A program made the translations under genes and the position numbers. The notes beneath the pieces were generated by a model, which was not told the DNA's origin, ran no database searches, and saw nothing but the letters and a program-made list of their open reading frames with translations. A DNA stretch of 48,089 bases from NCBI GenBank assembly GCA_902534325.1, contig CACAPQ010000016.1, positions 1 to 48,089 on the forward strand, given 5' to 3'. Shown here in pieces: positions 1 through 48,089 of this stretch (the stretch's first letter is position 1; the number at the start of each line of letters is the position of its first letter). Source of the DNA: Paracoccaceae bacterium (GTDB taxonomy: Bacteria > Pseudomonadota > Alphaproteobacteria > Rhodobacterales > Rhodobacteraceae).

Positions 1-1
1 A

Positions 2-934
2 ATGCGAATGGCAGGGCCTAGAGAAGCAATTTGGCACGGTCTTATTCGCAAAAACCATGGCTGTACACATTTCATTATTGGAAGAGACCACGCGGGTCCT
101 GGAAAAGATGCATATGGCATTAACTTTTACGGTCCTTATGACGCACAAAGCTTATTCAAAAAATATTCAAAAGAAATTGGGATAGAGATGGTGGGTTTTA
201 AAGAGTTAGTATATGTACCCGAGAAAGGAAAATTTATACCCTTTGATGAATTGAATAGAGGTATTAAAACGTTAAATATCTCAGGAACTGAACTGAGACG
301 GCGTTTGTATGAAGGAATAGAGATACCAGATTGGTTTTCATTTCCAGAAGTACTAGCAGAGCTTCGCAAAACATTACCTCCATTATCAAAGCGCGGTTTT
401 ACTATATTTTTCACAGGACTTTCTGGATCAGGAAAATCAACAATAGCAAATGCGGTTTTAACCAAATTAATGGAAATGGGTGGAAGACCAGTTACTTTGC
501 TTGATGGCGATATAGTACGCAAAAATTTATCTTCTGAACTCGGTTTTTCCAAGGAACATAGGGATTTAAATATCCGTCGAATTGGATATGTAGCCTCAGA
601 GATTACAAAAAACGGGGGCATAGCTATTTGCGCACCAATTGCTCCCTATTCAAAAACAAGGCTTTCCGTTAGAAATGAAATAGCTCAATACGGAAGCTTC
701 GTCGAAATTCATATCGCAACCTCGCTGGAAATCTGCGAAAAACGAGATCGCAAAGGGTTATATAAACTGGCGCGGCAAGGGAAAATTGAAGCCTTTACTG
801 GGATTTCCGATCCATATGAAATTCCAGAAAAACCCGAGCTGCGCTTGAATACAGAAAATGCTTCCGCTGACCATTGTGCTCAAAAAATTATCTTAAAACT
901 ACAAAGTATGGGGCTTATCAACTTTGCCAATTAG
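2..934 (+). CDS. sat/cysC: Bifunctional sulfate adenylyltransferase / adenylylsulfate kinase, C-terminal part (5' truncated by window edge)
   Basis: This is the end of a fused enzyme that turns sulfate and ATP into APS and then phosphorylates APS to PAPS, feeding assimilatory sulfate reduction or sulfation. The first ~120 visible residues are the C-terminal part of ATP sulfurylase, with the GRDHAGPG motif at visible residues 27-34 and ISGTELRRRL near 93-102. Residues ~130-310 are a complete APS kinase with the P-loop GLSGSGKST (139-147) and DGDIVRKNLS. The ATG at base 2 is an internal methionine, because roughly half of the sulfurylase domain should lie upstream of the window. Fused Sat-CysC proteins are common in Rhodobacterales. 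The convergent Hsp20 gene ends 3 bp downstream. Confidence 0.93.
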   Translation: MRMAGPREAIWHGLIRKNHGCTHFIIGRDHAGPGKDAYGINFYGPYDAQSLFKKYSKEIGIEMVGFKELVYVPEKGKFIPFDELNRGIKTLNISGTELRRRLYEGIEIPDWFSFPEVLAELRKTLPPLSKRGFTIFFTGLSGSGKSTIANAVLTKLMEMGGRPVTLLDGDIVRKNLSSELGFSKEHRDLNIRRIGYVASEITKNGGIAICAPIAPYSKTRLSVRNEIAQYGSFVEIHIATSLEICEKRDRKGLYKLARQGKIEAFTGISDPYEIPEKPELRLNTENASADHCAQKIILKLQSMGLINFAN

Positions 935-937
935 CAG

Positions 938-1354
938 TTAACGATCTGTTTTTATTTCAATCTTTTGAATAACATTTGTGGGGATATTTTGAACCAAATC
1001 AATATGGAGTAATCCATTTTCCATAAATGCATCACCTACTTCTATCCCATCTGCTAGGACAAAAGATCTCTGGAATTGTCGTGTCGCAATTCCACGATGA
1101 AGAAAAATTCTTGTGCCAGGTTCTCGATTTTTCTTGCCTTTTATAACCAGTTGACGATTTTCCAAAGTAATAGATAGGTCTGCTTCTGAAAACCCTGCAG
1201 TCGCTAAACTGATACGAAATGATCGATCAGATGTCTGTTCTATGTTGAAAGGTGGATAACCTTCATTACTAGATTTTGCCGTTCTTTCTAATAGCTGTTC
1301 CAATTGTTCGAAACCAAGCATATGCGGATATGCACCAAATGATAATTTTGCCAT
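938..1354 (-). CDS. Small heat shock protein, Hsp20/alpha-crystallin family
   Basis: A 138-residue cytoplasmic holdase chaperone of the IbpA type that would bind unfolding proteins under stress and pass them to DnaK/ClpB. The alpha-crystallin domain spans about residues 35-125. It includes the stretch FRISLATAGFSEADLSI, a beta strand around LVIKGKK, and the typical FLHRGIATRQFQRSFVLADGIEV segment near residues 83-105, which corresponds to the bacterial Class A signature. The length is normal for the class. The start is the ATG at 1354, with an AAGGG-like ribosome site just upstream. A possible sigma-32-type promoter lies ~55 bp upstream, which fits heat induction. Confidence 0.92.
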   Translation of the reverse strand: MAKLSFGAYPHMLGFEQLEQLLERTAKSSNEGYPPFNIEQTSDRSFRISLATAGFSEADLSITLENRQLVIKGKKNREPGTRIFLHRGIATRQFQRSFVLADGIEVGDAFMENGLLHIDLVQNIPTNVIQKIEIKTDR

Positions 1355-1410
1355 TTTAAGCCCTTATTCTAAAAGATACTTTTCAGCTCCTATTCGGCAG
1401 CTCTTTTTAG

Positions 1411-1439
1411 AGTTGGCGCCTTAAAATATAATTTTCAAG
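1411..1439 (-). promoter_or_regulatory. Putative heat-shock (RpoH) promoter of the Hsp20 gene
   Basis: On the minus strand the sequence reads CCCCTTGAAA, containing the alphaproteobacterial RpoH -35 core CTTG (1436-1439). A 17-base spacer follows and then CGCCAACT (1411-1418), a partial match to the CCCCATNT -10 of sigma-32 promoters. It lies 57 bp upstream of the Hsp20 start. The -35 match is good and the -10 match only fair. Confidence 0.5.
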
Positions 1440-1497
1440 GGGTTAACAAGTAAAATTAATTATCCTATTAGATTAAGTCATTCAGTCAGGTCATAAA

Positions 1498-1722
1498 ATG
1501 AACACTTCAGACAAAATATCAATGAAAACCGAAGAAGTCTTGAGGGTTGAATTAGAATTCTTTCGTCAAGAACATAGCGATTTAGATCAGGCAATCACTG
1601 TACTTTCTAATTCTGCAGCTACCGATAGACTTATGATCCAAAGACTTAAAAAGAAGAAATTACAATTAAAAGACAAAATTAAGCGACTGGAAGATCGACT
1701 TACACCCGATATTATTGCCTAA
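1498..1722 (+). CDS. DUF465 (YdcH-like) small coiled-coil protein
   Basis: A 74-residue, highly charged protein with the DUF465/YdcH pattern: an acidic N-terminal half with EFFRQEHSDLDQAI, then a lysine-rich helix LKKKKLQLKDKIKRLEDRL. Nearly the whole chain should be helical and could form a short antiparallel coiled coil. The molecular function of the family is unknown. It lies 46 bp upstream of purE on the same strand, an arrangement often seen in alphaproteobacteria, so it may be cotranscribed with the purine genes. The start is the ATG at 1498. Confidence 0.85.
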   Translation: MNTSDKISMKTEEVLRVELEFFRQEHSDLDQAITVLSNSAATDRLMIQRLKKKKLQLKDKIKRLEDRLTPDIIA

Positions 1723-1768
1723 GATATATTCCTATTATATTAGGATAGTTGTGAAGATGAGGTAAAAA

Positions 1769-2257
1769 ATGAGCAAAATCCAGGTAGGGTTAATTATGGG
1801 AAGCCAATCAGATTGGTCAACCATGAAGGAGGCAGCTAATATTTTATCAGAGCTTGGGGTAACATATGAAAAAAAAATTGTTTCAGCTCACAGAACTCCA
1901 GATCGCTTATGGGAATATGGCAAGTCCGCTGAACAAAGAGGTCTTAAGGTAATTATCGCCGGTGCTGGAGGCGCAGCTCATCTTCCAGGAATGATAGCGT
2001 CGAAAACTAACCTACCCGTTGTCGGTGTGCCTGTCACAACTACAAGTTTAAATGGCATCGATAGCCTCTATTCTATTTTGCAAATGCCTAGAGGTTATCC
2101 CGTTGCAACAATGGCTATTGGAGCGCAAGGTGCCAAAAATGGTGGCTTATTGGCGGCTCAGATAATAGCACTGTCTGATGCAAAACTAAACAAAAGCCTC
2201 AGTGATTGGCGGATAGCTTTATCGGCCTCAATACCTGATGAGCCTAAAGATGAGTAA
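1769..2257 (+). CDS. purE: 5-(carboxyamino)imidazole ribonucleotide mutase
   Basis: A class I PurE of 162 residues that converts N5-CAIR to CAIR in de novo purine synthesis. The N-terminal substrate loop is MGSQSDW (residues 10-16), SAHRTPDRL carries the catalytic histidine, and AGAGGAAHLPGMIAS is the central glycine-rich segment. The presence of PurK immediately downstream confirms the two-step bacterial route. The start has an upstream AGATGAGG ribosome site. The stop overlaps the purK start, so the pair is translationally coupled. Confidence 0.96.
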   Translation: MSKIQVGLIMGSQSDWSTMKEAANILSELGVTYEKKIVSAHRTPDRLWEYGKSAEQRGLKVIIAGAGGAAHLPGMIASKTNLPVVGVPVTTTSLNGIDSLYSILQMPRGYPVATMAIGAQGAKNGGLLAAQIIALSDAKLNKSLSDWRIALSASIPDEPKDE

Positions 2258-3320
2258 ATCAGTACTATTAAGCGGATCCACAATAGGCATACTGGGCGGC
2301 GGTCAGCTTGGGCAGATGCTTAGTATGGCAGCCAGCCGATTAGGTTTTAAAACTCACGTTTTTGAGCCAAGCGCCAACCCTCCCGCATCAAATGTATCAT
2401 CTATATTTACACAGGCGGAATATGATGATTATAAAGCACTTGAGCAATTTTCTTCAAGCGTTGACGTGGTCACATATGAGTTTGAAAATATTCCTACTGG
2501 TGCATTGGATATTATTGAAAGACAATGTGAAATTTTTCCGAGCAGAGAAGCTCTTAAAATATCACAAGACAGGCTTTTAGAAAAAGAATTCATTAATAAG
2601 TTAGGCTTTAAAACCGCAAACTTTTATGAAGTTAGCACTCAAGAAGATTTAACTCATGCAATAGATCAAGTTGGAACTCCCAGCATATTAAAAACAAGAC
2701 GTTTTGGATATGATGGGAAAGGACAACTAAAATTAGAGTCCGCTTCACAAGCCGAAGATATCTGGAAAGAATCAAGCGCAAAAGATTTAATACTGGAGGG
2801 TTTTGTAAATTTTTCTCGTGAATTTTCTGTAATTGGATCTCGATCAAAAGATGGACAAATATCATGCTTTGATCCGGGAGAAAATGTGCATAAAGAGGGA
2901 ATTTTAAGAACTACAACTGTACCAGCAAATCTTACAGTCCAGCAAAAGACGGAAGCTGTTTTAATTACAGCAAAAATTTTGGAGTCGTTAAACTACGTTG
3001 GAGTAATTGGTATTGAGTTTTTTTTAGAGAAAAACTCTTTAGTTATAAATGAGTTTGCTCCAAGAGTTCATAACTCTGGGCATTGGACACAAAATGGCTG
3101 CACAGTAGATCAGTTCGAGCAGCATATTAGGGCAATAACAGGTTGGAAACTTGGTAATGCTGAAAGGCACAGCGATATAATAATGGAAAACCTGATCGGG
3201 GACGATATTTATAAGACTAACAAATTAGTTGCGGATGGTTCTCTTGCATTACACTTATATGGAAAAGCTGATGTAAATCCGGGCCGGAAAATGGGTCATT
3301 TTAACCGAATTAAAAAGTAA
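2250..3320 (+). CDS. purK: 5-(carboxyamino)imidazole ribonucleotide synthase
   Basis: An ATP-grasp enzyme that carboxylates AIR with bicarbonate and ATP to give N5-CAIR, the substrate of the preceding PurE. The N-terminal GILGGGQLGQML loop, the central KTRRFGYDGKGQ nucleotide segment and the NEFAPRVHNSGHWT active-site signature are all present. The length is ~356 residues, normal for the family. I prefer the ATG at 2250 because it gives an 8 bp overlap (ATGAGTAA) with purE. An in-frame ATG at 2238 is an alternative adding four residues. The gene is convergent with groEL, with a terminator between them. Confidence 0.95.
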   Translation: MSKSVLLSGSTIGILGGGQLGQMLSMAASRLGFKTHVFEPSANPPASNVSSIFTQAEYDDYKALEQFSSSVDVVTYEFENIPTGALDIIERQCEIFPSREALKISQDRLLEKEFINKLGFKTANFYEVSTQEDLTHAIDQVGTPSILKTRRFGYDGKGQLKLESASQAEDIWKESSAKDLILEGFVNFSREFSVIGSRSKDGQISCFDPGENVHKEGILRTTTVPANLTVQQKTEAVLITAKILESLNYVGVIGIEFFLEKNSLVINEFAPRVHNSGHWTQNGCTVDQFEQHIRAITGWKLGNAERHSDIIMENLIGDDIYKTNKLVADGSLALHLYGKADVNPGRKMGHFNRIKK

Positions 3321-3335
3321 ATTAGTAAATCTTTC

Positions 3336-3364
3336 AAAAAAAACCCCGGAATAAATCCCGGGGT
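3336..3364 (-). terminator. Rho-independent terminator of groEL (possibly bidirectional)
   Basis: The arms ACCCCGG (3343-3349) and CCGGGGT (3358-3364) form a perfect 7 bp GC-rich stem with an 8-base loop. On the minus strand it is followed by a run of seven or more T (the A run at 3336-3343), which makes a strong intrinsic terminator for groEL. The same stem lies just after purK and may also slow plus-strand transcription. Confidence 0.88.
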
Positions 3365-3386
3365 GTTAGAATTTATAGTCATAGGG

Positions 3387-5057
<1,671 letters not shown>

Positions 5058-5084
5058 CTATTGGTTAAAATTAATAATTAGCGA

Positions 5085-5372
5085 TTAAGACAAAGTGCCT
5101 AAAATATCGCTTTCTTTCATGATAAGAAGTTCTTCTCCATCAATGGTCACTTCCGTTCCAGACCATTTTCCGAATAAAATTTTATCACCTTCGCTAACTG
5201 ACATAGCGATAAGTTCACCGCTATCCTTACGAGCGCCTTCCCCAGCGGCCACAATTATACCTTCTGCAGGCTTTTCTTTAGCACTTTCAGGAATAATCAA
5301 TCCACCTGATGTTTTTTCATCGCTTTCTACGCGACGAACAAGAACACGGTCATGAAGTGGTTTTAATGCCAT
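5085..5372 (-). CDS. groES: 10 kDa co-chaperonin GroES
   Basis: A 95-residue co-chaperonin that forms the heptameric lid of GroEL. It begins with [17 protein letters not shown], carries the mobile loop ([16 protein letters not shown], about residues 20-36) and ends with [16 protein letters not shown]. It is the first gene of the groES-groEL operon. The CIRCE operator lies 44 bp upstream of the start codon and a GGAGCC-type ribosome site is visible. Confidence 0.98.
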
Positions 5373-5416
5373 CTTTAGGCTCCTTCACTTAGTTACGTTG
5401 TGCCCTTTGCGGGCAA

Positions 5417-5443
5417 TTATCACTCAACGTGTATGAGTGATAA
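5417..5443 (-). promoter_or_regulatory. CIRCE operator (HrcA binding site) of groESL
   Basis: A perfect inverted repeat TTATCACTC - 9 bases - GAGTGATAA (arms 5417-5425 and 5435-5443). It has the 9-9-9 geometry of CIRCE and differs from the classic TTAGCACTC arm at one position, symmetrically in both arms. It lies directly downstream of the predicted -10 box, where HrcA repressor would block transcription. hrcA itself is not in the window. Confidence 0.93.
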
Positions 5444-5450
5444 CGAGCGG

Positions 5451-5479
5451 TATTTATGTATGGATAATGGCAGAGTCAA
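5451..5479 (-). promoter_or_regulatory. Vegetative-type promoter of groESL
   Basis: On the minus strand there is a -35 box TTGACT (5474-5479), a 17-base spacer and a -10 box TAAATA (5451-5456). The predicted transcription start falls at about 5444, at the edge of the CIRCE element. This fits HrcA repression of a sigma-70 promoter. No convincing RpoH promoter was recognised here. Confidence 0.7.
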
Positions 5480-5521
5480 CCACCTTAGTAAAAATTTTTT
5501 TAATTTGTAAGAAATTCTCAA

Positions 5522-7537
5522 TCAAACTAGCCCACGACCCTTTAAAAGAGCATCAACCTTTGGCAATTTTCCTCTAAACTTTATATAAGCTAATTCGGAA
5601 TCAATACTGTTTCCTTTAGAAAGGATATTTTTTTCTAGTGAATTGGCCAACTTTTCATCAAATGGATTACCTGCTTCCTCGAACGCTGAAAATACATCCT
5701 CATCCATAACTTCCGACCACATGTAACTGTAGTAAGCAGCAGCATAATAACCACCTGAAAATACATGAGCAAAGTGTGGAGTTGCATGCCTCATCTCAAT
5801 TGTCTCAGGCATTTCTATTTTACTTAAAATTTCAGTTTGAAGCTTCATGACATCGTGATCGGAATCCGAAAGATGAAAATAAAGATCCACCAAAGCGCTG
5901 GAGGTATATTCAAGGGTTTGGTAACCCATATCGTAATTTGAGGCACCTTTAATTCTTTCTATCAACTCGTCTGAAATCGGTATTTGGGTTTCATAGTGAA
6001 GTGCAAACTTTTTCAAAACGTCTGGGACGGTCAGCCAATGTTCAAATAACTGACTAGGCAATTCAACAAAATCGCGCGAAACAGAGGTTCCTGACAGAGG
6101 TTCGTAGGTAACATTGGATAATAGTTGATGAAGTGCGTGACCAAATTCATGAAATAATGTCTGAGCGTCATCAAAAGATAAGAGCGCAGGCGAGCTTTTT
6201 GCAAAATTACAAACGTTCAAAACTATTGGCTTTTGTACGGTTGGAAATTTAGCTTGAGATTGGAACGCACTACACCAAGCACCAGATCGCTTAGATGGTC
6301 TCGCAAAATAATCTCCTATAAATAACCCAATTGTCTTATTTTTTCTGAAAACCTCCCAAGCTTTACAGTCATTATGATAAAGAGGAAGATCTATTGGCAC
6401 GAATGAAAGATCAAATAATTTATTTGCACAATAAAATGCAGCTTCGATCATCTGGTCTAAACCAAAATATGGTTTTATCTGTAATTCGTTTAATTCATGC
6501 TCATTTTGTCTTCTTTTCTCTGAATAATACTGCCAGTCCCAAGAACTAAAACTATCCGTTATACCATCTCTGGCCATGTAGGAGGTCAGAATTTTTTGAT
6601 CTGTTAAAGCCTGTTTTTTCGAATGGCCCCAAACCTGCAGCAATAGCTTCTCCACGTTTTCTGGCTTTTTTGCCATTTCCGTCTCTAACTTAAATTCAGC
6701 AAAATTTTTATAACCAAGCAAATTGGCCATCTGTCTCCGTAAAGCTAATATTTCACGCGCAATCGGCCTATTATCAGTTTCTTCTTTTTGCATCCCTCTA
6801 GATATCCATGCTTGTTGAGCTTGTTTCCTCAGTTTGCGATTAGGAGAAAATTTTAAAAATGGTGTGATAATAGATCGAGATAATGTGATAATCGGATTTG
6901 TTATCCCTTTTTCATCTGCTGATTTTCTTGCAGCCTCAACCAGAAAATTAGGTAGTAAATTTTGGTCATCTAAACCAAGCTCAAGATGCCAGGAACGTTC
7001 ATCAGCTAGTAAATTTTGTGAAAATCTGGTACCTAAAATTGAAAGCTGTTTTTTAATATCTTTCATTCTTTTTTTACTTTGACCATTGAGAGCAGCGCCT
7101 GCTCTTACGTAATCTTGATGTATTTTTTCTAAAAGCCTCTCTTCTTCAGCTAATAAGTTTAAACTATCAATTTTCTCAAATAGTTCCTGAATTCGATTAA
7201 AAAGTTTCTCATTCGATGTAATTTTTGATGAATGTGATGACAACTTTGGAGAAAATTCTGTCATCAGCTTTTCGCGCTGGGTATTAGAGTCTGCGCTCAC
7301 CAAAGTATAAAAAACAGACAGAACCCTTTCCAGTAAATTACCTGATTTCAATAGTGCATGAATAGTATTTTCGAAGGTTGGTGGATCGGAGTTTTCGGAA
7401 ATTTTTTGGATTTCCTTAAGCTCATATTTCATTGCTCTTTCCACAGCTTCAGAAAAATGGTCATCCGAAATTTCATCAAACGGTGCAATTTTGTAAGGAG
7501 TATTCCAACTGGTCAGTAGTGGATTTTTATTTACCAT
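5522..7537 (-). CDS. M3 family zinc metallopeptidase (oligopeptidase A / dipeptidyl carboxypeptidase type)
   Basis: A 671-residue cytoplasmic thimet-type oligopeptidase that would trim short peptides. The zinc site is HEFGH at residues 463-467 followed by the third ligand E492 in SRDFVELPSQ, and the family's SGAWCSAFQ and SNYDMGYQTLEY segments are intact. The length fits the M3A branch (Dcp/PrlC). No signal peptide is visible, so it is probably cytoplasmic. It lies 10 bp downstream of the moeB-like gene on the same strand. Whether it acts as PrlC (endopeptidase) or Dcp (C-terminal dipeptidase) cannot be decided from sequence alone. Confidence 0.93.
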   Translation of the reverse strand: MVNKNPLLTSWNTPYKIAPFDEISDDHFSEAVERAMKYELKEIQKISENSDPPTFENTIHALLKSGNLLERVLSVFYTLVSADSNTQREKLMTEFSPKLSSHSSKITSNEKLFNRIQELFEKIDSLNLLAEEERLLEKIHQDYVRAGAALNGQSKKRMKDIKKQLSILGTRFSQNLLADERSWHLELGLDDQNLLPNFLVEAARKSADEKGITNPIITLSRSIITPFLKFSPNRKLRKQAQQAWISRGMQKEETDNRPIAREILALRRQMANLLGYKNFAEFKLETEMAKKPENVEKLLLQVWGHSKKQALTDQKILTSYMARDGITDSFSSWDWQYYSEKRRQNEHELNELQIKPYFGLDQMIEAAFYCANKLFDLSFVPIDLPLYHNDCKAWEVFRKNKTIGLFIGDYFARPSKRSGAWCSAFQSQAKFPTVQKPIVLNVCNFAKSSPALLSFDDAQTLFHEFGHALHQLLSNVTYEPLSGTSVSRDFVELPSQLFEHWLTVPDVLKKFALHYETQIPISDELIERIKGASNYDMGYQTLEYTSSALVDLYFHLSDSDHDVMKLQTEILSKIEMPETIEMRHATPHFAHVFSGGYYAAAYYSYMWSEVMDEDVFSAFEEAGNPFDEKLANSLEKNILSKGNSIDSELAYIKFRGKLPKVDALLKGRGLV

Positions 7538-7547
7538 CTAAATATCT

Positions 7548-8585
7548 TCAAATAGAGCAAATTGGGCATTTTTTACTCGGGTTGATTTTTATCTTACGAC
7601 TTTCCCCCTTCAAACCATCATAAATAAACATTTGTCCTAACAAGGTGTTACCTGAATGACTTAAAATTTTCAAAGTCTCAACGGCCATAACCGAGCCAAT
7701 AACGCCCGGCAGAGGGGAAAAAACACCACCCTCAGAACACGTTACTGCCAAGTTATCCTTAGGGGGGGTTGGAAACACACATGCATAACAAGGCCCTCCT
7801 TCGTGCGGGGCGAATACTGAAACTTGGCCCTCCCATTGGCTCAAAGCTCCTGAAACTAAGTGTTTTTTTGTCATAACAGCAGCAGAGTTCGATATATATC
7901 TTGTCTCAAAATTATCAGTTCCATCTACGACAACATCATACTCAGAAAAAATCTCTTCCGCTATTTTAGAATTCAGTCGTCTATTATAGGGCCGCACATT
8001 CACATTACTATTCAACTGATAAATAGCATCCGCTGCCGAGAAAACCTTTTGTTCTCCTACTTGTTTTGTTGGGTAAATAACTTGCCTTTGCAAATTTGAT
8101 AAGCTGACTTTATCATGATCAATAATCCCAATTGTTCCAACACCCGATGCGGCTAGATATTGAATAACCGGAGCACCTAAACCTCCTGCTCCAATAATTA
8201 AAACACTGGAATCTTTAATGCGACGCTGTCCAAGCCCACCAAGTTCTTTCAATAAAATATGCCTAGAATAACGCTCTAGTTCATGATTTGAAAACTCGTC
8301 TGCTTCTTTAACATTGTCGAGGTAAACATCGTTCGATTTATTTCTAAGACTATTGATAAATAAACGGAAAAGGAAAGTTAAACAGAAAATAAAAAAGATC
8401 GTTGCCCAAGGAGCCCAGCCACCCATTATGATCGAAAAGGAATTTGTTTCAGGAGTTAAAAAAAGAGTTCCAAGAATACAAATAAATATAATAAAAACAG
8501 AGGTCGCTCGTAAATTTTGGCTTACTCCCAAGTAGCCAGCAACAAACCAAGCAAAGACCAAAAAAGAAAGAACAGCTAATATCAT
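7548..8585 (-). CDS. moeB: Membrane-anchored HesA/MoeB/ThiF family adenylyltransferase
   Basis: A 345-residue E1-like enzyme that would adenylate the C-terminus of a ubiquitin-like sulfur carrier (MoaD or ThiS) for molybdopterin or thiamine synthesis. Residues 1-80 hold about three hydrophobic segments. The ThiF domain starts near residue 102, with the nucleotide loop GAGGLG (132-137), DGTDNF (221-226), two zinc CxxC pairs (C266/C269 and C340/C343) and C283 in the VTCSEGGVF loop. The N-terminal membrane anchor is unlike E. coli MoeB but recurs in Rhodobacterales. Its stop-start overlap with dut is 4 bp. Which sulfur carrier it serves is not evident here. Confidence 0.88.
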   Translation of the reverse strand: MILAVLSFLVFAWFVAGYLGVSQNLRATSVFIIFICILGTLFLTPETNSFSIIMGGWAPWATIFFIFCLTFLFRLFINSLRNKSNDVYLDNVKEADEFSNHELERYSRHILLKELGGLGQRRIKDSSVLIIGAGGLGAPVIQYLAASGVGTIGIIDHDKVSLSNLQRQVIYPTKQVGEQKVFSAADAIYQLNSNVNVRPYNRRLNSKIAEEIFSEYDVVVDGTDNFETRYISNSAAVMTKKHLVSGALSQWEGQVSVFAPHEGGPCYACVFPTPPKDNLAVTCSEGGVFSPLPGVIGSVMAVETLKILSHSGNTLLGQMFIYDGLKGESRKIKINPSKKCPICSI

Positions 8586-9046
8586 TTCGTTCCCGTTGAC
8601 CCGAACCCACTAGTACTTCTAATTGTCTGGCTCAAATTTTTTGAAACTTTGAACTGAACTTTCAAAGTTGCAGCAAAAACTATCTGTGCAACTCTCATGC
8701 CGTGGGTAATTTCGAACGCAGACTCACCCATATTTATCATGATCAAGCCAATTGGGCCTCGATAATCACTATCAATTGTACCGGGTGCGTTCAATAAAGT
8801 CAGACCATGCTTTAAAGCTAGACCAGAACGGGGTCTCAACTGGCCTTCCACACCGTTAGGTATTTCAAAACATAATCCGGTAGGGACCAACACTCGCTGC
8901 ATTGGCGCCAAAGACACCCCACTAGAACGGAATTCTGCACTAAAATTGGCTTTTAAGTCTGCGCCAGCTGCTCCATTAGTTTCAAATTTTGGCAGGCCCA
9001 AATCTTGATCAGCCTCTTTGGTCCAACTAACGGCAACTTCAGGCAT
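8582..9046 (-). CDS. dut: Deoxyuridine 5'-triphosphate nucleotidohydrolase
   Basis: A trimeric dUTPase that hydrolyses dUTP to dUMP and pyrophosphate, keeping uracil out of DNA and supplying thymidylate synthesis. Motifs are visible in order: GADLKA, PRSGLALKHG, GTIDSDYRGPIGL, and the C-terminal RSTSGFGSTG arm that closes over the active site. I choose the ATG at 9046 (MPEVAVSW, 154 residues), which overlaps the coaBC stop by 8 bp. An in-frame start at 9058 would add four residues. It is translationally coupled to coaBC upstream and the moeB-like gene downstream. Confidence 0.95.
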   Translation of the reverse strand: MPEVAVSWTKEADQDLGLPKFETNGAAGADLKANFSAEFRSSGVSLAPMQRVLVPTGLCFEIPNGVEGQLRPRSGLALKHGLTLLNAPGTIDSDYRGPIGLIMINMGESAFEITHGMRVAQIVFAATLKVQFKVSKNLSQTIRSTSGFGSTGTK

Positions 9047-10244
9047 CCATTTCCTCAAGAGATCGGCTTATTTTTTTAACCAAAATTTCGGCGAGAGCTC
9101 GCTTTGACATTGTAGGTAATGTTTCAACTTCGTTATCAGAAACAATAATAGCAGTATTTTCAATACCGCCCATAGTTTGAGTACCCAAAGAAACATCGTT
9201 TACAACAATAAAATCACAACCTTTCTTCATAAGTTTGGATTTTGCATTCTCTAGGATATTTTCAGTTTCAGCAGCAAACCCCACAACAATTTTAGGCCTA
9301 TTTTTTTTCATTTTTGAAACTGAAGCTAAAATATCTTTGTTTTCCGTCAAATTAAAAGCCGGTAAATTACCAGTTTGCTTTTTCAACTTCTGTTGCTCAG
9401 TTTTCTTGATTTTCCAGTCCGCAACTGCAGCTGTAAAAACTGCCGCGTCGGCGGGAAGAGATGAATGAACAGCACTGTACATTTCGTCTGCAGTCTCGAC
9501 ACTAATAACATTTGCGCCATGCGGCGGGTCCAAATTAACAGGACCCGTGATAAATGTTACTTCAGCACCGTATTCGACAAGTTTGTTTGCTATTGCACCT
9601 CCCTGTAAACCAGAAGATCTGTTGCTAATGAAACGTACTGGATCTATCGGCTCTCTGGTTGGCCCTGAAGTTACCACAAAGTGAAGGCCTTTTAACTTTT
9701 TGTCAGAAAAGTAAACCTCTATTTCTTTCAGAATTTCATCCGCCTCAGCCATTCGCCCAAAACCAAACTCACCACAAGCCATTTCGCCTTCATTTGGACC
9801 TACGAATTTAATACCGTTTTCATCTAAGGTTTTAATATTTTTTTGAGTTAAGGGATTTTTCCACATGCGAACATTCATAGCCGGAGCCATCAGCACTTTG
9901 GTGTCAGTGGCTAAAATAATAGTACTCGCAAGGTCATTTGCTTGGCCAGTTGCTGTTTTAGCGATAAAATCAGCACTAGCTGGCACAACAACAATTAAAT
10001 CAGCACTTCGAGACAACTCTATGTGACCCATTTCGGCCTCATCAGTTAAATCAAACAACTTGTTATATACTTTTTCTTGGGCAAGTGCTGAAACTGACAT
10101 TGGAGTTACAAAGTTCTCAGCAGCTTTGGTCATTACGGGAATAACTTCAGCTCCCTTTTCCTTTAGCTTCCTAACTAATTCCAAGGACTTATAAGCTGCA
10201 ATTCCACCTGTTATGATGAAAAGTACTTTTTTACCGTTAAGCAT
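9039..10244 (-). CDS. coaBC: Bifunctional phosphopantothenoylcysteine decarboxylase / phosphopantothenate-cysteine ligase
   Basis: A 401-residue flavoprotein catalysing two steps of coenzyme A synthesis: joining cysteine to 4'-phosphopantothenate (CoaB) and decarboxylating the product (CoaC). The CoaC half (about 1-180) shows GGIAAYKS, the APAMNVRMW motif and the active cysteine in EMACGEFGFGRM. The CoaB half (about 190-395) shows VVTSGPTREPIDPVRFISNRSSG and GFAAET. The length is normal. It heads a coupled coaBC-dut-moeB block. Confidence 0.97.
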   Translation of the reverse strand: MLNGKKVLFIITGGIAAYKSLELVRKLKEKGAEVIPVMTKAAENFVTPMSVSALAQEKVYNKLFDLTDEAEMGHIELSRSADLIVVVPASADFIAKTATGQANDLASTIILATDTKVLMAPAMNVRMWKNPLTQKNIKTLDENGIKFVGPNEGEMACGEFGFGRMAEADEILKEIEVYFSDKKLKGLHFVVTSGPTREPIDPVRFISNRSSGLQGGAIANKLVEYGAEVTFITGPVNLDPPHGANVISVETADEMYSAVHSSLPADAAVFTAAVADWKIKKTEQQKLKKQTGNLPAFNLTENKDILASVSKMKKNRPKIVVGFAAETENILENAKSKLMKKGCDFIVVNDVSLGTQTMGGIENTAIIVSDNEVETLPTMSKRALAEILVKKISRSLEEMDA

Positions 10245-10335
10245 CTACAATCTCGTTTCCCTAGCACTAGAAGTTTAGTGCGTTACGACACTGACATGCA
10301 ACCCGTAGATTTAAATAGATAAGTCATAGTTGAAA

Positions 10336-11211
10336 TTAGAGGAAATTTCTAACTTCACCTGCATTTTTTTCTAAATATTTGCGCATCTTTCCAAACGCAG
10401 CGGCTTCAAGCTGCCTAACACGCTCTTTAGACAAGCCTAATTCAGCACCCAAACTTTCCAAAGTTCGCGGACTTTCAATCAACTTTCTCTCACGCACAAT
10501 AAACTGCTCTCTTTCATTTAGAGCATCCATAGCAACACCTATCCAGTCAGCCAGTCGTTGCTGATCATGCTCTTCTTCCACAGTAAGATCAGCCCGAGCG
10601 TTCTCGTCTTCTAATGTTTCAATCCATTCGCGACCTTCTTCATCACTTGCTTGTGTCGCATTCAATGAAAAATCAGAACCCGACAAGCGGCCATCCATCA
10701 TTTCCACGTCATTTAAAGGAACACCAACTTCAGTAGCTATCAATTGATTCAGTTGGTGTTTATCTAAGTTTTCTCCAGTTTGCTGGGCTTCTCTCTCAAG
10801 CTGCGCTTGAACCCGACGCATATTAAAGAACAATGACTTTTGACTACTTGTTGATCCGGTTCGAACCATAGACCAATTGCGCATAACATAATCTTGGACA
10901 CTGGCTTTTATCCACCACACAGCATAGGTAGAAAATCTTACACCTCTGTCAGGATCAAACTTATCCGCAGCCTTCATCAAACCTAACCCAGCTTCCTGAA
11001 CCAAGTCGTTCATAGGAGCTCCGTATCGTTTAAACTTTGAGGCCATTGATATTGCTAGCCGCATGTAAGCTGTGATTAAACGATGTAAAGCAGCCTCGTC
11101 TCTCGAGTCCCGCCAAGCGTAAGCAAGCTGCAGTTCAGTCTCAGCATCAAGTAATTCAGCCTTAACTGCAGTTCTTGTGAGAGACATATTAGTGTTATTG
11201 TCTAAAGCCAT
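10336..11211 (-). CDS. rpoH: RNA polymerase sigma-32 family factor, RpoHII-like
   Basis: An alternative sigma factor directing core RNA polymerase to stress promoters. Region 2 (FDPDRGVRFSTYAVWWIKASV), the RpoH-box-like stretch VRTGSTSSQKSLFFNMRR, and a region 4 helix-turn-helix near the C-terminus (LESLGAELGLSKERVRQLE) are visible. The wording in region 2.4 (YAVWWIKASVQDYVMRNWSMV) resembles the second alphaproteobacterial RpoH, RpoHII, rather than the RpoHI form (YAMWWIRASIQEYILRSW). In Rhodobacter relatives RpoHII serves singlet-oxygen and oxidative stress. I choose the ATG at 11211 (GGGTG ribosome site) over the GTG at 11220. A TGATCC-type promoter lies upstream. Confidence 0.92.
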   Translation of the reverse strand: MALDNNTNMSLTRTAVKAELLDAETELQLAYAWRDSRDEAALHRLITAYMRLAISMASKFKRYGAPMNDLVQEAGLGLMKAADKFDPDRGVRFSTYAVWWIKASVQDYVMRNWSMVRTGSTSSQKSLFFNMRRVQAQLEREAQQTGENLDKHQLNQLIATEVGVPLNDVEMMDGRLSGSDFSLNATQASDEEGREWIETLEDENARADLTVEEEHDQQRLADWIGVAMDALNEREQFIVRERKLIESPRTLESLGAELGLSKERVRQLEAAAFGKMRKYLEKNAGEVRNFL

Positions 11212-11261
11212 TTTAATCACCCATAATCATAAATACGAGAATAAAACACTCGTTGTTATAA

Positions 11262-11291
11262 CTGATACGGAGTGACGTTTCTGTTGGATCA
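11262..11291 (-). promoter_or_regulatory. Putative RpoE-type (ECF) promoter of rpoHII
   Basis: On the minus strand TGATCC (11286-11291) is followed by an 18-base spacer and TATCAG (11262-11267), ending about 50 bp before the rpoH start. TGATCC is the -35 hexamer of the RpoE/ChrR singlet-oxygen regulon in Rhodobacter relatives, where rpoHII is a direct target. The -35 is exact and the -10 approximate. Confidence 0.5.
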
Positions 11292-11360
11292 CTTTTGAAA
11301 CTTGCAATCAAAAGAAACGAAATGATCTACCACTTACAAAATATTGTTTGAGCTAGAATG

Positions 11361-11388
11361 AAAAAAATGCTTCGGTAAATTTTTACGG
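11361..11388 (-). terminator. Weak candidate terminator after gshB
   Basis: On the minus strand an imperfect stem (CCGTAAA against TTTACCG with one mismatch, 11373-11388) is followed by five bases and then a run of seven T (11361-11367). It lies 21 bp after gshB and before the rpoH promoter, where a terminator would make sense. The stem is short and AT-rich, so the call is weak. Confidence 0.3.
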
Positions 11389-11408
11389 ACAAATTTATTT
11401 TGGAAAAC

Positions 11409-12347
11409 TCAATTCTTCAGCTTTCCTTCTACTGCGTGCCAAATCATTTCTGCTATATTTACATTATCGAACCGCTCTAGTTCTTGTATCCCAGTCGGCG
11501 AAGTTACATTTATTTCAGTCAAGTGCTCACCTATGACATCAATGCCAACAAAAACCTGGCCTTTACTTTTTAATGTGGGCCCTATTGTACTGCATATTTC
11601 CATATCTCTTTGACTTAATTTTGCTGGTTCAGCTTTTCCACCAACGTGCATGTTTGATCTTATCTCACCAGCTTTTGGTACCCGATTGATTGCACCAACG
11701 GGCTCGCCATCAATCAATATAATACGTTTATCACCATTTTTAACATCAGGTAAAAATGCTTGAGCAATTAGAGGTTCTGAAGACATAATAGAAAATAGTT
11801 CATGCAAGGATGTCAGGTTTTTATCATCTTCTTCTAGCCGAAAAATACCGGCTCCACCATTACCGTAAAGTGGTTTGACAATTATATCCTTAAATTTGCG
11901 TTTGAATTCTTTGATCTCCTCTAAATCACGAGAAATTAGTGTATTTGGTATCAAATCAGGGAACTCCAAAACCAGCAACTTTTCGGGTAAATTCCTTACC
12001 CAGAAGGGATTGTTAACAATCAAAGTTTCTTTAGCAACCAAATCGAGCAAGTGGGTATTCGTTATATACCCCATATCAAATGGTGGATCTTGCCTTAACC
12101 AAATAACATCAAATTCTCTAAGATCTAGTTTTTCTGCTGCACCAAAATTTACATGATCACCAATTTTTCTTTTTAAACTGATTGAACGAACATTTGCTAC
12201 AATTCTGCCTCTGTTAAAAGTCAACACGTCGGGGGTATAAACATATAAATCATAGCCTCTATTTTGAGCTTCTTCTGCAAGCCGAAAAGTGCTATCTGCA
12301 TTGATATCTACACATTCTATCGGATCCATTTGGAATGCAATTTTCAT
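11409..12347 (-). CDS. gshB: Glutathione synthetase
   Basis: A 312-residue ATP-grasp ligase that adds glycine to gamma-glutamylcysteine, the last step of glutathione synthesis. It starts MKIAFQMDPIECVDINADST, as the family does. It shows WLRQDPPFDMGYI (substrate segment), VKPLYGNGGAGIFRL (ATP lid) and GIDVIGEHLTEINVTSPTGI (metal and glutathione site). The length is typical. It lies between rsmI and rpoH on the same strand. The neighbouring oxidative-stress sigma factor gives a loose redox theme. Confidence 0.96.
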   Translation of the reverse strand: MKIAFQMDPIECVDINADSTFRLAEEAQNRGYDLYVYTPDVLTFNRGRIVANVRSISLKRKIGDHVNFGAAEKLDLREFDVIWLRQDPPFDMGYITNTHLLDLVAKETLIVNNPFWVRNLPEKLLVLEFPDLIPNTLISRDLEEIKEFKRKFKDIIVKPLYGNGGAGIFRLEEDDKNLTSLHELFSIMSSEPLIAQAFLPDVKNGDKRIILIDGEPVGAINRVPKAGEIRSNMHVGGKAEPAKLSQRDMEICSTIGPTLKSKGQVFVGIDVIGEHLTEINVTSPTGIQELERFDNVNIAEMIWHAVEGKLKN

Positions 12348-12420
12348 AGGCTAATCTCATTATATCCTGAATATTTGAAGGACTGATTTTTTTATACCAC
12401 CAATTTCAAAGGTAAACAAT

Positions 12421-13287
12421 TTAGTCACCAACACTTTTTATTTTAAGCGCTAATTGATAAACATCTCTCCGAGGTACATTAAATGCCAGCGCCACCGCCT
12501 CTGCAGCATCCTTTACAGACATGGACTTTAGAGCATCTTTTATATTTTGCTCTATTGCACTCTGTTCAATATCAGGATTAACAGCACCGGCGACAAGAAG
12601 AACAATTTCACCTTTTATATTTTTATCACAGTAAAATTCTGAAAGTTCGTTTAAGCTGCCACGCTTTATATCCTCAAACTTCTTGGTGAGTTCACGGCAA
12701 ATAACTCCCCCTCTATCCCCACCAAAAACTTCTGTTGCTTTTAACAGAGTATCATTCAACCTTTTCGCAGATTCATAGAAAATAAGCGTCCCACGATAAG
12801 ACTTTAATCCACGAAATTTTAATTCCCGCTGGCTTTTATTATTCGGCAAGAAGCCTTCAAAATAAAATCTATCTGTTGGAAGTCCAGCAACTGTCAAAGC
12901 TGCTATTAGTGCGCAAGGTCCTGGAGCGCTTGTTACATTATTTTCCAAACTTAAAACTTCATTCAACAGAGAGAAACCAGGATCGGCTATCAAGGGTGTT
13001 CCTGCTTCGGAAGCATAGGCAACCGATTTACCCATCTCCAAGTAAGCGAGCAACTTTGGGAGCGCTTTGCTGGCATTATGGTCATGATAAGAAATTAAAC
13101 TTCTATTTTTTAATTTAATGCCATGAATTTCCAGCAATTTTTTTAAAGTTCGAGTGTCCTCAGCAGCTAAAACATCCGCATTGGCTAAAATATCAAGTGC
13201 CCTTAAGGTTATATCACGTGCCGAACCAATAGGTGTTGAAACAAAATATAAACCCGGCGATAACTTGATTGATTTGTAATTGACCAT
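12421..13287 (-). CDS. rsmI: 16S rRNA (cytidine-1402-2'-O)-methyltransferase
   Basis: A 288-residue SAM-dependent tetrapyrrole-methylase-fold enzyme that 2'-O-methylates C1402 of 16S rRNA in the P site. Visible family marks are GLYFVSTPIGSARDITLRA at the N-terminus, AEDTRTLKKLL, YHDHN, SEAGTPLIADPGF, and GTLIFYESAKRL. It is divergent from the LpoA-like gene with a 56 bp shared upstream region. This head-to-head pair of rsmI and a PBP-activator gene is widespread in proteobacteria. Confidence 0.95.
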   Translation of the reverse strand: MVNYKSIKLSPGLYFVSTPIGSARDITLRALDILANADVLAAEDTRTLKKLLEIHGIKLKNRSLISYHDHNASKALPKLLAYLEMGKSVAYASEAGTPLIADPGFSLLNEVLSLENNVTSAPGPCALIAALTVAGLPTDRFYFEGFLPNNKSQRELKFRGLKSYRGTLIFYESAKRLNDTLLKATEVFGGDRGGVICRELTKKFEDIKRGSLNELSEFYCDKNIKGEIVLLVAGAVNPDIEQSAIEQNIKDALKSMSVKDAAEAVALAFNVPRRDVYQLALKIKSVGD

Positions 13288-13343
13288 TAGACACTTTTTA
13301 GTCGAAAATTTTAATTAACTCAAAATATTGAGGATTTAACGCC

Positions 13344-14507
13344 ATGTTGGATAGAATATTGTCATTAAGCAAGCAATTAAAACTCATCAATTTTATGACC
13401 TTGGCTATTTTTATTTCGTCATGTGCGCCTCAGCAACGTGAAACTTCTATTGGCCCGAATATTGATGTTAAAAAACCTGTTCAAGTTGCTCTACTATTAC
13501 CCAAATCACATCCAAAAACGCAGGCTTTGTCTGCGAGTTTAGAAAACGCAACTCTTATGGCGGCTGGGGATATGAAAAATGTTCAAATTCATTTGCGAAT
13601 TTATGACACAGCAGGCAACCCTGCCCAAGCAGCCATTCAAGCACAAAAAGCCGTTGATAATGGTGCCAAAATTATCCTTGGTCCTTTATTTGGCGAAGCT
13701 GCGAATGCCGCTGGTATGGCGGTAGCAGACGAAGGTATAAATGTTTTAAGCTTTTCGAATAATACTTCCATTGCTGGTGGTAACGTATTTATTTTGGGTA
13801 AAACATTCCAGAATACATCTAACAGACTTTTGTCCTACGCTGCAAAAAAAGGAAAATCACGAGCCGTAATTTTATATCCTGATAATATTGAAGGGAAATT
13901 TGGAAGGGCAGCACTAGAGAAATCCGCACAAAATTCAAATATTCAGGTAGTAAAAAGTCAAGCTTTTGAATTTACGCAAAAAGGAATAGTTAACACCGTT
14001 CCGTTGGCGCGCGCCTCTATCGAAGTTGAAGATGCAGACCTACTTCTACTGACATCTAACTCAGCAGGAGCTCTACCCCTACTGGGACAATTGTTGCCAG
14101 AGTCCGGTATTAATACAAAGAAAGTCCAATTCGCTGGAATTTCCCGCTGGGATATACCCCATCAAACACTTCGGCTGAAAGGCCTTCAGAGTGGTTGGTT
14201 TACGACTCCAGATCAAGTTGTGCGAAAAAATTTTTCAAAACGATATGAAGCTTTATATCGGGAAAAACCTCATCAGTTGGCTGGTTTAGCCTTTGACGGA
14301 ATAGCGGCTATAGGAGCATTAGTTCAAACTGGCAAACCTCATGCATTGGCTTCAAAGGGATTAACCCAGTCCGCAGGGTTTGAAGGTGTAGACGGAATTT
14401 TTCGGTTTTTGAAAGATCGAACAAATGAGCGAGGTTTAGCTATAGCAGAAGTCAGAAATAAGCAGGTATACATCATTGACCCAGCGCCACGATTCTTTAG
14501 ATTTTGA
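13344..14507 (+). CDS. LpoA/YraM-like penicillin-binding protein activator lipoprotein
   Basis: A 387-residue outer-membrane lipoprotein with a periplasmic-binding-protein fold. The signal ends in a lipobox, FISSC, with the lipidated cysteine at about residue 27. The mature part resembles the C-terminal half of LpoA (VALLLPKSHPKTQALSASLENA and GPLFGEAANAAGMAVADEGINVLSFSNN), which activates the synthase PBP1A in gammaproteobacteria. Alphaproteobacteria carry only this single-domain form, and its role there is less certain. The context (divergent from rsmI) is the classic one. The 3' end overlaps glnD by 32 bp if glnD uses its TTG start. Confidence 0.85.
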   Translation: MLDRILSLSKQLKLINFMTLAIFISSCAPQQRETSIGPNIDVKKPVQVALLLPKSHPKTQALSASLENATLMAAGDMKNVQIHLRIYDTAGNPAQAAIQAQKAVDNGAKIILGPLFGEAANAAGMAVADEGINVLSFSNNTSIAGGNVFILGKTFQNTSNRLLSYAAKKGKSRAVILYPDNIEGKFGRAALEKSAQNSNIQVVKSQAFEFTQKGIVNTVPLARASIEVEDADLLLLTSNSAGALPLLGQLLPESGINTKKVQFAGISRWDIPHQTLRLKGLQSGWFTTPDQVVRKNFSKRYEALYREKPHQLAGLAFDGIAAIGALVQTGKPHALASKGLTQSAGFEGVDGIFRFLKDRTNERGLAIAEVRNKQVYIIDPAPRFFRF

Positions 14508-17265
14508 ACAATTTAAAAATGGGAAAGAAAGATCTAGCCATAATGACTTGGATTTGATCTGTCACCCAAAGCAAATTTTTGATAAAACTAAGGTAAACTT
14601 TTTTTTAAAATCAAACGCACCTGAAAGAACTGAATTAGTAAGTTTATTAAAGGAATTAAAATCGTCGGGATTCGAAAGAATTTCGCTAGAGCTCACTAAA
14701 AATCCGCTTAAAGCTAGAAAAGCTGTCACCAGCTATGCTTTTCTAACTGACTGCTTGGTAAAAGCCACTTGGGAGTTTGCAACGAAGGTACAATTTCCAA
14801 CATATAATCCAACTGATGCGGAAAAATTGTCTGTTATTTCCGTAGGGGGTTATGGAAGACGCGAAATGGCCCCTTACTCAGATGTGGATTTGCTTTTTTT
14901 AACACCCTATAAAATTACGCCTTGGGCCGAAAGTGTTATCGAAACGGTTTTATACCTTCTCTGGGATTTAAAACTTAAGGTAGGGCACTCATCTCGATCT
15001 ATACGAGATTGTTTGCGAATGGGCAGTGAAGACTACACAATTCGAACAGCTATGTTGGAGCATAGATTTGTTTGTGGAGACATCGATTTGGCCTCTGAAT
15101 TAAATGAAAAACTTTGGAAGAACTTATTTGAGGGAACTGCTAAAGAATTTATTTCAGCTAAATTAAAAGAAAGGGAAAATAGGCATGAGAAACACGGCCA
15201 AAGATACATGGTCGAACCTAACGTTAAAGAGGGAAAAGGTGGATTACGTGATTTGCAGTCACTTTATTGGATCGCAAAGTACGTTTATAAAACTCAAAAT
15301 ATAAGTGATTTAATTGAGCTAAATGTATTCAGAGCAGACGAACAAGAACAATTTGACAAAGCTGAGGAGTTTTTGTGGGCCGTCCGATGCCAAATGCATT
15401 ACCTATCTGATAGGGCAATTGAGCAATTGAGCTTTGACCTTCAGGTCGAAGTAGCAAAAGCAATGGGATATAAAGGCTCTCAAGCTCGACGTGGTGTTGA
15501 GATATTCATGCAAGATTATTTTCGACACGCAACACGGGTTGGAGATTTAACGAGAATTTTTTTAACTTCTCTAGAAGCCGTTCACGCTAAGGATGAACCT
15601 CTTCTCGAGCGATTATTTAAAAGAAGACCCAAAGTTGGTGAAGAGTATGCTGTTATCCACAATAGATTAGCAATAAAGTCAGAAGAAAAATTTTTAGAGA
15701 ACCCTATAAATTTGCTAAAATTATTTTCAGAGGCACTTCGGACTGGTTTATTGATCCACCCCAACGCTATGAGATTAGTCTCTGCTAACTTGTCGTCTAT
15801 AGATAAAGAGTTTAGGCAATCGCCAGAAGCTCAGACTATTTTTTTAGAATTATTACTCAAACACGGCAATCCAGAGAGAGCTCTACGCCGAATGAATGAA
15901 TTGGGTTTTCTGGCGAAATTTATTCCAGAATTTGAGCCGATCGTAGCCATGATGCAATTCAACATGTACCACAGCTACACTGTTGACGAGCATACAATCC
16001 AATGCCTAAAAACATTAGCACAAATTGAAAAGGGCGAATTGGTTGAGGAATTACCAATCGCAAGCTCAATTTTGAAAGATGGGGTTAACCGTAAGGTAAT
16101 TTATGTAGCGCTATTACTTCATGATATTGGTAAAGGGCGCTCCGATGACCACTCAATATTAGGAGCTAAAATTGCCAGGCAGGTTTCACCCAGGTTAGGC
16201 CTTAAAAAAGAGGAAACAGAAACCGTTGAGTGGCTCGTTAGATATCATTTGCTGATGTCTGATATGGCACAGAAAAGAGATATATCTGATCCTCGAACAG
16301 TCCGTGATTTTGCAAAAGCAGTTCAGAGCGTCAAAAGGTTAGATCTTTTGACTGTATTAACAGTATGCGATGTGCGTAGTGTAGGGCCAGACACCTGGAA
16401 TAATTGGAAAGCAGCCCTTATCGGACAATTATATTCCGAAACAAGGCTAACTCTGGAACAGGGTGGCGAAGCTCTAAACAGAGAAAACCGTATGGCTGAG
16501 GCCAAAAAATCACTGAGGGAAAAATTATCCGATTGGGACCCTAAAGACATTAAAATAGAAACTGGGCGGCATTATCCACCATATTGGCAAGGTTTCCAAA
16601 TTGGTGCGCAGCTTGCATTTGCCAAATTGCTGAAAAGTCTTGGTTCAGATGAAATCAGAATAGACCTAACACCGGATAAGGATAGAGCTGCTACAAGAAT
16701 TTGCTTTGCTCTGGCGGACCATCCTGGCATTTTTTCTCGCCTTTCCGGTGCCCTTGCCTTGGTTGGAGCAAATGTAGTTGATGCCAGATCTTACATAACA
16801 AAGGACGGGTTTGCGACAGCTGCGTTCTGGGTTCAAGATTCAGATGGTGCACCATATGACCAATCAAGATTTTCAAGACTCAGAAGGATGATTGAAAAAA
16901 CATTAAGCGGTGAAATTATCACTCGCGATGCCATAAAGGAAAGAGATAAATTTAAAAAACGGGAAAGAGCCTTTAAAGTCCGAACCTCTATAACGTTCAA
17001 CAACGATGGATCAGAAATATACACAATTATAGAGGTAGACACTAGAGATAGACCTGGTTTACTGTTTGATTTAACAAGAACGCTGGCAAATATGAATGTT
17101 TATATAGCATCTGCCGTTATAGCAACATATGGCGAGCAGGTCGTTGACAGTTTTTACGTTAAAGACATGTTTGGTCTAAAATTTTATAGTGAGAGTAAAC
17201 AAAAAAAACTTGAGCAAAACTTGCGACAGGCAATTACTCTTGGAGTGGAACGAGCACAATCTTGA
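14476..17265 (+). CDS. glnD: Bifunctional uridylyltransferase / uridylyl-removing enzyme (PII modification)
   Basis: A 929-residue nitrogen sensor that uridylylates PII proteins when glutamine is low and removes UMP when it is high. Domains in order: nucleotidyltransferase with GGYGRREMAPYSDVD (about 124-138), an HD phosphohydrolase with LLHDIGKGRSDDHS (about 548), and two C-terminal ACT domains (DHPGIFSRLSGALA and DRPGLLFDLTRTLA). The start is uncertain. TTG at 14476 has an AGCAGG ribosome site 9 bases upstream but lies inside the preceding gene; in-frame TTGs at 14548 and 14554 are alternatives. murJ follows with a 4 bp overlap. Confidence 0.95.
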   Translation: MTQRHDSLDFEQFKNGKERSSHNDLDLICHPKQIFDKTKVNFFLKSNAPERTELVSLLKELKSSGFERISLELTKNPLKARKAVTSYAFLTDCLVKATWEFATKVQFPTYNPTDAEKLSVISVGGYGRREMAPYSDVDLLFLTPYKITPWAESVIETVLYLLWDLKLKVGHSSRSIRDCLRMGSEDYTIRTAMLEHRFVCGDIDLASELNEKLWKNLFEGTAKEFISAKLKERENRHEKHGQRYMVEPNVKEGKGGLRDLQSLYWIAKYVYKTQNISDLIELNVFRADEQEQFDKAEEFLWAVRCQMHYLSDRAIEQLSFDLQVEVAKAMGYKGSQARRGVEIFMQDYFRHATRVGDLTRIFLTSLEAVHAKDEPLLERLFKRRPKVGEEYAVIHNRLAIKSEEKFLENPINLLKLFSEALRTGLLIHPNAMRLVSANLSSIDKEFRQSPEAQTIFLELLLKHGNPERALRRMNELGFLAKFIPEFEPIVAMMQFNMYHSYTVDEHTIQCLKTLAQIEKGELVEELPIASSILKDGVNRKVIYVALLLHDIGKGRSDDHSILGAKIARQVSPRLGLKKEETETVEWLVRYHLLMSDMAQKRDISDPRTVRDFAKAVQSVKRLDLLTVLTVCDVRSVGPDTWNNWKAALIGQLYSETRLTLEQGGEALNRENRMAEAKKSLREKLSDWDPKDIKIETGRHYPPYWQGFQIGAQLAFAKLLKSLGSDEIRIDLTPDKDRAATRICFALADHPGIFSRLSGALALVGANVVDARSYITKDGFATAAFWVQDSDGAPYDQSRFSRLRRMIEKTLSGEIITRDAIKERDKFKKRERAFKVRTSITFNNDGSEIYTIIEVDTRDRPGLLFDLTRTLANMNVYIASAVIATYGEQVVDSFYVKDMFGLKFYSESKQKKLEQNLRQAITLGVERAQS

Positions 17266-18803
17266 AACCAATTCGCCTTATATCCGGCTTTTTGACAGTT
17301 GGCTTCTGGACATTGGCAAGTCGCATTTTAGGTATGGTCCGGGAAATATTATTATTTTCTTTAATAGGAGCTGGTCCACTTTTAGACGCTTTTTTTGCAG
17401 CATTCAGATTACCAAATATGTTTAGAAGATTTTTTGCTGAAGGTGCTTTTAATTCAGCTTTCGTCCCTTTAATTTCAAAAAAATATGAAAGAAAAGAAAA
17501 TGCGACGGCTTTCGCAAACGAAGCAATGGGCAGTCTAGCTTTTATTTTATTAATTCTTACAACCCTTTCAATTATTTTTATGCCAGCACTTATATGGGCT
17601 ATCGCTAACGGGTTCGTAGGTGACGAACGCTTCGAAATCACCGTTGCTTTTGGCCGAGTAATGTTTCCTTATATCTTTCTGATCTCACTTGCAGCACTCT
17701 TATCTGGAGTACTGAATGCGCTAGGCTACTTCGCTGCCGCTGCCGCTGCTCCAGTTCTACTGAATATAACAATCATTTTCGGATTGTGTGTTTCATTCTT
17801 CTTTGAATGGCCAATAATGACAATTCTGATCTATTCAGTACCATTCGCAGGAATCCTGCAATTGATATTCTTGTGGTCAGCTGCAAAAAAGGCTGGTTTA
17901 GTCATTCGGCCAAGTAGGCCAAGATTATCAAAAGATATGAAGACTTTAGTTAGGGTGGCAATCCCAAGCGCTCTAGCAAATGGAGTTTTACAAATTAATT
18001 TGCTTGTTGGGCAATTTGTTTCAAGTCAAGAAAAGGGAGCAATTAGCTGGCTCTACGGTGCCGATCGATTGTATCAGTTACCTTTGGGTGTAGTAGGAAT
18101 TGCAATTGGAATAGTATTACTTCCGGAATTATCACGCCGTATTGCCAGTAACGATGAGAGCGGAGCTCGATCGGCTTTTAATAATGCCTTTATAACAAGT
18201 ATGGCATTAACCATACCAGCCACCGTGGCCTTATTTATCATTCCTCTGCCTTTGATATCAGCTCTTTTTCAACATGGCCAAACGACCTCTAACGACGCTG
18301 TGGCTATGGCACTAGCGACGTCAATTTATGCTCTCGGTTTACCAGCATTTGTGTTACAAAAGGTCTATCAACCGATTTACTTCGCTCGAGGAGATACAAA
18401 AACACCTTTTCGATTTGCTGTTTTTTCAATGGTTGTAAATTCATTAATTGCATTTGGCTTAATGCCCTTTTACGGGTGGATTGCTGCGCCAATTGCAACC
18501 ACCTTTTCTGCCTGGGCTATGATACTACTACTTTTTGCTGGAACCAAAAAATTTGGAGTCAGCGGCAAACTGTCTAAGACTTCAAAATCAAAATTTGTGC
18601 TTATTATTATTTCATCTTTTGCTATGGGGCTACTCCTATGGATTGCAGATTACCTACTTAAAAAAGAAGTGGTCTCTCTTATTGAAAAAATTTCATTTGC
18701 TAGTTTTTTGGTTTTAATGGGAGCGGCCATTTACACATTTGTTGCAAATTTCTTGGGTGCATTCAGTGTCAAAGAGCTTCGACAAACTATTAAGCGAAAT
18801 TAA
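17262..18803 (+). CDS. murJ: Lipid II flippase MurJ
   Basis: A 513-residue inner-membrane protein of the MOP/MviN family that flips lipid II to the periplasm for peptidoglycan assembly. The N-terminus carries the hallmark SRILGMVREILLFSLIGAG and the AFRLPNMFRRFFAEGAFNSAFVP loop, and about 14 hydrophobic segments follow. The start is TTG at 17262, whose first base precedes the glnD stop (TTGA overlap). There is no in-frame ATG nearby that keeps the conserved N-terminus. It is coupled to glnD, a frequent alphaproteobacterial order, and convergent with the rhomboid gene (4 bp overlap). Confidence 0.95.
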   Translation: MKPIRLISGFLTVGFWTLASRILGMVREILLFSLIGAGPLLDAFFAAFRLPNMFRRFFAEGAFNSAFVPLISKKYERKENATAFANEAMGSLAFILLILTTLSIIFMPALIWAIANGFVGDERFEITVAFGRVMFPYIFLISLAALLSGVLNALGYFAAAAAAPVLLNITIIFGLCVSFFFEWPIMTILIYSVPFAGILQLIFLWSAAKKAGLVIRPSRPRLSKDMKTLVRVAIPSALANGVLQINLLVGQFVSSQEKGAISWLYGADRLYQLPLGVVGIAIGIVLLPELSRRIASNDESGARSAFNNAFITSMALTIPATVALFIIPLPLISALFQHGQTTSNDAVAMALATSIYALGLPAFVLQKVYQPIYFARGDTKTPFRFAVFSMVVNSLIAFGLMPFYGWIAAPIATTFSAWAMILLLFAGTKKFGVSGKLSKTSKSKFVLIIISSFAMGLLLWIADYLLKKEVVSLIEKISFASFLVLMGAAIYTFVANFLGAFSVKELRQTIKRN

Positions 18804-19486
18804 CTTCTTAGAATGGAAAGTATTCCTTTTATCCCACCTGGACTTAGGAAAAATGAGACGATAAAACCTATAACAAAACCTGCAAAATCAGCGATCCAGA
18901 GTTGCCCAGTTCCAAATAAGAAGCTGAAAAGCAACTGAATACTCATTAAGGCCACAATTAGTGAAAACGCCTGTGATTGATTTTTGTTTTTAGCTAGTCG
19001 AAGTGTAATCCAAGAAACAAATGTATAGGCTCCAACAAAGCCATAAACCCCTGGATAAGATCCTACCAATATTTGGCCATTAGTTGCCGATATGGAATAA
19101 AATAAAGCCGCAAGGGTTGTACTTAGAAACCAAATCAAAACTACGGATAGAGCCGAAAAAACTTCTCCAACAATTTTTCCCAAGGCCAACAATAAAACTG
19201 TAGCGAAAACAACAGAAAGGCTTGATAAGTTTACAAATGGATAAACCATAAATCTAGAGACATAATCAATGGAGAAATTGCTTGTCTCAAACATCCAACT
19301 TGCAAGATCAGGAGGCACACCATAATTTTGTATGAGAATTAACCTTTCAGCAGCCACCCCAGACTTTCCAACTAAGCCACCAAAACCAAAGAAAAGGAAG
19401 ATTTCAACTAAGACTATACCAAAAAGAATGGCTAAAATAACGGCCGGTATTGGGTTTATCACTGGGGGTCTATTATAGTTTGACAA
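18800..19486 (-). CDS. Rhomboid-like membrane protein lacking the catalytic dyad
   Basis: A protein of 228 residues with about six hydrophobic segments and rhomboid topology. Where active rhomboids have GxSG the sequence is GVYG (146-149), with Tyr148 in place of the catalytic serine. The C-terminal HxxG-type motif reads ADFAGFVIG, with Asp200 in place of histidine. It is therefore a predicted pseudoprotease, in the manner of iRhoms or derlins. I place the start at TTG 19486 because an AAGGAAG ribosome site lies 5 bases upstream. The longer open frame to 19591 would run into trpS. It is divergent from trpS. Its role is unknown. Confidence 0.75.
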   Translation of the reverse strand: MSNYNRPPVINPIPAVILAILFGIVLVEIFLFFGFGGLVGKSGVAAERLILIQNYGVPPDLASWMFETSNFSIDYVSRFMVYPFVNLSSLSVVFATVLLLALGKIVGEVFSALSVVLIWFLSTTLAALFYSISATNGQILVGSYPGVYGFVGAYTFVSWITLRLAKNKNQSQAFSLIVALMSIQLLFSFLFGTGQLWIADFAGFVIGFIVSFFLSPGGIKGILSILRS

Positions 19487-19501
19487 GTTAACTTCCTTAG
19501 C

Positions 19502-19530
19502 TTGACCAAAATTAGTGACACAGGTAAGCG
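19502..19530 (+). promoter_or_regulatory. Possible trpS promoter
   Basis: TTGACC (19502-19507), a 17-base spacer and TAAGCG (19525-19530) lie 34 bp upstream of the trpS start in the divergent region. The -35 is good and the -10 weak. Confidence 0.35.
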
Positions 19531-19563
19531 ATTTGAGACGAAAAATCCAGATGGAGAGTAGTA

Positions 19564-20598
19564 ATGAATAAAGCTGTGCAATCTGAACCAATAGGTAAAT
19601 TCAAGAAGCGAGTTTTTTCTGGAGTGCAACCTTCAGGTGGACTGACCCTGGGTAACTACTTGGGCGCAATCAAACGATTTGTTCATATGCAGGATGACAA
19701 TTACGAAACCATTTATTGTGTAGTTGACCTCCACGCTATTACCGTTTGGCAAAATCCAAAAATGCTTAGGCAAAATACAAGGGAGTTAGCCGCTTCTTTT
19801 ATCGCATCAGGTCTCGATCCAAATAAATCTATTTTATTTAATCAATCTGCAGTGCCCGAACACGCCCAGTTAGGATGGGTCTTTAATTGTGTAGCTCGCA
19901 TGGGCTGGATGCAACGGATGACACAGTTTAAAGATAAAGCGGGGAAAAATGCTCAGAATGCATCGCTAGGTCTATTTGGTTATCCTGCGCTAATGGCAGC
20001 GGATATTTTAGCTTATCATGCGACACATGTTCCAGTTGGAGATGACCAGAAGCAGCATCTAGAACTGACCAGAGATATAGCCATAAAATTCAATCACGAT
20101 TATGAAATTGATTTTTTTCCAGTGACTGAACCTGTTATTGGAGGACCAGCGGCTCGAGTAATGAGCTTGCGTGACGGTACAAAAAAAATGTCTAAGTCTG
20201 ACCCTTCAGATTTAAGTCGGATAAATATGACAGACAATTCAGATATGATTGCAAATAAAATTAGAAAAGCAAAAACAGATCAATATGGCCTTCCGTCCGA
20301 ACCAAAAGGGCTTGAAGGGAGAGCGGAAGCACAGAATTTAGTAGCAATATACGCTGCACTCGGAGATCAAAGTTTGGAAGGCGTTTTAAGCGAAATTGGG
20401 GGCAAACAATTTTCAGATTTTAAACCTATGTTGGTAGAAAGAGCTACCGAAGTGCTATCACCAATTTCAAGTGAAATGAGTCGAATAATGCAGGACATTC
20501 CTCAGTTGGACAAAGTATTGGATGATGGCGCACTTAAAGCTAAATCCATAGCCAAGCCAATTTTGCAAAAAACTTTTGATATCATAGGTATGGCTTAG
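19564..20598 (+). CDS. trpS: Tryptophanyl-tRNA synthetase
   Basis: A 344-residue class I aminoacyl-tRNA synthetase charging tRNA-Trp. The HIGH-like motif is embedded in [15 protein letters not shown] and the KMSKS loop is [13 protein letters not shown]/Trp pocket segments VVDLHAIT and [27 protein letters not shown] are intact. The start ATG has a GGAGAG ribosome site. In many roseobacters trpS also sits near murJ and a rhomboid gene. The chain is full length with nothing unusual. Confidence 0.97.
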
Positions 20599-20793
20599 AT
20601 AAATCGGTGTTCTTATTCTCAGACCTAAAATCAACAATAATTTTCTGCAGCTGCTGGCTTATTAGTTAGAAAAAGTTCAAATTCGTCTCCAATATCAATT
20701 GGAATTGTAACCGGCAACTTTTTGTAAAGAGCAACTTGAAGCAGCCGACGGATATTGTCGCATATACTCAATTTAATAAATAAGAATAAATCT

Positions 20794-20810
20794 TTTAGAA
20801 TGATTCTAAA
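20794..20810 (+). promoter_or_regulatory. Iron control element (Irr box) upstream of nfu
   Basis: TTTAGAA-TGA-TTCTAAA is a perfect inverted repeat that matches the alphaproteobacterial ICE consensus TTTAGAAnnnTTCTAAA recognised by Irr, the heme/iron-responsive Fur-family regulator. It lies 3 bp upstream of a TTGACT -35 box and 57 bp before an Fe-S scaffold gene. irr is not in the window. Confidence 0.78.
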
Positions 20811-20813
20811 CTC

Positions 20814-20843
20814 TTGACTTTTTTTGACTTAATTTACATATTA
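20814..20843 (+). promoter_or_regulatory. Promoter of the nfu-tsaB-rimI operon
   Basis: A -35 box TTGACT (20814-20819) is followed by an 18-base spacer and ATATTA (20838-20843), 24 bp before the nfu start. The Irr box abuts the -35 on its upstream side. Confidence 0.55.
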
Positions 20844-20867
20844 ATTACGAAAATTAGGGATCAATAA

Positions 20868-21428
20868 ATGTTCATTCAAACAGAATCTACTCCAAACCCA
20901 GCTACTTTGAAGTTTTTACCTGGACAAACAGTACTAGAAGAAGGAACTGCCGATTTTCCTAATGCTGATGACGCAATCATTTCTCCACTTGCCCAAAGAC
21001 TGTTCAGCGTAAATGGTGTAACTGGTGTTTTTCTCGGCCGCGATTTTGTTACTGTGACAAAGGAAGATGACGTAGAGTGGGATCATGCGAAACCAGCTCT
21101 ACTTGGCGCAATAATGGAACATTTTCAATCGGGTCAAGAAGCTATAAGTGGAGAAGCAGCACCTGATCACTCTACCGAAGTGTCTGAAGAAGACGCCCCA
21201 ATCGTTGGTCAAATTAAAGAATTACTCGACAGCCGGGTCAGGCCAGCAGTTGCTCAAGATGGAGGAGACATAACTTTTCACGGTTTTGACCGAGGAGTAG
21301 TTTACCTTCAAATGAAAGGTGCGTGTTCGGGCTGTCCCTCTTCAACAATGACCCTGAAGATGGGAATCGAAAATCTTTTAAGGCATTATATTCCAGAGGT
21401 GACCGAGGTTCGCCCCGTTGATCTTTGA
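20868..21428 (+). CDS. Nfu-type iron-sulfur cluster scaffold/carrier protein
   Basis: A 186-residue Fe-S carrier that delivers [4Fe-4S] clusters to apoproteins. The N-terminal Nfu domain (MFIQTESTPNPATLKFLPG through about residue 88) is followed by an acidic linker. The C-terminal NifU-like domain has VAQDGGDITFHGF and the cluster-binding CxxC (C153 and C156 in GACSGCPSS). This two-domain form is the alphaproteobacterial and mitochondrial NFU1 type, not the NfuA of E. coli. An Irr box directly upstream suggests iron control. The end overlaps tsaB by 11 bp. Confidence 0.93.
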   Translation: MFIQTESTPNPATLKFLPGQTVLEEGTADFPNADDAIISPLAQRLFSVNGVTGVFLGRDFVTVTKEDDVEWDHAKPALLGAIMEHFQSGQEAISGEAAPDHSTEVSEEDAPIVGQIKELLDSRVRPAVAQDGGDITFHGFDRGVVYLQMKGACSGCPSSTMTLKMGIENLLRHYIPEVTEVRPVDL

Positions 21429-21999
21429 TGAAAATGTAATTGTTTTTGACACCTCCGACCAATATATCGCCGCAGCGCTATATCGTGGAAAAGAAAATAT
21501 CCGAACAAAAATAGAATTCATGGCTAGAGGACAAGCAGAGAAGCTTATGTTATCTCTTAATGAGCTTTTAGCAGTTTCCTCTTTAAATTGGTCAGATTTG
21601 AGTAAGATCGGTGTCTGTACAGGTCCAGGTAATTTTACAGGTATCCGAATTTCCGTGTCAGCCGCCCGAGGTTTAGCTTTAGGCCTAGAAATACCGGCAA
21701 TAGGAGTTACTAGTTTTGAAGCCACTTTGTATGGGCGTGGTGATAAAAATCTAGCTTTGCTGCCAGCCAACAAAGGTTTTTATTATGTTGGCTCAAATCC
21801 AAAAAATGCAAAATTTATATCAGATGATAAAATAGATCCCGAAAACTTTAAGTACATTCATAAACCCTCACCCGAAGTTCATCTGAAAAATATAGCTTTA
21901 TTGGCTCAAGAAAAAGAAATCGGTCGCCCTGTTCCATGCTATATTAAACCTGCGGATGCTGCACCCAACTTAAGTAAAGCACCCAATATTTTAAAATGA
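21418..21999 (+). CDS. tsaB: tRNA threonylcarbamoyladenosine biosynthesis protein TsaB
   Basis: A 193-residue ASKHA-fold partner of TsaD/TsaE in making t6A37 of ANN-decoding tRNAs. VIVFDTSDQYIAAAL is at the N-terminus and CTGPGNFTGIRISVSAARGLALGL is the family signature near residues 68-91. The C-terminal half is short and divergent. The start is TTG at 21418, within the end of nfu and preceded by GAGG; the ATG a few bases later is out of frame. It overlaps rimI by 4 bp, the usual tsaB-rimI pairing. Confidence 0.93.
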   Translation: MIFDENVIVFDTSDQYIAAALYRGKENIRTKIEFMARGQAEKLMLSLNELLAVSSLNWSDLSKIGVCTGPGNFTGIRISVSAARGLALGLEIPAIGVTSFEATLYGRGDKNLALLPANKGFYYVGSNPKNAKFISDDKIDPENFKYIHKPSPEVHLKNIALLAQEKEIGRPVPCYIKPADAAPNLSKAPNILK

Positions 22000-22406
22000 C
22001 ACCGTTTGAGATGGCAACACTACATTTGCTTTCGGGAATCCACACCCGGCCATGGAGTGAAATTGAATACAAAAACCTTCTTGATAGAAATACAAGCAGA
22101 TTTTTTCATACCGAAAATGGCTTTCTTATTGGTCGTGTTATTGACCAAGATGCAGAGATTTTAAATGTGATTATTCATCCAGATTATCGTCGACTTGGCA
22201 AGGCAAGCAAACTCATTGGAATGTTTGAAAAAGAAGCAAAAGATGCTGGATCTTCAAGGTGTTTTCTTGAAGTCGCCGAATCGAATAGCTCAGCTATAAA
22301 GCTTTATAGTGCTCTAGGCTATTTGAAGGTTGGGCAAAGAAACAATTACTACAAATTTGTTGATGGTCGTAAAGACGACGCAGCAATCTTGTCCAAAGAA
22401 ATATGA
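21996..22406 (+). CDS. rimI: GNAT family N-acetyltransferase, RimI type
   Basis: A 136-residue GNAT fold protein likely to acetylate the N-terminal alanine of ribosomal protein bS18. The acetyl-CoA loop has the form RRLGKASKLIGMF (motif A), then FLEVAESNSSAIKLYSALGY (motif B), then a short C-terminal tail. The assignment to RimI rather than another GNAT rests largely on direct coupling to tsaB (ATGA overlap), a strongly conserved pairing. Confidence 0.85.
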   Translation: MTPFEMATLHLLSGIHTRPWSEIEYKNLLDRNTSRFFHTENGFLIGRVIDQDAEILNVIIHPDYRRLGKASKLIGMFEKEAKDAGSSRCFLEVAESNSSAIKLYSALGYLKVGQRNNYYKFVDGRKDDAAILSKEI

Positions 22407-22454
22407 GCCCGCTTTAAATTATCCTAAAATTAGATTGATTTAAGAAAAAAGCTG

Positions 22455-22483
22455 TTGACCAGCATTTGCTGAAGCGTCTTAAT
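22455..22483 (+). promoter_or_regulatory. Promoter of the BMP-type ABC transporter operon
   Basis: TTGACC (22455-22460), a 17-base spacer and CTTAAT (22478-22483) lie 70 bp upstream of the binding-protein gene. The leader ends in a GGGAG ribosome site. Confidence 0.5.
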
Positions 22484-22553
22484 GAGATAATAATATTTTA
22501 AAATCCAAACGCGCTAGAACGTGTAGGGATAAATTAACAACTGGGAGTTTTAT

Positions 22554-23552
22554 ATGAATATCGTTACGAAATTGTTGTCAGCCGGAGTTGGCTTGACCAT
22601 GAGTGCAGGTATAGCTTTAGCCGAACCCGCCATTATTTTTGATCTTGGGGGAAAATTTGATAAGTCCTTCAACGAGTCTGCATTTACCGGAGCGCAGCGC
22701 TGGGCAGATGAAACAGGAGGATCCTTCAGAGAAATTGAACTTCAAAATGAAGCACAGCGTGAACAGGCTTTGCGTAGATTTGCAGAGGCTGGAGCTAACC
22801 CAATTGTAATGGCTGGCTTTGCATTTGCTGATTCACTTGGTAAGGTTGCACCAGATTATCCAGATACAAAGTTTGCTGTTATCGACGTAAACTGGCTAAG
22901 TTTACCAAACGTGAGAGGCATTGGCTTCAATGAGCACGAAGGCTCATATTTGGTTGGAATGCTCGCAGCACAGGCATCGAAGACAGGAACAGTTGGTTTT
23001 GTAGGTGGTATGGATATACCTCTAATCAGGCGTTTTGGATGCGGGTATGCACAAGGCGTAATGGCAGTAAATCCTAATGCTACCGTTATAGCTAATATGA
23101 CTGGAACGACACCTGCTGCATGGAACGATCCAGTAAAAGGTTCTGAGCTTACAAAAGCCCAAATTAGCCAAGGTGCAGATGTGGTTTATGCTGCCGCAGG
23201 CGGTACAGGTGTAGGTGTTTTACAAACAGCTGCCGATGAGGGCATTTTATCTATAGGTGTTGATGCAAACCAGAACTATCTACACCCAGGGAAAGTGTTA
23301 ACCTCAATGCTGAAGCGTGTTGATAATGCTGTTTATGAAGCGTTTTCTGCTGGAGAAAATTTAGAAACTGGAAATTTTCAAATGGGTATAGCCAACGGCG
23401 GAGTAGGTTATGCATTAGACGAGCATAATGCTTCCTTAGTATCTGACGCTATGAAATCTGCAGTTGATGCAGCATCAGCTTCAATAGCAAATGGATCAAT
23501 GAAAGTTCATAACTACACCGATGATGAGTCTTGCCCAGCCATTTCATTCTAA
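22554..23552 (+). CDS. BMP family (PnrA/Med-like) periplasmic nucleoside-binding protein
   Basis: A 332-residue solute-binding protein with an N-terminal signal peptide ending near ALA (residues 21-23). The mature protein begins EPAIIFDLGGKFDKSFNE, the family's opening, and has GIGFNEHEGSYLVGMLAA and FVGGMDIPLIRRFGCGYAQG, which line the nucleoside pocket in PnrA-type proteins. The following ATPase and two permeases complete the importer. Known members bind purine nucleosides or related bases, and the precise ligand is not fixed by sequence. A terminator-like hairpin separates it from the ATPase gene. Confidence 0.92.
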   Translation: MNIVTKLLSAGVGLTMSAGIALAEPAIIFDLGGKFDKSFNESAFTGAQRWADETGGSFREIELQNEAQREQALRRFAEAGANPIVMAGFAFADSLGKVAPDYPDTKFAVIDVNWLSLPNVRGIGFNEHEGSYLVGMLAAQASKTGTVGFVGGMDIPLIRRFGCGYAQGVMAVNPNATVIANMTGTTPAAWNDPVKGSELTKAQISQGADVVYAAAGGTGVGVLQTAADEGILSIGVDANQNYLHPGKVLTSMLKRVDNAVYEAFSAGENLETGNFQMGIANGGVGYALDEHNASLVSDAMKSAVDAASASIANGSMKVHNYTDDESCPAISF

Positions 23553-23571
23553 TAGGTGTAAAAATACTAGT

Positions 23572-23601
23572 AAAAACCGCGCCATTTCAGGTGCGGTTTT
23601 T
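23572..23601 (+). terminator. Intrinsic terminator/attenuator between binding-protein and ATPase genes
   Basis: AAAAACCGC (23572-23580) pairs with GCGGTTTTT (23593-23601) around a 12-base loop, forming a 9 bp stem ending in a T run. It lies 19 bp after the binding-protein gene and 19 bp before the ATPase gene. It would lower expression of the membrane components relative to the binding protein. Confidence 0.8.
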
Positions 23602-23620
23602 ATATTAAATTGAGAAATAA

Positions 23621-25162
23621 ATGACTAAAAACCCAGCGATCGAATTAAGACAAATATCTAAATCCTTTGGTCCTGTTCAAGCAAACAAAGATATTACTAT
23701 CCGCGTGATGCCTGGAACAATTCATGGAATTATTGGAGAAAATGGTGCTGGGAAGTCAACCTTAATGTCCATTTTATATGGATTTTACAAGGCTGATGCA
23801 GGGGAAATTTTTGTTGATGGCAAAAAAATTTCCATACCGGATAGCCAAGCGGCAATAGCTGCAGGAATCGGAATGGTTTTCCAACATTTTAAGCTAGTTG
23901 AGAACTTTTCAGTTCTTGAAAATATTATTCTCGGTGCAGAAAGTGGAGCTCTTTTATCCCCTTCTCTTAGCAAAGCCAGAGCCGAACTTGCAGCGTTGGC
24001 AGCAGAATATGAGCTAAATGTAGATCCTGATTCCATAATTGAGGATATTGGGGTTGGAATGCAGCAACGAGTAGAAATTCTTAAAGCTCTTTACCGACAA
24101 GCAAATATTTTAATTTTGGATGAACCTACAGGCGTTTTAACCCCAGCTGAGGCGGATCAGCTTTTCAGAATACTCAAGCGGCTACGCGAAGAAGGCAAGA
24201 CAATTATTTTAATCACTCATAAGCTCCGAGAAATTATGGACATTACAGATACAGTGAGCGTAATGCGCCAGGGCGAAATGACAGCCACCTTGAGAACTGA
24301 CAATACTAGTCCCGAGGATTTGGCAGAACTTATGGTTGGAAGAAAAGTTCTACTTCGCGTTGATAAAACGCCTGCAAAGCCCACAAAGCCAGTGCTTGAA
24401 ATACAAAACCTAAGTATGGTCGATGATTTTGGCGTGCAAAGATTAAAAAATATTAACCTGACTGTAAAAGCAGGGGAAATACTTGGTATTGCTGGTGTCG
24501 CGGGGAATGGTCAGTCAGAGCTTTTACAAGTCTTGGGGGGCTATAGCGCCGCTACAGGTATTATTAAATTAAATGGATCAGAAATAGACTTATCAACCAG
24601 TGTATCTGGCGATGGTCAAGCAAGACGGGCACTAGGGATGGCACATGTGCCCGAGGATAGACAACGCGAAGGTCTAATAATGGACTTTATGGCGTGGGAA
24701 AATGCAGTTTTTGGTTACCACCGTGAAAAATCCAACCAGGTAAATCGATTTTTTATGGATAATAATGCAATTAGACAAGAGACCGAAGAGAAAATGAAGC
24801 GGTTTGATGTTAGGCCTCCTAACCCAAAACTAACCGCAAAAAATTTTTCAGGTGGAAATCAACAAAAAATAGTTTTGGCCCGTGAAATTGAACGCAATCC
24901 AGACTTACTGCTTGTGGGGCAACCAACTCGGGGAGTTGATATTGGGGCCATTGAATTTATACATCAACAGATTGTTGCACTACGCGACCAAGGAAAAGCC
25001 ATTTTGCTTATATCCGTAGAATTGGATGAAATATTGTCCCTATCAGATAGAGTCCTTGTCATGTTCGATGGAGCGATTATGGGAGAGAGAAATCCGGCAA
25101 AGACAAATGAAAAAGAACTAGGGCTTTTGATGGCTGGTGTTTCTGAAAAAGCGGCTCAATGA
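23621..25162 (+). CDS. Tandem-domain ABC transporter ATPase (nucleoside/BMP importer)
   Basis: A 513-residue protein with two ABC domains, like RbsA/XylG/YufO. Domain 1 has Walker A GENGAGKST, Walker B ILILDEPTGVLTP and a degenerate signature, VGMQQRVEI. Domain 2 has a degenerate Walker A (GVAGNGQSELL), a good signature, FSGGNQQKI, and VGQPTRGVDIGA, where glutamine replaces the catalytic glutamate. This asymmetry is normal for the family, in which only one site hydrolyses efficiently. It is followed after 40 bp by the permeases. Confidence 0.94.
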   Translation: MTKNPAIELRQISKSFGPVQANKDITIRVMPGTIHGIIGENGAGKSTLMSILYGFYKADAGEIFVDGKKISIPDSQAAIAAGIGMVFQHFKLVENFSVLENIILGAESGALLSPSLSKARAELAALAAEYELNVDPDSIIEDIGVGMQQRVEILKALYRQANILILDEPTGVLTPAEADQLFRILKRLREEGKTIILITHKLREIMDITDTVSVMRQGEMTATLRTDNTSPEDLAELMVGRKVLLRVDKTPAKPTKPVLEIQNLSMVDDFGVQRLKNINLTVKAGEILGIAGVAGNGQSELLQVLGGYSAATGIIKLNGSEIDLSTSVSGDGQARRALGMAHVPEDRQREGLIMDFMAWENAVFGYHREKSNQVNRFFMDNNAIRQETEEKMKRFDVRPPNPKLTAKNFSGGNQQKIVLAREIERNPDLLLVGQPTRGVDIGAIEFIHQQIVALRDQGKAILLISVELDEILSLSDRVLVMFDGAIMGERNPAKTNEKELGLLMAGVSEKAAQ

Positions 25163-25202
25163 TGTATTATAATCCTGAAAATGACTGTAGTGGAGCACGC
25201 AA

Positions 25203-26300
25203 ATGGATATAATGCCACGATGGGTCGATATAATAATCGTGCCCTTGTTATCTTTGTTTTTAGCAGCTTTTTTATCTGCATTACTCATTATAGCAATTGG
25301 TGAAAGTCCAATAGCAGCCCTAAATCTTATGATTGAAGGTACGTTACTTCGATCTGCAGGCTGGGGCTATATGCTTTATTACACTACAAATTTTATTTTT
25401 ACTGGCCTTGCTGTTTCAGTGGCTTTTCATGCTGCACTTTTTAATATTGGAGGAGAAGGTCAAGCTATGATCGGAGGCTTGGGAGTAGCCCTAGTTTGCT
25501 TGTTCATTCCATGGCCACACTGGACATTAGCCATAGTTGGTGCTTCGGTTGGGGCTGCTCTTTTTGGTATGATTTGGGCTGGTTTGCCTGCTTATCTGCA
25601 AGCAAAAAGAGGCAGCCACATCGTAATTACCACTATTATGTTTAATTTCATCGCGGCAGGGGTGCTAAATTTCTTTTTGGTAGACGTTTTAAAACCAAAA
25701 GGAAGCATGGATCCTGCATCCGCCAACTTTCCATCGACTACTCATCTCCCCACCTTCCAAGATCTAGCGAGCTTATTTGGGTTTGAAAAAGCTTTCAGAT
25801 CTGCACCTGCAAATGTGAGTTTTTTTATTGCACTTTTGGCCTGCGTCGCCGTTTGGTATCTGATTTGGCGTTCTCCACTAGGATATGAAATTAGAGCTTT
25901 GGGGAAATCTGGACCAGCGGCGCGCTATGCAGGTGTTAGACCTGTAAAAATAATAATGATAGCGATGATGATCTCGGGTGCATTATGTGGAATGATGGCA
26001 ATAAATACAACGCAAGGTGAAAGTGAGCGCCTTATTTTGAATTTTACCGAAGGTGCCGGTTTTATTGGCATCGCAGTTGCTCTAATGGGCCGGAGCCATC
26101 CTTTAGGGGTTCTATTGGCTGCTTTGTTATTTGGCTTTCTATACCAAGGCGGTGCCGAATTAGCCCTTTGGACTAAAATACCCCGTGAACTAATAGTAGT
26201 AATTCAAGCTTTAGTGATACTATTTACGGGAGCCCTAAGTTTGATGGTGAGAGCTCCACTTGAAAGGTTTTTTATGTCTCTTCAGAAGGCAAAAGAATGA
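25203..26300 (+). CDS. ABC transporter permease, BMP/nucleoside type (first subunit)
   Basis: A 365-residue inner-membrane permease of the YufP/NupP type with about nine to ten hydrophobic segments. The conserved FHAALFNIGGEGQAMIGG loop and GYEIRALGKSGPAARYAGV coupling segment, followed by GALCGMMA, are typical of the BPD_transp_2 family. It overlaps the second permease by 4 bp (ATGA), so the two are coupled. It would form the heterodimeric channel with the next gene product. Confidence 0.93.
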   Translation: MDIMPRWVDIIIVPLLSLFLAAFLSALLIIAIGESPIAALNLMIEGTLLRSAGWGYMLYYTTNFIFTGLAVSVAFHAALFNIGGEGQAMIGGLGVALVCLFIPWPHWTLAIVGASVGAALFGMIWAGLPAYLQAKRGSHIVITTIMFNFIAAGVLNFFLVDVLKPKGSMDPASANFPSTTHLPTFQDLASLFGFEKAFRSAPANVSFFIALLACVAVWYLIWRSPLGYEIRALGKSGPAARYAGVRPVKIIMIAMMISGALCGMMAINTTQGESERLILNFTEGAGFIGIAVALMGRSHPLGVLLAALLFGFLYQGGAELALWTKIPRELIVVIQALVILFTGALSLMVRAPLERFFMSLQKAKE

Positions 26301-27439
26301 TTGACTTTTTAACCCTACTTCAGGTTTTAGATAGTTCATTGCGCCTCGCCACACCTTTGTTATTGGTGTGCTTGGCAGGCTTATTTTCTGAACGCGCAGG
26401 TATTTTTGACATTGGGCTCGAAGGAAAACTTTTAGCTGCAGCGTTTGTGTCTGCAGCATTCGCAGCAATAACGGGATCTGTCTGGCTAGGTCTTTTAGCA
26501 GGCATATTAGCATCAATTATGTTATCATTACTTCACGGATTAGCATCAATTACACTCCGCGGCGATCAAATAATATCAGGCGTAGCAATAAATTTTCTAG
26601 CAGCAGGCCTGACCGTAGTAGTAGCGCAAGATTTGTTTGGACAAGGAGGTCGAACACCACCTTTAAAGTCAGGCGGCAGGTTCGAACCAATAAATTTTCC
26701 AGGGGCTACGTCGTCAAAAGGAATTAATGATGCAGGTCCATTAATGCAGCTTTACTCAGAACTCTTTTCCGGACACTCTCTTCTTGTTTATGTTGCACTG
26801 CTTACGGTGCCTTTATCATGGTTTATACTTTACAAAACGAGATATGGACTTCGCTTACGCGCCGTTGGCGAAAATCCTGCTGCAGTTGATACAGCGGGAA
26901 TATCAGTTGTAGGATTGCGATATAGTGCAGTTATTATAGGGGGCGTTTTGTGCGGCATTGCAGGTGCATATATCGCAACTTCCCTTCAGGCTAACTTTAC
27001 AAAAGATATGTCTGCGGGACGTGGTTTTATTGCATTGGCAGCCTTAATTTTTGCTAAGTGGCGTCCTTGGTATGCACTTAGCGCATGTTTATTATTTGGT
27101 TTTTTCTTCGCAGTAGATACTCGATTTCAGAACATACTATTACCAGCTTGGTCACTGAGTGGATTTCTAATACTCATAGCGCTAGGGTTGTTGAGCTATG
27201 TTTGGAGAAAGGATTATTTAGACAAAGTGGTACTTGGAGGTTTAGCCCTTGGAATTTCGACTATTGCAATCATGATTGTTTTCTCAGTTTGGAATACTGG
27301 AGCTAGCAGCCAAATTAAAATCCCTGTCGTCTTCATACAATCACTTCCTTATGTTCTAACAGTAGTGGTTTTGGCAGGGTTTGTTGGGAAAGCTATTCCT
27401 CCTCGGGCAGGCGGGCAACCATATGTAAAAGAACGTTAG
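26297..27439 (+). CDS. ABC transporter permease, BMP/nucleoside type (second subunit)
   Basis: A 380-residue partner permease of the YufQ/NupQ type. FSERAGIFDIGLEGKLL near residue 30 and YGLRLRAVGENPAAVDTAGI are family landmarks, with GARGGFIALA-like sequence (SAGRGFIALAALIFAKW) after them. The C-terminus is longer than in many homologs, with two or three extra hydrophobic segments beyond residue ~300, a form common in roseobacters. It is the last gene of the importer operon and is convergent with the SDR gene. Confidence 0.92.
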   Translation: MIDFLTLLQVLDSSLRLATPLLLVCLAGLFSERAGIFDIGLEGKLLAAAFVSAAFAAITGSVWLGLLAGILASIMLSLLHGLASITLRGDQIISGVAINFLAAGLTVVVAQDLFGQGGRTPPLKSGGRFEPINFPGATSSKGINDAGPLMQLYSELFSGHSLLVYVALLTVPLSWFILYKTRYGLRLRAVGENPAAVDTAGISVVGLRYSAVIIGGVLCGIAGAYIATSLQANFTKDMSAGRGFIALAALIFAKWRPWYALSACLLFGFFFAVDTRFQNILLPAWSLSGFLILIALGLLSYVWRKDYLDKVVLGGLALGISTIAIMIVFSVWNTGASSQIKIPVVFIQSLPYVLTVVVLAGFVGKAIPPRAGGQPYVKER

Positions 27440-27462
27440 CTATTCAAATTTCTGAAAACTAC

Positions 27463-28230
27463 CTAGCGCGGAGCCATTCTTATTGCTCCGTCTAGACGTA
27501 TCACCTCTCCGTTCAGCATATCATTCTCAATAATCTGAACCACTAATTTAGAAAATTCTGTTGGTTTTCCTAATCTTGATGGAAATGGGACCTGTTTTCC
27601 CAGAGATTCTCGAACTTCTTCAGGCAAACTTTCCAAAAGTGGTGTCAAAAATAATCCTGGCGCAATCGAACATACTCGAATGCCTTTATCAGAAAGGTCT
27701 CTTGCCATTGGAAGTGTCATTCCAACAATACCGCCTTTGGAAGCTGAGTATGCAACCTGACCTATCTGCCCATCATAAGCCGCAACCGACGCTGTATTCA
27801 CTATAATACCTCTAAATCCATCCTCCGAGTACTCCCTATTTTTGACCATTTCAGCCGCACATACGGAAGCTACATTAAAGGAACCAACTAAATTAATGTT
27901 AATCACTTTAGCAAATAATTCGTTGGAATGAGCTTCACCTCGTGAAACAGTTTTTGCTGCTGGACCTATACCCGCACAATTTACAACAATCTGAATTCCT
28001 TCATTTTGCTTAGAAAAAGATAAAACTGCTTGTTTTACAGAATTTATATCCGATACATCAACTTTATAGAAATCCGAATTTATTTCTTTCGAAATCGCCA
28101 GACCTTTATCAGTATCCAAGTCAAAAATAGCTACCTTTGCACCCATAGATGATAGCGTACGCGACGTTGCTTCACCCAACCCGGAGGCGCCACCAGTAAC
28201 TACCGCTGATACTCTTCCATTTATTTCCAT
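27463..28230 (-). CDS. SDR-family 3-hydroxyacyl-CoA dehydrogenase (HSD17B10-like)
   Basis: A 255-residue short-chain dehydrogenase. The cofactor loop is TGGASGLG (12-19), with Asp in VAIFDLDTDKG favouring NAD(H). The active-site serine lies in NTASVAAYDGQIGQ and the catalytic pair is YSASK. SIAPGLFLTPLLESLPEEVRESLGKQVPFPSRLG resembles the type II 3-hydroxyacyl-CoA dehydrogenases that act on 2-methyl-3-hydroxybutyryl-CoA in isoleucine breakdown. No other isoleucine-pathway gene is adjacent, so the substrate is inferred only from the family. It is divergent from the thioesterase gene. Confidence 0.82.
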   Translation of the reverse strand: MEINGRVSAVVTGGASGLGEATSRTLSSMGAKVAIFDLDTDKGLAISKEINSDFYKVDVSDINSVKQAVLSFSKQNEGIQIVVNCAGIGPAAKTVSRGEAHSNELFAKVININLVGSFNVASVCAAEMVKNREYSEDGFRGIIVNTASVAAYDGQIGQVAYSASKGGIVGMTLPMARDLSDKGIRVCSIAPGLFLTPLLESLPEEVRESLGKQVPFPSRLGKPTEFSKLVVQIIENDMLNGEVIRLDGAIRMAPR

Positions 28231-28333
28231 TGATCATCTCACCATATATTTTTTATTAACAATGCAAATCACCTTATTGATCTAAATTTTGCAACCTATA
28301 TGGGATTTGATATATTTGCACCAGGATACAGAA

Positions 28334-28768
28334 ATGACACATGACAAACAACTTTGCCGAGTAGAGTTCCCGACGTTTGTTGAGATGCCTACTAGATGGA
28401 TGGATAATGATGCCTACGGTCATATGAACAATATTGTCCATTATGCATTAATAGACACAGCTGTTACTGATTGGCAAAGAAACCATGGCTTCTTTAGTGA
28501 AGAACACAAATGTTTAGAATTTATGGTAGTTGAAAGCGGTTGTCGCTACTTTTCTGAAGCGGCCTATCCAGATAAAATAGCAGTTGGCTTAAAAATAAAA
28601 AAAATTGGCAATACATCATGGGTATATGAGGCAGGGCTTTTCCGAGAGGAGGACAAATTGTGTTTCGCCCTAGGTTTTTTTGCTCAGGTTCTCGTAGATA
28701 GTAAAAATAGAAGACCAAAGCCTATCCCTGAAAAAATGCGTGATGCATTAAAATTGATTGAAATTTAA
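28334..28768 (+). CDS. Acyl-CoA thioesterase, 4HBT hot-dog family
   Basis: A 144-residue hot-dog-fold protein of the YbgC/FcbC type. PTRWMDNDAYGHMNNIVHYALIDTA carries the conserved aspartate/asparagine motif (DNDAYGHMNN), and VESGCRYFSEAAYPD is the following strand. It would hydrolyse a small acyl-CoA. I start it at ATG 28334, which has an AGGA ribosome site 7 bases upstream, rather than at the upstream TTG 28289. The divergent SDR suggests a shared acyl-CoA theme, but the substrate is unknown. Confidence 0.85.
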   Translation: MTHDKQLCRVEFPTFVEMPTRWMDNDAYGHMNNIVHYALIDTAVTDWQRNHGFFSEEHKCLEFMVVESGCRYFSEAAYPDKIAVGLKIKKIGNTSWVYEAGLFREEDKLCFALGFFAQVLVDSKNRRPKPIPEKMRDALKLIEI

Positions 28769-28812
28769 TCTAGAAGCGTAAAACCCATAGTATATTTACA
28801 AAATTAGAAATT

Positions 28813-29898
28813 CTAAAAACTAATCACTTTTCCAGTTTCAGCAGAAACCTGCGCCGCGTGGCCCATTCTAACCGCCCAGATACCATCTTCTAGAGTAACT
28901 TCTGGAGATATTTTCCCATCAACCACAAGCATGAATCTTTGATGCTGGTAAAAGGTAGAACCATGATGATCGCCAGCATCCAATAGCTTTTTATCCACGG
29001 GCACCTCTAGTTCCTTTAAACCAGACTTATCTCTAGGACTGATAACTATTTTTGATATTGGAGGAGTCCCAAGTTTTTTCGGCCAAAACCTAGCAGGTCC
29101 TGGAATAAAAGTCTCAATTTTACCAGCTTCGCCTGTGACTGATATCTCTTCTTGATACTTAGCTCCTTCTGCAAACATACAAAGTTCCAGCATAGCTCTA
29201 ATATTATTTTCAAACTCAACAATAACATACCCGTGATCCCAAATATCTGGCACCAATCCCGAGTAATTCTCTTTTAGGTGGTTAACGGCCTGCCCCCCAC
29301 TCGCCATTATTTTAGTTGGATTAGACTTTGTTATTAACCTCATCAAGTCAAAAAAATGGCAACACTTTTCAACAAATGTTCCCCCACTATTTCTATTGAA
29401 TCTGTTCCAATTATCAACTTTAGGAAGAAAGGGAAATCTATGCTCACGAATGGAAAGCATTTTGATATCACCAGTTACATTTTTTTGCTGCGTAATGAGT
29501 TGTTCTATTGGTGGCATATATCGATATTCCATAGCCACCCAAACCGGTGCTGTATATTTGGCTAAGAAGTGTTTTATTCTCTCCAAGTGATTGATGTTAG
29601 CGAATAAAGGTTTTTCTACTAAAATTGGCTTATGAGGGACATTAGCTAATTGTTCCAACTGATCCATGTGAAGATGATTTGGCGACACTATTAACCAGCA
29701 GTCAATGTTTTCGTCACTCAAAATTTTATCAAGAGAGTTATGAAACTTGGCCTCTGGTGCAAGTGCTTTTGCCATTTTCCGCATATTTGGATTAGGTTCA
29801 TAAACTGCATAAGTTAAAGCATCATCGATTAAATTTATATTGCGGAGATGCTCCTGTCCCATCATTCCACAACCTATAATTCCATACCTTTTTTTCAT
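28813..29898 (-). CDS. Gfo/Idh/MocA family protein; candidate NAD-dependent sulfoquinovosidase (GH188-like)
   Basis: A 361-residue protein with an N-terminal Rossmann domain (GCGMMG, residues 9-14), the EKP motif (95-97) in ILVEKPLF, and the C-terminal Gfo/Idh domain with FVEKCCHFFDLMRLI (H181 and D184). The fold would permit sugar oxidation or, as in GH109/GH188 enzymes, NAD-dependent glycoside cleavage through transient C3 oxidation. The reason to suspect sulfoquinovosidase activity is context: it is divergent from SmoC/B/A-like genes, and GH188 enzymes are reported in roseobacter sulfoquinovose clusters lacking GH31. A simple sugar dehydrogenase remains possible. I chose ATG 29898 for its AGGA site and conserved MKKRYGIIG opening. 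Confidence 0.72.
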   Translation of the reverse strand: MKKRYGIIGCGMMGQEHLRNINLIDDALTYAVYEPNPNMRKMAKALAPEAKFHNSLDKILSDENIDCWLIVSPNHLHMDQLEQLANVPHKPILVEKPLFANINHLERIKHFLAKYTAPVWVAMEYRYMPPIEQLITQQKNVTGDIKMLSIREHRFPFLPKVDNWNRFNRNSGGTFVEKCCHFFDLMRLITKSNPTKIMASGGQAVNHLKENYSGLVPDIWDHGYVIVEFENNIRAMLELCMFAEGAKYQEEISVTGEAGKIETFIPGPARFWPKKLGTPPISKIVISPRDKSGLKELEVPVDKKLLDAGDHHGSTFYQHQRFMLVVDGKISPEVTLEDGIWAVRMGHAAQVSAETGKVISF

Positions 29899-29905
29899 AA
29901 CGGTC

Positions 29906-30607
29906 CTAACTAATACGGGTCGTATAGCGCGCAATATTTGTATCAATCCAACTTCGCGAAAACTCTACAGCAGCTCCAGACTGATCGTAAGCCAAACGCT
30001 CTATACAAACTGTTTCTTGAAAATTCATTATTTTAAACTCCTTAGGAGACCAAACAGGCACTGGAAGTAAGGTGGTGCTATCTTTGGCTGAAGTAATGCG
30101 TAAATTTAGGATATCTTTATAAAACAGATAAATAGATTGTGAAATATTATCAAATGTATGCCCGTCAATTTTAGTCGAGTCTAAATTTATTTCTTCTAAC
30201 ACGCACGGTAGATCGTCTAGGGATCGTAATCGCCTTATCCTCAGGCATTTATCTGATTCTCCAAAAAACGGCGCGTTTTTTGGTTTTTTAACCAGATTGA
30301 TATCTAAATTTTTCGCTGAAGGTAAACCTCCACCGTCGATCAGTTCGACTCTAAAAAACGAGTAAATAGAATTAAATTTCGTATTAAATTTTATATAATT
30401 TCCAGAACCATGCCTCCTAAATAGAGCACCTTTTTGTTCAAGGTCTTTCAAAGCTTTTCGCAATGTTCCAACAGAAATATTGAGAGATTTAGCTAAATGT
30501 CTTTCGGGCAGTAGACGTTCACCATCCGATAAACGACCTACTATTATTTCTCGCATAAGCATTTCACTAATTTGGATATAAACTGGTAAAGAGGTGGCTT
30601 CAGACAT
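29906..30607 (-). CDS. GntR family transcriptional regulator with UTRA domain (HutC subfamily)
   Basis: A 233-residue regulator. The N-terminal winged helix (about 5-72) has LPVYIQISEMLMREIIVGRL, the GERLLPERHLAKSLNISVGTLRKAL recognition helix region and a GSGNYIKF wing. The C-terminal UTRA domain (about 90-230) would bind a small effector, often a sugar or sugar phosphate. It lies 7 bp upstream of the Gfo/Idh gene in the same operon and divergent from the monooxygenase operon, so it most likely controls both by binding the 90 bp between them. Confidence 0.9.
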   Translation of the reverse strand: MSEATSLPVYIQISEMLMREIIVGRLSDGERLLPERHLAKSLNISVGTLRKALKDLEQKGALFRRHGSGNYIKFNTKFNSIYSFFRVELIDGGGLPSAKNLDINLVKKPKNAPFFGESDKCLRIRRLRSLDDLPCVLEEINLDSTKIDGHTFDNISQSIYLFYKDILNLRITSAKDSTTLLPVPVWSPKEFKIMNFQETVCIERLAYDQSGAAVEFSRSWIDTNIARYTTRIS

Positions 30608-30697
30608 GCTTTCAAAATGTAAGTAATTTCAAAATTGATACACCATTGATTTACATATGTTGGAATGCTACGCAAGACTTAAGATAAGGGGAAGCCT
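30608..30697. promoter_or_regulatory. Divergent regulatory region between gntR and the monooxygenase operon
   Basis: This 90 bp gap must hold both promoters and the likely GntR operator. Visible structure: ATGTAA (30617-30622) and TTACAT (30651-30656) are inverted arms enclosing a direct repeat ATTGAT-N5-ATTGAT (30634-30639 and 30645-30650). An AGGGG ribosome site precedes the plus-strand gene. None of these is a proven operator. Confidence 0.35.
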
Positions 30698-31852
30698 ATG
30701 ACCGTCGTGCCAATAACATCTGCTGACTTAAGAGCTGCGGAAGTTTCTTGGTTCTCAGCTTTATGCTCCGACGATTACCAATTTTTAGGGGTTCCTGATG
30801 GAAATCTTCGCAGTTCCTGGGAACATTGTAGTTCAATCGTAAAAGAGGCAGAAAATTATGGATTCCGAAATATTCTATGCCCATCATCTTATCAAGTTGG
30901 ACAAGACACATTGAGCTTTGTAGCTGGCTGCGCACCAATAACCGAAAAAATTAATATGCTTGCTGCAGTAAGGTGCGGTGAAATGCAACCTATTATGCTT
31001 GCCCGAACTATCGCCACCTTAGATCACATGATGAAAGGCCGCTTGACAATTAACATTATTAGTTCTGATTTTCCCGGGGAAAAAGCTGAAAGTGGATATC
31101 GATATCAACGTTCAAGAGAAGTAGTGGAAATTTTGAAACAAGCCTGGATCCAAGATGAGATTAATTATGTAGGTGAAATATACAACTTCTCAGGTCTTAC
31201 AACAGAACCTTCAAAGCCATTTCAAATTGGAGGACCGCTGCTTTATTTTGGGGGCTATTCTCCACCAGCTCTTGAGTTATGCGGGCAACATTGTGATGTC
31301 TATCTGATGTGGCCTGAACCCAAAGAACAAATAATTGGGCGGATGAAATCTGTAAATGAGGTGGCTGAAAAATATAATAGAACCCTCGATTATGGTCTGC
31401 GTGTTCATATGATTGTTAGAGATACCGAAATAGAAGCCAAAGAATATGCTGAGTATATAGTATCAAGGCTAGAAGATGACTTCGGAAAAAAAATAATAGA
31501 ACGTGCTCAAGATAGCTCTTCATTGGGAGTCTCTCACCAAGCAAAAAATAGACAAATTTCGGATGAATTTGGTTATGTCGAACCTAATCTTTGGACAGGA
31601 GTGGGTAGAGCAAGATCTGGATGTGGTGCTGCTATTGTTGGATCAACTGATCAAGTGATGAGTGAATTAGAGCAATATCAGAAATTAGGAATTCGCTCTT
31701 TTATCTTATCTGGATACCCCCACCTTGAAGAATGCAAACATTTTGGCTCGAAAGTCTTGCCAAATATAAAAACTTGCTCTTTACCGCATGTATATGGCCG
31801 AGTTCCCAATAATATACCTTCAACTCCACTAGGACTAGGACAGCGTAACTAA
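30698..31852 (+). CDS. smoC: SsuD-like FMNH2-dependent monooxygenase; probable sulfoquinovose monooxygenase (SmoC-like)
   Basis: A 384-residue luciferase-like monooxygenase. Residues matching the alkanesulfonate monooxygenase active site are kept: C61, R235 and H237 (GLRVHMIVRD), R306 (GRARSGCG) and Y340 (SGYPHLEE). It should therefore cleave a C-S bond of a sulfonate using FMNH2 and O2, releasing sulfite and an aldehyde. The next two genes supply an aldo-keto reductase and a flavin reductase, which is the enzyme set of the sulfoquinovose monooxygenase pathway (sulfoquinovose to 6-oxo-glucose to glucose). An ordinary alkanesulfonate substrate is the alternative, but no ssu transporter is present. 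It overlaps the next gene by 1 bp. Confidence 0.8.
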   Translation: MTVVPITSADLRAAEVSWFSALCSDDYQFLGVPDGNLRSSWEHCSSIVKEAENYGFRNILCPSSYQVGQDTLSFVAGCAPITEKINMLAAVRCGEMQPIMLARTIATLDHMMKGRLTINIISSDFPGEKAESGYRYQRSREVVEILKQAWIQDEINYVGEIYNFSGLTTEPSKPFQIGGPLLYFGGYSPPALELCGQHCDVYLMWPEPKEQIIGRMKSVNEVAEKYNRTLDYGLRVHMIVRDTEIEAKEYAEYIVSRLEDDFGKKIIERAQDSSSLGVSHQAKNRQISDEFGYVEPNLWTGVGRARSGCGAAIVGSTDQVMSELEQYQKLGIRSFILSGYPHLEECKHFGSKVLPNIKTCSLPHVYGRVPNNIPSTPLGLGQRN

Positions 31853-32742
31853 TGGAAAGAATTAAAATCAGTTCATCTCTGACAATGTCGCGTTTGGTAT
31901 ACGGAATGTGGCGATTAAGTGATGACGAAAACACATCGCCCAATCATGTAAGAAATAAAATCGCAAGTTGTTTGGATCAAGGAATAACTTCCTTTGATCA
32001 GGCCGATATTTATGGCGGTTATGAAGCTGAAGAAATTTTAGGAAATGCGCTTAAAAGTTCAAATCTCCGTCAAAAAATGGAAATTGTTACCAAATGCGAT
32101 ATCGTAGCTCCAGTGGGTAGATATGAAAGTGCCCGGGTTAAGTATTATGATACGTCAAGAGATCATATTCTAAATTCAGTAGATTCATCTTTAAAACTAA
32201 TGGGTATCGATTACATCGATTTGCTTTTGCTCCATAGGCCAGACCCATTGATGAACCACTTTGAAACTGGTGCTGCTCTTGATGAGATAATTGCCTCTGG
32301 GAAAGTAAAAAATGTGGGTGTTTCAAACTTTAGACCTTGGGATTGGAATTTATTGCAAACTGGGATGAAAAACAAACTCGTCACCAACCAAATTGAGTTA
32401 AGCGTGCTAGCACATGATGGCTTCACTAATGGAGATGTCGCATTTCACCAAAGTAATAATACTCCCATTATGGCATGGTCTCCTTTAGCCGGAGGAGACT
32501 TATTTTTGAAATCGAACAAAAAGATTGTAAGTCAACTTGAAAGTATAGGGAAAATATTTGGCGTCGAACCAGGAACGGTCGCTGTGGCCTGGTTGCTTGG
32601 GCACCCGGCTAATATTCTACCCGTATTGGGAACAAACTCATTGGCTAGAATAGAGACAATTTCAAAAGCCATAGAGGTTAAATTAGATAGGCAAACCTGG
32701 TTTGAAATTTACACAGCCGCGCTTGGGCGCGAAATTGCGTAA
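31852..32742 (+). CDS. smoB: Aldo-keto reductase, probable 6-oxo-glucose reductase (SmoB-like)
   Basis: A 296-residue TIM-barrel aldo-keto reductase with the catalytic tetrad D49, Y54, K81 and H128 (FDQADIYGGYEAEEILG, VTKCDI, LLLHRPDP). The N-terminal LSRLVYGMWRL-type opening (here MSRLVYGMWRL), HVRNKIASCLDQGI and the ending RQTWFEIYTAALGREIA resemble the SmoB enzyme of the sulfoquinovose monooxygenase pathway, which reduces 6-oxo-glucose to glucose with NAD(P)H. It is also broadly like YdhF-type AKRs. Its position between the monooxygenase and flavin reductase genes strongly supports the SmoB role. TAATG coupling joins it to the gene before. Confidence 0.82.
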   Translation: MERIKISSSLTMSRLVYGMWRLSDDENTSPNHVRNKIASCLDQGITSFDQADIYGGYEAEEILGNALKSSNLRQKMEIVTKCDIVAPVGRYESARVKYYDTSRDHILNSVDSSLKLMGIDYIDLLLLHRPDPLMNHFETGAALDEIIASGKVKNVGVSNFRPWDWNLLQTGMKNKLVTNQIELSVLAHDGFTNGDVAFHQSNNTPIMAWSPLAGGDLFLKSNKKIVSQLESIGKIFGVEPGTVAVAWLLGHPANILPVLGTNSLARIETISKAIEVKLDRQTWFEIYTAALGREIA

Positions 32743-32763
32743 TGACAGTGGAAGTAAATTTTC

Positions 32764-33225
32764 ATGATTAATTTAGATGAGTTCAGATTTGCCTTAGGTA
32801 AATATGTAACTGGGATCACAATTGTTACTTGTAATAGTGGAAATGGTCCTATCGGAATTACAGCCAATAGCTTTTCAAGCCTGTCCTTATCCCCTCCATT
32901 GGTGCTATGGGCACCTGCGAAAGCTTCTCAAAGGCATGATACTTTTTTAGAAGCCGAGAAATTTATTGTTCATATTGCTAGCGAAAATCAAATTGAGCTT
33001 TGTAAAAGCTTCTCAAAGAGTGCAAATGGAGGAAGTGAATTGATTTGGGCTTATAATGATGAAGGTGATGCATTCATCGAAAATTGTTCGGCACGTTTTG
33101 AATGTATAAAATACAATCACTTCGATGGAGGTGATCACTCAATCATAGTGGGAGAAGTCAATAAGTTTGAAACTACGGATCATAAACCGTTAGTTTATTT
33201 AGGGGGAAATTACAGAAAAATTTAA
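32764..33225 (+). CDS. smoA: Flavin reductase (FMN:NAD(P)H oxidoreductase), SmoA-like
   Basis: A 153-residue flavin reductase of the split-barrel FMN-binding family. FRFALGKYVTGITIVTC at the N-terminus, PIGITANSFSSLSLSPPLVLWAP in the FMN site, and DHSIIVGEVNKFE with PLVYLGGNYRKI at the end are all standard. It would supply FMNH2 to the monooxygenase two genes upstream. It follows the aldo-keto reductase by 21 bp with its own GGAAG ribosome site, and no further gene follows in this operon before the agl promoter region. Confidence 0.88.
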   Translation: MINLDEFRFALGKYVTGITIVTCNSGNGPIGITANSFSSLSLSPPLVLWAPAKASQRHDTFLEAEKFIVHIASENQIELCKSFSKSANGGSELIWAYNDEGDAFIENCSARFECIKYNHFDGGDHSIIVGEVNKFETTDHKPLVYLGGNYRKI

Positions 33226-33327
33226 TTTGTGATAAAAATTCAGAAATATGAAGACAATAATTCAAATAGTTTTTTGTTTTTATATAACTAAACTTTTTAT
33301 ATTTGACCTGCGTTAAATTTTAGAGTT

Positions 33328-33341
33328 TGGTAGCGCTATCA
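33328..33341. promoter_or_regulatory. LacI-family operator 1 upstream of the agl operon
   Basis: TGGTAGCGCTATCA matches the LacI-family form TGnnAnCGnTnnCA and is nearly palindromic around GCGC. It lies ~96 bp before aglE. In relatives the alpha-glucoside operon is repressed by the LacI-type AglR, but no lacI-family gene is in the window. Confidence 0.65.
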
Positions 33342-33352
33342 ACAGTGTAAAT

Positions 33353-33364
33353 TTAAGCGCTTAA
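33353..33364. promoter_or_regulatory. LacI-family operator 2 upstream of the agl operon
   Basis: TTAAGCGCTTAA is a perfect 12 bp palindrome with the AAGCGCTT core common to LacI-family operators. Its centre is 24 bp from that of operator 1, about two and a quarter helical turns. It could be a second site for the same repressor. Confidence 0.6.
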
Positions 33365-33437
33365 TTGTTAGAAATTAGGTCTTCTTAGGGCTTGATTTAA
33401 CTATAACTCAAATGTTTCAACTCTTGGGAGGAAAAGA

Positions 33438-34781
33438 ATGAAACTTAATACTAAAACTTTAAGCATCACAGCTGCTATATCCTTGGGCTTTGGCTCAATG
33501 GGTGTCGCAGGCTCTCACGATGTTTGCAATACGCCTTCTAAATTAGGCGACATGGGAAGCTTTCCCGGTGAAGTCATAACTATGCAAGGATCAATGCTGG
33601 GCACTGACCAAGAAATGTTAGAAAATACCATCAGTTGCTTTGAAAAAGCAACTGGTGCAAAAGTTCAATATTCTGGTTCTCGCGATTTTGCAGCTTTAGT
33701 AGTTGCCGATATGCGTTCAAACAACCCACCTAACATTTCTATCTTTCCACAGCCAGGTCTTGCCGCTGATATGGCAGCAGAAGGCCACTTAATTCCCATT
33801 GGAGACGAAGCAGCAGCATGGATGAAAGACAATTATGGTGCAGGTTCATCTTGGGTAGATCTTGGCACTTATAAAGATCCTGATGGTAATGATCAATTCT
33901 ACGGTTTTGCCTTTAAAATGGATTTAAAATCACTTGTTTGGTATTCACCAGAGCAATTTGAAGACAACGGCTATGAAATTCCATCCACGATGGAAGAACT
34001 TATTGCTCTGTCAGATCAGATGGTAGCTGATGGAAATACACCTTGGTGTATTGGTGTCGAGTCTGGGAATGCTACAGGTTGGACCGCGACCGACTGGATG
34101 GAAGACATCATGCTGCGTACTACCTCTGCTGAAAACTATGACCGTTGGGTTTCAAATGACCTGGCCTTTAATAGTCCAGAAGTGATTAATGCTATGGAAC
34201 TTTATGGTCAATTCTCTCGAAATGATGATTATGTTGCAGGTGGCGCAGCTTCTGTAGCGACTACTTCATTTGGTGATGCGCCAAAAGGATTGTTCACATC
34301 ACCCCCGAGTTGCATGATGCACCGTCAAGCTTCATTCATTACTGGATTTTTCCCTGATAAGGGTGAAGAAGTTGCACGCGGTGAAGCAGATGCATTTTAT
34401 TTTCCACCTTTCGCATCTGGAAACTTAGGAAATCCAGTTCTTGGTGCTGGAACTTTGTATACTATGGCGAAAGATTCTCCTGCTACACGTGCATTCTTTA
34501 AGTATTTGCAAGAAGCCTCAGCACATGAAGCTTGGATGCAGCAAGGTGTATTCCTTACCGCTCATAAAGGTGCTGACTTAAGTGCTTACGCAACACCGCT
34601 ATTAAGAAAGCAAGGTGAAATCCTAGCAAATGCTACTACATTTCGCTTTGATGCATCAGATTTAATGCCTGGTGCTATCGGTGCTGGCGCTTTCTGGAGT
34701 GAAATGACCGCATTTGCAAACGGTCAGGATGCAAAAACTACTGCTAACAATATTCAAGCAGCTTGGGACGCTATAAAATAA
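33438..34781 (+). CDS. aglE: Alpha-glucoside ABC transporter substrate-binding protein (AglE-like)
   Basis: A 447-residue periplasmic binding protein of the carbohydrate CUT1 class. It has an N-terminal signal peptide (hydrophobic core at about residues 8-22, cleavage near VAGS). The mature protein follows the AglE pattern: GEVITMQGSMLGTDQEMLENTISCFEKATGAKVQYSGSRDF, with a late aromatic/acidic region FRFDASDLMPGAIGAGAFW. Family members bind sucrose, maltose, trehalose and other glucosides. A GGGAGG ribosome site precedes the start. A hairpin separates it from aglF. Given the upstream desulfonation genes, sulfoquinovosides are a speculative additional ligand. Confidence 0.9.
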   Translation: MKLNTKTLSITAAISLGFGSMGVAGSHDVCNTPSKLGDMGSFPGEVITMQGSMLGTDQEMLENTISCFEKATGAKVQYSGSRDFAALVVADMRSNNPPNISIFPQPGLAADMAAEGHLIPIGDEAAAWMKDNYGAGSSWVDLGTYKDPDGNDQFYGFAFKMDLKSLVWYSPEQFEDNGYEIPSTMEELIALSDQMVADGNTPWCIGVESGNATGWTATDWMEDIMLRTTSAENYDRWVSNDLAFNSPEVINAMELYGQFSRNDDYVAGGAASVATTSFGDAPKGLFTSPPSCMMHRQASFITGFFPDKGEEVARGEADAFYFPPFASGNLGNPVLGAGTLYTMAKDSPATRAFFKYLQEASAHEAWMQQGVFLTAHKGADLSAYATPLLRKQGEILANATTFRFDASDLMPGAIGAGAFWSEMTAFANGQDAKTTANNIQAAWDAIK

Positions 34782-34802
34782 TATAGCAATACAATTTTGA
34801 TG

Positions 34803-34827
34803 GGAGCACAGCTAAAACCTGTGCTCC
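34803..34827 (+). other. Perfect stem-loop between aglE and aglF
   Basis: GGAGCACAG (34803-34811) and CTGTGCTCC (34819-34827) form a 9 bp perfect stem with a 7-base loop. There is no T run after it, so it probably protects the aglE mRNA 3' end or partly attenuates, as in malE-malF, and is less likely to act as a full terminator. Confidence 0.8.
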
Positions 34828-34856
34828 TATTCTGTCAGTTTGGGTCAAACATTTAA

Positions 34857-36110
34857 ATGCGTTCTGTTCAATCTATAATTTTCAGTAATAGCTTAGCCAT
34901 CGTTCTCACGATAGTTTGCGTATTACCAATTACTGCTGTCTTTGTATTTTCTCTAACTGCCCCCATTGACGACGCTTTTGCAAATTTTGGCCTTTGGCTT
35001 CACAATAAATATGGATGGTCTGTAGCAACTTTTGTAACAGAATTAAGATTTGCAAAAGTTGGTTTTGCTTTACGTTCTGTTGTAATCGCTTTGTTTATCT
35101 CATTTTTATATTATTGGATCACAAACTGGCTTAACTTTGGGCTAGCAAATTTCAGATCAAGTAAATCCATCGGAAAAAGATCCATCATCGCGGAAGCAAT
35201 TCAGCCATGGATATTTGTAGGGCCTGCACTTATTTTACTCCTGCTGTTTCTACTAATCCCAGCACTTGCAACTTTAAAAATATCTTTCACAGAACCTGAT
35301 GGGACGGCTTCAGTTAGCAATTATGCTTTTCTTTGGGACCCTAGCGCTTTGGGGTATCTTCAATTTAGATTTGCCATGAGAAACAGTTTAATGTGGTTAA
35401 TTTTGGTACCTTCGCTTTGCATAATTTTTGGATTATTGATTGCCGTTTTAGCAGACTCTGTGCGCTGGGGTGTAGTTGCAAAAACTTTTATTTTTGTGCC
35501 CTTAGCCATTTCATTTGTTGGAGCAGCAGTAATTTGGCGAAATATTTTTGCTGGCGGTGGTATCGAACCTCAAGAAGCGATAAATGGGGTCACACCTTCA
35601 TACCAAATAGGTCTTTTGAAAGCCCTTTTAGGGCATACGCCTGAATATAACGAGCCTCTTTATAATTTAAAATTTTGGGGCAATTTTTACCTAATGTGGA
35701 TCATGGTTTGGATAAAAACCGGTTTTGCTATGGTTATTTTTTCTGCTGCCTTAAGAGGTGTCCCACAAGAGACAGTAGAAGCCGCCATTATCGACGGAGC
35801 AAACCCGAGACAACTTTTCTTTAGAGTGAAATTACCTCAAATTTTTTCAACAGTTGTTGTGGTATGGACCTACCTTGTTACGGATGTATTAAAGGTTTTT
35901 GATATTCCCTACGCGCTTTCCGCTAATGATGACGACAAGCTTCTGCTTGCCACGATGATGGAAGCCGCAATGAACACATGGTCTATAGGTGGCAACAATG
36001 TTGATAATTTATTTGCCGCTATAGCGGTTATGCTGATGCTAACAGTTATACCTCATATGATTTTTCTTGGTTGGCGTATTCGGCGCGAACAAAAGCTGTT
36101 GGAACAATAG
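34857..36110 (+). CDS. aglF: Alpha-glucoside ABC transporter permease AglF
   Basis: A 417-residue MalF-type permease. Two hydrophobic segments in the first ~100 residues precede the permease core. The ATPase-coupling EAA loop is EAAIIDGANPRQLFFRVKLPQI, near residues 310-330. The extended N-terminus compared with ~300-residue sugar permeases is typical of AglF. It pairs with AglG, 14 bp downstream, to form the membrane channel. Confidence 0.92.
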   Translation: MRSVQSIIFSNSLAIVLTIVCVLPITAVFVFSLTAPIDDAFANFGLWLHNKYGWSVATFVTELRFAKVGFALRSVVIALFISFLYYWITNWLNFGLANFRSSKSIGKRSIIAEAIQPWIFVGPALILLLLFLLIPALATLKISFTEPDGTASVSNYAFLWDPSALGYLQFRFAMRNSLMWLILVPSLCIIFGLLIAVLADSVRWGVVAKTFIFVPLAISFVGAAVIWRNIFAGGGIEPQEAINGVTPSYQIGLLKALLGHTPEYNEPLYNLKFWGNFYLMWIMVWIKTGFAMVIFSAALRGVPQETVEAAIIDGANPRQLFFRVKLPQIFSTVVVVWTYLVTDVLKVFDIPYALSANDDDKLLLATMMEAAMNTWSIGGNNVDNLFAAIAVMLMLTVIPHMIFLGWRIRREQKLLEQ

Positions 36111-36124
36111 GGATTTGACTGCTC

Positions 36125-37351
36125 ATGTATAGTCGTTCGTTTGCTCACATAATACTCGCTATTATCCTTGTAATCTGGGTAGTGCCTTTCGTAGCCCTTA
36201 TCACAACTTCATTTAGATCAGAAATTGCATCTAAAACTTCAGGCTTTTGGACAGCATTCACTCCAACAGAACTCGGGCACCGTTTCAGTACACATGATAA
36301 AGGCGAGCAGGCCACAATAACGGAAATGCGGGGTAACATTTTCAAACGCATAAACAAAGATGAAGAATGGTTTCAAATATCCGGAGAGATTAATTCCATA
36401 ATGTTTAAAGGTCGAGTTCCCGACCCTGACAAACCCGGGAAAACCAAGCTAATCCGGAAACTTGTGCCTGCCGGTGAAGTCATGGATGTCAGAGGGGGTG
36501 AATTCGTTTTCCAAGCTAATGGTGATTTTGTTTGGTCATTTCCGGAAGAAGTTGCGCCAAAACCGAAAAACCTTGATGTTTTCATAAATCAAGACCCCGT
36601 ATTTGGCACGGAAGCCTATTTTGAAGTTTTATTAGATAATAAAGACGTACCTAACGCCTTGATTTCTTCCTTTATAGTTGTTGTCCCGGCAACAATCATT
36701 CCAATAACAGTCGCTGCTTTTGCTGCTTATGCCTTTTCATGGATGCGGTTTCCAGGCAGGGATTGGTTATTCATAATTGTAGTTTCGCTGATGGTAGTCC
36801 CAACGCAATTAGCTTTTTTACCAATACTTCAAGGCTTTAACGGAATTGCCACATGGGCGACGGCTCTAAAACAATGGACAACGGACTGTGAATTAACAAA
36901 TTCATGTCAATTCCCAACGAAATCATTTGCGGGTTTGTGGCTTACACATACAGGCTTTGGTCTTCCTCTCGCTATATTTCTTTTACGAAATTATATTGTT
37001 GGATTACCTAGAGAATTGCTCGAGAGCGCCAAAATTGATGGAGCCAATCATATGCAAATTTTCGTAAAAGTAGTTGTTCCGCTTTCAGTACCAGCGCTTG
37101 CTTCGTTCAGTATATTTCAGTTCCTCTGGATCTGGAATGATTTATTGGTAGCCATGTTTGTTGGCCCCAGCGAAAATGACAATATAGTTTTCCCTATTTT
37201 GTTGGAGCGACAGTTGGGAACTTTTGGAGACCAACTTCACCTGCTCAACGCATCAGCCGTAATCTCCATGGTAGTTCCAGTGATAGTATTTCTTGCTATG
37301 CAAAAATATTTTATTAGGGGTTTGCTCGCTGGATCCGTCAAGGGAGGTTAG
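36125..37351 (+). CDS. aglG: Alpha-glucoside ABC transporter permease AglG
   Basis: A 408-residue MalG-type permease. A first membrane helix (about 5-28) is followed by a ~140-residue hydrophilic periplasmic insert (about 30-175), then the permease core with EAA motif ESAKIDGANHMQIFVKVVVPL. MalG proteins are normally ~280-300 residues; the insert is a known feature of the AglG subgroup and may contact the binding protein. A gap of 3 bp separates it from the glucosidase gene. Confidence 0.92.
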   Translation: MYSRSFAHIILAIILVIWVVPFVALITTSFRSEIASKTSGFWTAFTPTELGHRFSTHDKGEQATITEMRGNIFKRINKDEEWFQISGEINSIMFKGRVPDPDKPGKTKLIRKLVPAGEVMDVRGGEFVFQANGDFVWSFPEEVAPKPKNLDVFINQDPVFGTEAYFEVLLDNKDVPNALISSFIVVVPATIIPITVAAFAAYAFSWMRFPGRDWLFIIVVSLMVVPTQLAFLPILQGFNGIATWATALKQWTTDCELTNSCQFPTKSFAGLWLTHTGFGLPLAIFLLRNYIVGLPRELLESAKIDGANHMQIFVKVVVPLSVPALASFSIFQFLWIWNDLLVAMFVGPSENDNIVFPILLERQLGTFGDQLHLLNASAVISMVVPVIVFLAMQKYFIRGLLAGSVKGG

Positions 37352-37354
37352 TGA

Positions 37355-38923
37355 ATGTCTTCTTTAAAATGGTGGGAACACGCTGTCATTTATCAAATTT
37401 ACCCCAGATCATTTCAGGACTCAAACTCTGATGGAATTGGTGATCTCAATGGGATCATATCAAGGTTGAAATATATTGCAGACCTGGGTGTCGATGCCAT
37501 TTGGATCAGTCCATTTTTTATGTCCCCTCAACATGACTTTGGGTATGATGTATCTAACTATTGTGATATAAATCCAGAATATGGAAATCTTAGTGATTTC
37601 GATCAATTAATTGAGAAAACACACGAGCTCGGCTTACGCCTTATGATAGATATTGTTCCAGCTCACTGTTCTTACCTACACCCTTGGTTTGAAGAAAGCC
37701 GAAAATCAAAAGACAACTCAAAATCTGATTGGTTTCACTGGGTCGATCCAAAACCTGACGGTTGTCCACCAAATAATTGGTTATCTTTTTTTGGTGGTCC
37801 CGCATGGTCATGGGAGCCTAGGAGGCAACAATACTATTTACATAATTTTTTGCCAGAACAACCAAACTTAAACCATGCAAATCAAGAAGTGCAAGAAGAG
37901 TTAAATAATGTCGCTAGGTTTTGGTTTGACCGGGGCGTTGATGGATTCAGATTAGATGCAGTACATACAATTAATGGAGACTGTGAACCATATAAGGATA
38001 ATTTGGCGGACCCCAACTTCACCCTCGGCCCCTTGCCACAAGATAAACAACCATTCTTTAGGCAACTGCATGATGTTGCTCAACTTAATCAACCTGTGAT
38101 CCAGAAGTTTAGTGAAGCATACAGAAGAATTGCGGATGAATATGAAGGTGATCGCTTTCTTATGGGAGAGGTTAATGGTGATGAAGGCAATGCTATGACT
38201 GTTAGCAAAACATTTTCGGAACCGGGCAGACTTCACGCTACTTATAATTTTGATCTTCTAGAGTGGACCGGTTTAAGCGTTTCAGAAATCAAAGGTGCGA
38301 TTGCAAATGCAATAGAGGCATTTAATGGTTCAGGCAGACTGTGTTTTGCTTTTTCAAACCATGACGTCCCCCGCTCAGCTAGTCGACAGTTAAGCCCACT
38401 TGGCATAACTTTAGACAAACAAGATGATTTGCAATTGTTACTCCTTCAGCTCGAAACATCACTGATTGGCTCCTCCTGCATTTATCAGGGAGAGGAATTA
38501 GGATTGTCGGACGTCACAAATATTCAATTTGGCGAAATGAAAGATCCATGGGGATTAAACTTTTATCCTGAGTTCTTAGGCAGAGATACGTGCCGTACCC
38601 CCATGGTTTGGGAAAAGAACAAGCCAATGGGAGGCTTCACATTAGCAAATGAGGCTTGGCTACCAATATCAGAACTTCACATGGAAAAAGCTGGCTTGGA
38701 CATGGCAAAAAGTGAAGGATCAATCTACAATAAATTTTCTAGTTTCCTTAAATGGCGCAGAAAACAACCTGCAATGATATCATCAAATAAAATGTCTGAA
38801 TTATCCGGAGGGCCAAGCGAGATAATTTTTGATAGAGAAAGTGAAACTCAAATACTAAGATGTAAATTTGATTTTGGATTGGTTAAAGCCACCTTTGAAG
38901 AGGTAACACATGGCACAAGTTGA
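37355..38923 (+). CDS. aglA: GH13 alpha-glucosidase (AglA-like)
   Basis: A 522-residue cytoplasmic alpha-amylase-family enzyme that would hydrolyse imported alpha-glucosides. It opens [29 protein letters not shown] as oligo-1,6-glucosidase/alpha-glucosidase types do. The catalytic nucleophile is D201 (GFRLDAVH), the acid/base E272 (GEVNG) and the stabiliser D337 (SNHDVPR). Conserved region I reads DIVPAHCS, with alanine where most GH13 enzymes have asparagine before the histidine, a small oddity. There is no signal peptide. It sits inside the transporter operon and overlaps aglK by 14 bp. Confidence 0.92.
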
Positions 38924-39968
38924 ACTTAAAAATGTCAATAAATCTTTTGGACAAACTAAAGTCATAAAAGATGTTCACTTATCTATAGAAAAGGGCGAAT
39001 TTGTGGTCTTTGTGGGACCTTCGGGTTGTGGAAAATCAACGTTGCTCAGGCTCATCGCAGGCTTAGAAAATTTAAGTGATGGTAAAATTATAATAGCTGA
39101 TCGACCCGTTATGGATTTACCACCCTCAGAAAGAGGTATTGCTATGGTTTTTCAATCATATGCTCTCTACCCACATATGTCTGTTTTCCAGAATATGGCC
39201 TTTTCCTTAAGCCTACAAAAATTTTCTAAAGCTGAAATCAGAACACGTGTTGAAGCTGCCGCTAAAATCCTTCAAATGGAGCATCTTCTTGATCGAAGAC
39301 CAGCAGCACTGTCTGGTGGACAACGTCAGCGTGTTGCTATTGGCAGGGCTATCGTAAGAAATCCTGATGTGTTCTTATTTGATGAACCTTTATCGAATTT
39401 GGACGCTGCGCTTCGGCACGATACACGAGTTGAAATTGCTAAGTTACACAAACAGTTAGATGCAACAACTATATACGTAACCCATGATCAAGTAGAGGCT
39501 ATGACGTTAGCTGATAAAATCGTTGTTTTACGAGACGGTGAAGTCATGCAGGTGGGATCGCCCATGGATTTATTCAATTCACCAGATAATGAATTCGTGG
39601 CTGGCTTTCTTGGATCGCCACAAATGAATTTCTTTGATGGTAGTTTATCAAAAGTTGCAAGAAATGGTTCATCAGGATCTTTCAAAGGTCAAGGCTTTGA
39701 AACTGGTGATATAAGGCTTACTACTCAACAAAAAAATACCAATGATCCTGTGCGCTTAGGTATTCGACCACAACACTTGCAGATAAACGAAAAAGGTAAC
39801 CTAGCAGGTCAAGTGACCCTCGTCGAAAAGCTTGGAACGGAAACCGTAGTTGAATTGATAACTGAAAATGGAACCCCTTTTAGATATGCTGCAGCGGAAA
39901 CACCTGACATAGCTATAGGTGACAACTTAAAATTTGAATTTGAAAGCCGTAGAGCGCACTTATTCTAA
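38910..39968 (+). CDS. aglK: Alpha-glucoside ABC transporter ATPase AglK (MsmK/MalK type)
   Basis: A 352-residue sugar-importer ATPase. Walker A is GPSGCGKST (36-44), signature LSGGQ (134-138), Walker B VFLFDE (154-159) and the switch histidine H192 (VTHDQ). A MalK-like C-terminal OB/TOBE domain follows from about residue 235, with LGIRPQHL. It completes the AglEFGK importer. ATPases of this type are often shared between sugar importers. It is convergent with the enoyl-CoA hydratase gene; no clear terminator is seen in the 28 bp between them. Confidence 0.94.
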
Positions 39969-39996
39969 TCAGAAATTCCTAAACTTTGATCCCCAC

Positions 39997-40770
39997 TCAA
40001 TTCGACCATCTAGGTTTAGTCTTGTTCAGAAAGGATTCTATTCCATGACTAGCTTCTTCACCTTCCCAAATATCTGCTAGTTGCTCAATTGTTTGCTCTA
40101 TAACTTTATCGTCTATGGTAGCGCCAAGTGACCTCACCAAAGCTTTTGCTTCACCAACCGCTTTGGGCGCAGTTTCTAAATATGAAGTAATATGTTTCTC
40201 AGCAGATTGATCCAAATCATCTGAAATCTCAGACACTATATGTAATCTTTCTGCATCTAACTCATTAAAAATCTTGGCTGACATAAAAACTTCACGAGCC
40301 TTAGCTTCACCCATTTTTCCAACTACATATGGTCCAATAGTGGACGGTATTAGGCCTAATTTTGTTTCAGTAAAGCCAAACTTTACATTTGAACTTGATA
40401 TAACGTAATCACATACACAAGCTAAGCCTACTCCCCCACCATAAGCAGCGCCATGCACTTTTGCTATTAGAGGCACAGGAAGTTCATTTAGAGCTTTTAG
40501 CATAAAAGCTAGTTTTCTTGCTTCGACTATTCTTGTTGATCTATCCGCGTTAATTTGCGCATTCATCCACTCTAGATCACCGCCTGCACAAAATAAATTG
40601 CCCGCTCCCTGTATGACCGTAACACGAATATCAGATGTCAAAGAAGCGGCAAAGTTTGTGAGCTCATCTATCATTTTTGCTGACAGGGCATTTCTTTTTT
40701 CGGGCCTATTCAAAGTCAGCGAAACGACACCTCTTTTATCTTTGTCCACTATTAAAGTTTCATAATTCAT
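39997..40770 (-). CDS. liuC: Enoyl-CoA hydratase family, probable methylglutaconyl-CoA hydratase
   Basis: A 257-residue crotonase-fold enzyme. The oxyanion-hole segments are AGNLFCAGGDLEWM and KVHGAAYGGGVGLACVCD, and a FTETKLGLIPSTIGPYVV loop follows. The glutamate position of the second catalytic residue lies in that loop. Because it is coupled (4 bp overlap) to HMG-CoA lyase, the best assignment is hydration of 3-methylglutaconyl-CoA in leucine catabolism. The usual isovaleryl-CoA dehydrogenase and methylcrotonyl-CoA carboxylase genes are not in the window. Confidence 0.85.
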   Translation of the reverse strand: MNYETLIVDKDKRGVVSLTLNRPEKRNALSAKMIDELTNFAASLTSDIRVTVIQGAGNLFCAGGDLEWMNAQINADRSTRIVEARKLAFMLKALNELPVPLIAKVHGAAYGGGVGLACVCDYVISSSNVKFGFTETKLGLIPSTIGPYVVGKMGEAKAREVFMSAKIFNELDAERLHIVSEISDDLDQSAEKHITSYLETAPKAVGEAKALVRSLGATIDDKVIEQTIEQLADIWEGEEASHGIESFLNKTKPRWSN

Positions 40771-41609
40771 TGCCTAAGGCTCCTTGCAAACTCAGCTGCC
40801 TCTTTTATTTTTTCCATATCAACACCAGTACGCAAGCCCTTGCTTTCTAAAAATTCAATAACTGATTCTGTTGAAACATTCCCTTTTGCTCCCGGGGCAT
40901 AAGGACAGCCACCCAAGCCAGCAATCGAAGAGTCAAAAGTTGAAATCCCAAAATCTAACGACATGTTGATATTTTCAATAGCTCTGCCTTTTGTGTCGTG
41001 GAAATGAAGCGCTAAATCTTTTGTCTTGAATGCAGACGAAAGTGCAGACATTAATTTTTGGGTTGTCTCAGGGGTGGCTGACCCTAAAGTATCTCCTAAA
41101 GATATTTCATAACACCCCATATCAAGCAACTCTTCACCAACTTTAATTACGTCAGCAGGATTTGTTGGACCGTCATAGGGACAATCCGTTATGCAAGAAA
41201 TATATCCTCTTACTGGCATGGGTGCAGCTTTCACGATTGGTCTAAATATCTGCAAACTCTCACTTACGCTTTTATTTATATTTGCTTTTGAAAAACCCTC
41301 TGAAGCAGATCCAAAAACAGCTATTTCATCAGCTTTAGCTTTAATGGCGCGCTCTAGCCCTTGCTTATTAGGTGTTAATGCTGTGAAAGATACGCCAGAT
41401 TGCCGCTGGATACCTGCCATAACCTTTTCGCCATCAGCCATCTGCGGAACCCATTTGGAGCTAACGAAACTGGCTGTTTCAATTTTCCGTATTCCGCTAG
41501 TTGATAAAAGATTAACGAGTTTTATCTTGTCGAGGGTTTTTATAAAATTACTCTCATTCTGGAGACCATCTCTTGGTCCCATCTCAAAAATAGTTACATC
41601 TACTTCCAT
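40767..41609 (-). CDS. mvaB: Hydroxymethylglutaryl-CoA lyase
   Basis: A 280-residue HMGL-like TIM barrel that cleaves HMG-CoA to acetoacetate and acetyl-CoA, the last step of leucine degradation. The N-terminal FEMGPRDGLQNE holds the metal and catalytic arginine, SLGDTLGSATP and LHFHDTKGRAI provide further metal ligands, and GLGGCPYAPGAKGNVSTE is the active-site cysteine signature. It is the first gene of a two-gene operon with the hydratase and is divergent from a class V PLP enzyme. Confidence 0.95.
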   Translation of the reverse strand: MEVDVTIFEMGPRDGLQNESNFIKTLDKIKLVNLLSTSGIRKIETASFVSSKWVPQMADGEKVMAGIQRQSGVSFTALTPNKQGLERAIKAKADEIAVFGSASEGFSKANINKSVSESLQIFRPIVKAAPMPVRGYISCITDCPYDGPTNPADVIKVGEELLDMGCYEISLGDTLGSATPETTQKLMSALSSAFKTKDLALHFHDTKGRAIENINMSLDFGISTFDSSIAGLGGCPYAPGAKGNVSTESVIEFLESKGLRTGVDMEKIKEAAEFARSLRQ

Positions 41610-41722
41610 CGCACATAACCTTGAGGCACATTAACAAGAGCCAAATGATAAGCAAGAAAACAGCATAACAAAAGCAAAATGTTTTTCTTGCTGTCTCGCC
41701 ATAACAATGCTTTGACTAGAGT

Positions 41723-43009
41723 ATGAATGGGAGTGCGTTTGTGGATCGTTTTTCACCTAACTTATTGGCCGAAATTAGAGATAAATTTGCATTTGTTGAA
41801 GAATGCCCTTTTGTCGGAGAGCGTATTTTTTTTGAGAATGCGGGTGGCGCCTTAACTTTAAAGTCAGTTGTAGAAACTTCTTCTAAATTTGCAGCAATCC
41901 CAGATAACCAAGGACGAGAAAATGTAGCGAGTAAGGCATTAATGGAAATTATCCAAAAGGCTAAATCGGATGCTGCCGAACTCTTTGGAGCGACAGCAGG
42001 ACAATTTTTTGTTGGTGAAAGTGGTACAGAATTACTATTCCGTCTTGTCAGAAATGCCGCAACATCAGCTAAAATGGGTGGAAATATAGTAGGAAGTAGT
42101 TTTGAACACCCGGCAACAAGAAGCGCTGCAAAATATTGGGCTTCTCAAACAAACCGAGAATATATTAACGTTCAACATAATAACCAAAATGGACATGTAA
42201 CAGCAGAACTTTATTCAGAAATAGTAAGCCCAGATACTCGCGTAGTAACCATTTTACATGCCTCTCCTGTTACAGGTATCAGCGTTGATTTGGAAGCAAT
42301 AAGCAACGCGGTGCATTCAATATCTCCAGAAGCTTTTATAATTGTCGATGGCGTACAATATGCAGCCCACGGAGGAATAACCATAGATCAATATAATATC
42401 GATGGTTACGCTATATCACCTTATAAGATGTACTCTCGCCACGGTTATGGATTTGCATGGGTTTCTGATCGATTAACCAAAATGAGCCATGAACAGCTTC
42501 TTGATGGACCATCTGAAAATTGGGAGTTAGGAACCAGAGACACCGGTTCTTATGCAACACTATCTGACGTTGTTAAATATCTAGAATGGCTGGGTGAAAA
42601 AGTTGAAGTCACAAATAGCAGAGCCAAAAAATTAAATAATGCGGCAAAGGCCATTGCCGCCCAAGAGGCTTCATTAACTGATTTGATGATTAATGGAAAG
42701 GATAACATAAAAGGGTTGAAGGATCTGGATGGTATTGAAATCATTGGCGGTGAAAAAAACCAAAACCGCAAGGGTTTAGTAAGCTTTAGGATGATTGGAA
42801 CTTCATCCCTCGTAATAGTAGACTTTCTCAATAGTAAGGGCATTAGAACACACGTCAGGAAAGCAGATCATTACTCAGGAAACATCTTGAACCCTCTAGG
42901 GTGGGAGGATTGTGTTCGCGTATCAGTTTGTCACTATAATAGTTCTGAAGAAATAAAATCACTTTTGTTAGCACTCGATGAATTTCAGCTGGATGCGCTA
43001 ACCAATTAG
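41723..43009 (+). CDS. Class V aminotransferase / cysteine-desulfurase-like PLP enzyme
   Basis: A 428-residue fold-type I PLP enzyme of the Csd/NifS-like group. The probable PLP lysine is K235 in ISPYKMYSRHG, the PLP-contacting aspartate D209 in IIVDGVQYAAHGG, and the stacking histidine H129 in SFEHPATRS. The N-terminus (FVGERIFFENAGGALT) is like CsdA-type proteins. No clear active-site cysteine loop is visible near residues 330-370, so a true desulfurase role is doubtful; an isomerase-, lyase- or kynureninase-like activity is possible. It is convergent with the phosphatase gene with a 4 bp overlap of stop codons. Confidence 0.8.
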   Translation: MNGSAFVDRFSPNLLAEIRDKFAFVEECPFVGERIFFENAGGALTLKSVVETSSKFAAIPDNQGRENVASKALMEIIQKAKSDAAELFGATAGQFFVGESGTELLFRLVRNAATSAKMGGNIVGSSFEHPATRSAAKYWASQTNREYINVQHNNQNGHVTAELYSEIVSPDTRVVTILHASPVTGISVDLEAISNAVHSISPEAFIIVDGVQYAAHGGITIDQYNIDGYAISPYKMYSRHGYGFAWVSDRLTKMSHEQLLDGPSENWELGTRDTGSYATLSDVVKYLEWLGEKVEVTNSRAKKLNNAAKAIAAQEASLTDLMINGKDNIKGLKDLDGIEIIGGEKNQNRKGLVSFRMIGTSSLVIVDFLNSKGIRTHVRKADHYSGNILNPLGWEDCVRVSVCHYNSSEEIKSLLLALDEFQLDALTN

Positions 43010-43464
43010 GTCAATTCAAATTGACCCCATTTTTCCCTAAGTTTGTTTTCAATTTGATCTCGAGTTTGCCTGTAAGAAACCAATTTCATTTCTCGTGTTT
43101 CACCGATACCAGTTGGATCTAAAATTGGCCAATATTCAACTGTTAGATGGAACAAGCGGGTTAGCTCCAAGGCTCTTCGTTGCGACGCTGGCGACAGTGC
43201 TACAATCAGATCGAAAGATGATAAGTCATCTCCCCATCGTTCCATTTCATCAAAACTCCTTGATCTATGTCTAGACAATTCGACACCGATTTCCTCACAA
43301 ACGGCTATTGAAAAACCATCAATTTCAAGGTCATTTATCACTCCCACTGATTGGACATAGGTGCCAGTTCCATACATTTTTTTCATAATACCTTCAGCCA
43401 TAGGGGATCTGACCGCATTATGATCACAGCAAAATAATATTGATTGTGGGAGTGAACTATTCAT
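43006..43464 (-). CDS. Low-molecular-weight protein-tyrosine-phosphatase / arsenate-reductase-like protein
   Basis: A 152-residue LMW-PTP fold protein. The phosphate loop is CDHNAVRS, a C-x5-R-S motif near residues 13-20, preceded by ILFC. Aspartate in WPILDPTG near residue 116 is the expected general acid. It is the last gene of the murA-DUF2948-hisD-UPF0262 cluster, 3 bp after UPF0262. The family includes both tyrosine phosphatases and thioredoxin-type arsenate reductases. Absence of an arsenic operon favours a phosphatase, though the substrate is unknown. Confidence 0.85.
   Translation of the reverse strand: MNSSLPQSILFCCDHNAVRSPMAEGIMKKMYGTGTYVQSVGVINDLEIDGFSIAVCEEIGVELSRHRSRSFDEMERWGDDLSSFDLIVALSPASQRRALELTRLFHLTVEYWPILDPTGIGETREMKLVSYRQTRDQIENKLREKWGQFELT
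43009..43026 (+). terminator. Terminator hairpin embedded in the convergent gene end
   Basis: GGTCAATT (43009-43016), a 2-base centre and AATTGACC (43019-43026) form a perfect inverted repeat followed on the plus strand by CCATTTTTCCC. It starts at the last base of the PLP-enzyme stop codon and lies inside the last codons of the opposing phosphatase gene. It would terminate plus-strand transcription. Confidence 0.6.
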
Positions 43465-43467
43465 CCT

Positions 43468-43947
43468 TTAGCCCCCAAAATGTAAAACACAAATCAATGT
43501 AAAGAGCCTTCTTGAGGTATCATAATCGATTCGGGCCTTACCTTCTAACCGCTCAAGTAATATGCGTGCGCCCTCGTTATGAATTCCACGTCTTGCCATA
43601 TCAATTGTCTCAATTTGTCCAGGAGGTAGGTTTTTTACAGCATCATAATAACTTTCACAAATAGACCAGTAATCTTTAACTACTTGTTTAAATGGCGAGA
43701 GCGAAAGGTGAAATTCAGCGACTTTGTTTCCTTCTTTCGAAGATAAATCAAAAACAAGTCTTTTATCTTTGATAGCCAACTTGAGATTAAATGGGCCCTT
43801 TAAGTTACCCCTAATAGCCTTTTCTGGGATTTTAAATGTATTCTTTTCTAGCAAATCGAAGATAGCTACTTTGCGCTCCTGCTCAATTTCGGGTGTCGGA
43901 GGGGGTAAATTTAGATCATCCAGCTGTATATCCGAAAGATAGCTCAT
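43468..43947 (-). CDS. UPF0262 family protein
   Basis: A 159-residue protein of the alphaproteobacterial UPF0262 family, with no known activity. Family marks include ERKVAIFDLLEKN, GPFNLKLAIKDKRLVFDL, LSPFKQVVKDYWSICESYYDAV and the conserved IETIDMARRGIHNEGA, then LERLEGKARIDYDTSRRLFTLICVLH. It is soluble with no signal peptide. It sits in its usual place between hisD and the phosphatase gene. The conserved aspartate/histidine-rich helix suggests a structured core, but no function can be assigned. Confidence 0.93.
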   Translation of the reverse strand: MSYLSDIQLDDLNLPPPTPEIEQERKVAIFDLLEKNTFKIPEKAIRGNLKGPFNLKLAIKDKRLVFDLSSKEGNKVAEFHLSLSPFKQVVKDYWSICESYYDAVKNLPPGQIETIDMARRGIHNEGARILLERLEGKARIDYDTSRRLFTLICVLHFGG

Positions 43948-44038
43948 TTTAACTCCTTTGGAGATTAAGATTAATTTAGGCTCTTAAGCGGATCAACAAC
44001 AATTTCGCTTCTTTAACTAGATCAGATTTTATCCAAAA

Positions 44039-45340
44039 TCACTCAGAATTTGATTTCATTCTCTCACTTATCGAAAGTCCATGGCACTCCAAGCCTTCAG
44101 AGTTTGCAAGTGTTACTGCAGAAGGTCCAATTTTTAAAAGAGCATCCCTAGAAACTTTTACTATGGTCGTCCTTTTCAAGAAATCCATTACTGATAGACC
44201 GCTACTAAATCTGGCTGATCTTGCAGTCGGCAAAACATGATTAGGACCCGTCACATAATCGCCAACAGCTTCAGGAGTCCAATGACCTAAAAAAATAGCA
44301 CCAGCGTTTGATATTTTTTTTGCCAATTTATCTGGTTCAGAAACGCAAAGTTCTAAATGTTCTGGAGCAATTCTATTTGAAAGTTCAGCCGCCATATCAA
44401 GATCTGGTACCTTAATGATAGCTCCATTAACCTTCCAACTTTTTCCTGCTATTTTATCTCGAGATATATTTTTAAGATTTATTTCTATTTGTTTAGAAAC
44501 AGCTTTAACAACATCATCACTATCGGTTATTAGAATGGGTTGCGCATTTTCATCGTGCTCCGCTTGACTTAATAAATCTAAAGCAACCCAATCTGGTCTA
44601 CTTGTTTTATCAGCAATTATTAAAATCTCTGACGGACCAGCAATCATATCTATTCCTACCTTTCCAAAAACTTGACGCTTGGCGGCAGCTACAAAAGCAT
44701 TACCTGGGCCTGTTATTTTATCGACTGGTTTTATCGATTTAGTTCCATAAGCTAAAGCAGCAATCGCTTGGGCTCCACCTATCCGATAAATTTCATCCAC
44801 CCCAGATAGTTGGGCTGCAAGCAAAACTAGCGGGTTAATTTTATTATCTGGAGTTGGAACTGTTATTGCTAACCTTTTGACACCGGCGACTTTAGCCGGA
44901 ATAGCGTTCATAAGTACTGAAGAAGGATAACTAGCCAGTCCGCCGGGAACATATAAGCCAGCAGCGGCTACAGGTGACCAGCGCCAACCTAACTCAACTC
45001 CAATTTCATCAGTCCAAAATGCATTATCTGGTAATTGTTTTTCATGATAAGCTTTTATTCTAGCTGCCGCTAATTCTAATGCATCGCGCTCGTTATTACT
45101 TACTTCCGCAGCTTGTGCCTTCAGCTCTAACTGAGTAAATCTTAATTTATTTGAAGTCAGACTAATCCGATCAAACTTTTGAGTATATTCGATGAGTGCT
45201 TGGTCACCGCGTTCTATAACAGCACTTATTATTTCTCTAACGGATAAATCAACATCAACGCTATCTTCTCTTTTGGCGAACAATAGCCTTTTAAAACCTT
45301 TTTCAAAATCGGAAGTCTGTGAATTTAAAAAAATAGGCAT
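44039..45340 (-). CDS. hisD: Histidinol dehydrogenase
   Basis: A 433-residue zinc enzyme that oxidises L-histidinol to L-histidine in two NAD-dependent steps. GGLASYPSSVLMNAIPAKVAGV, DKITGPGNAFVAAAKRQVFG, DMIAGPSEILIIAD, and the zinc/catalytic segments LLSQAEHDENAQ and NRIAPEHLEL are all intact. The length is typical. hisD is separate from the rest of the his operon, as usual in this murA-linked cluster. It lies 80 bp downstream of the DUF2948 gene. Confidence 0.97.
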   Translation of the reverse strand: MPIFLNSQTSDFEKGFKRLLFAKREDSVDVDLSVREIISAVIERGDQALIEYTQKFDRISLTSNKLRFTQLELKAQAAEVSNNERDALELAAARIKAYHEKQLPDNAFWTDEIGVELGWRWSPVAAAGLYVPGGLASYPSSVLMNAIPAKVAGVKRLAITVPTPDNKINPLVLLAAQLSGVDEIYRIGGAQAIAALAYGTKSIKPVDKITGPGNAFVAAAKRQVFGKVGIDMIAGPSEILIIADKTSRPDWVALDLLSQAEHDENAQPILITDSDDVVKAVSKQIEINLKNISRDKIAGKSWKVNGAIIKVPDLDMAAELSNRIAPEHLELCVSEPDKLAKKISNAGAIFLGHWTPEAVGDYVTGPNHVLPTARSARFSSGLSVMDFLKRTTIVKVSRDALLKIGPSAVTLANSEGLECHGLSISERMKSNSE

Positions 45341-45420
45341 TGATTTTCCTTTTTATGATAAAGCTCGCAATAGCGGCTGTTTTTCATTTTCTCAAGTCTT
45401 CATAAAAAAGTAAGTTTTAA

Positions 45421-45903
45421 TTAATTAGTATCATGCTCTGGAGAAAGTCCTGAAGGTGCAATGTAAGGCATAGTAACATCACGTAAATTTATCTCTAATG
45501 CATCTACTTCAACTCGGATGCCTCCGTTTCCTGATACTACAATCAAAACAGTACCCGATCCACCTTCGTCACCATCAAAAAAAATAGATAAAATAGATAA
45601 AATTTTACCCTTTTGTTTGGGAGAAAAACCACTCGAAGAGATATTTTTAACGTGATTAATCATCAACAGTGATCGGACACGCTCTAGTTTTCTACGCTCA
45701 TATAATGCTAAGCTTTTGTCTTCCCACCTAAACCTATTGATCAATAAAGCTAATTTGTCTGAATTTGGAAGCCACTTTATTTCACTAGTCGGAAGAATTG
45801 AGTCTTGTATTAAAGACGACACAACTTCCAAATCACGCTTATCGAAAGCGCCTATATTTAAAGCTTTATCTTCACCATCTTCAAAGCGAGCATCTTCAGA
45901 CAT
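45421..45903 (-). CDS. DUF2948 family protein
   Basis: A 160-residue soluble protein of the alphaproteobacterial DUF2948 family, found next to murA and hisD. Recognisable pieces are DLEVVSSLIQDSILPTSEIKWLP, LLINRFRWEDKS, RVRSLLMINHVKNI, and the C-terminal GNGGIRVEVDALEINLRDV. The function is unknown. The start codon shares one base with the murA stop (TAATG), so it is translationally coupled to murA. Confidence 0.9.
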   Translation of the reverse strand: MSEDARFEDGEDKALNIGAFDKRDLEVVSSLIQDSILPTSEIKWLPNSDKLALLINRFRWEDKSLALYERRKLERVRSLLMINHVKNISSSGFSPKQKGKILSILSIFFDGDEGGSGTVLIVVSGNGGIRVEVDALEINLRDVTMPYIAPSGLSPEHDTN

Positions 45904-47168
45904 TAATCTGAGATCCTCACTATATTTGCCCCCGCATTAGACAATTTACCTACTAAGTTTTCATACCCTCTATCGAGATGATAAACTCTAGAAACTTTTG
46001 TTTCCCCTTCTGCCGCCAAGCCCGCTAAAATCAAAGAAACAGATGCACGCAAATCAGTTGCCATTACAGGGGCACCTTTCAGTTTTGACACACCTTGCAC
46101 TTTTGCAATGCCGCCTTGTACGTCAATTTTTGCCCCCATTCTCATTAATTCCGGGGCATGCATAAATCTATTTTCAAATAAGGTTTCCTCTAAAAGACTA
46201 CTACCGTCAGCCAAACACATCAAAGCCATAAACTGAGCTTGTAAGTCAGTTGCAAAACCAGGATATACTTCGGTTTTCACATTAACAGGTTTGATTATCT
46301 CATTTACCTTTTTTGCTCTTATACCTTCCACTGTTTCTGAAATCTCTAGACCAGAACGTTTTAGACTGTGCCAAAACTCACCTAACAATTCCTTTTTTCC
46401 ACCAATCAAATCAACTTGGCCACCAGCAATTGCTGGAGCGATCATATAGGTGCCAAGTTCAATTCTGTCCACAACCACTGGATGAGTAGTACCGCCTAAA
46501 GCATCAACCCCTTGTATCTCCACTCTACTAGAACCCTCACCTTGTATCTGTGCTCCCATCGATCTCAAACATTTTACAAGGTCAACTATCTCGGGTTCCT
46601 TTGCCGCATTTTTCAAAACTGATGTACCATTAGCTAGAGTCGCTGCCATTATGAAATTTTCAGTAGCCCCAACAGAAGCCATACGCATTTCAAAAGTTCC
46701 TGCTTTCAAACGGCCATTTGATTTGGCATGTAAATAGCCTTCCTTTAACTCTATAGAGGCACCTAAAGCCTCCAAAGCACCAATATGAAGGTCCATAGGT
46801 CTGGCTCCAATTGCACATCCTCCAGGCAACGAAACAACCGCTTCGCCAGTTCGAGCCAATAAAGGTCCTAAAACCAAATTAGAAGCCCTCATTTTTCTTA
46901 CAATGTCGTAGTCAGCGTGGCTTGAATTTAAATTATGGGAAGACATAACAAGCACTTTTCCACCATTTAAAAAAGTAATTTCCGTACCCAATGAGCTTAG
47001 TAAAGCATCTGCTGTTTTAATATCACTTAATATTGGCGCATTTGTAAGCGTAACAGGTTCATCGGTCAGAAGTGTTACAGGCATTAAAGCTAGACAGGCA
47101 TTTTTTGCCCCAGCTATCGGAATTTTCCCATGTAAGGGGCCATTTCCTGTCACCAATATAGAGTCCAA
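45903..47168 (-). CDS. murA: UDP-N-acetylglucosamine 1-carboxyvinyltransferase
   Basis: A 421-residue enzyme transferring enolpyruvate from PEP to UDP-GlcNAc, the first committed step of peptidoglycan synthesis. K22 lies in [10 protein letters not shown], and C118 in [17 protein letters not shown] is the PEP-reactive cysteine, so the protein should be fosfomycin-sensitive in type. [16 protein letters not shown] is intact. The start is TTG at 47168 with an AAAGGA ribosome site inside the end of the preceding small gene. No ATG gives the conserved [14 protein letters not shown] opening. Confidence 0.96.
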
Positions 47169-47170
47169 AT

Positions 47171-47317
47171 TTAATCCTTTCGAGTTACCTTATTTGAATA
47201 AGCTGATGATCGCGCCTTAACCTGAGCTTTTCTTTTAGCCATATTTGCCTTTAAGGCAGCCTTTAAGCGATTTTCTCGATTGTTTGTTCCAATTTTTTTT
47301 GATTTTGAACTTTGCAT
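47171..47317 (-). CDS. Small basic protein upstream of murA (48 residues)
   Basis: An open frame of 48 residues: ATG at 47317, TAA at 47171-47173, ending 2 bp before the murA TTG. The product is very basic. Its central part [20 protein letters not shown] is predicted helical and resembles the short basic proteins found upstream of murA in many Rhodobacterales. The murA ribosome site lies within its last codons, so translation may couple the two genes. The function is unknown; nucleic-acid or ribosome binding is conceivable from charge alone. Confidence 0.75.
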
Positions 47318-47434
47318 GATGTGTCTATAACCGATAGTGTAAATTGGGTCCAGACTGCTTGTTTACTAGTCATCACAAGCGAAAATAGACTTGCCTCGAA
47401 ACACTTTTGAGTTTAGTTCAAACTCGTGATCAGC

Positions 47435-47509
<75 letters not shown>

Positions 47510-47528
47510 CAAAAAGCTATAATAAACC

Positions 47529-48089
47529 ATGCCGATACGAAACTTTAAAAGACATATTTGGATGATGATCCGCAATATTTTTATTCCCAACGAGGAGGTT
47601 TTCAGCCCTCACGGAATTTAAATTAATATTCCAAAAGACGCAGATGTAGCCATACGGTATTTATTAGCCCGCGGTAGGCCATACGAAGCCCCAGAAGCAG
47701 CAATGGTCTGTAAATATTTAATGCTCGGAATGAATGTAATTGAGTTAGGGGGATGTTACGGCATAATTTCAGCACTTATCCGAAAACAAATTGGTCCAGA
47801 TGCAAAACACATCATTGTCGAAGCGGATCCATCATTGGCAAAAATATGTGCTTGTAAGGCAAACCTTAAGAATACCAACAATATGCCAGACATAGTGGTT
47901 GCAGCTATAGACTATTCAGGTGCTAACGAAATAACATTTGCTCGTGGTCCAAATGCACATGCCGGACGTATAGCAAATGATGGAGAACCTGGATTCACTG
48001 AGCCTACTACAACCCTTGCCGAGCAAGTCTCTAAATTACCAACAGACGAATATTTTCTAGTTTGCGATATTGAAGGGGCTGAGTTAGAT
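47529..48089 (+). pseudogene. FkbM-family methyltransferase gene with in-frame stop (3' end beyond window)
   Basis: From ATG 47529 the frame encodes 30 residues ending SPHGI, then TAA (47619-47621), then continues in the same frame without another stop to the window edge. It carries the SAM-binding segment NVIELGGCYGIISALI, the acidic VEADPSLA, and LVCDIEGAELD, which are typical of FkbM methyltransferases. A single AAA-to-TAA change would explain it. The first start codon after the stop is ATG at 47703, which would drop a conserved-looking lead-in (DVAIRYLLARGRPYEAPEAA). Either the gene is a pseudogene, it starts downstream, or this base is a sequence error. Confidence 0.7.

Follow-up and report, generated by a model that had tools for sequence, protein, structure and literature searches.

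Which substrate would feed a sulfoquinovose (SQ) desulfonation pathway that seems to have neither a glycosidase nor a transporter of its own? This question is raised by three plus-strand genes within the window, the 48,089-nucleotide stretch of a Paracoccaceae bacterium contig analyzed here, which the first-pass annotation had read as a compact smoC-smoB-smoA cluster with a regulator. We consider it probable that the locus is a Roseobacter-type sulfolytic SQ monooxygenase cluster in which an Agl-type ABC transporter fills the slot of a missing TRAP transporter, most likely importing SQ or its glycerol glycoside.

The desulfonation core and its glycosidase gene

The genes smoC (30698-31852), smoB (31852-32742), and smoA (32764-33225) are open, adjacent, and on the plus strand, as first described. 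SmoC, the putative FMN-dependent SQ monooxygenase, scores 683 bits against PDB 7olf (284/383 identical) and only 179 to 186 bits against SsuD/MsuD, and the active-site residues originally listed (C61, R235, H237, R306, and Y340) are all present. SmoB, the putative 6-dehydroglucose reductase of the aldo-keto reductase type, scores 397 bits against PDB 7bby (182/296 identical), with the next match at 189 bits. It contains D52, Y54 and Y57, K81, and H128, among which we presume the catalytic tetrad to lie, and the putative flavin reductase SmoA is recognized by Pfam Flavin_Reduct. For both larger enzymes, the SmoC- and SmoB-type structures far outscore all other matches. The outcome that the first-pass annotation named as refuting it, a monooxygenase grouping with SsuD/MsuD and a reductase outside SmoB, was not observed: a tree placed SmoC apart from three SsuD sequences and one SfnG (support 99/98); MsuD was compared by score only, resolution within SmoC was poor, and the bootstrap had not settled. 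The oxidative desulfonation assignment stands, and the trio is, by homology, SmoC, SmoB, and SmoA of the sulfolytic SQ monooxygenase pathway. The genes also agree with a rule for sulfo-SMO clusters that places SmoB and SmoC at most 10 ORFs apart (PMC13372026), with the flavin reductase gene lying beside the pair.

On the minus strand, divergent from this trio, lie genes for a GntR/UTRA regulator (29906-30607) and a Gfo/Idh/MocA-fold protein (28813-29898), family assignments that Pfam bears out. The Gfo/Idh protein scores 490 bits against PDB 8zn9, 352 and 342 bits against the SqgA structures 8qc2 and 8qc3, and 69 bits against the next match; the top scorer, 8zn9, is named in the PDB list merely as "Oxidoreductase, putative," not SqgA. 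PMC10755693 gives the ArSqgA sulfonate site as R166, L170, K172, E189, and H193, and also names K107, Y136, and H321. The spacing of R155, L159, K161, E178, and H182 in the window protein equals that of the sulfonate site. K97, in the motif VEKP and off by one residue in spacing, is a candidate counterpart of K107; for Y136 and H321 the candidates are the tyrosine pair in MEYRY and the histidine pair in DHHGS, so that several pairings are possible. From these scores and residues, the gene is a GH188-type sulfoquinovosidase (sqgA), with predicted NAD-dependent cleavage of SQ glycosides. No GH31 gene was found in the window genome, but the earlier claim of a compact variant without a sulfoquinovosidase falls with this assignment. 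Because the gene is a GH188 SqgA, the core of the locus becomes that of an ordinary Roseobacter cluster, and the expected substrate shifts from free SQ to SQ glycosides. The reading frame as listed (TTG start, 377 aa) overlaps gntR; its start is likely the ATG at 29898 (361 aa), 7 bases past the gntR stop, and gntR and sqgA therefore probably form one transcription unit.

Close homology of the enzymes suggests the following route. SqgA would release SQ from sulfoquinovosyl glycerol, SmoC would use FMNH2 from SmoA to cleave the C–S bond to give sulfite and 6-dehydroglucose, and SmoB would convert the latter to glucose. A small-genome ocean bacterium would in this way turn a sulfur-bearing sugar of plants and algae into glucose and sulfite.

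This gene set is widely conserved. In the best 80 loci of at least 579 confirmed relatives (presence by tblastn at E 1e-20 and 40% coverage; the window's own copy, L081, left out), smoB occurs in 80, sqgA in 78, and smoA in 76, and gntR adjoins smoC in 79; counts for the five core genes thus run from 76 to 80 of the 80 loci, beyond chance.

The importer slot downstream of smoA

A TRAP transporter comes after smoA in 55 of the same 80 loci. Across 85 loci, the slot after smoA or smoB holds TRAP in 57, the AglE subtype of the window in 10, another ABC solute-binding protein (SBP) in three, and none of these in 15. Queries for TRAP and for other ABC SBPs had no match in the window. A genome-wide search for TRAP, covering the window genome (completeness 77.8%) and eight related assemblies, taken as assembled (G000-G008), found no orthologue: identities were at most 29% for the SBP and 44% for the large permease, the corresponding values for L026 compared with the Ruegeria genome of L036 being 83% and 85%. 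Nor was TRAP found in the fetched stretches L115 and L116 (genomes G058 and G128).

Genes for an ABC-type sugar importer and a GH13 enzyme (33438-39968, plus strand) begin 212 bp past smoA. In Agl module order, they encode an AglE-type SBP (33438-34781; Pfam SBP_bac_1), AglF-type and AglG-type permeases (34857-36110 and 36125-37351; both BPD_transp_1), a GH13 alpha-glucosidase (37355-38923; Alpha-amylase), and an AglK/MalK-type ATPase (38910-39968; ABC_tran and TOBE_2); AglR and GH1 had no match in the window. The remark that the cluster lacks its own transporter is therefore partly supported. It points to something genuinely unusual, though other than described: no TRAP was detected, and its slot is occupied by an Agl-type ABC importer lying beyond the stretch first annotated.

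The window AglE is 50 to 60% identical to canonical AglE and 63 to 68% identical to those of G418, G136, G258, and L159. The last of these, from another family, carries AglE (68%), aglF, aglG, and GH13 (51% identical) on a 14-kb stretch without smo genes. The predicted AglE structure (pLDDT 73) resembles generic sugar-binding proteins, with no SmoF recognized among the 50 matches listed, and by sequence the AglE-type SBP had weak PDB matches only, none recognized as SmoF. The other ABC SBP (L076) was considered as SmoF; its PDB matches were likewise weak, so the name was not applied.

The GH13 enzyme reads, also from trees, as an alpha-glucosidase of another lineage than canonical AglA rather than an SQ enzyme. 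Its nearest PDB entries are 6aav, 3wy1, and 7voh. Smo-linked GH13 differs from canonical AglA at 62 type-specific positions (10 versus 12 rows), many around conserved regions, and AglE at 23; the GH13 set omits L008, whose contig is cut, and the last GH13 tree, in which long branches meet, excluded C_L051 and C_L117. The equivalents of Thr203 and Phe206, which are conserved in characterized homologs according to PMC8928221, are replaced. Reading by eye shows equivalents retained for Asp62, Tyr65, His105, Phe147, Phe166, Arg200, Asp202, the acid Glu, Phe292, the His-Asp pair, and Arg396. A role as a second sulfoquinovosidase was rejected: the latter equivalents are kept, and GH13 genes that have no smo nearby (L157-L160) show these motifs too, other relatives of the window GH13 being likewise not smo-linked.

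Linkage, regulation, and competing readings

The Agl-type transporter is the best candidate for the entry of SQ or sulfoquinovosyl glycerol; placed where TRAP usually sits, AglEFGK with GH13 would bring either compound, and perhaps alpha-glucosides too, into the cell. It is also quite possible that the two gene sets are ordinary neighbors, the smo genes being complete bar import and the Agl genes an alpha-glucoside operon kept nearby, both feeding glucose catabolism, with SQ entering through a transporter encoded elsewhere. AglE is single copy in each of the nine related assemblies, at the smo locus; as the sole such importer found there, it may simply serve alpha-glucosides. Agl genes (identity floors of 40% for aglE and 60% for aglK), canonical in type, are likewise found close to smo in L037, L051, L059, and L064 of the best 80 of at least 579 loci, with TRAP retained. 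AglR, of which G008 alone among G000-G008 has an orthologue, is retained on the other strand between the smo genes and the AglE subtype in L008 and L115. All of these observations fit ordinary neighbors, as does co-occurrence across 120 genera (both SmoC and AglE in 41, smoC only in six, AglE only in 31, and neither in 42; odds ratio 9.3), which a shared lifestyle would yield.

Linkage argues the other way. In the 120-genus sample, in which contig ends can hide linkage, smoC and AglE lie within 5 kb in three genomes, the window included, and these are exactly the three whose AglE is at least 82% identical to that of the window; of the remaining 38 genomes that carry the two genes, one has them within 15 kb on one contig. 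L001-L008 were retrieved by SmoC, so their AglE linkage is biased, and the unbiased figure is 3/3. Furthermore, the smo-linked AglE subtype forms one clade (100/100), whereas the smo cores beside it do not (AU p 0.00014; in the concatenated tree, the window, L001, and L004 deviate in letter composition). The subtype has thus been combined with two or more distinct smo cores, having joined smo at least twice or had the core exchanged beside it, and each group has a near relative with a different importer in the slot, TRAP in L026 and another ABC SBP in L120.

Regulatory sites were compared across both gaps. The conserved site TTGATACACCATTGATTTAC (30635-30654, plus strand), in the gntR-smoC gap, is kept with few changes across L001-L008 and is the sole window match at up to three mismatches (chance mean 0.05). 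We propose it as a candidate operator for the GntR/UTRA protein, which would govern both divergent units. The smoA-aglE gap contained no copy of this site and no promoter- or terminator-like site, and holds a LacI-type palindrome, TTGGTAGCGCTATCAA (33327-33342, no strand assigned), ahead of aglE. This is the sole perfect match in the genome; at up to two mismatches there are 10 matches versus seven for the reversed control, palindromic sites being scored on both strands, with no clear regulon. Since the gap has the LacI-type palindrome and lacks the GntR site, the importer is probably a unit separate from the smo genes, which again suits ordinary neighbors; shared smo/agl regulation was rejected, no common regulatory site having been found.

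Two further readings fare poorly. A remnant pathway, with import lost and the smo genes decaying, would fit the missing TRAP orthologue in G000-G008, but is very unlikely given dN/dS of about 0.06 to 0.15 in comparisons of the five core genes with four close relatives, and frames that are all open. The top NCBIfam match of SmoC is named alkanesulfonate monooxygenase (237.5 bits, under the cut-off of 518.2), but it is scarcely credible that SmoC is a general SsuD/MsuD-like enzyme of this kind for sulfur scavenging, in view of the PDB scores (683 versus 186 bits), its clade distinct from SsuD, and the adjoining smoB, smoA, and sqgA.

Returning to import through the Agl-type transporter, we tentatively raise a more specific and rather doubtful version: that the diverged importer has become a transporter for sulfoquinovosyl glycerol (an alpha-glycosyl-glycerol) in small-genome ocean Rhodobacteraceae, replaced TRAP in one lineage and another ABC transporter in a second, and works together with a recruited GH13 whose aglycone site has changed. 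A single importer would then supply both enzymes, SqgA with sulfoquinovosyl glycerol and GH13 with an alpha-glucoside, for example glucosylglycerol. If SQ or its glycerol glycoside is what this subtype transports, the importer in lineages such as HIMB11, the isolate from which L007 comes and which has the same module, would escape surveys based on SmoF or TRAP, and the common annotation "alpha-glucoside transporter" would be wrong there.

Comparison with known systems

The pathway and core cluster are already known; the difference lies in the importer, a transporter variant that would be new in its presumed role. With the Agrobacterium/Novosphingobium sulfo-SMO (sulfo-ASMO) system, the window shares the SmoC monooxygenase, SmoB reductase, and SmoA flavin reductase. 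In Agrobacterium the sulfoquinovosidase belongs to GH31 and import runs through an SQGro ABC transporter (SmoE-H), whereas the window has GH188 and the Agl-type importer. The alpha-glucoside AglEFGAK operon, which has a rhizobial precedent, shares with the window an SBP, two permeases, GH13, and an ATPase in order; relative to the canonical loci used (L118, L119, L121, and L123-L125), the window has a diverged AglE and a GH13 of different lineage and lacks AglR and GH1. A further system is the sulfo-SMO cluster of Roseobacter that includes a GH188 SqgA (Kaur et al. 2023, PMC10755693), which has the order sqgA-gntR|smoC-smoB-smoA in common with the window. Ruegeria sp. TM1040 has this order as well, annotated by family names. 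Unlike the Roseobacter cluster, the window lacks TRAP and has the Agl ABC transporter and GH13 in its stead.

Sulfoquinovose enzymes of the window

As the first-pass annotation had proposed, genes for a luciferase-like monooxygenase (SmoC), an aldo-keto reductase (SmoB), and a flavin reductase (SmoA) lie adjacent on the plus strand by family matches, and the opposite strand encodes a GntR/UTRA regulator next to a Gfo/Idh/MocA protein; all SmoC residues that it named are present. The best matches of the monooxygenase in the PDB were 7olf (683 bits; 284 of 383 residues identical) and 7oh2 (671 bits), which bear generic names and which we take to be SmoC; MsuD/SsuD-type entries followed at 179 to 186 bits. 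The aldo-keto reductase matched 7bby and 7bbz, also generically named and presumably SmoB, at 397 bits (182 of 296 residues identical to 7bby; runner-up, 189 bits). An 18-row tree separated SmoC from the three SsuD sequences and the single SfnG sequence at 99/98. A Novosphingobium homologue, whose gene adjoins an aldo-keto reductase gene, fell on the SmoC side. Judged from these sequence relationships, the smo genes very likely belong to the sulfoquinovose (SQ) pathway. smoA was undetectable in the smo clusters of six loci from other genomes (L019, L024, L062, L075, L115, and L117), where the flavin reductase must therefore come from elsewhere.

The first-pass annotation missed the sulfoquinovosidase: the Gfo/Idh protein matches the SqgA structures 8qc2 (352 bits) and 8qc3 (342 bits). 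Its top PDB match, 8zn9 (490 bits), carries only the name "Oxidoreductase, putative"; the next match scored 69 bits. Entries 8QC2, 8QC3, 8QC5, 8QC6, and 8QC8 are described as SqgA, the founders of GH188, which cleaves SQ glycosides with NAD via C3 oxidation and binds the sulfonate through Arg166, Leu170, and Lys172 (PMC10755693), positions reported as 96 to 98% conserved (PMC11465081). Their equivalents in the window protein are residues R155, L159, and K161, within the motif EHRFPFLPK; E178 and H182 lie at matching distances, and K97 (in VEKP) is one residue off. GH188 is described as near-universal in Roseobacter sulfo-SMO clusters (PMC10755693). Genome searches for GH31 gave no match in the window genome or in five related assemblies (G001–G005), and one match each, approximately at the cut-off (22.6–24.2 versus 23.5 bits), in three others (G006–G008). 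In Cognatishimia activa (L072, ∼9150–12560), smoC-smoB-smoA and gntR are present and no GH188 gene was found in the fetched stretch; as this genus is reported to be labeled by 13C-SQ (PMC13372026), the species may depend on free SQ.

Importer genes downstream of smoA

Among 80 loci fetched by SmoC (the best 80 of 579 relatives), a TRAP large permease or substrate-binding protein (SBP) is encoded downstream in 55, Agl genes lie inside the fetched stretch in 14, another ABC SBP is present in 7, and 8 have none of these. In L001 to L007, aglE follows smoA with no gene detected between, and in L008 an opposite-strand aglR separates them. TRAP is absent from these loci and from L062 and L075, where agl lies farther away, beyond glk, GH1, and aglR; L037, L051, L059, and L064 have agl near smo and retain TRAP. 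With L115, L116, L117, L120, and L122 added and the window excluded, the place after smoA/smoB in 85 loci is held by TRAP in 57 (2 with the small permease alone), the smo-linked AglE subtype in 10, another ABC SBP in 3, and none in 15.

Queries for TRAP, SBP23, aglR, GH1, glk, and YeiH found no match in the window. No TRAP orthologue was found in the window genome (2.09 Mb, 74 contigs, 77.8% complete) or in G001 to G008, as assembled: SBP identity reached at most 29% and large permease identity at most 44%, compared with 83% and 85% when L026 is set against the Ruegeria genome of L036. AglE is present as a single copy in every one of the nine assemblies, always at the smo locus; an AglR orthologue was found in G008 alone. 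Importer exchange is a supported variant, and we put the function that it implies at about an even chance.

History, regulation, and GH13 enzyme of the Agl module

In 120 genomes, each of a different genus, SmoC occurs in 47, AglE in 72, and both in 41 (Fisher odds ratio 9.3, p = 1.0e-6, uncorrected for kinship). The two lie within 5 kb in 3 of the 41 (the window genome, G058, and G128), linkage across contig ends being invisible in this sample. Exactly these three carry an AglE that shares 82% or more of its residues with that of the window; no other in the sample exceeds 60%. In one canonical case, G097, the distance is 13 kb. One genome has canonical AglE genes in tandem (G071:C1:870511-873204), 52% and 51% identical to the window's. 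In a sample of 390 genomes of the order, from which G058 and G128 were missing, the next-closest AglE proteins were 63 to 65% identical (G418, G136, and G258), with no smo genes in their 20-kb stretches.

The smo-linked subtype forms a single clade (100/100) in a 24-row AglE tree, but its smo cores are split. In a concatenated SmoC-SmoB-SqgA tree of 30 loci, L115 (from G058) pairs with L120 (100/100), whose slot holds another ABC SBP, apart from the other seven subtype rows; an AU test rejected one clade for the subtype-bearing cores (p = 0.00014). Nested in the other group, beside L116 (from G128; 90/89), is L026, which has TRAP and whose genome yielded no AglE. At least two distinct smo cores have therefore come to lie beside the subtype, whether it joined smo twice or a core was exchanged next to it.

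A site like TTGATACACNATTGATYTAC in the gntR–smoC gap is kept from the window to L006 to L008 and has no repeat elsewhere within the window. The 212-bp gap before aglE holds a LacI-type palindrome, TTGGTAGCGCTATCAA, kept with small changes in L001 to L005 and not in L006 and L007. This palindrome, together with the lack of a second TTGATACACNATTGATYTAC-like site, points to a separate transcription unit and is what argues most strongly against an importer dedicated to SQ.

GH13 has more type-specific positions (62) than any other of the five module proteins and is under purifying selection (dN/dS 0.06–0.08 against four relatives). In the order-wide sample of 390 genomes, from which the other smo-linked copies are missing, only the window's own GH13 exceeds 50% identity. 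Relatives at 46 to 58% sharing its motifs occur in three of 385 genomes of the class, with no smo genes in the surrounding stretches. GH13 therefore appears to be an alpha-glucosidase from a different lineage whose aglycone site has changed, and we rejected it as an SQ enzyme; glucosylglycerol, from the shared glycerol aglycone, is only a guess at its substrate. One of the three, locus L159, has a 68% identical AglE with aglF and aglG beside its GH13 relative, so modules of this type also occur away from smo. The nearest non-smo relatives (57–58%) lie at L157 8934-10511 and L158 8894-10534, flanked by genes that no smo or agl query matched. The joint explanation, a sulfolytic SQ pathway with an Agl-type importer exchange, is probable, slightly less so because of the smo-free module in L159 and contig ends that hide linkage.

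Comparison with known sulfoquinovose clusters

Beside the core, window positions 22554-27439 encode a BMP-type SBP, an ATPase, and two permeases, upstream of SDR and thioesterase genes; we take this ABC importer to be nucleoside-like. Such genes adjoin smo only in L001 to L005 among the best 80 of 579 loci. A YeiH-like gene, possibly a sulfite exporter, lies near smo in 11 of the 80 (L009, L015, L030, L043, L046–L049, L055, L076, and L077); that of L126 (16079-17104) is annotated "putative sulfate exporter family."

Literature searches for sulfoquinovose with HIMB11 or TRAP transporter, and with "alpha-glucoside transporter," gave no paper among the matches listed; we do not claim the smo–Agl arrangement as unpublished. 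The core itself is conserved: sqgA occurs in 78, gntR in 79, smoB in 80, and smoA in 76 of the best 80 of 579 loci, the L022 stretch ending just before smoC and L072 having no sqgA within its stretch. SQ pathways are reported in 2050 of 21,845 aquatic genomes, and sulfo-SMO is described as prevalent among bacteria of the rhizobial and Roseobacter groups (PMC13372026). Ruegeria sp. TM1040 is annotated in the order Gfo/Idh, GntR, LLM oxidoreductase, aldo-keto reductase, and flavin reductase, followed by TRAP small and large permeases and DctP. The window core is thus of the ordinary type, and its pathway is already known as a kind.
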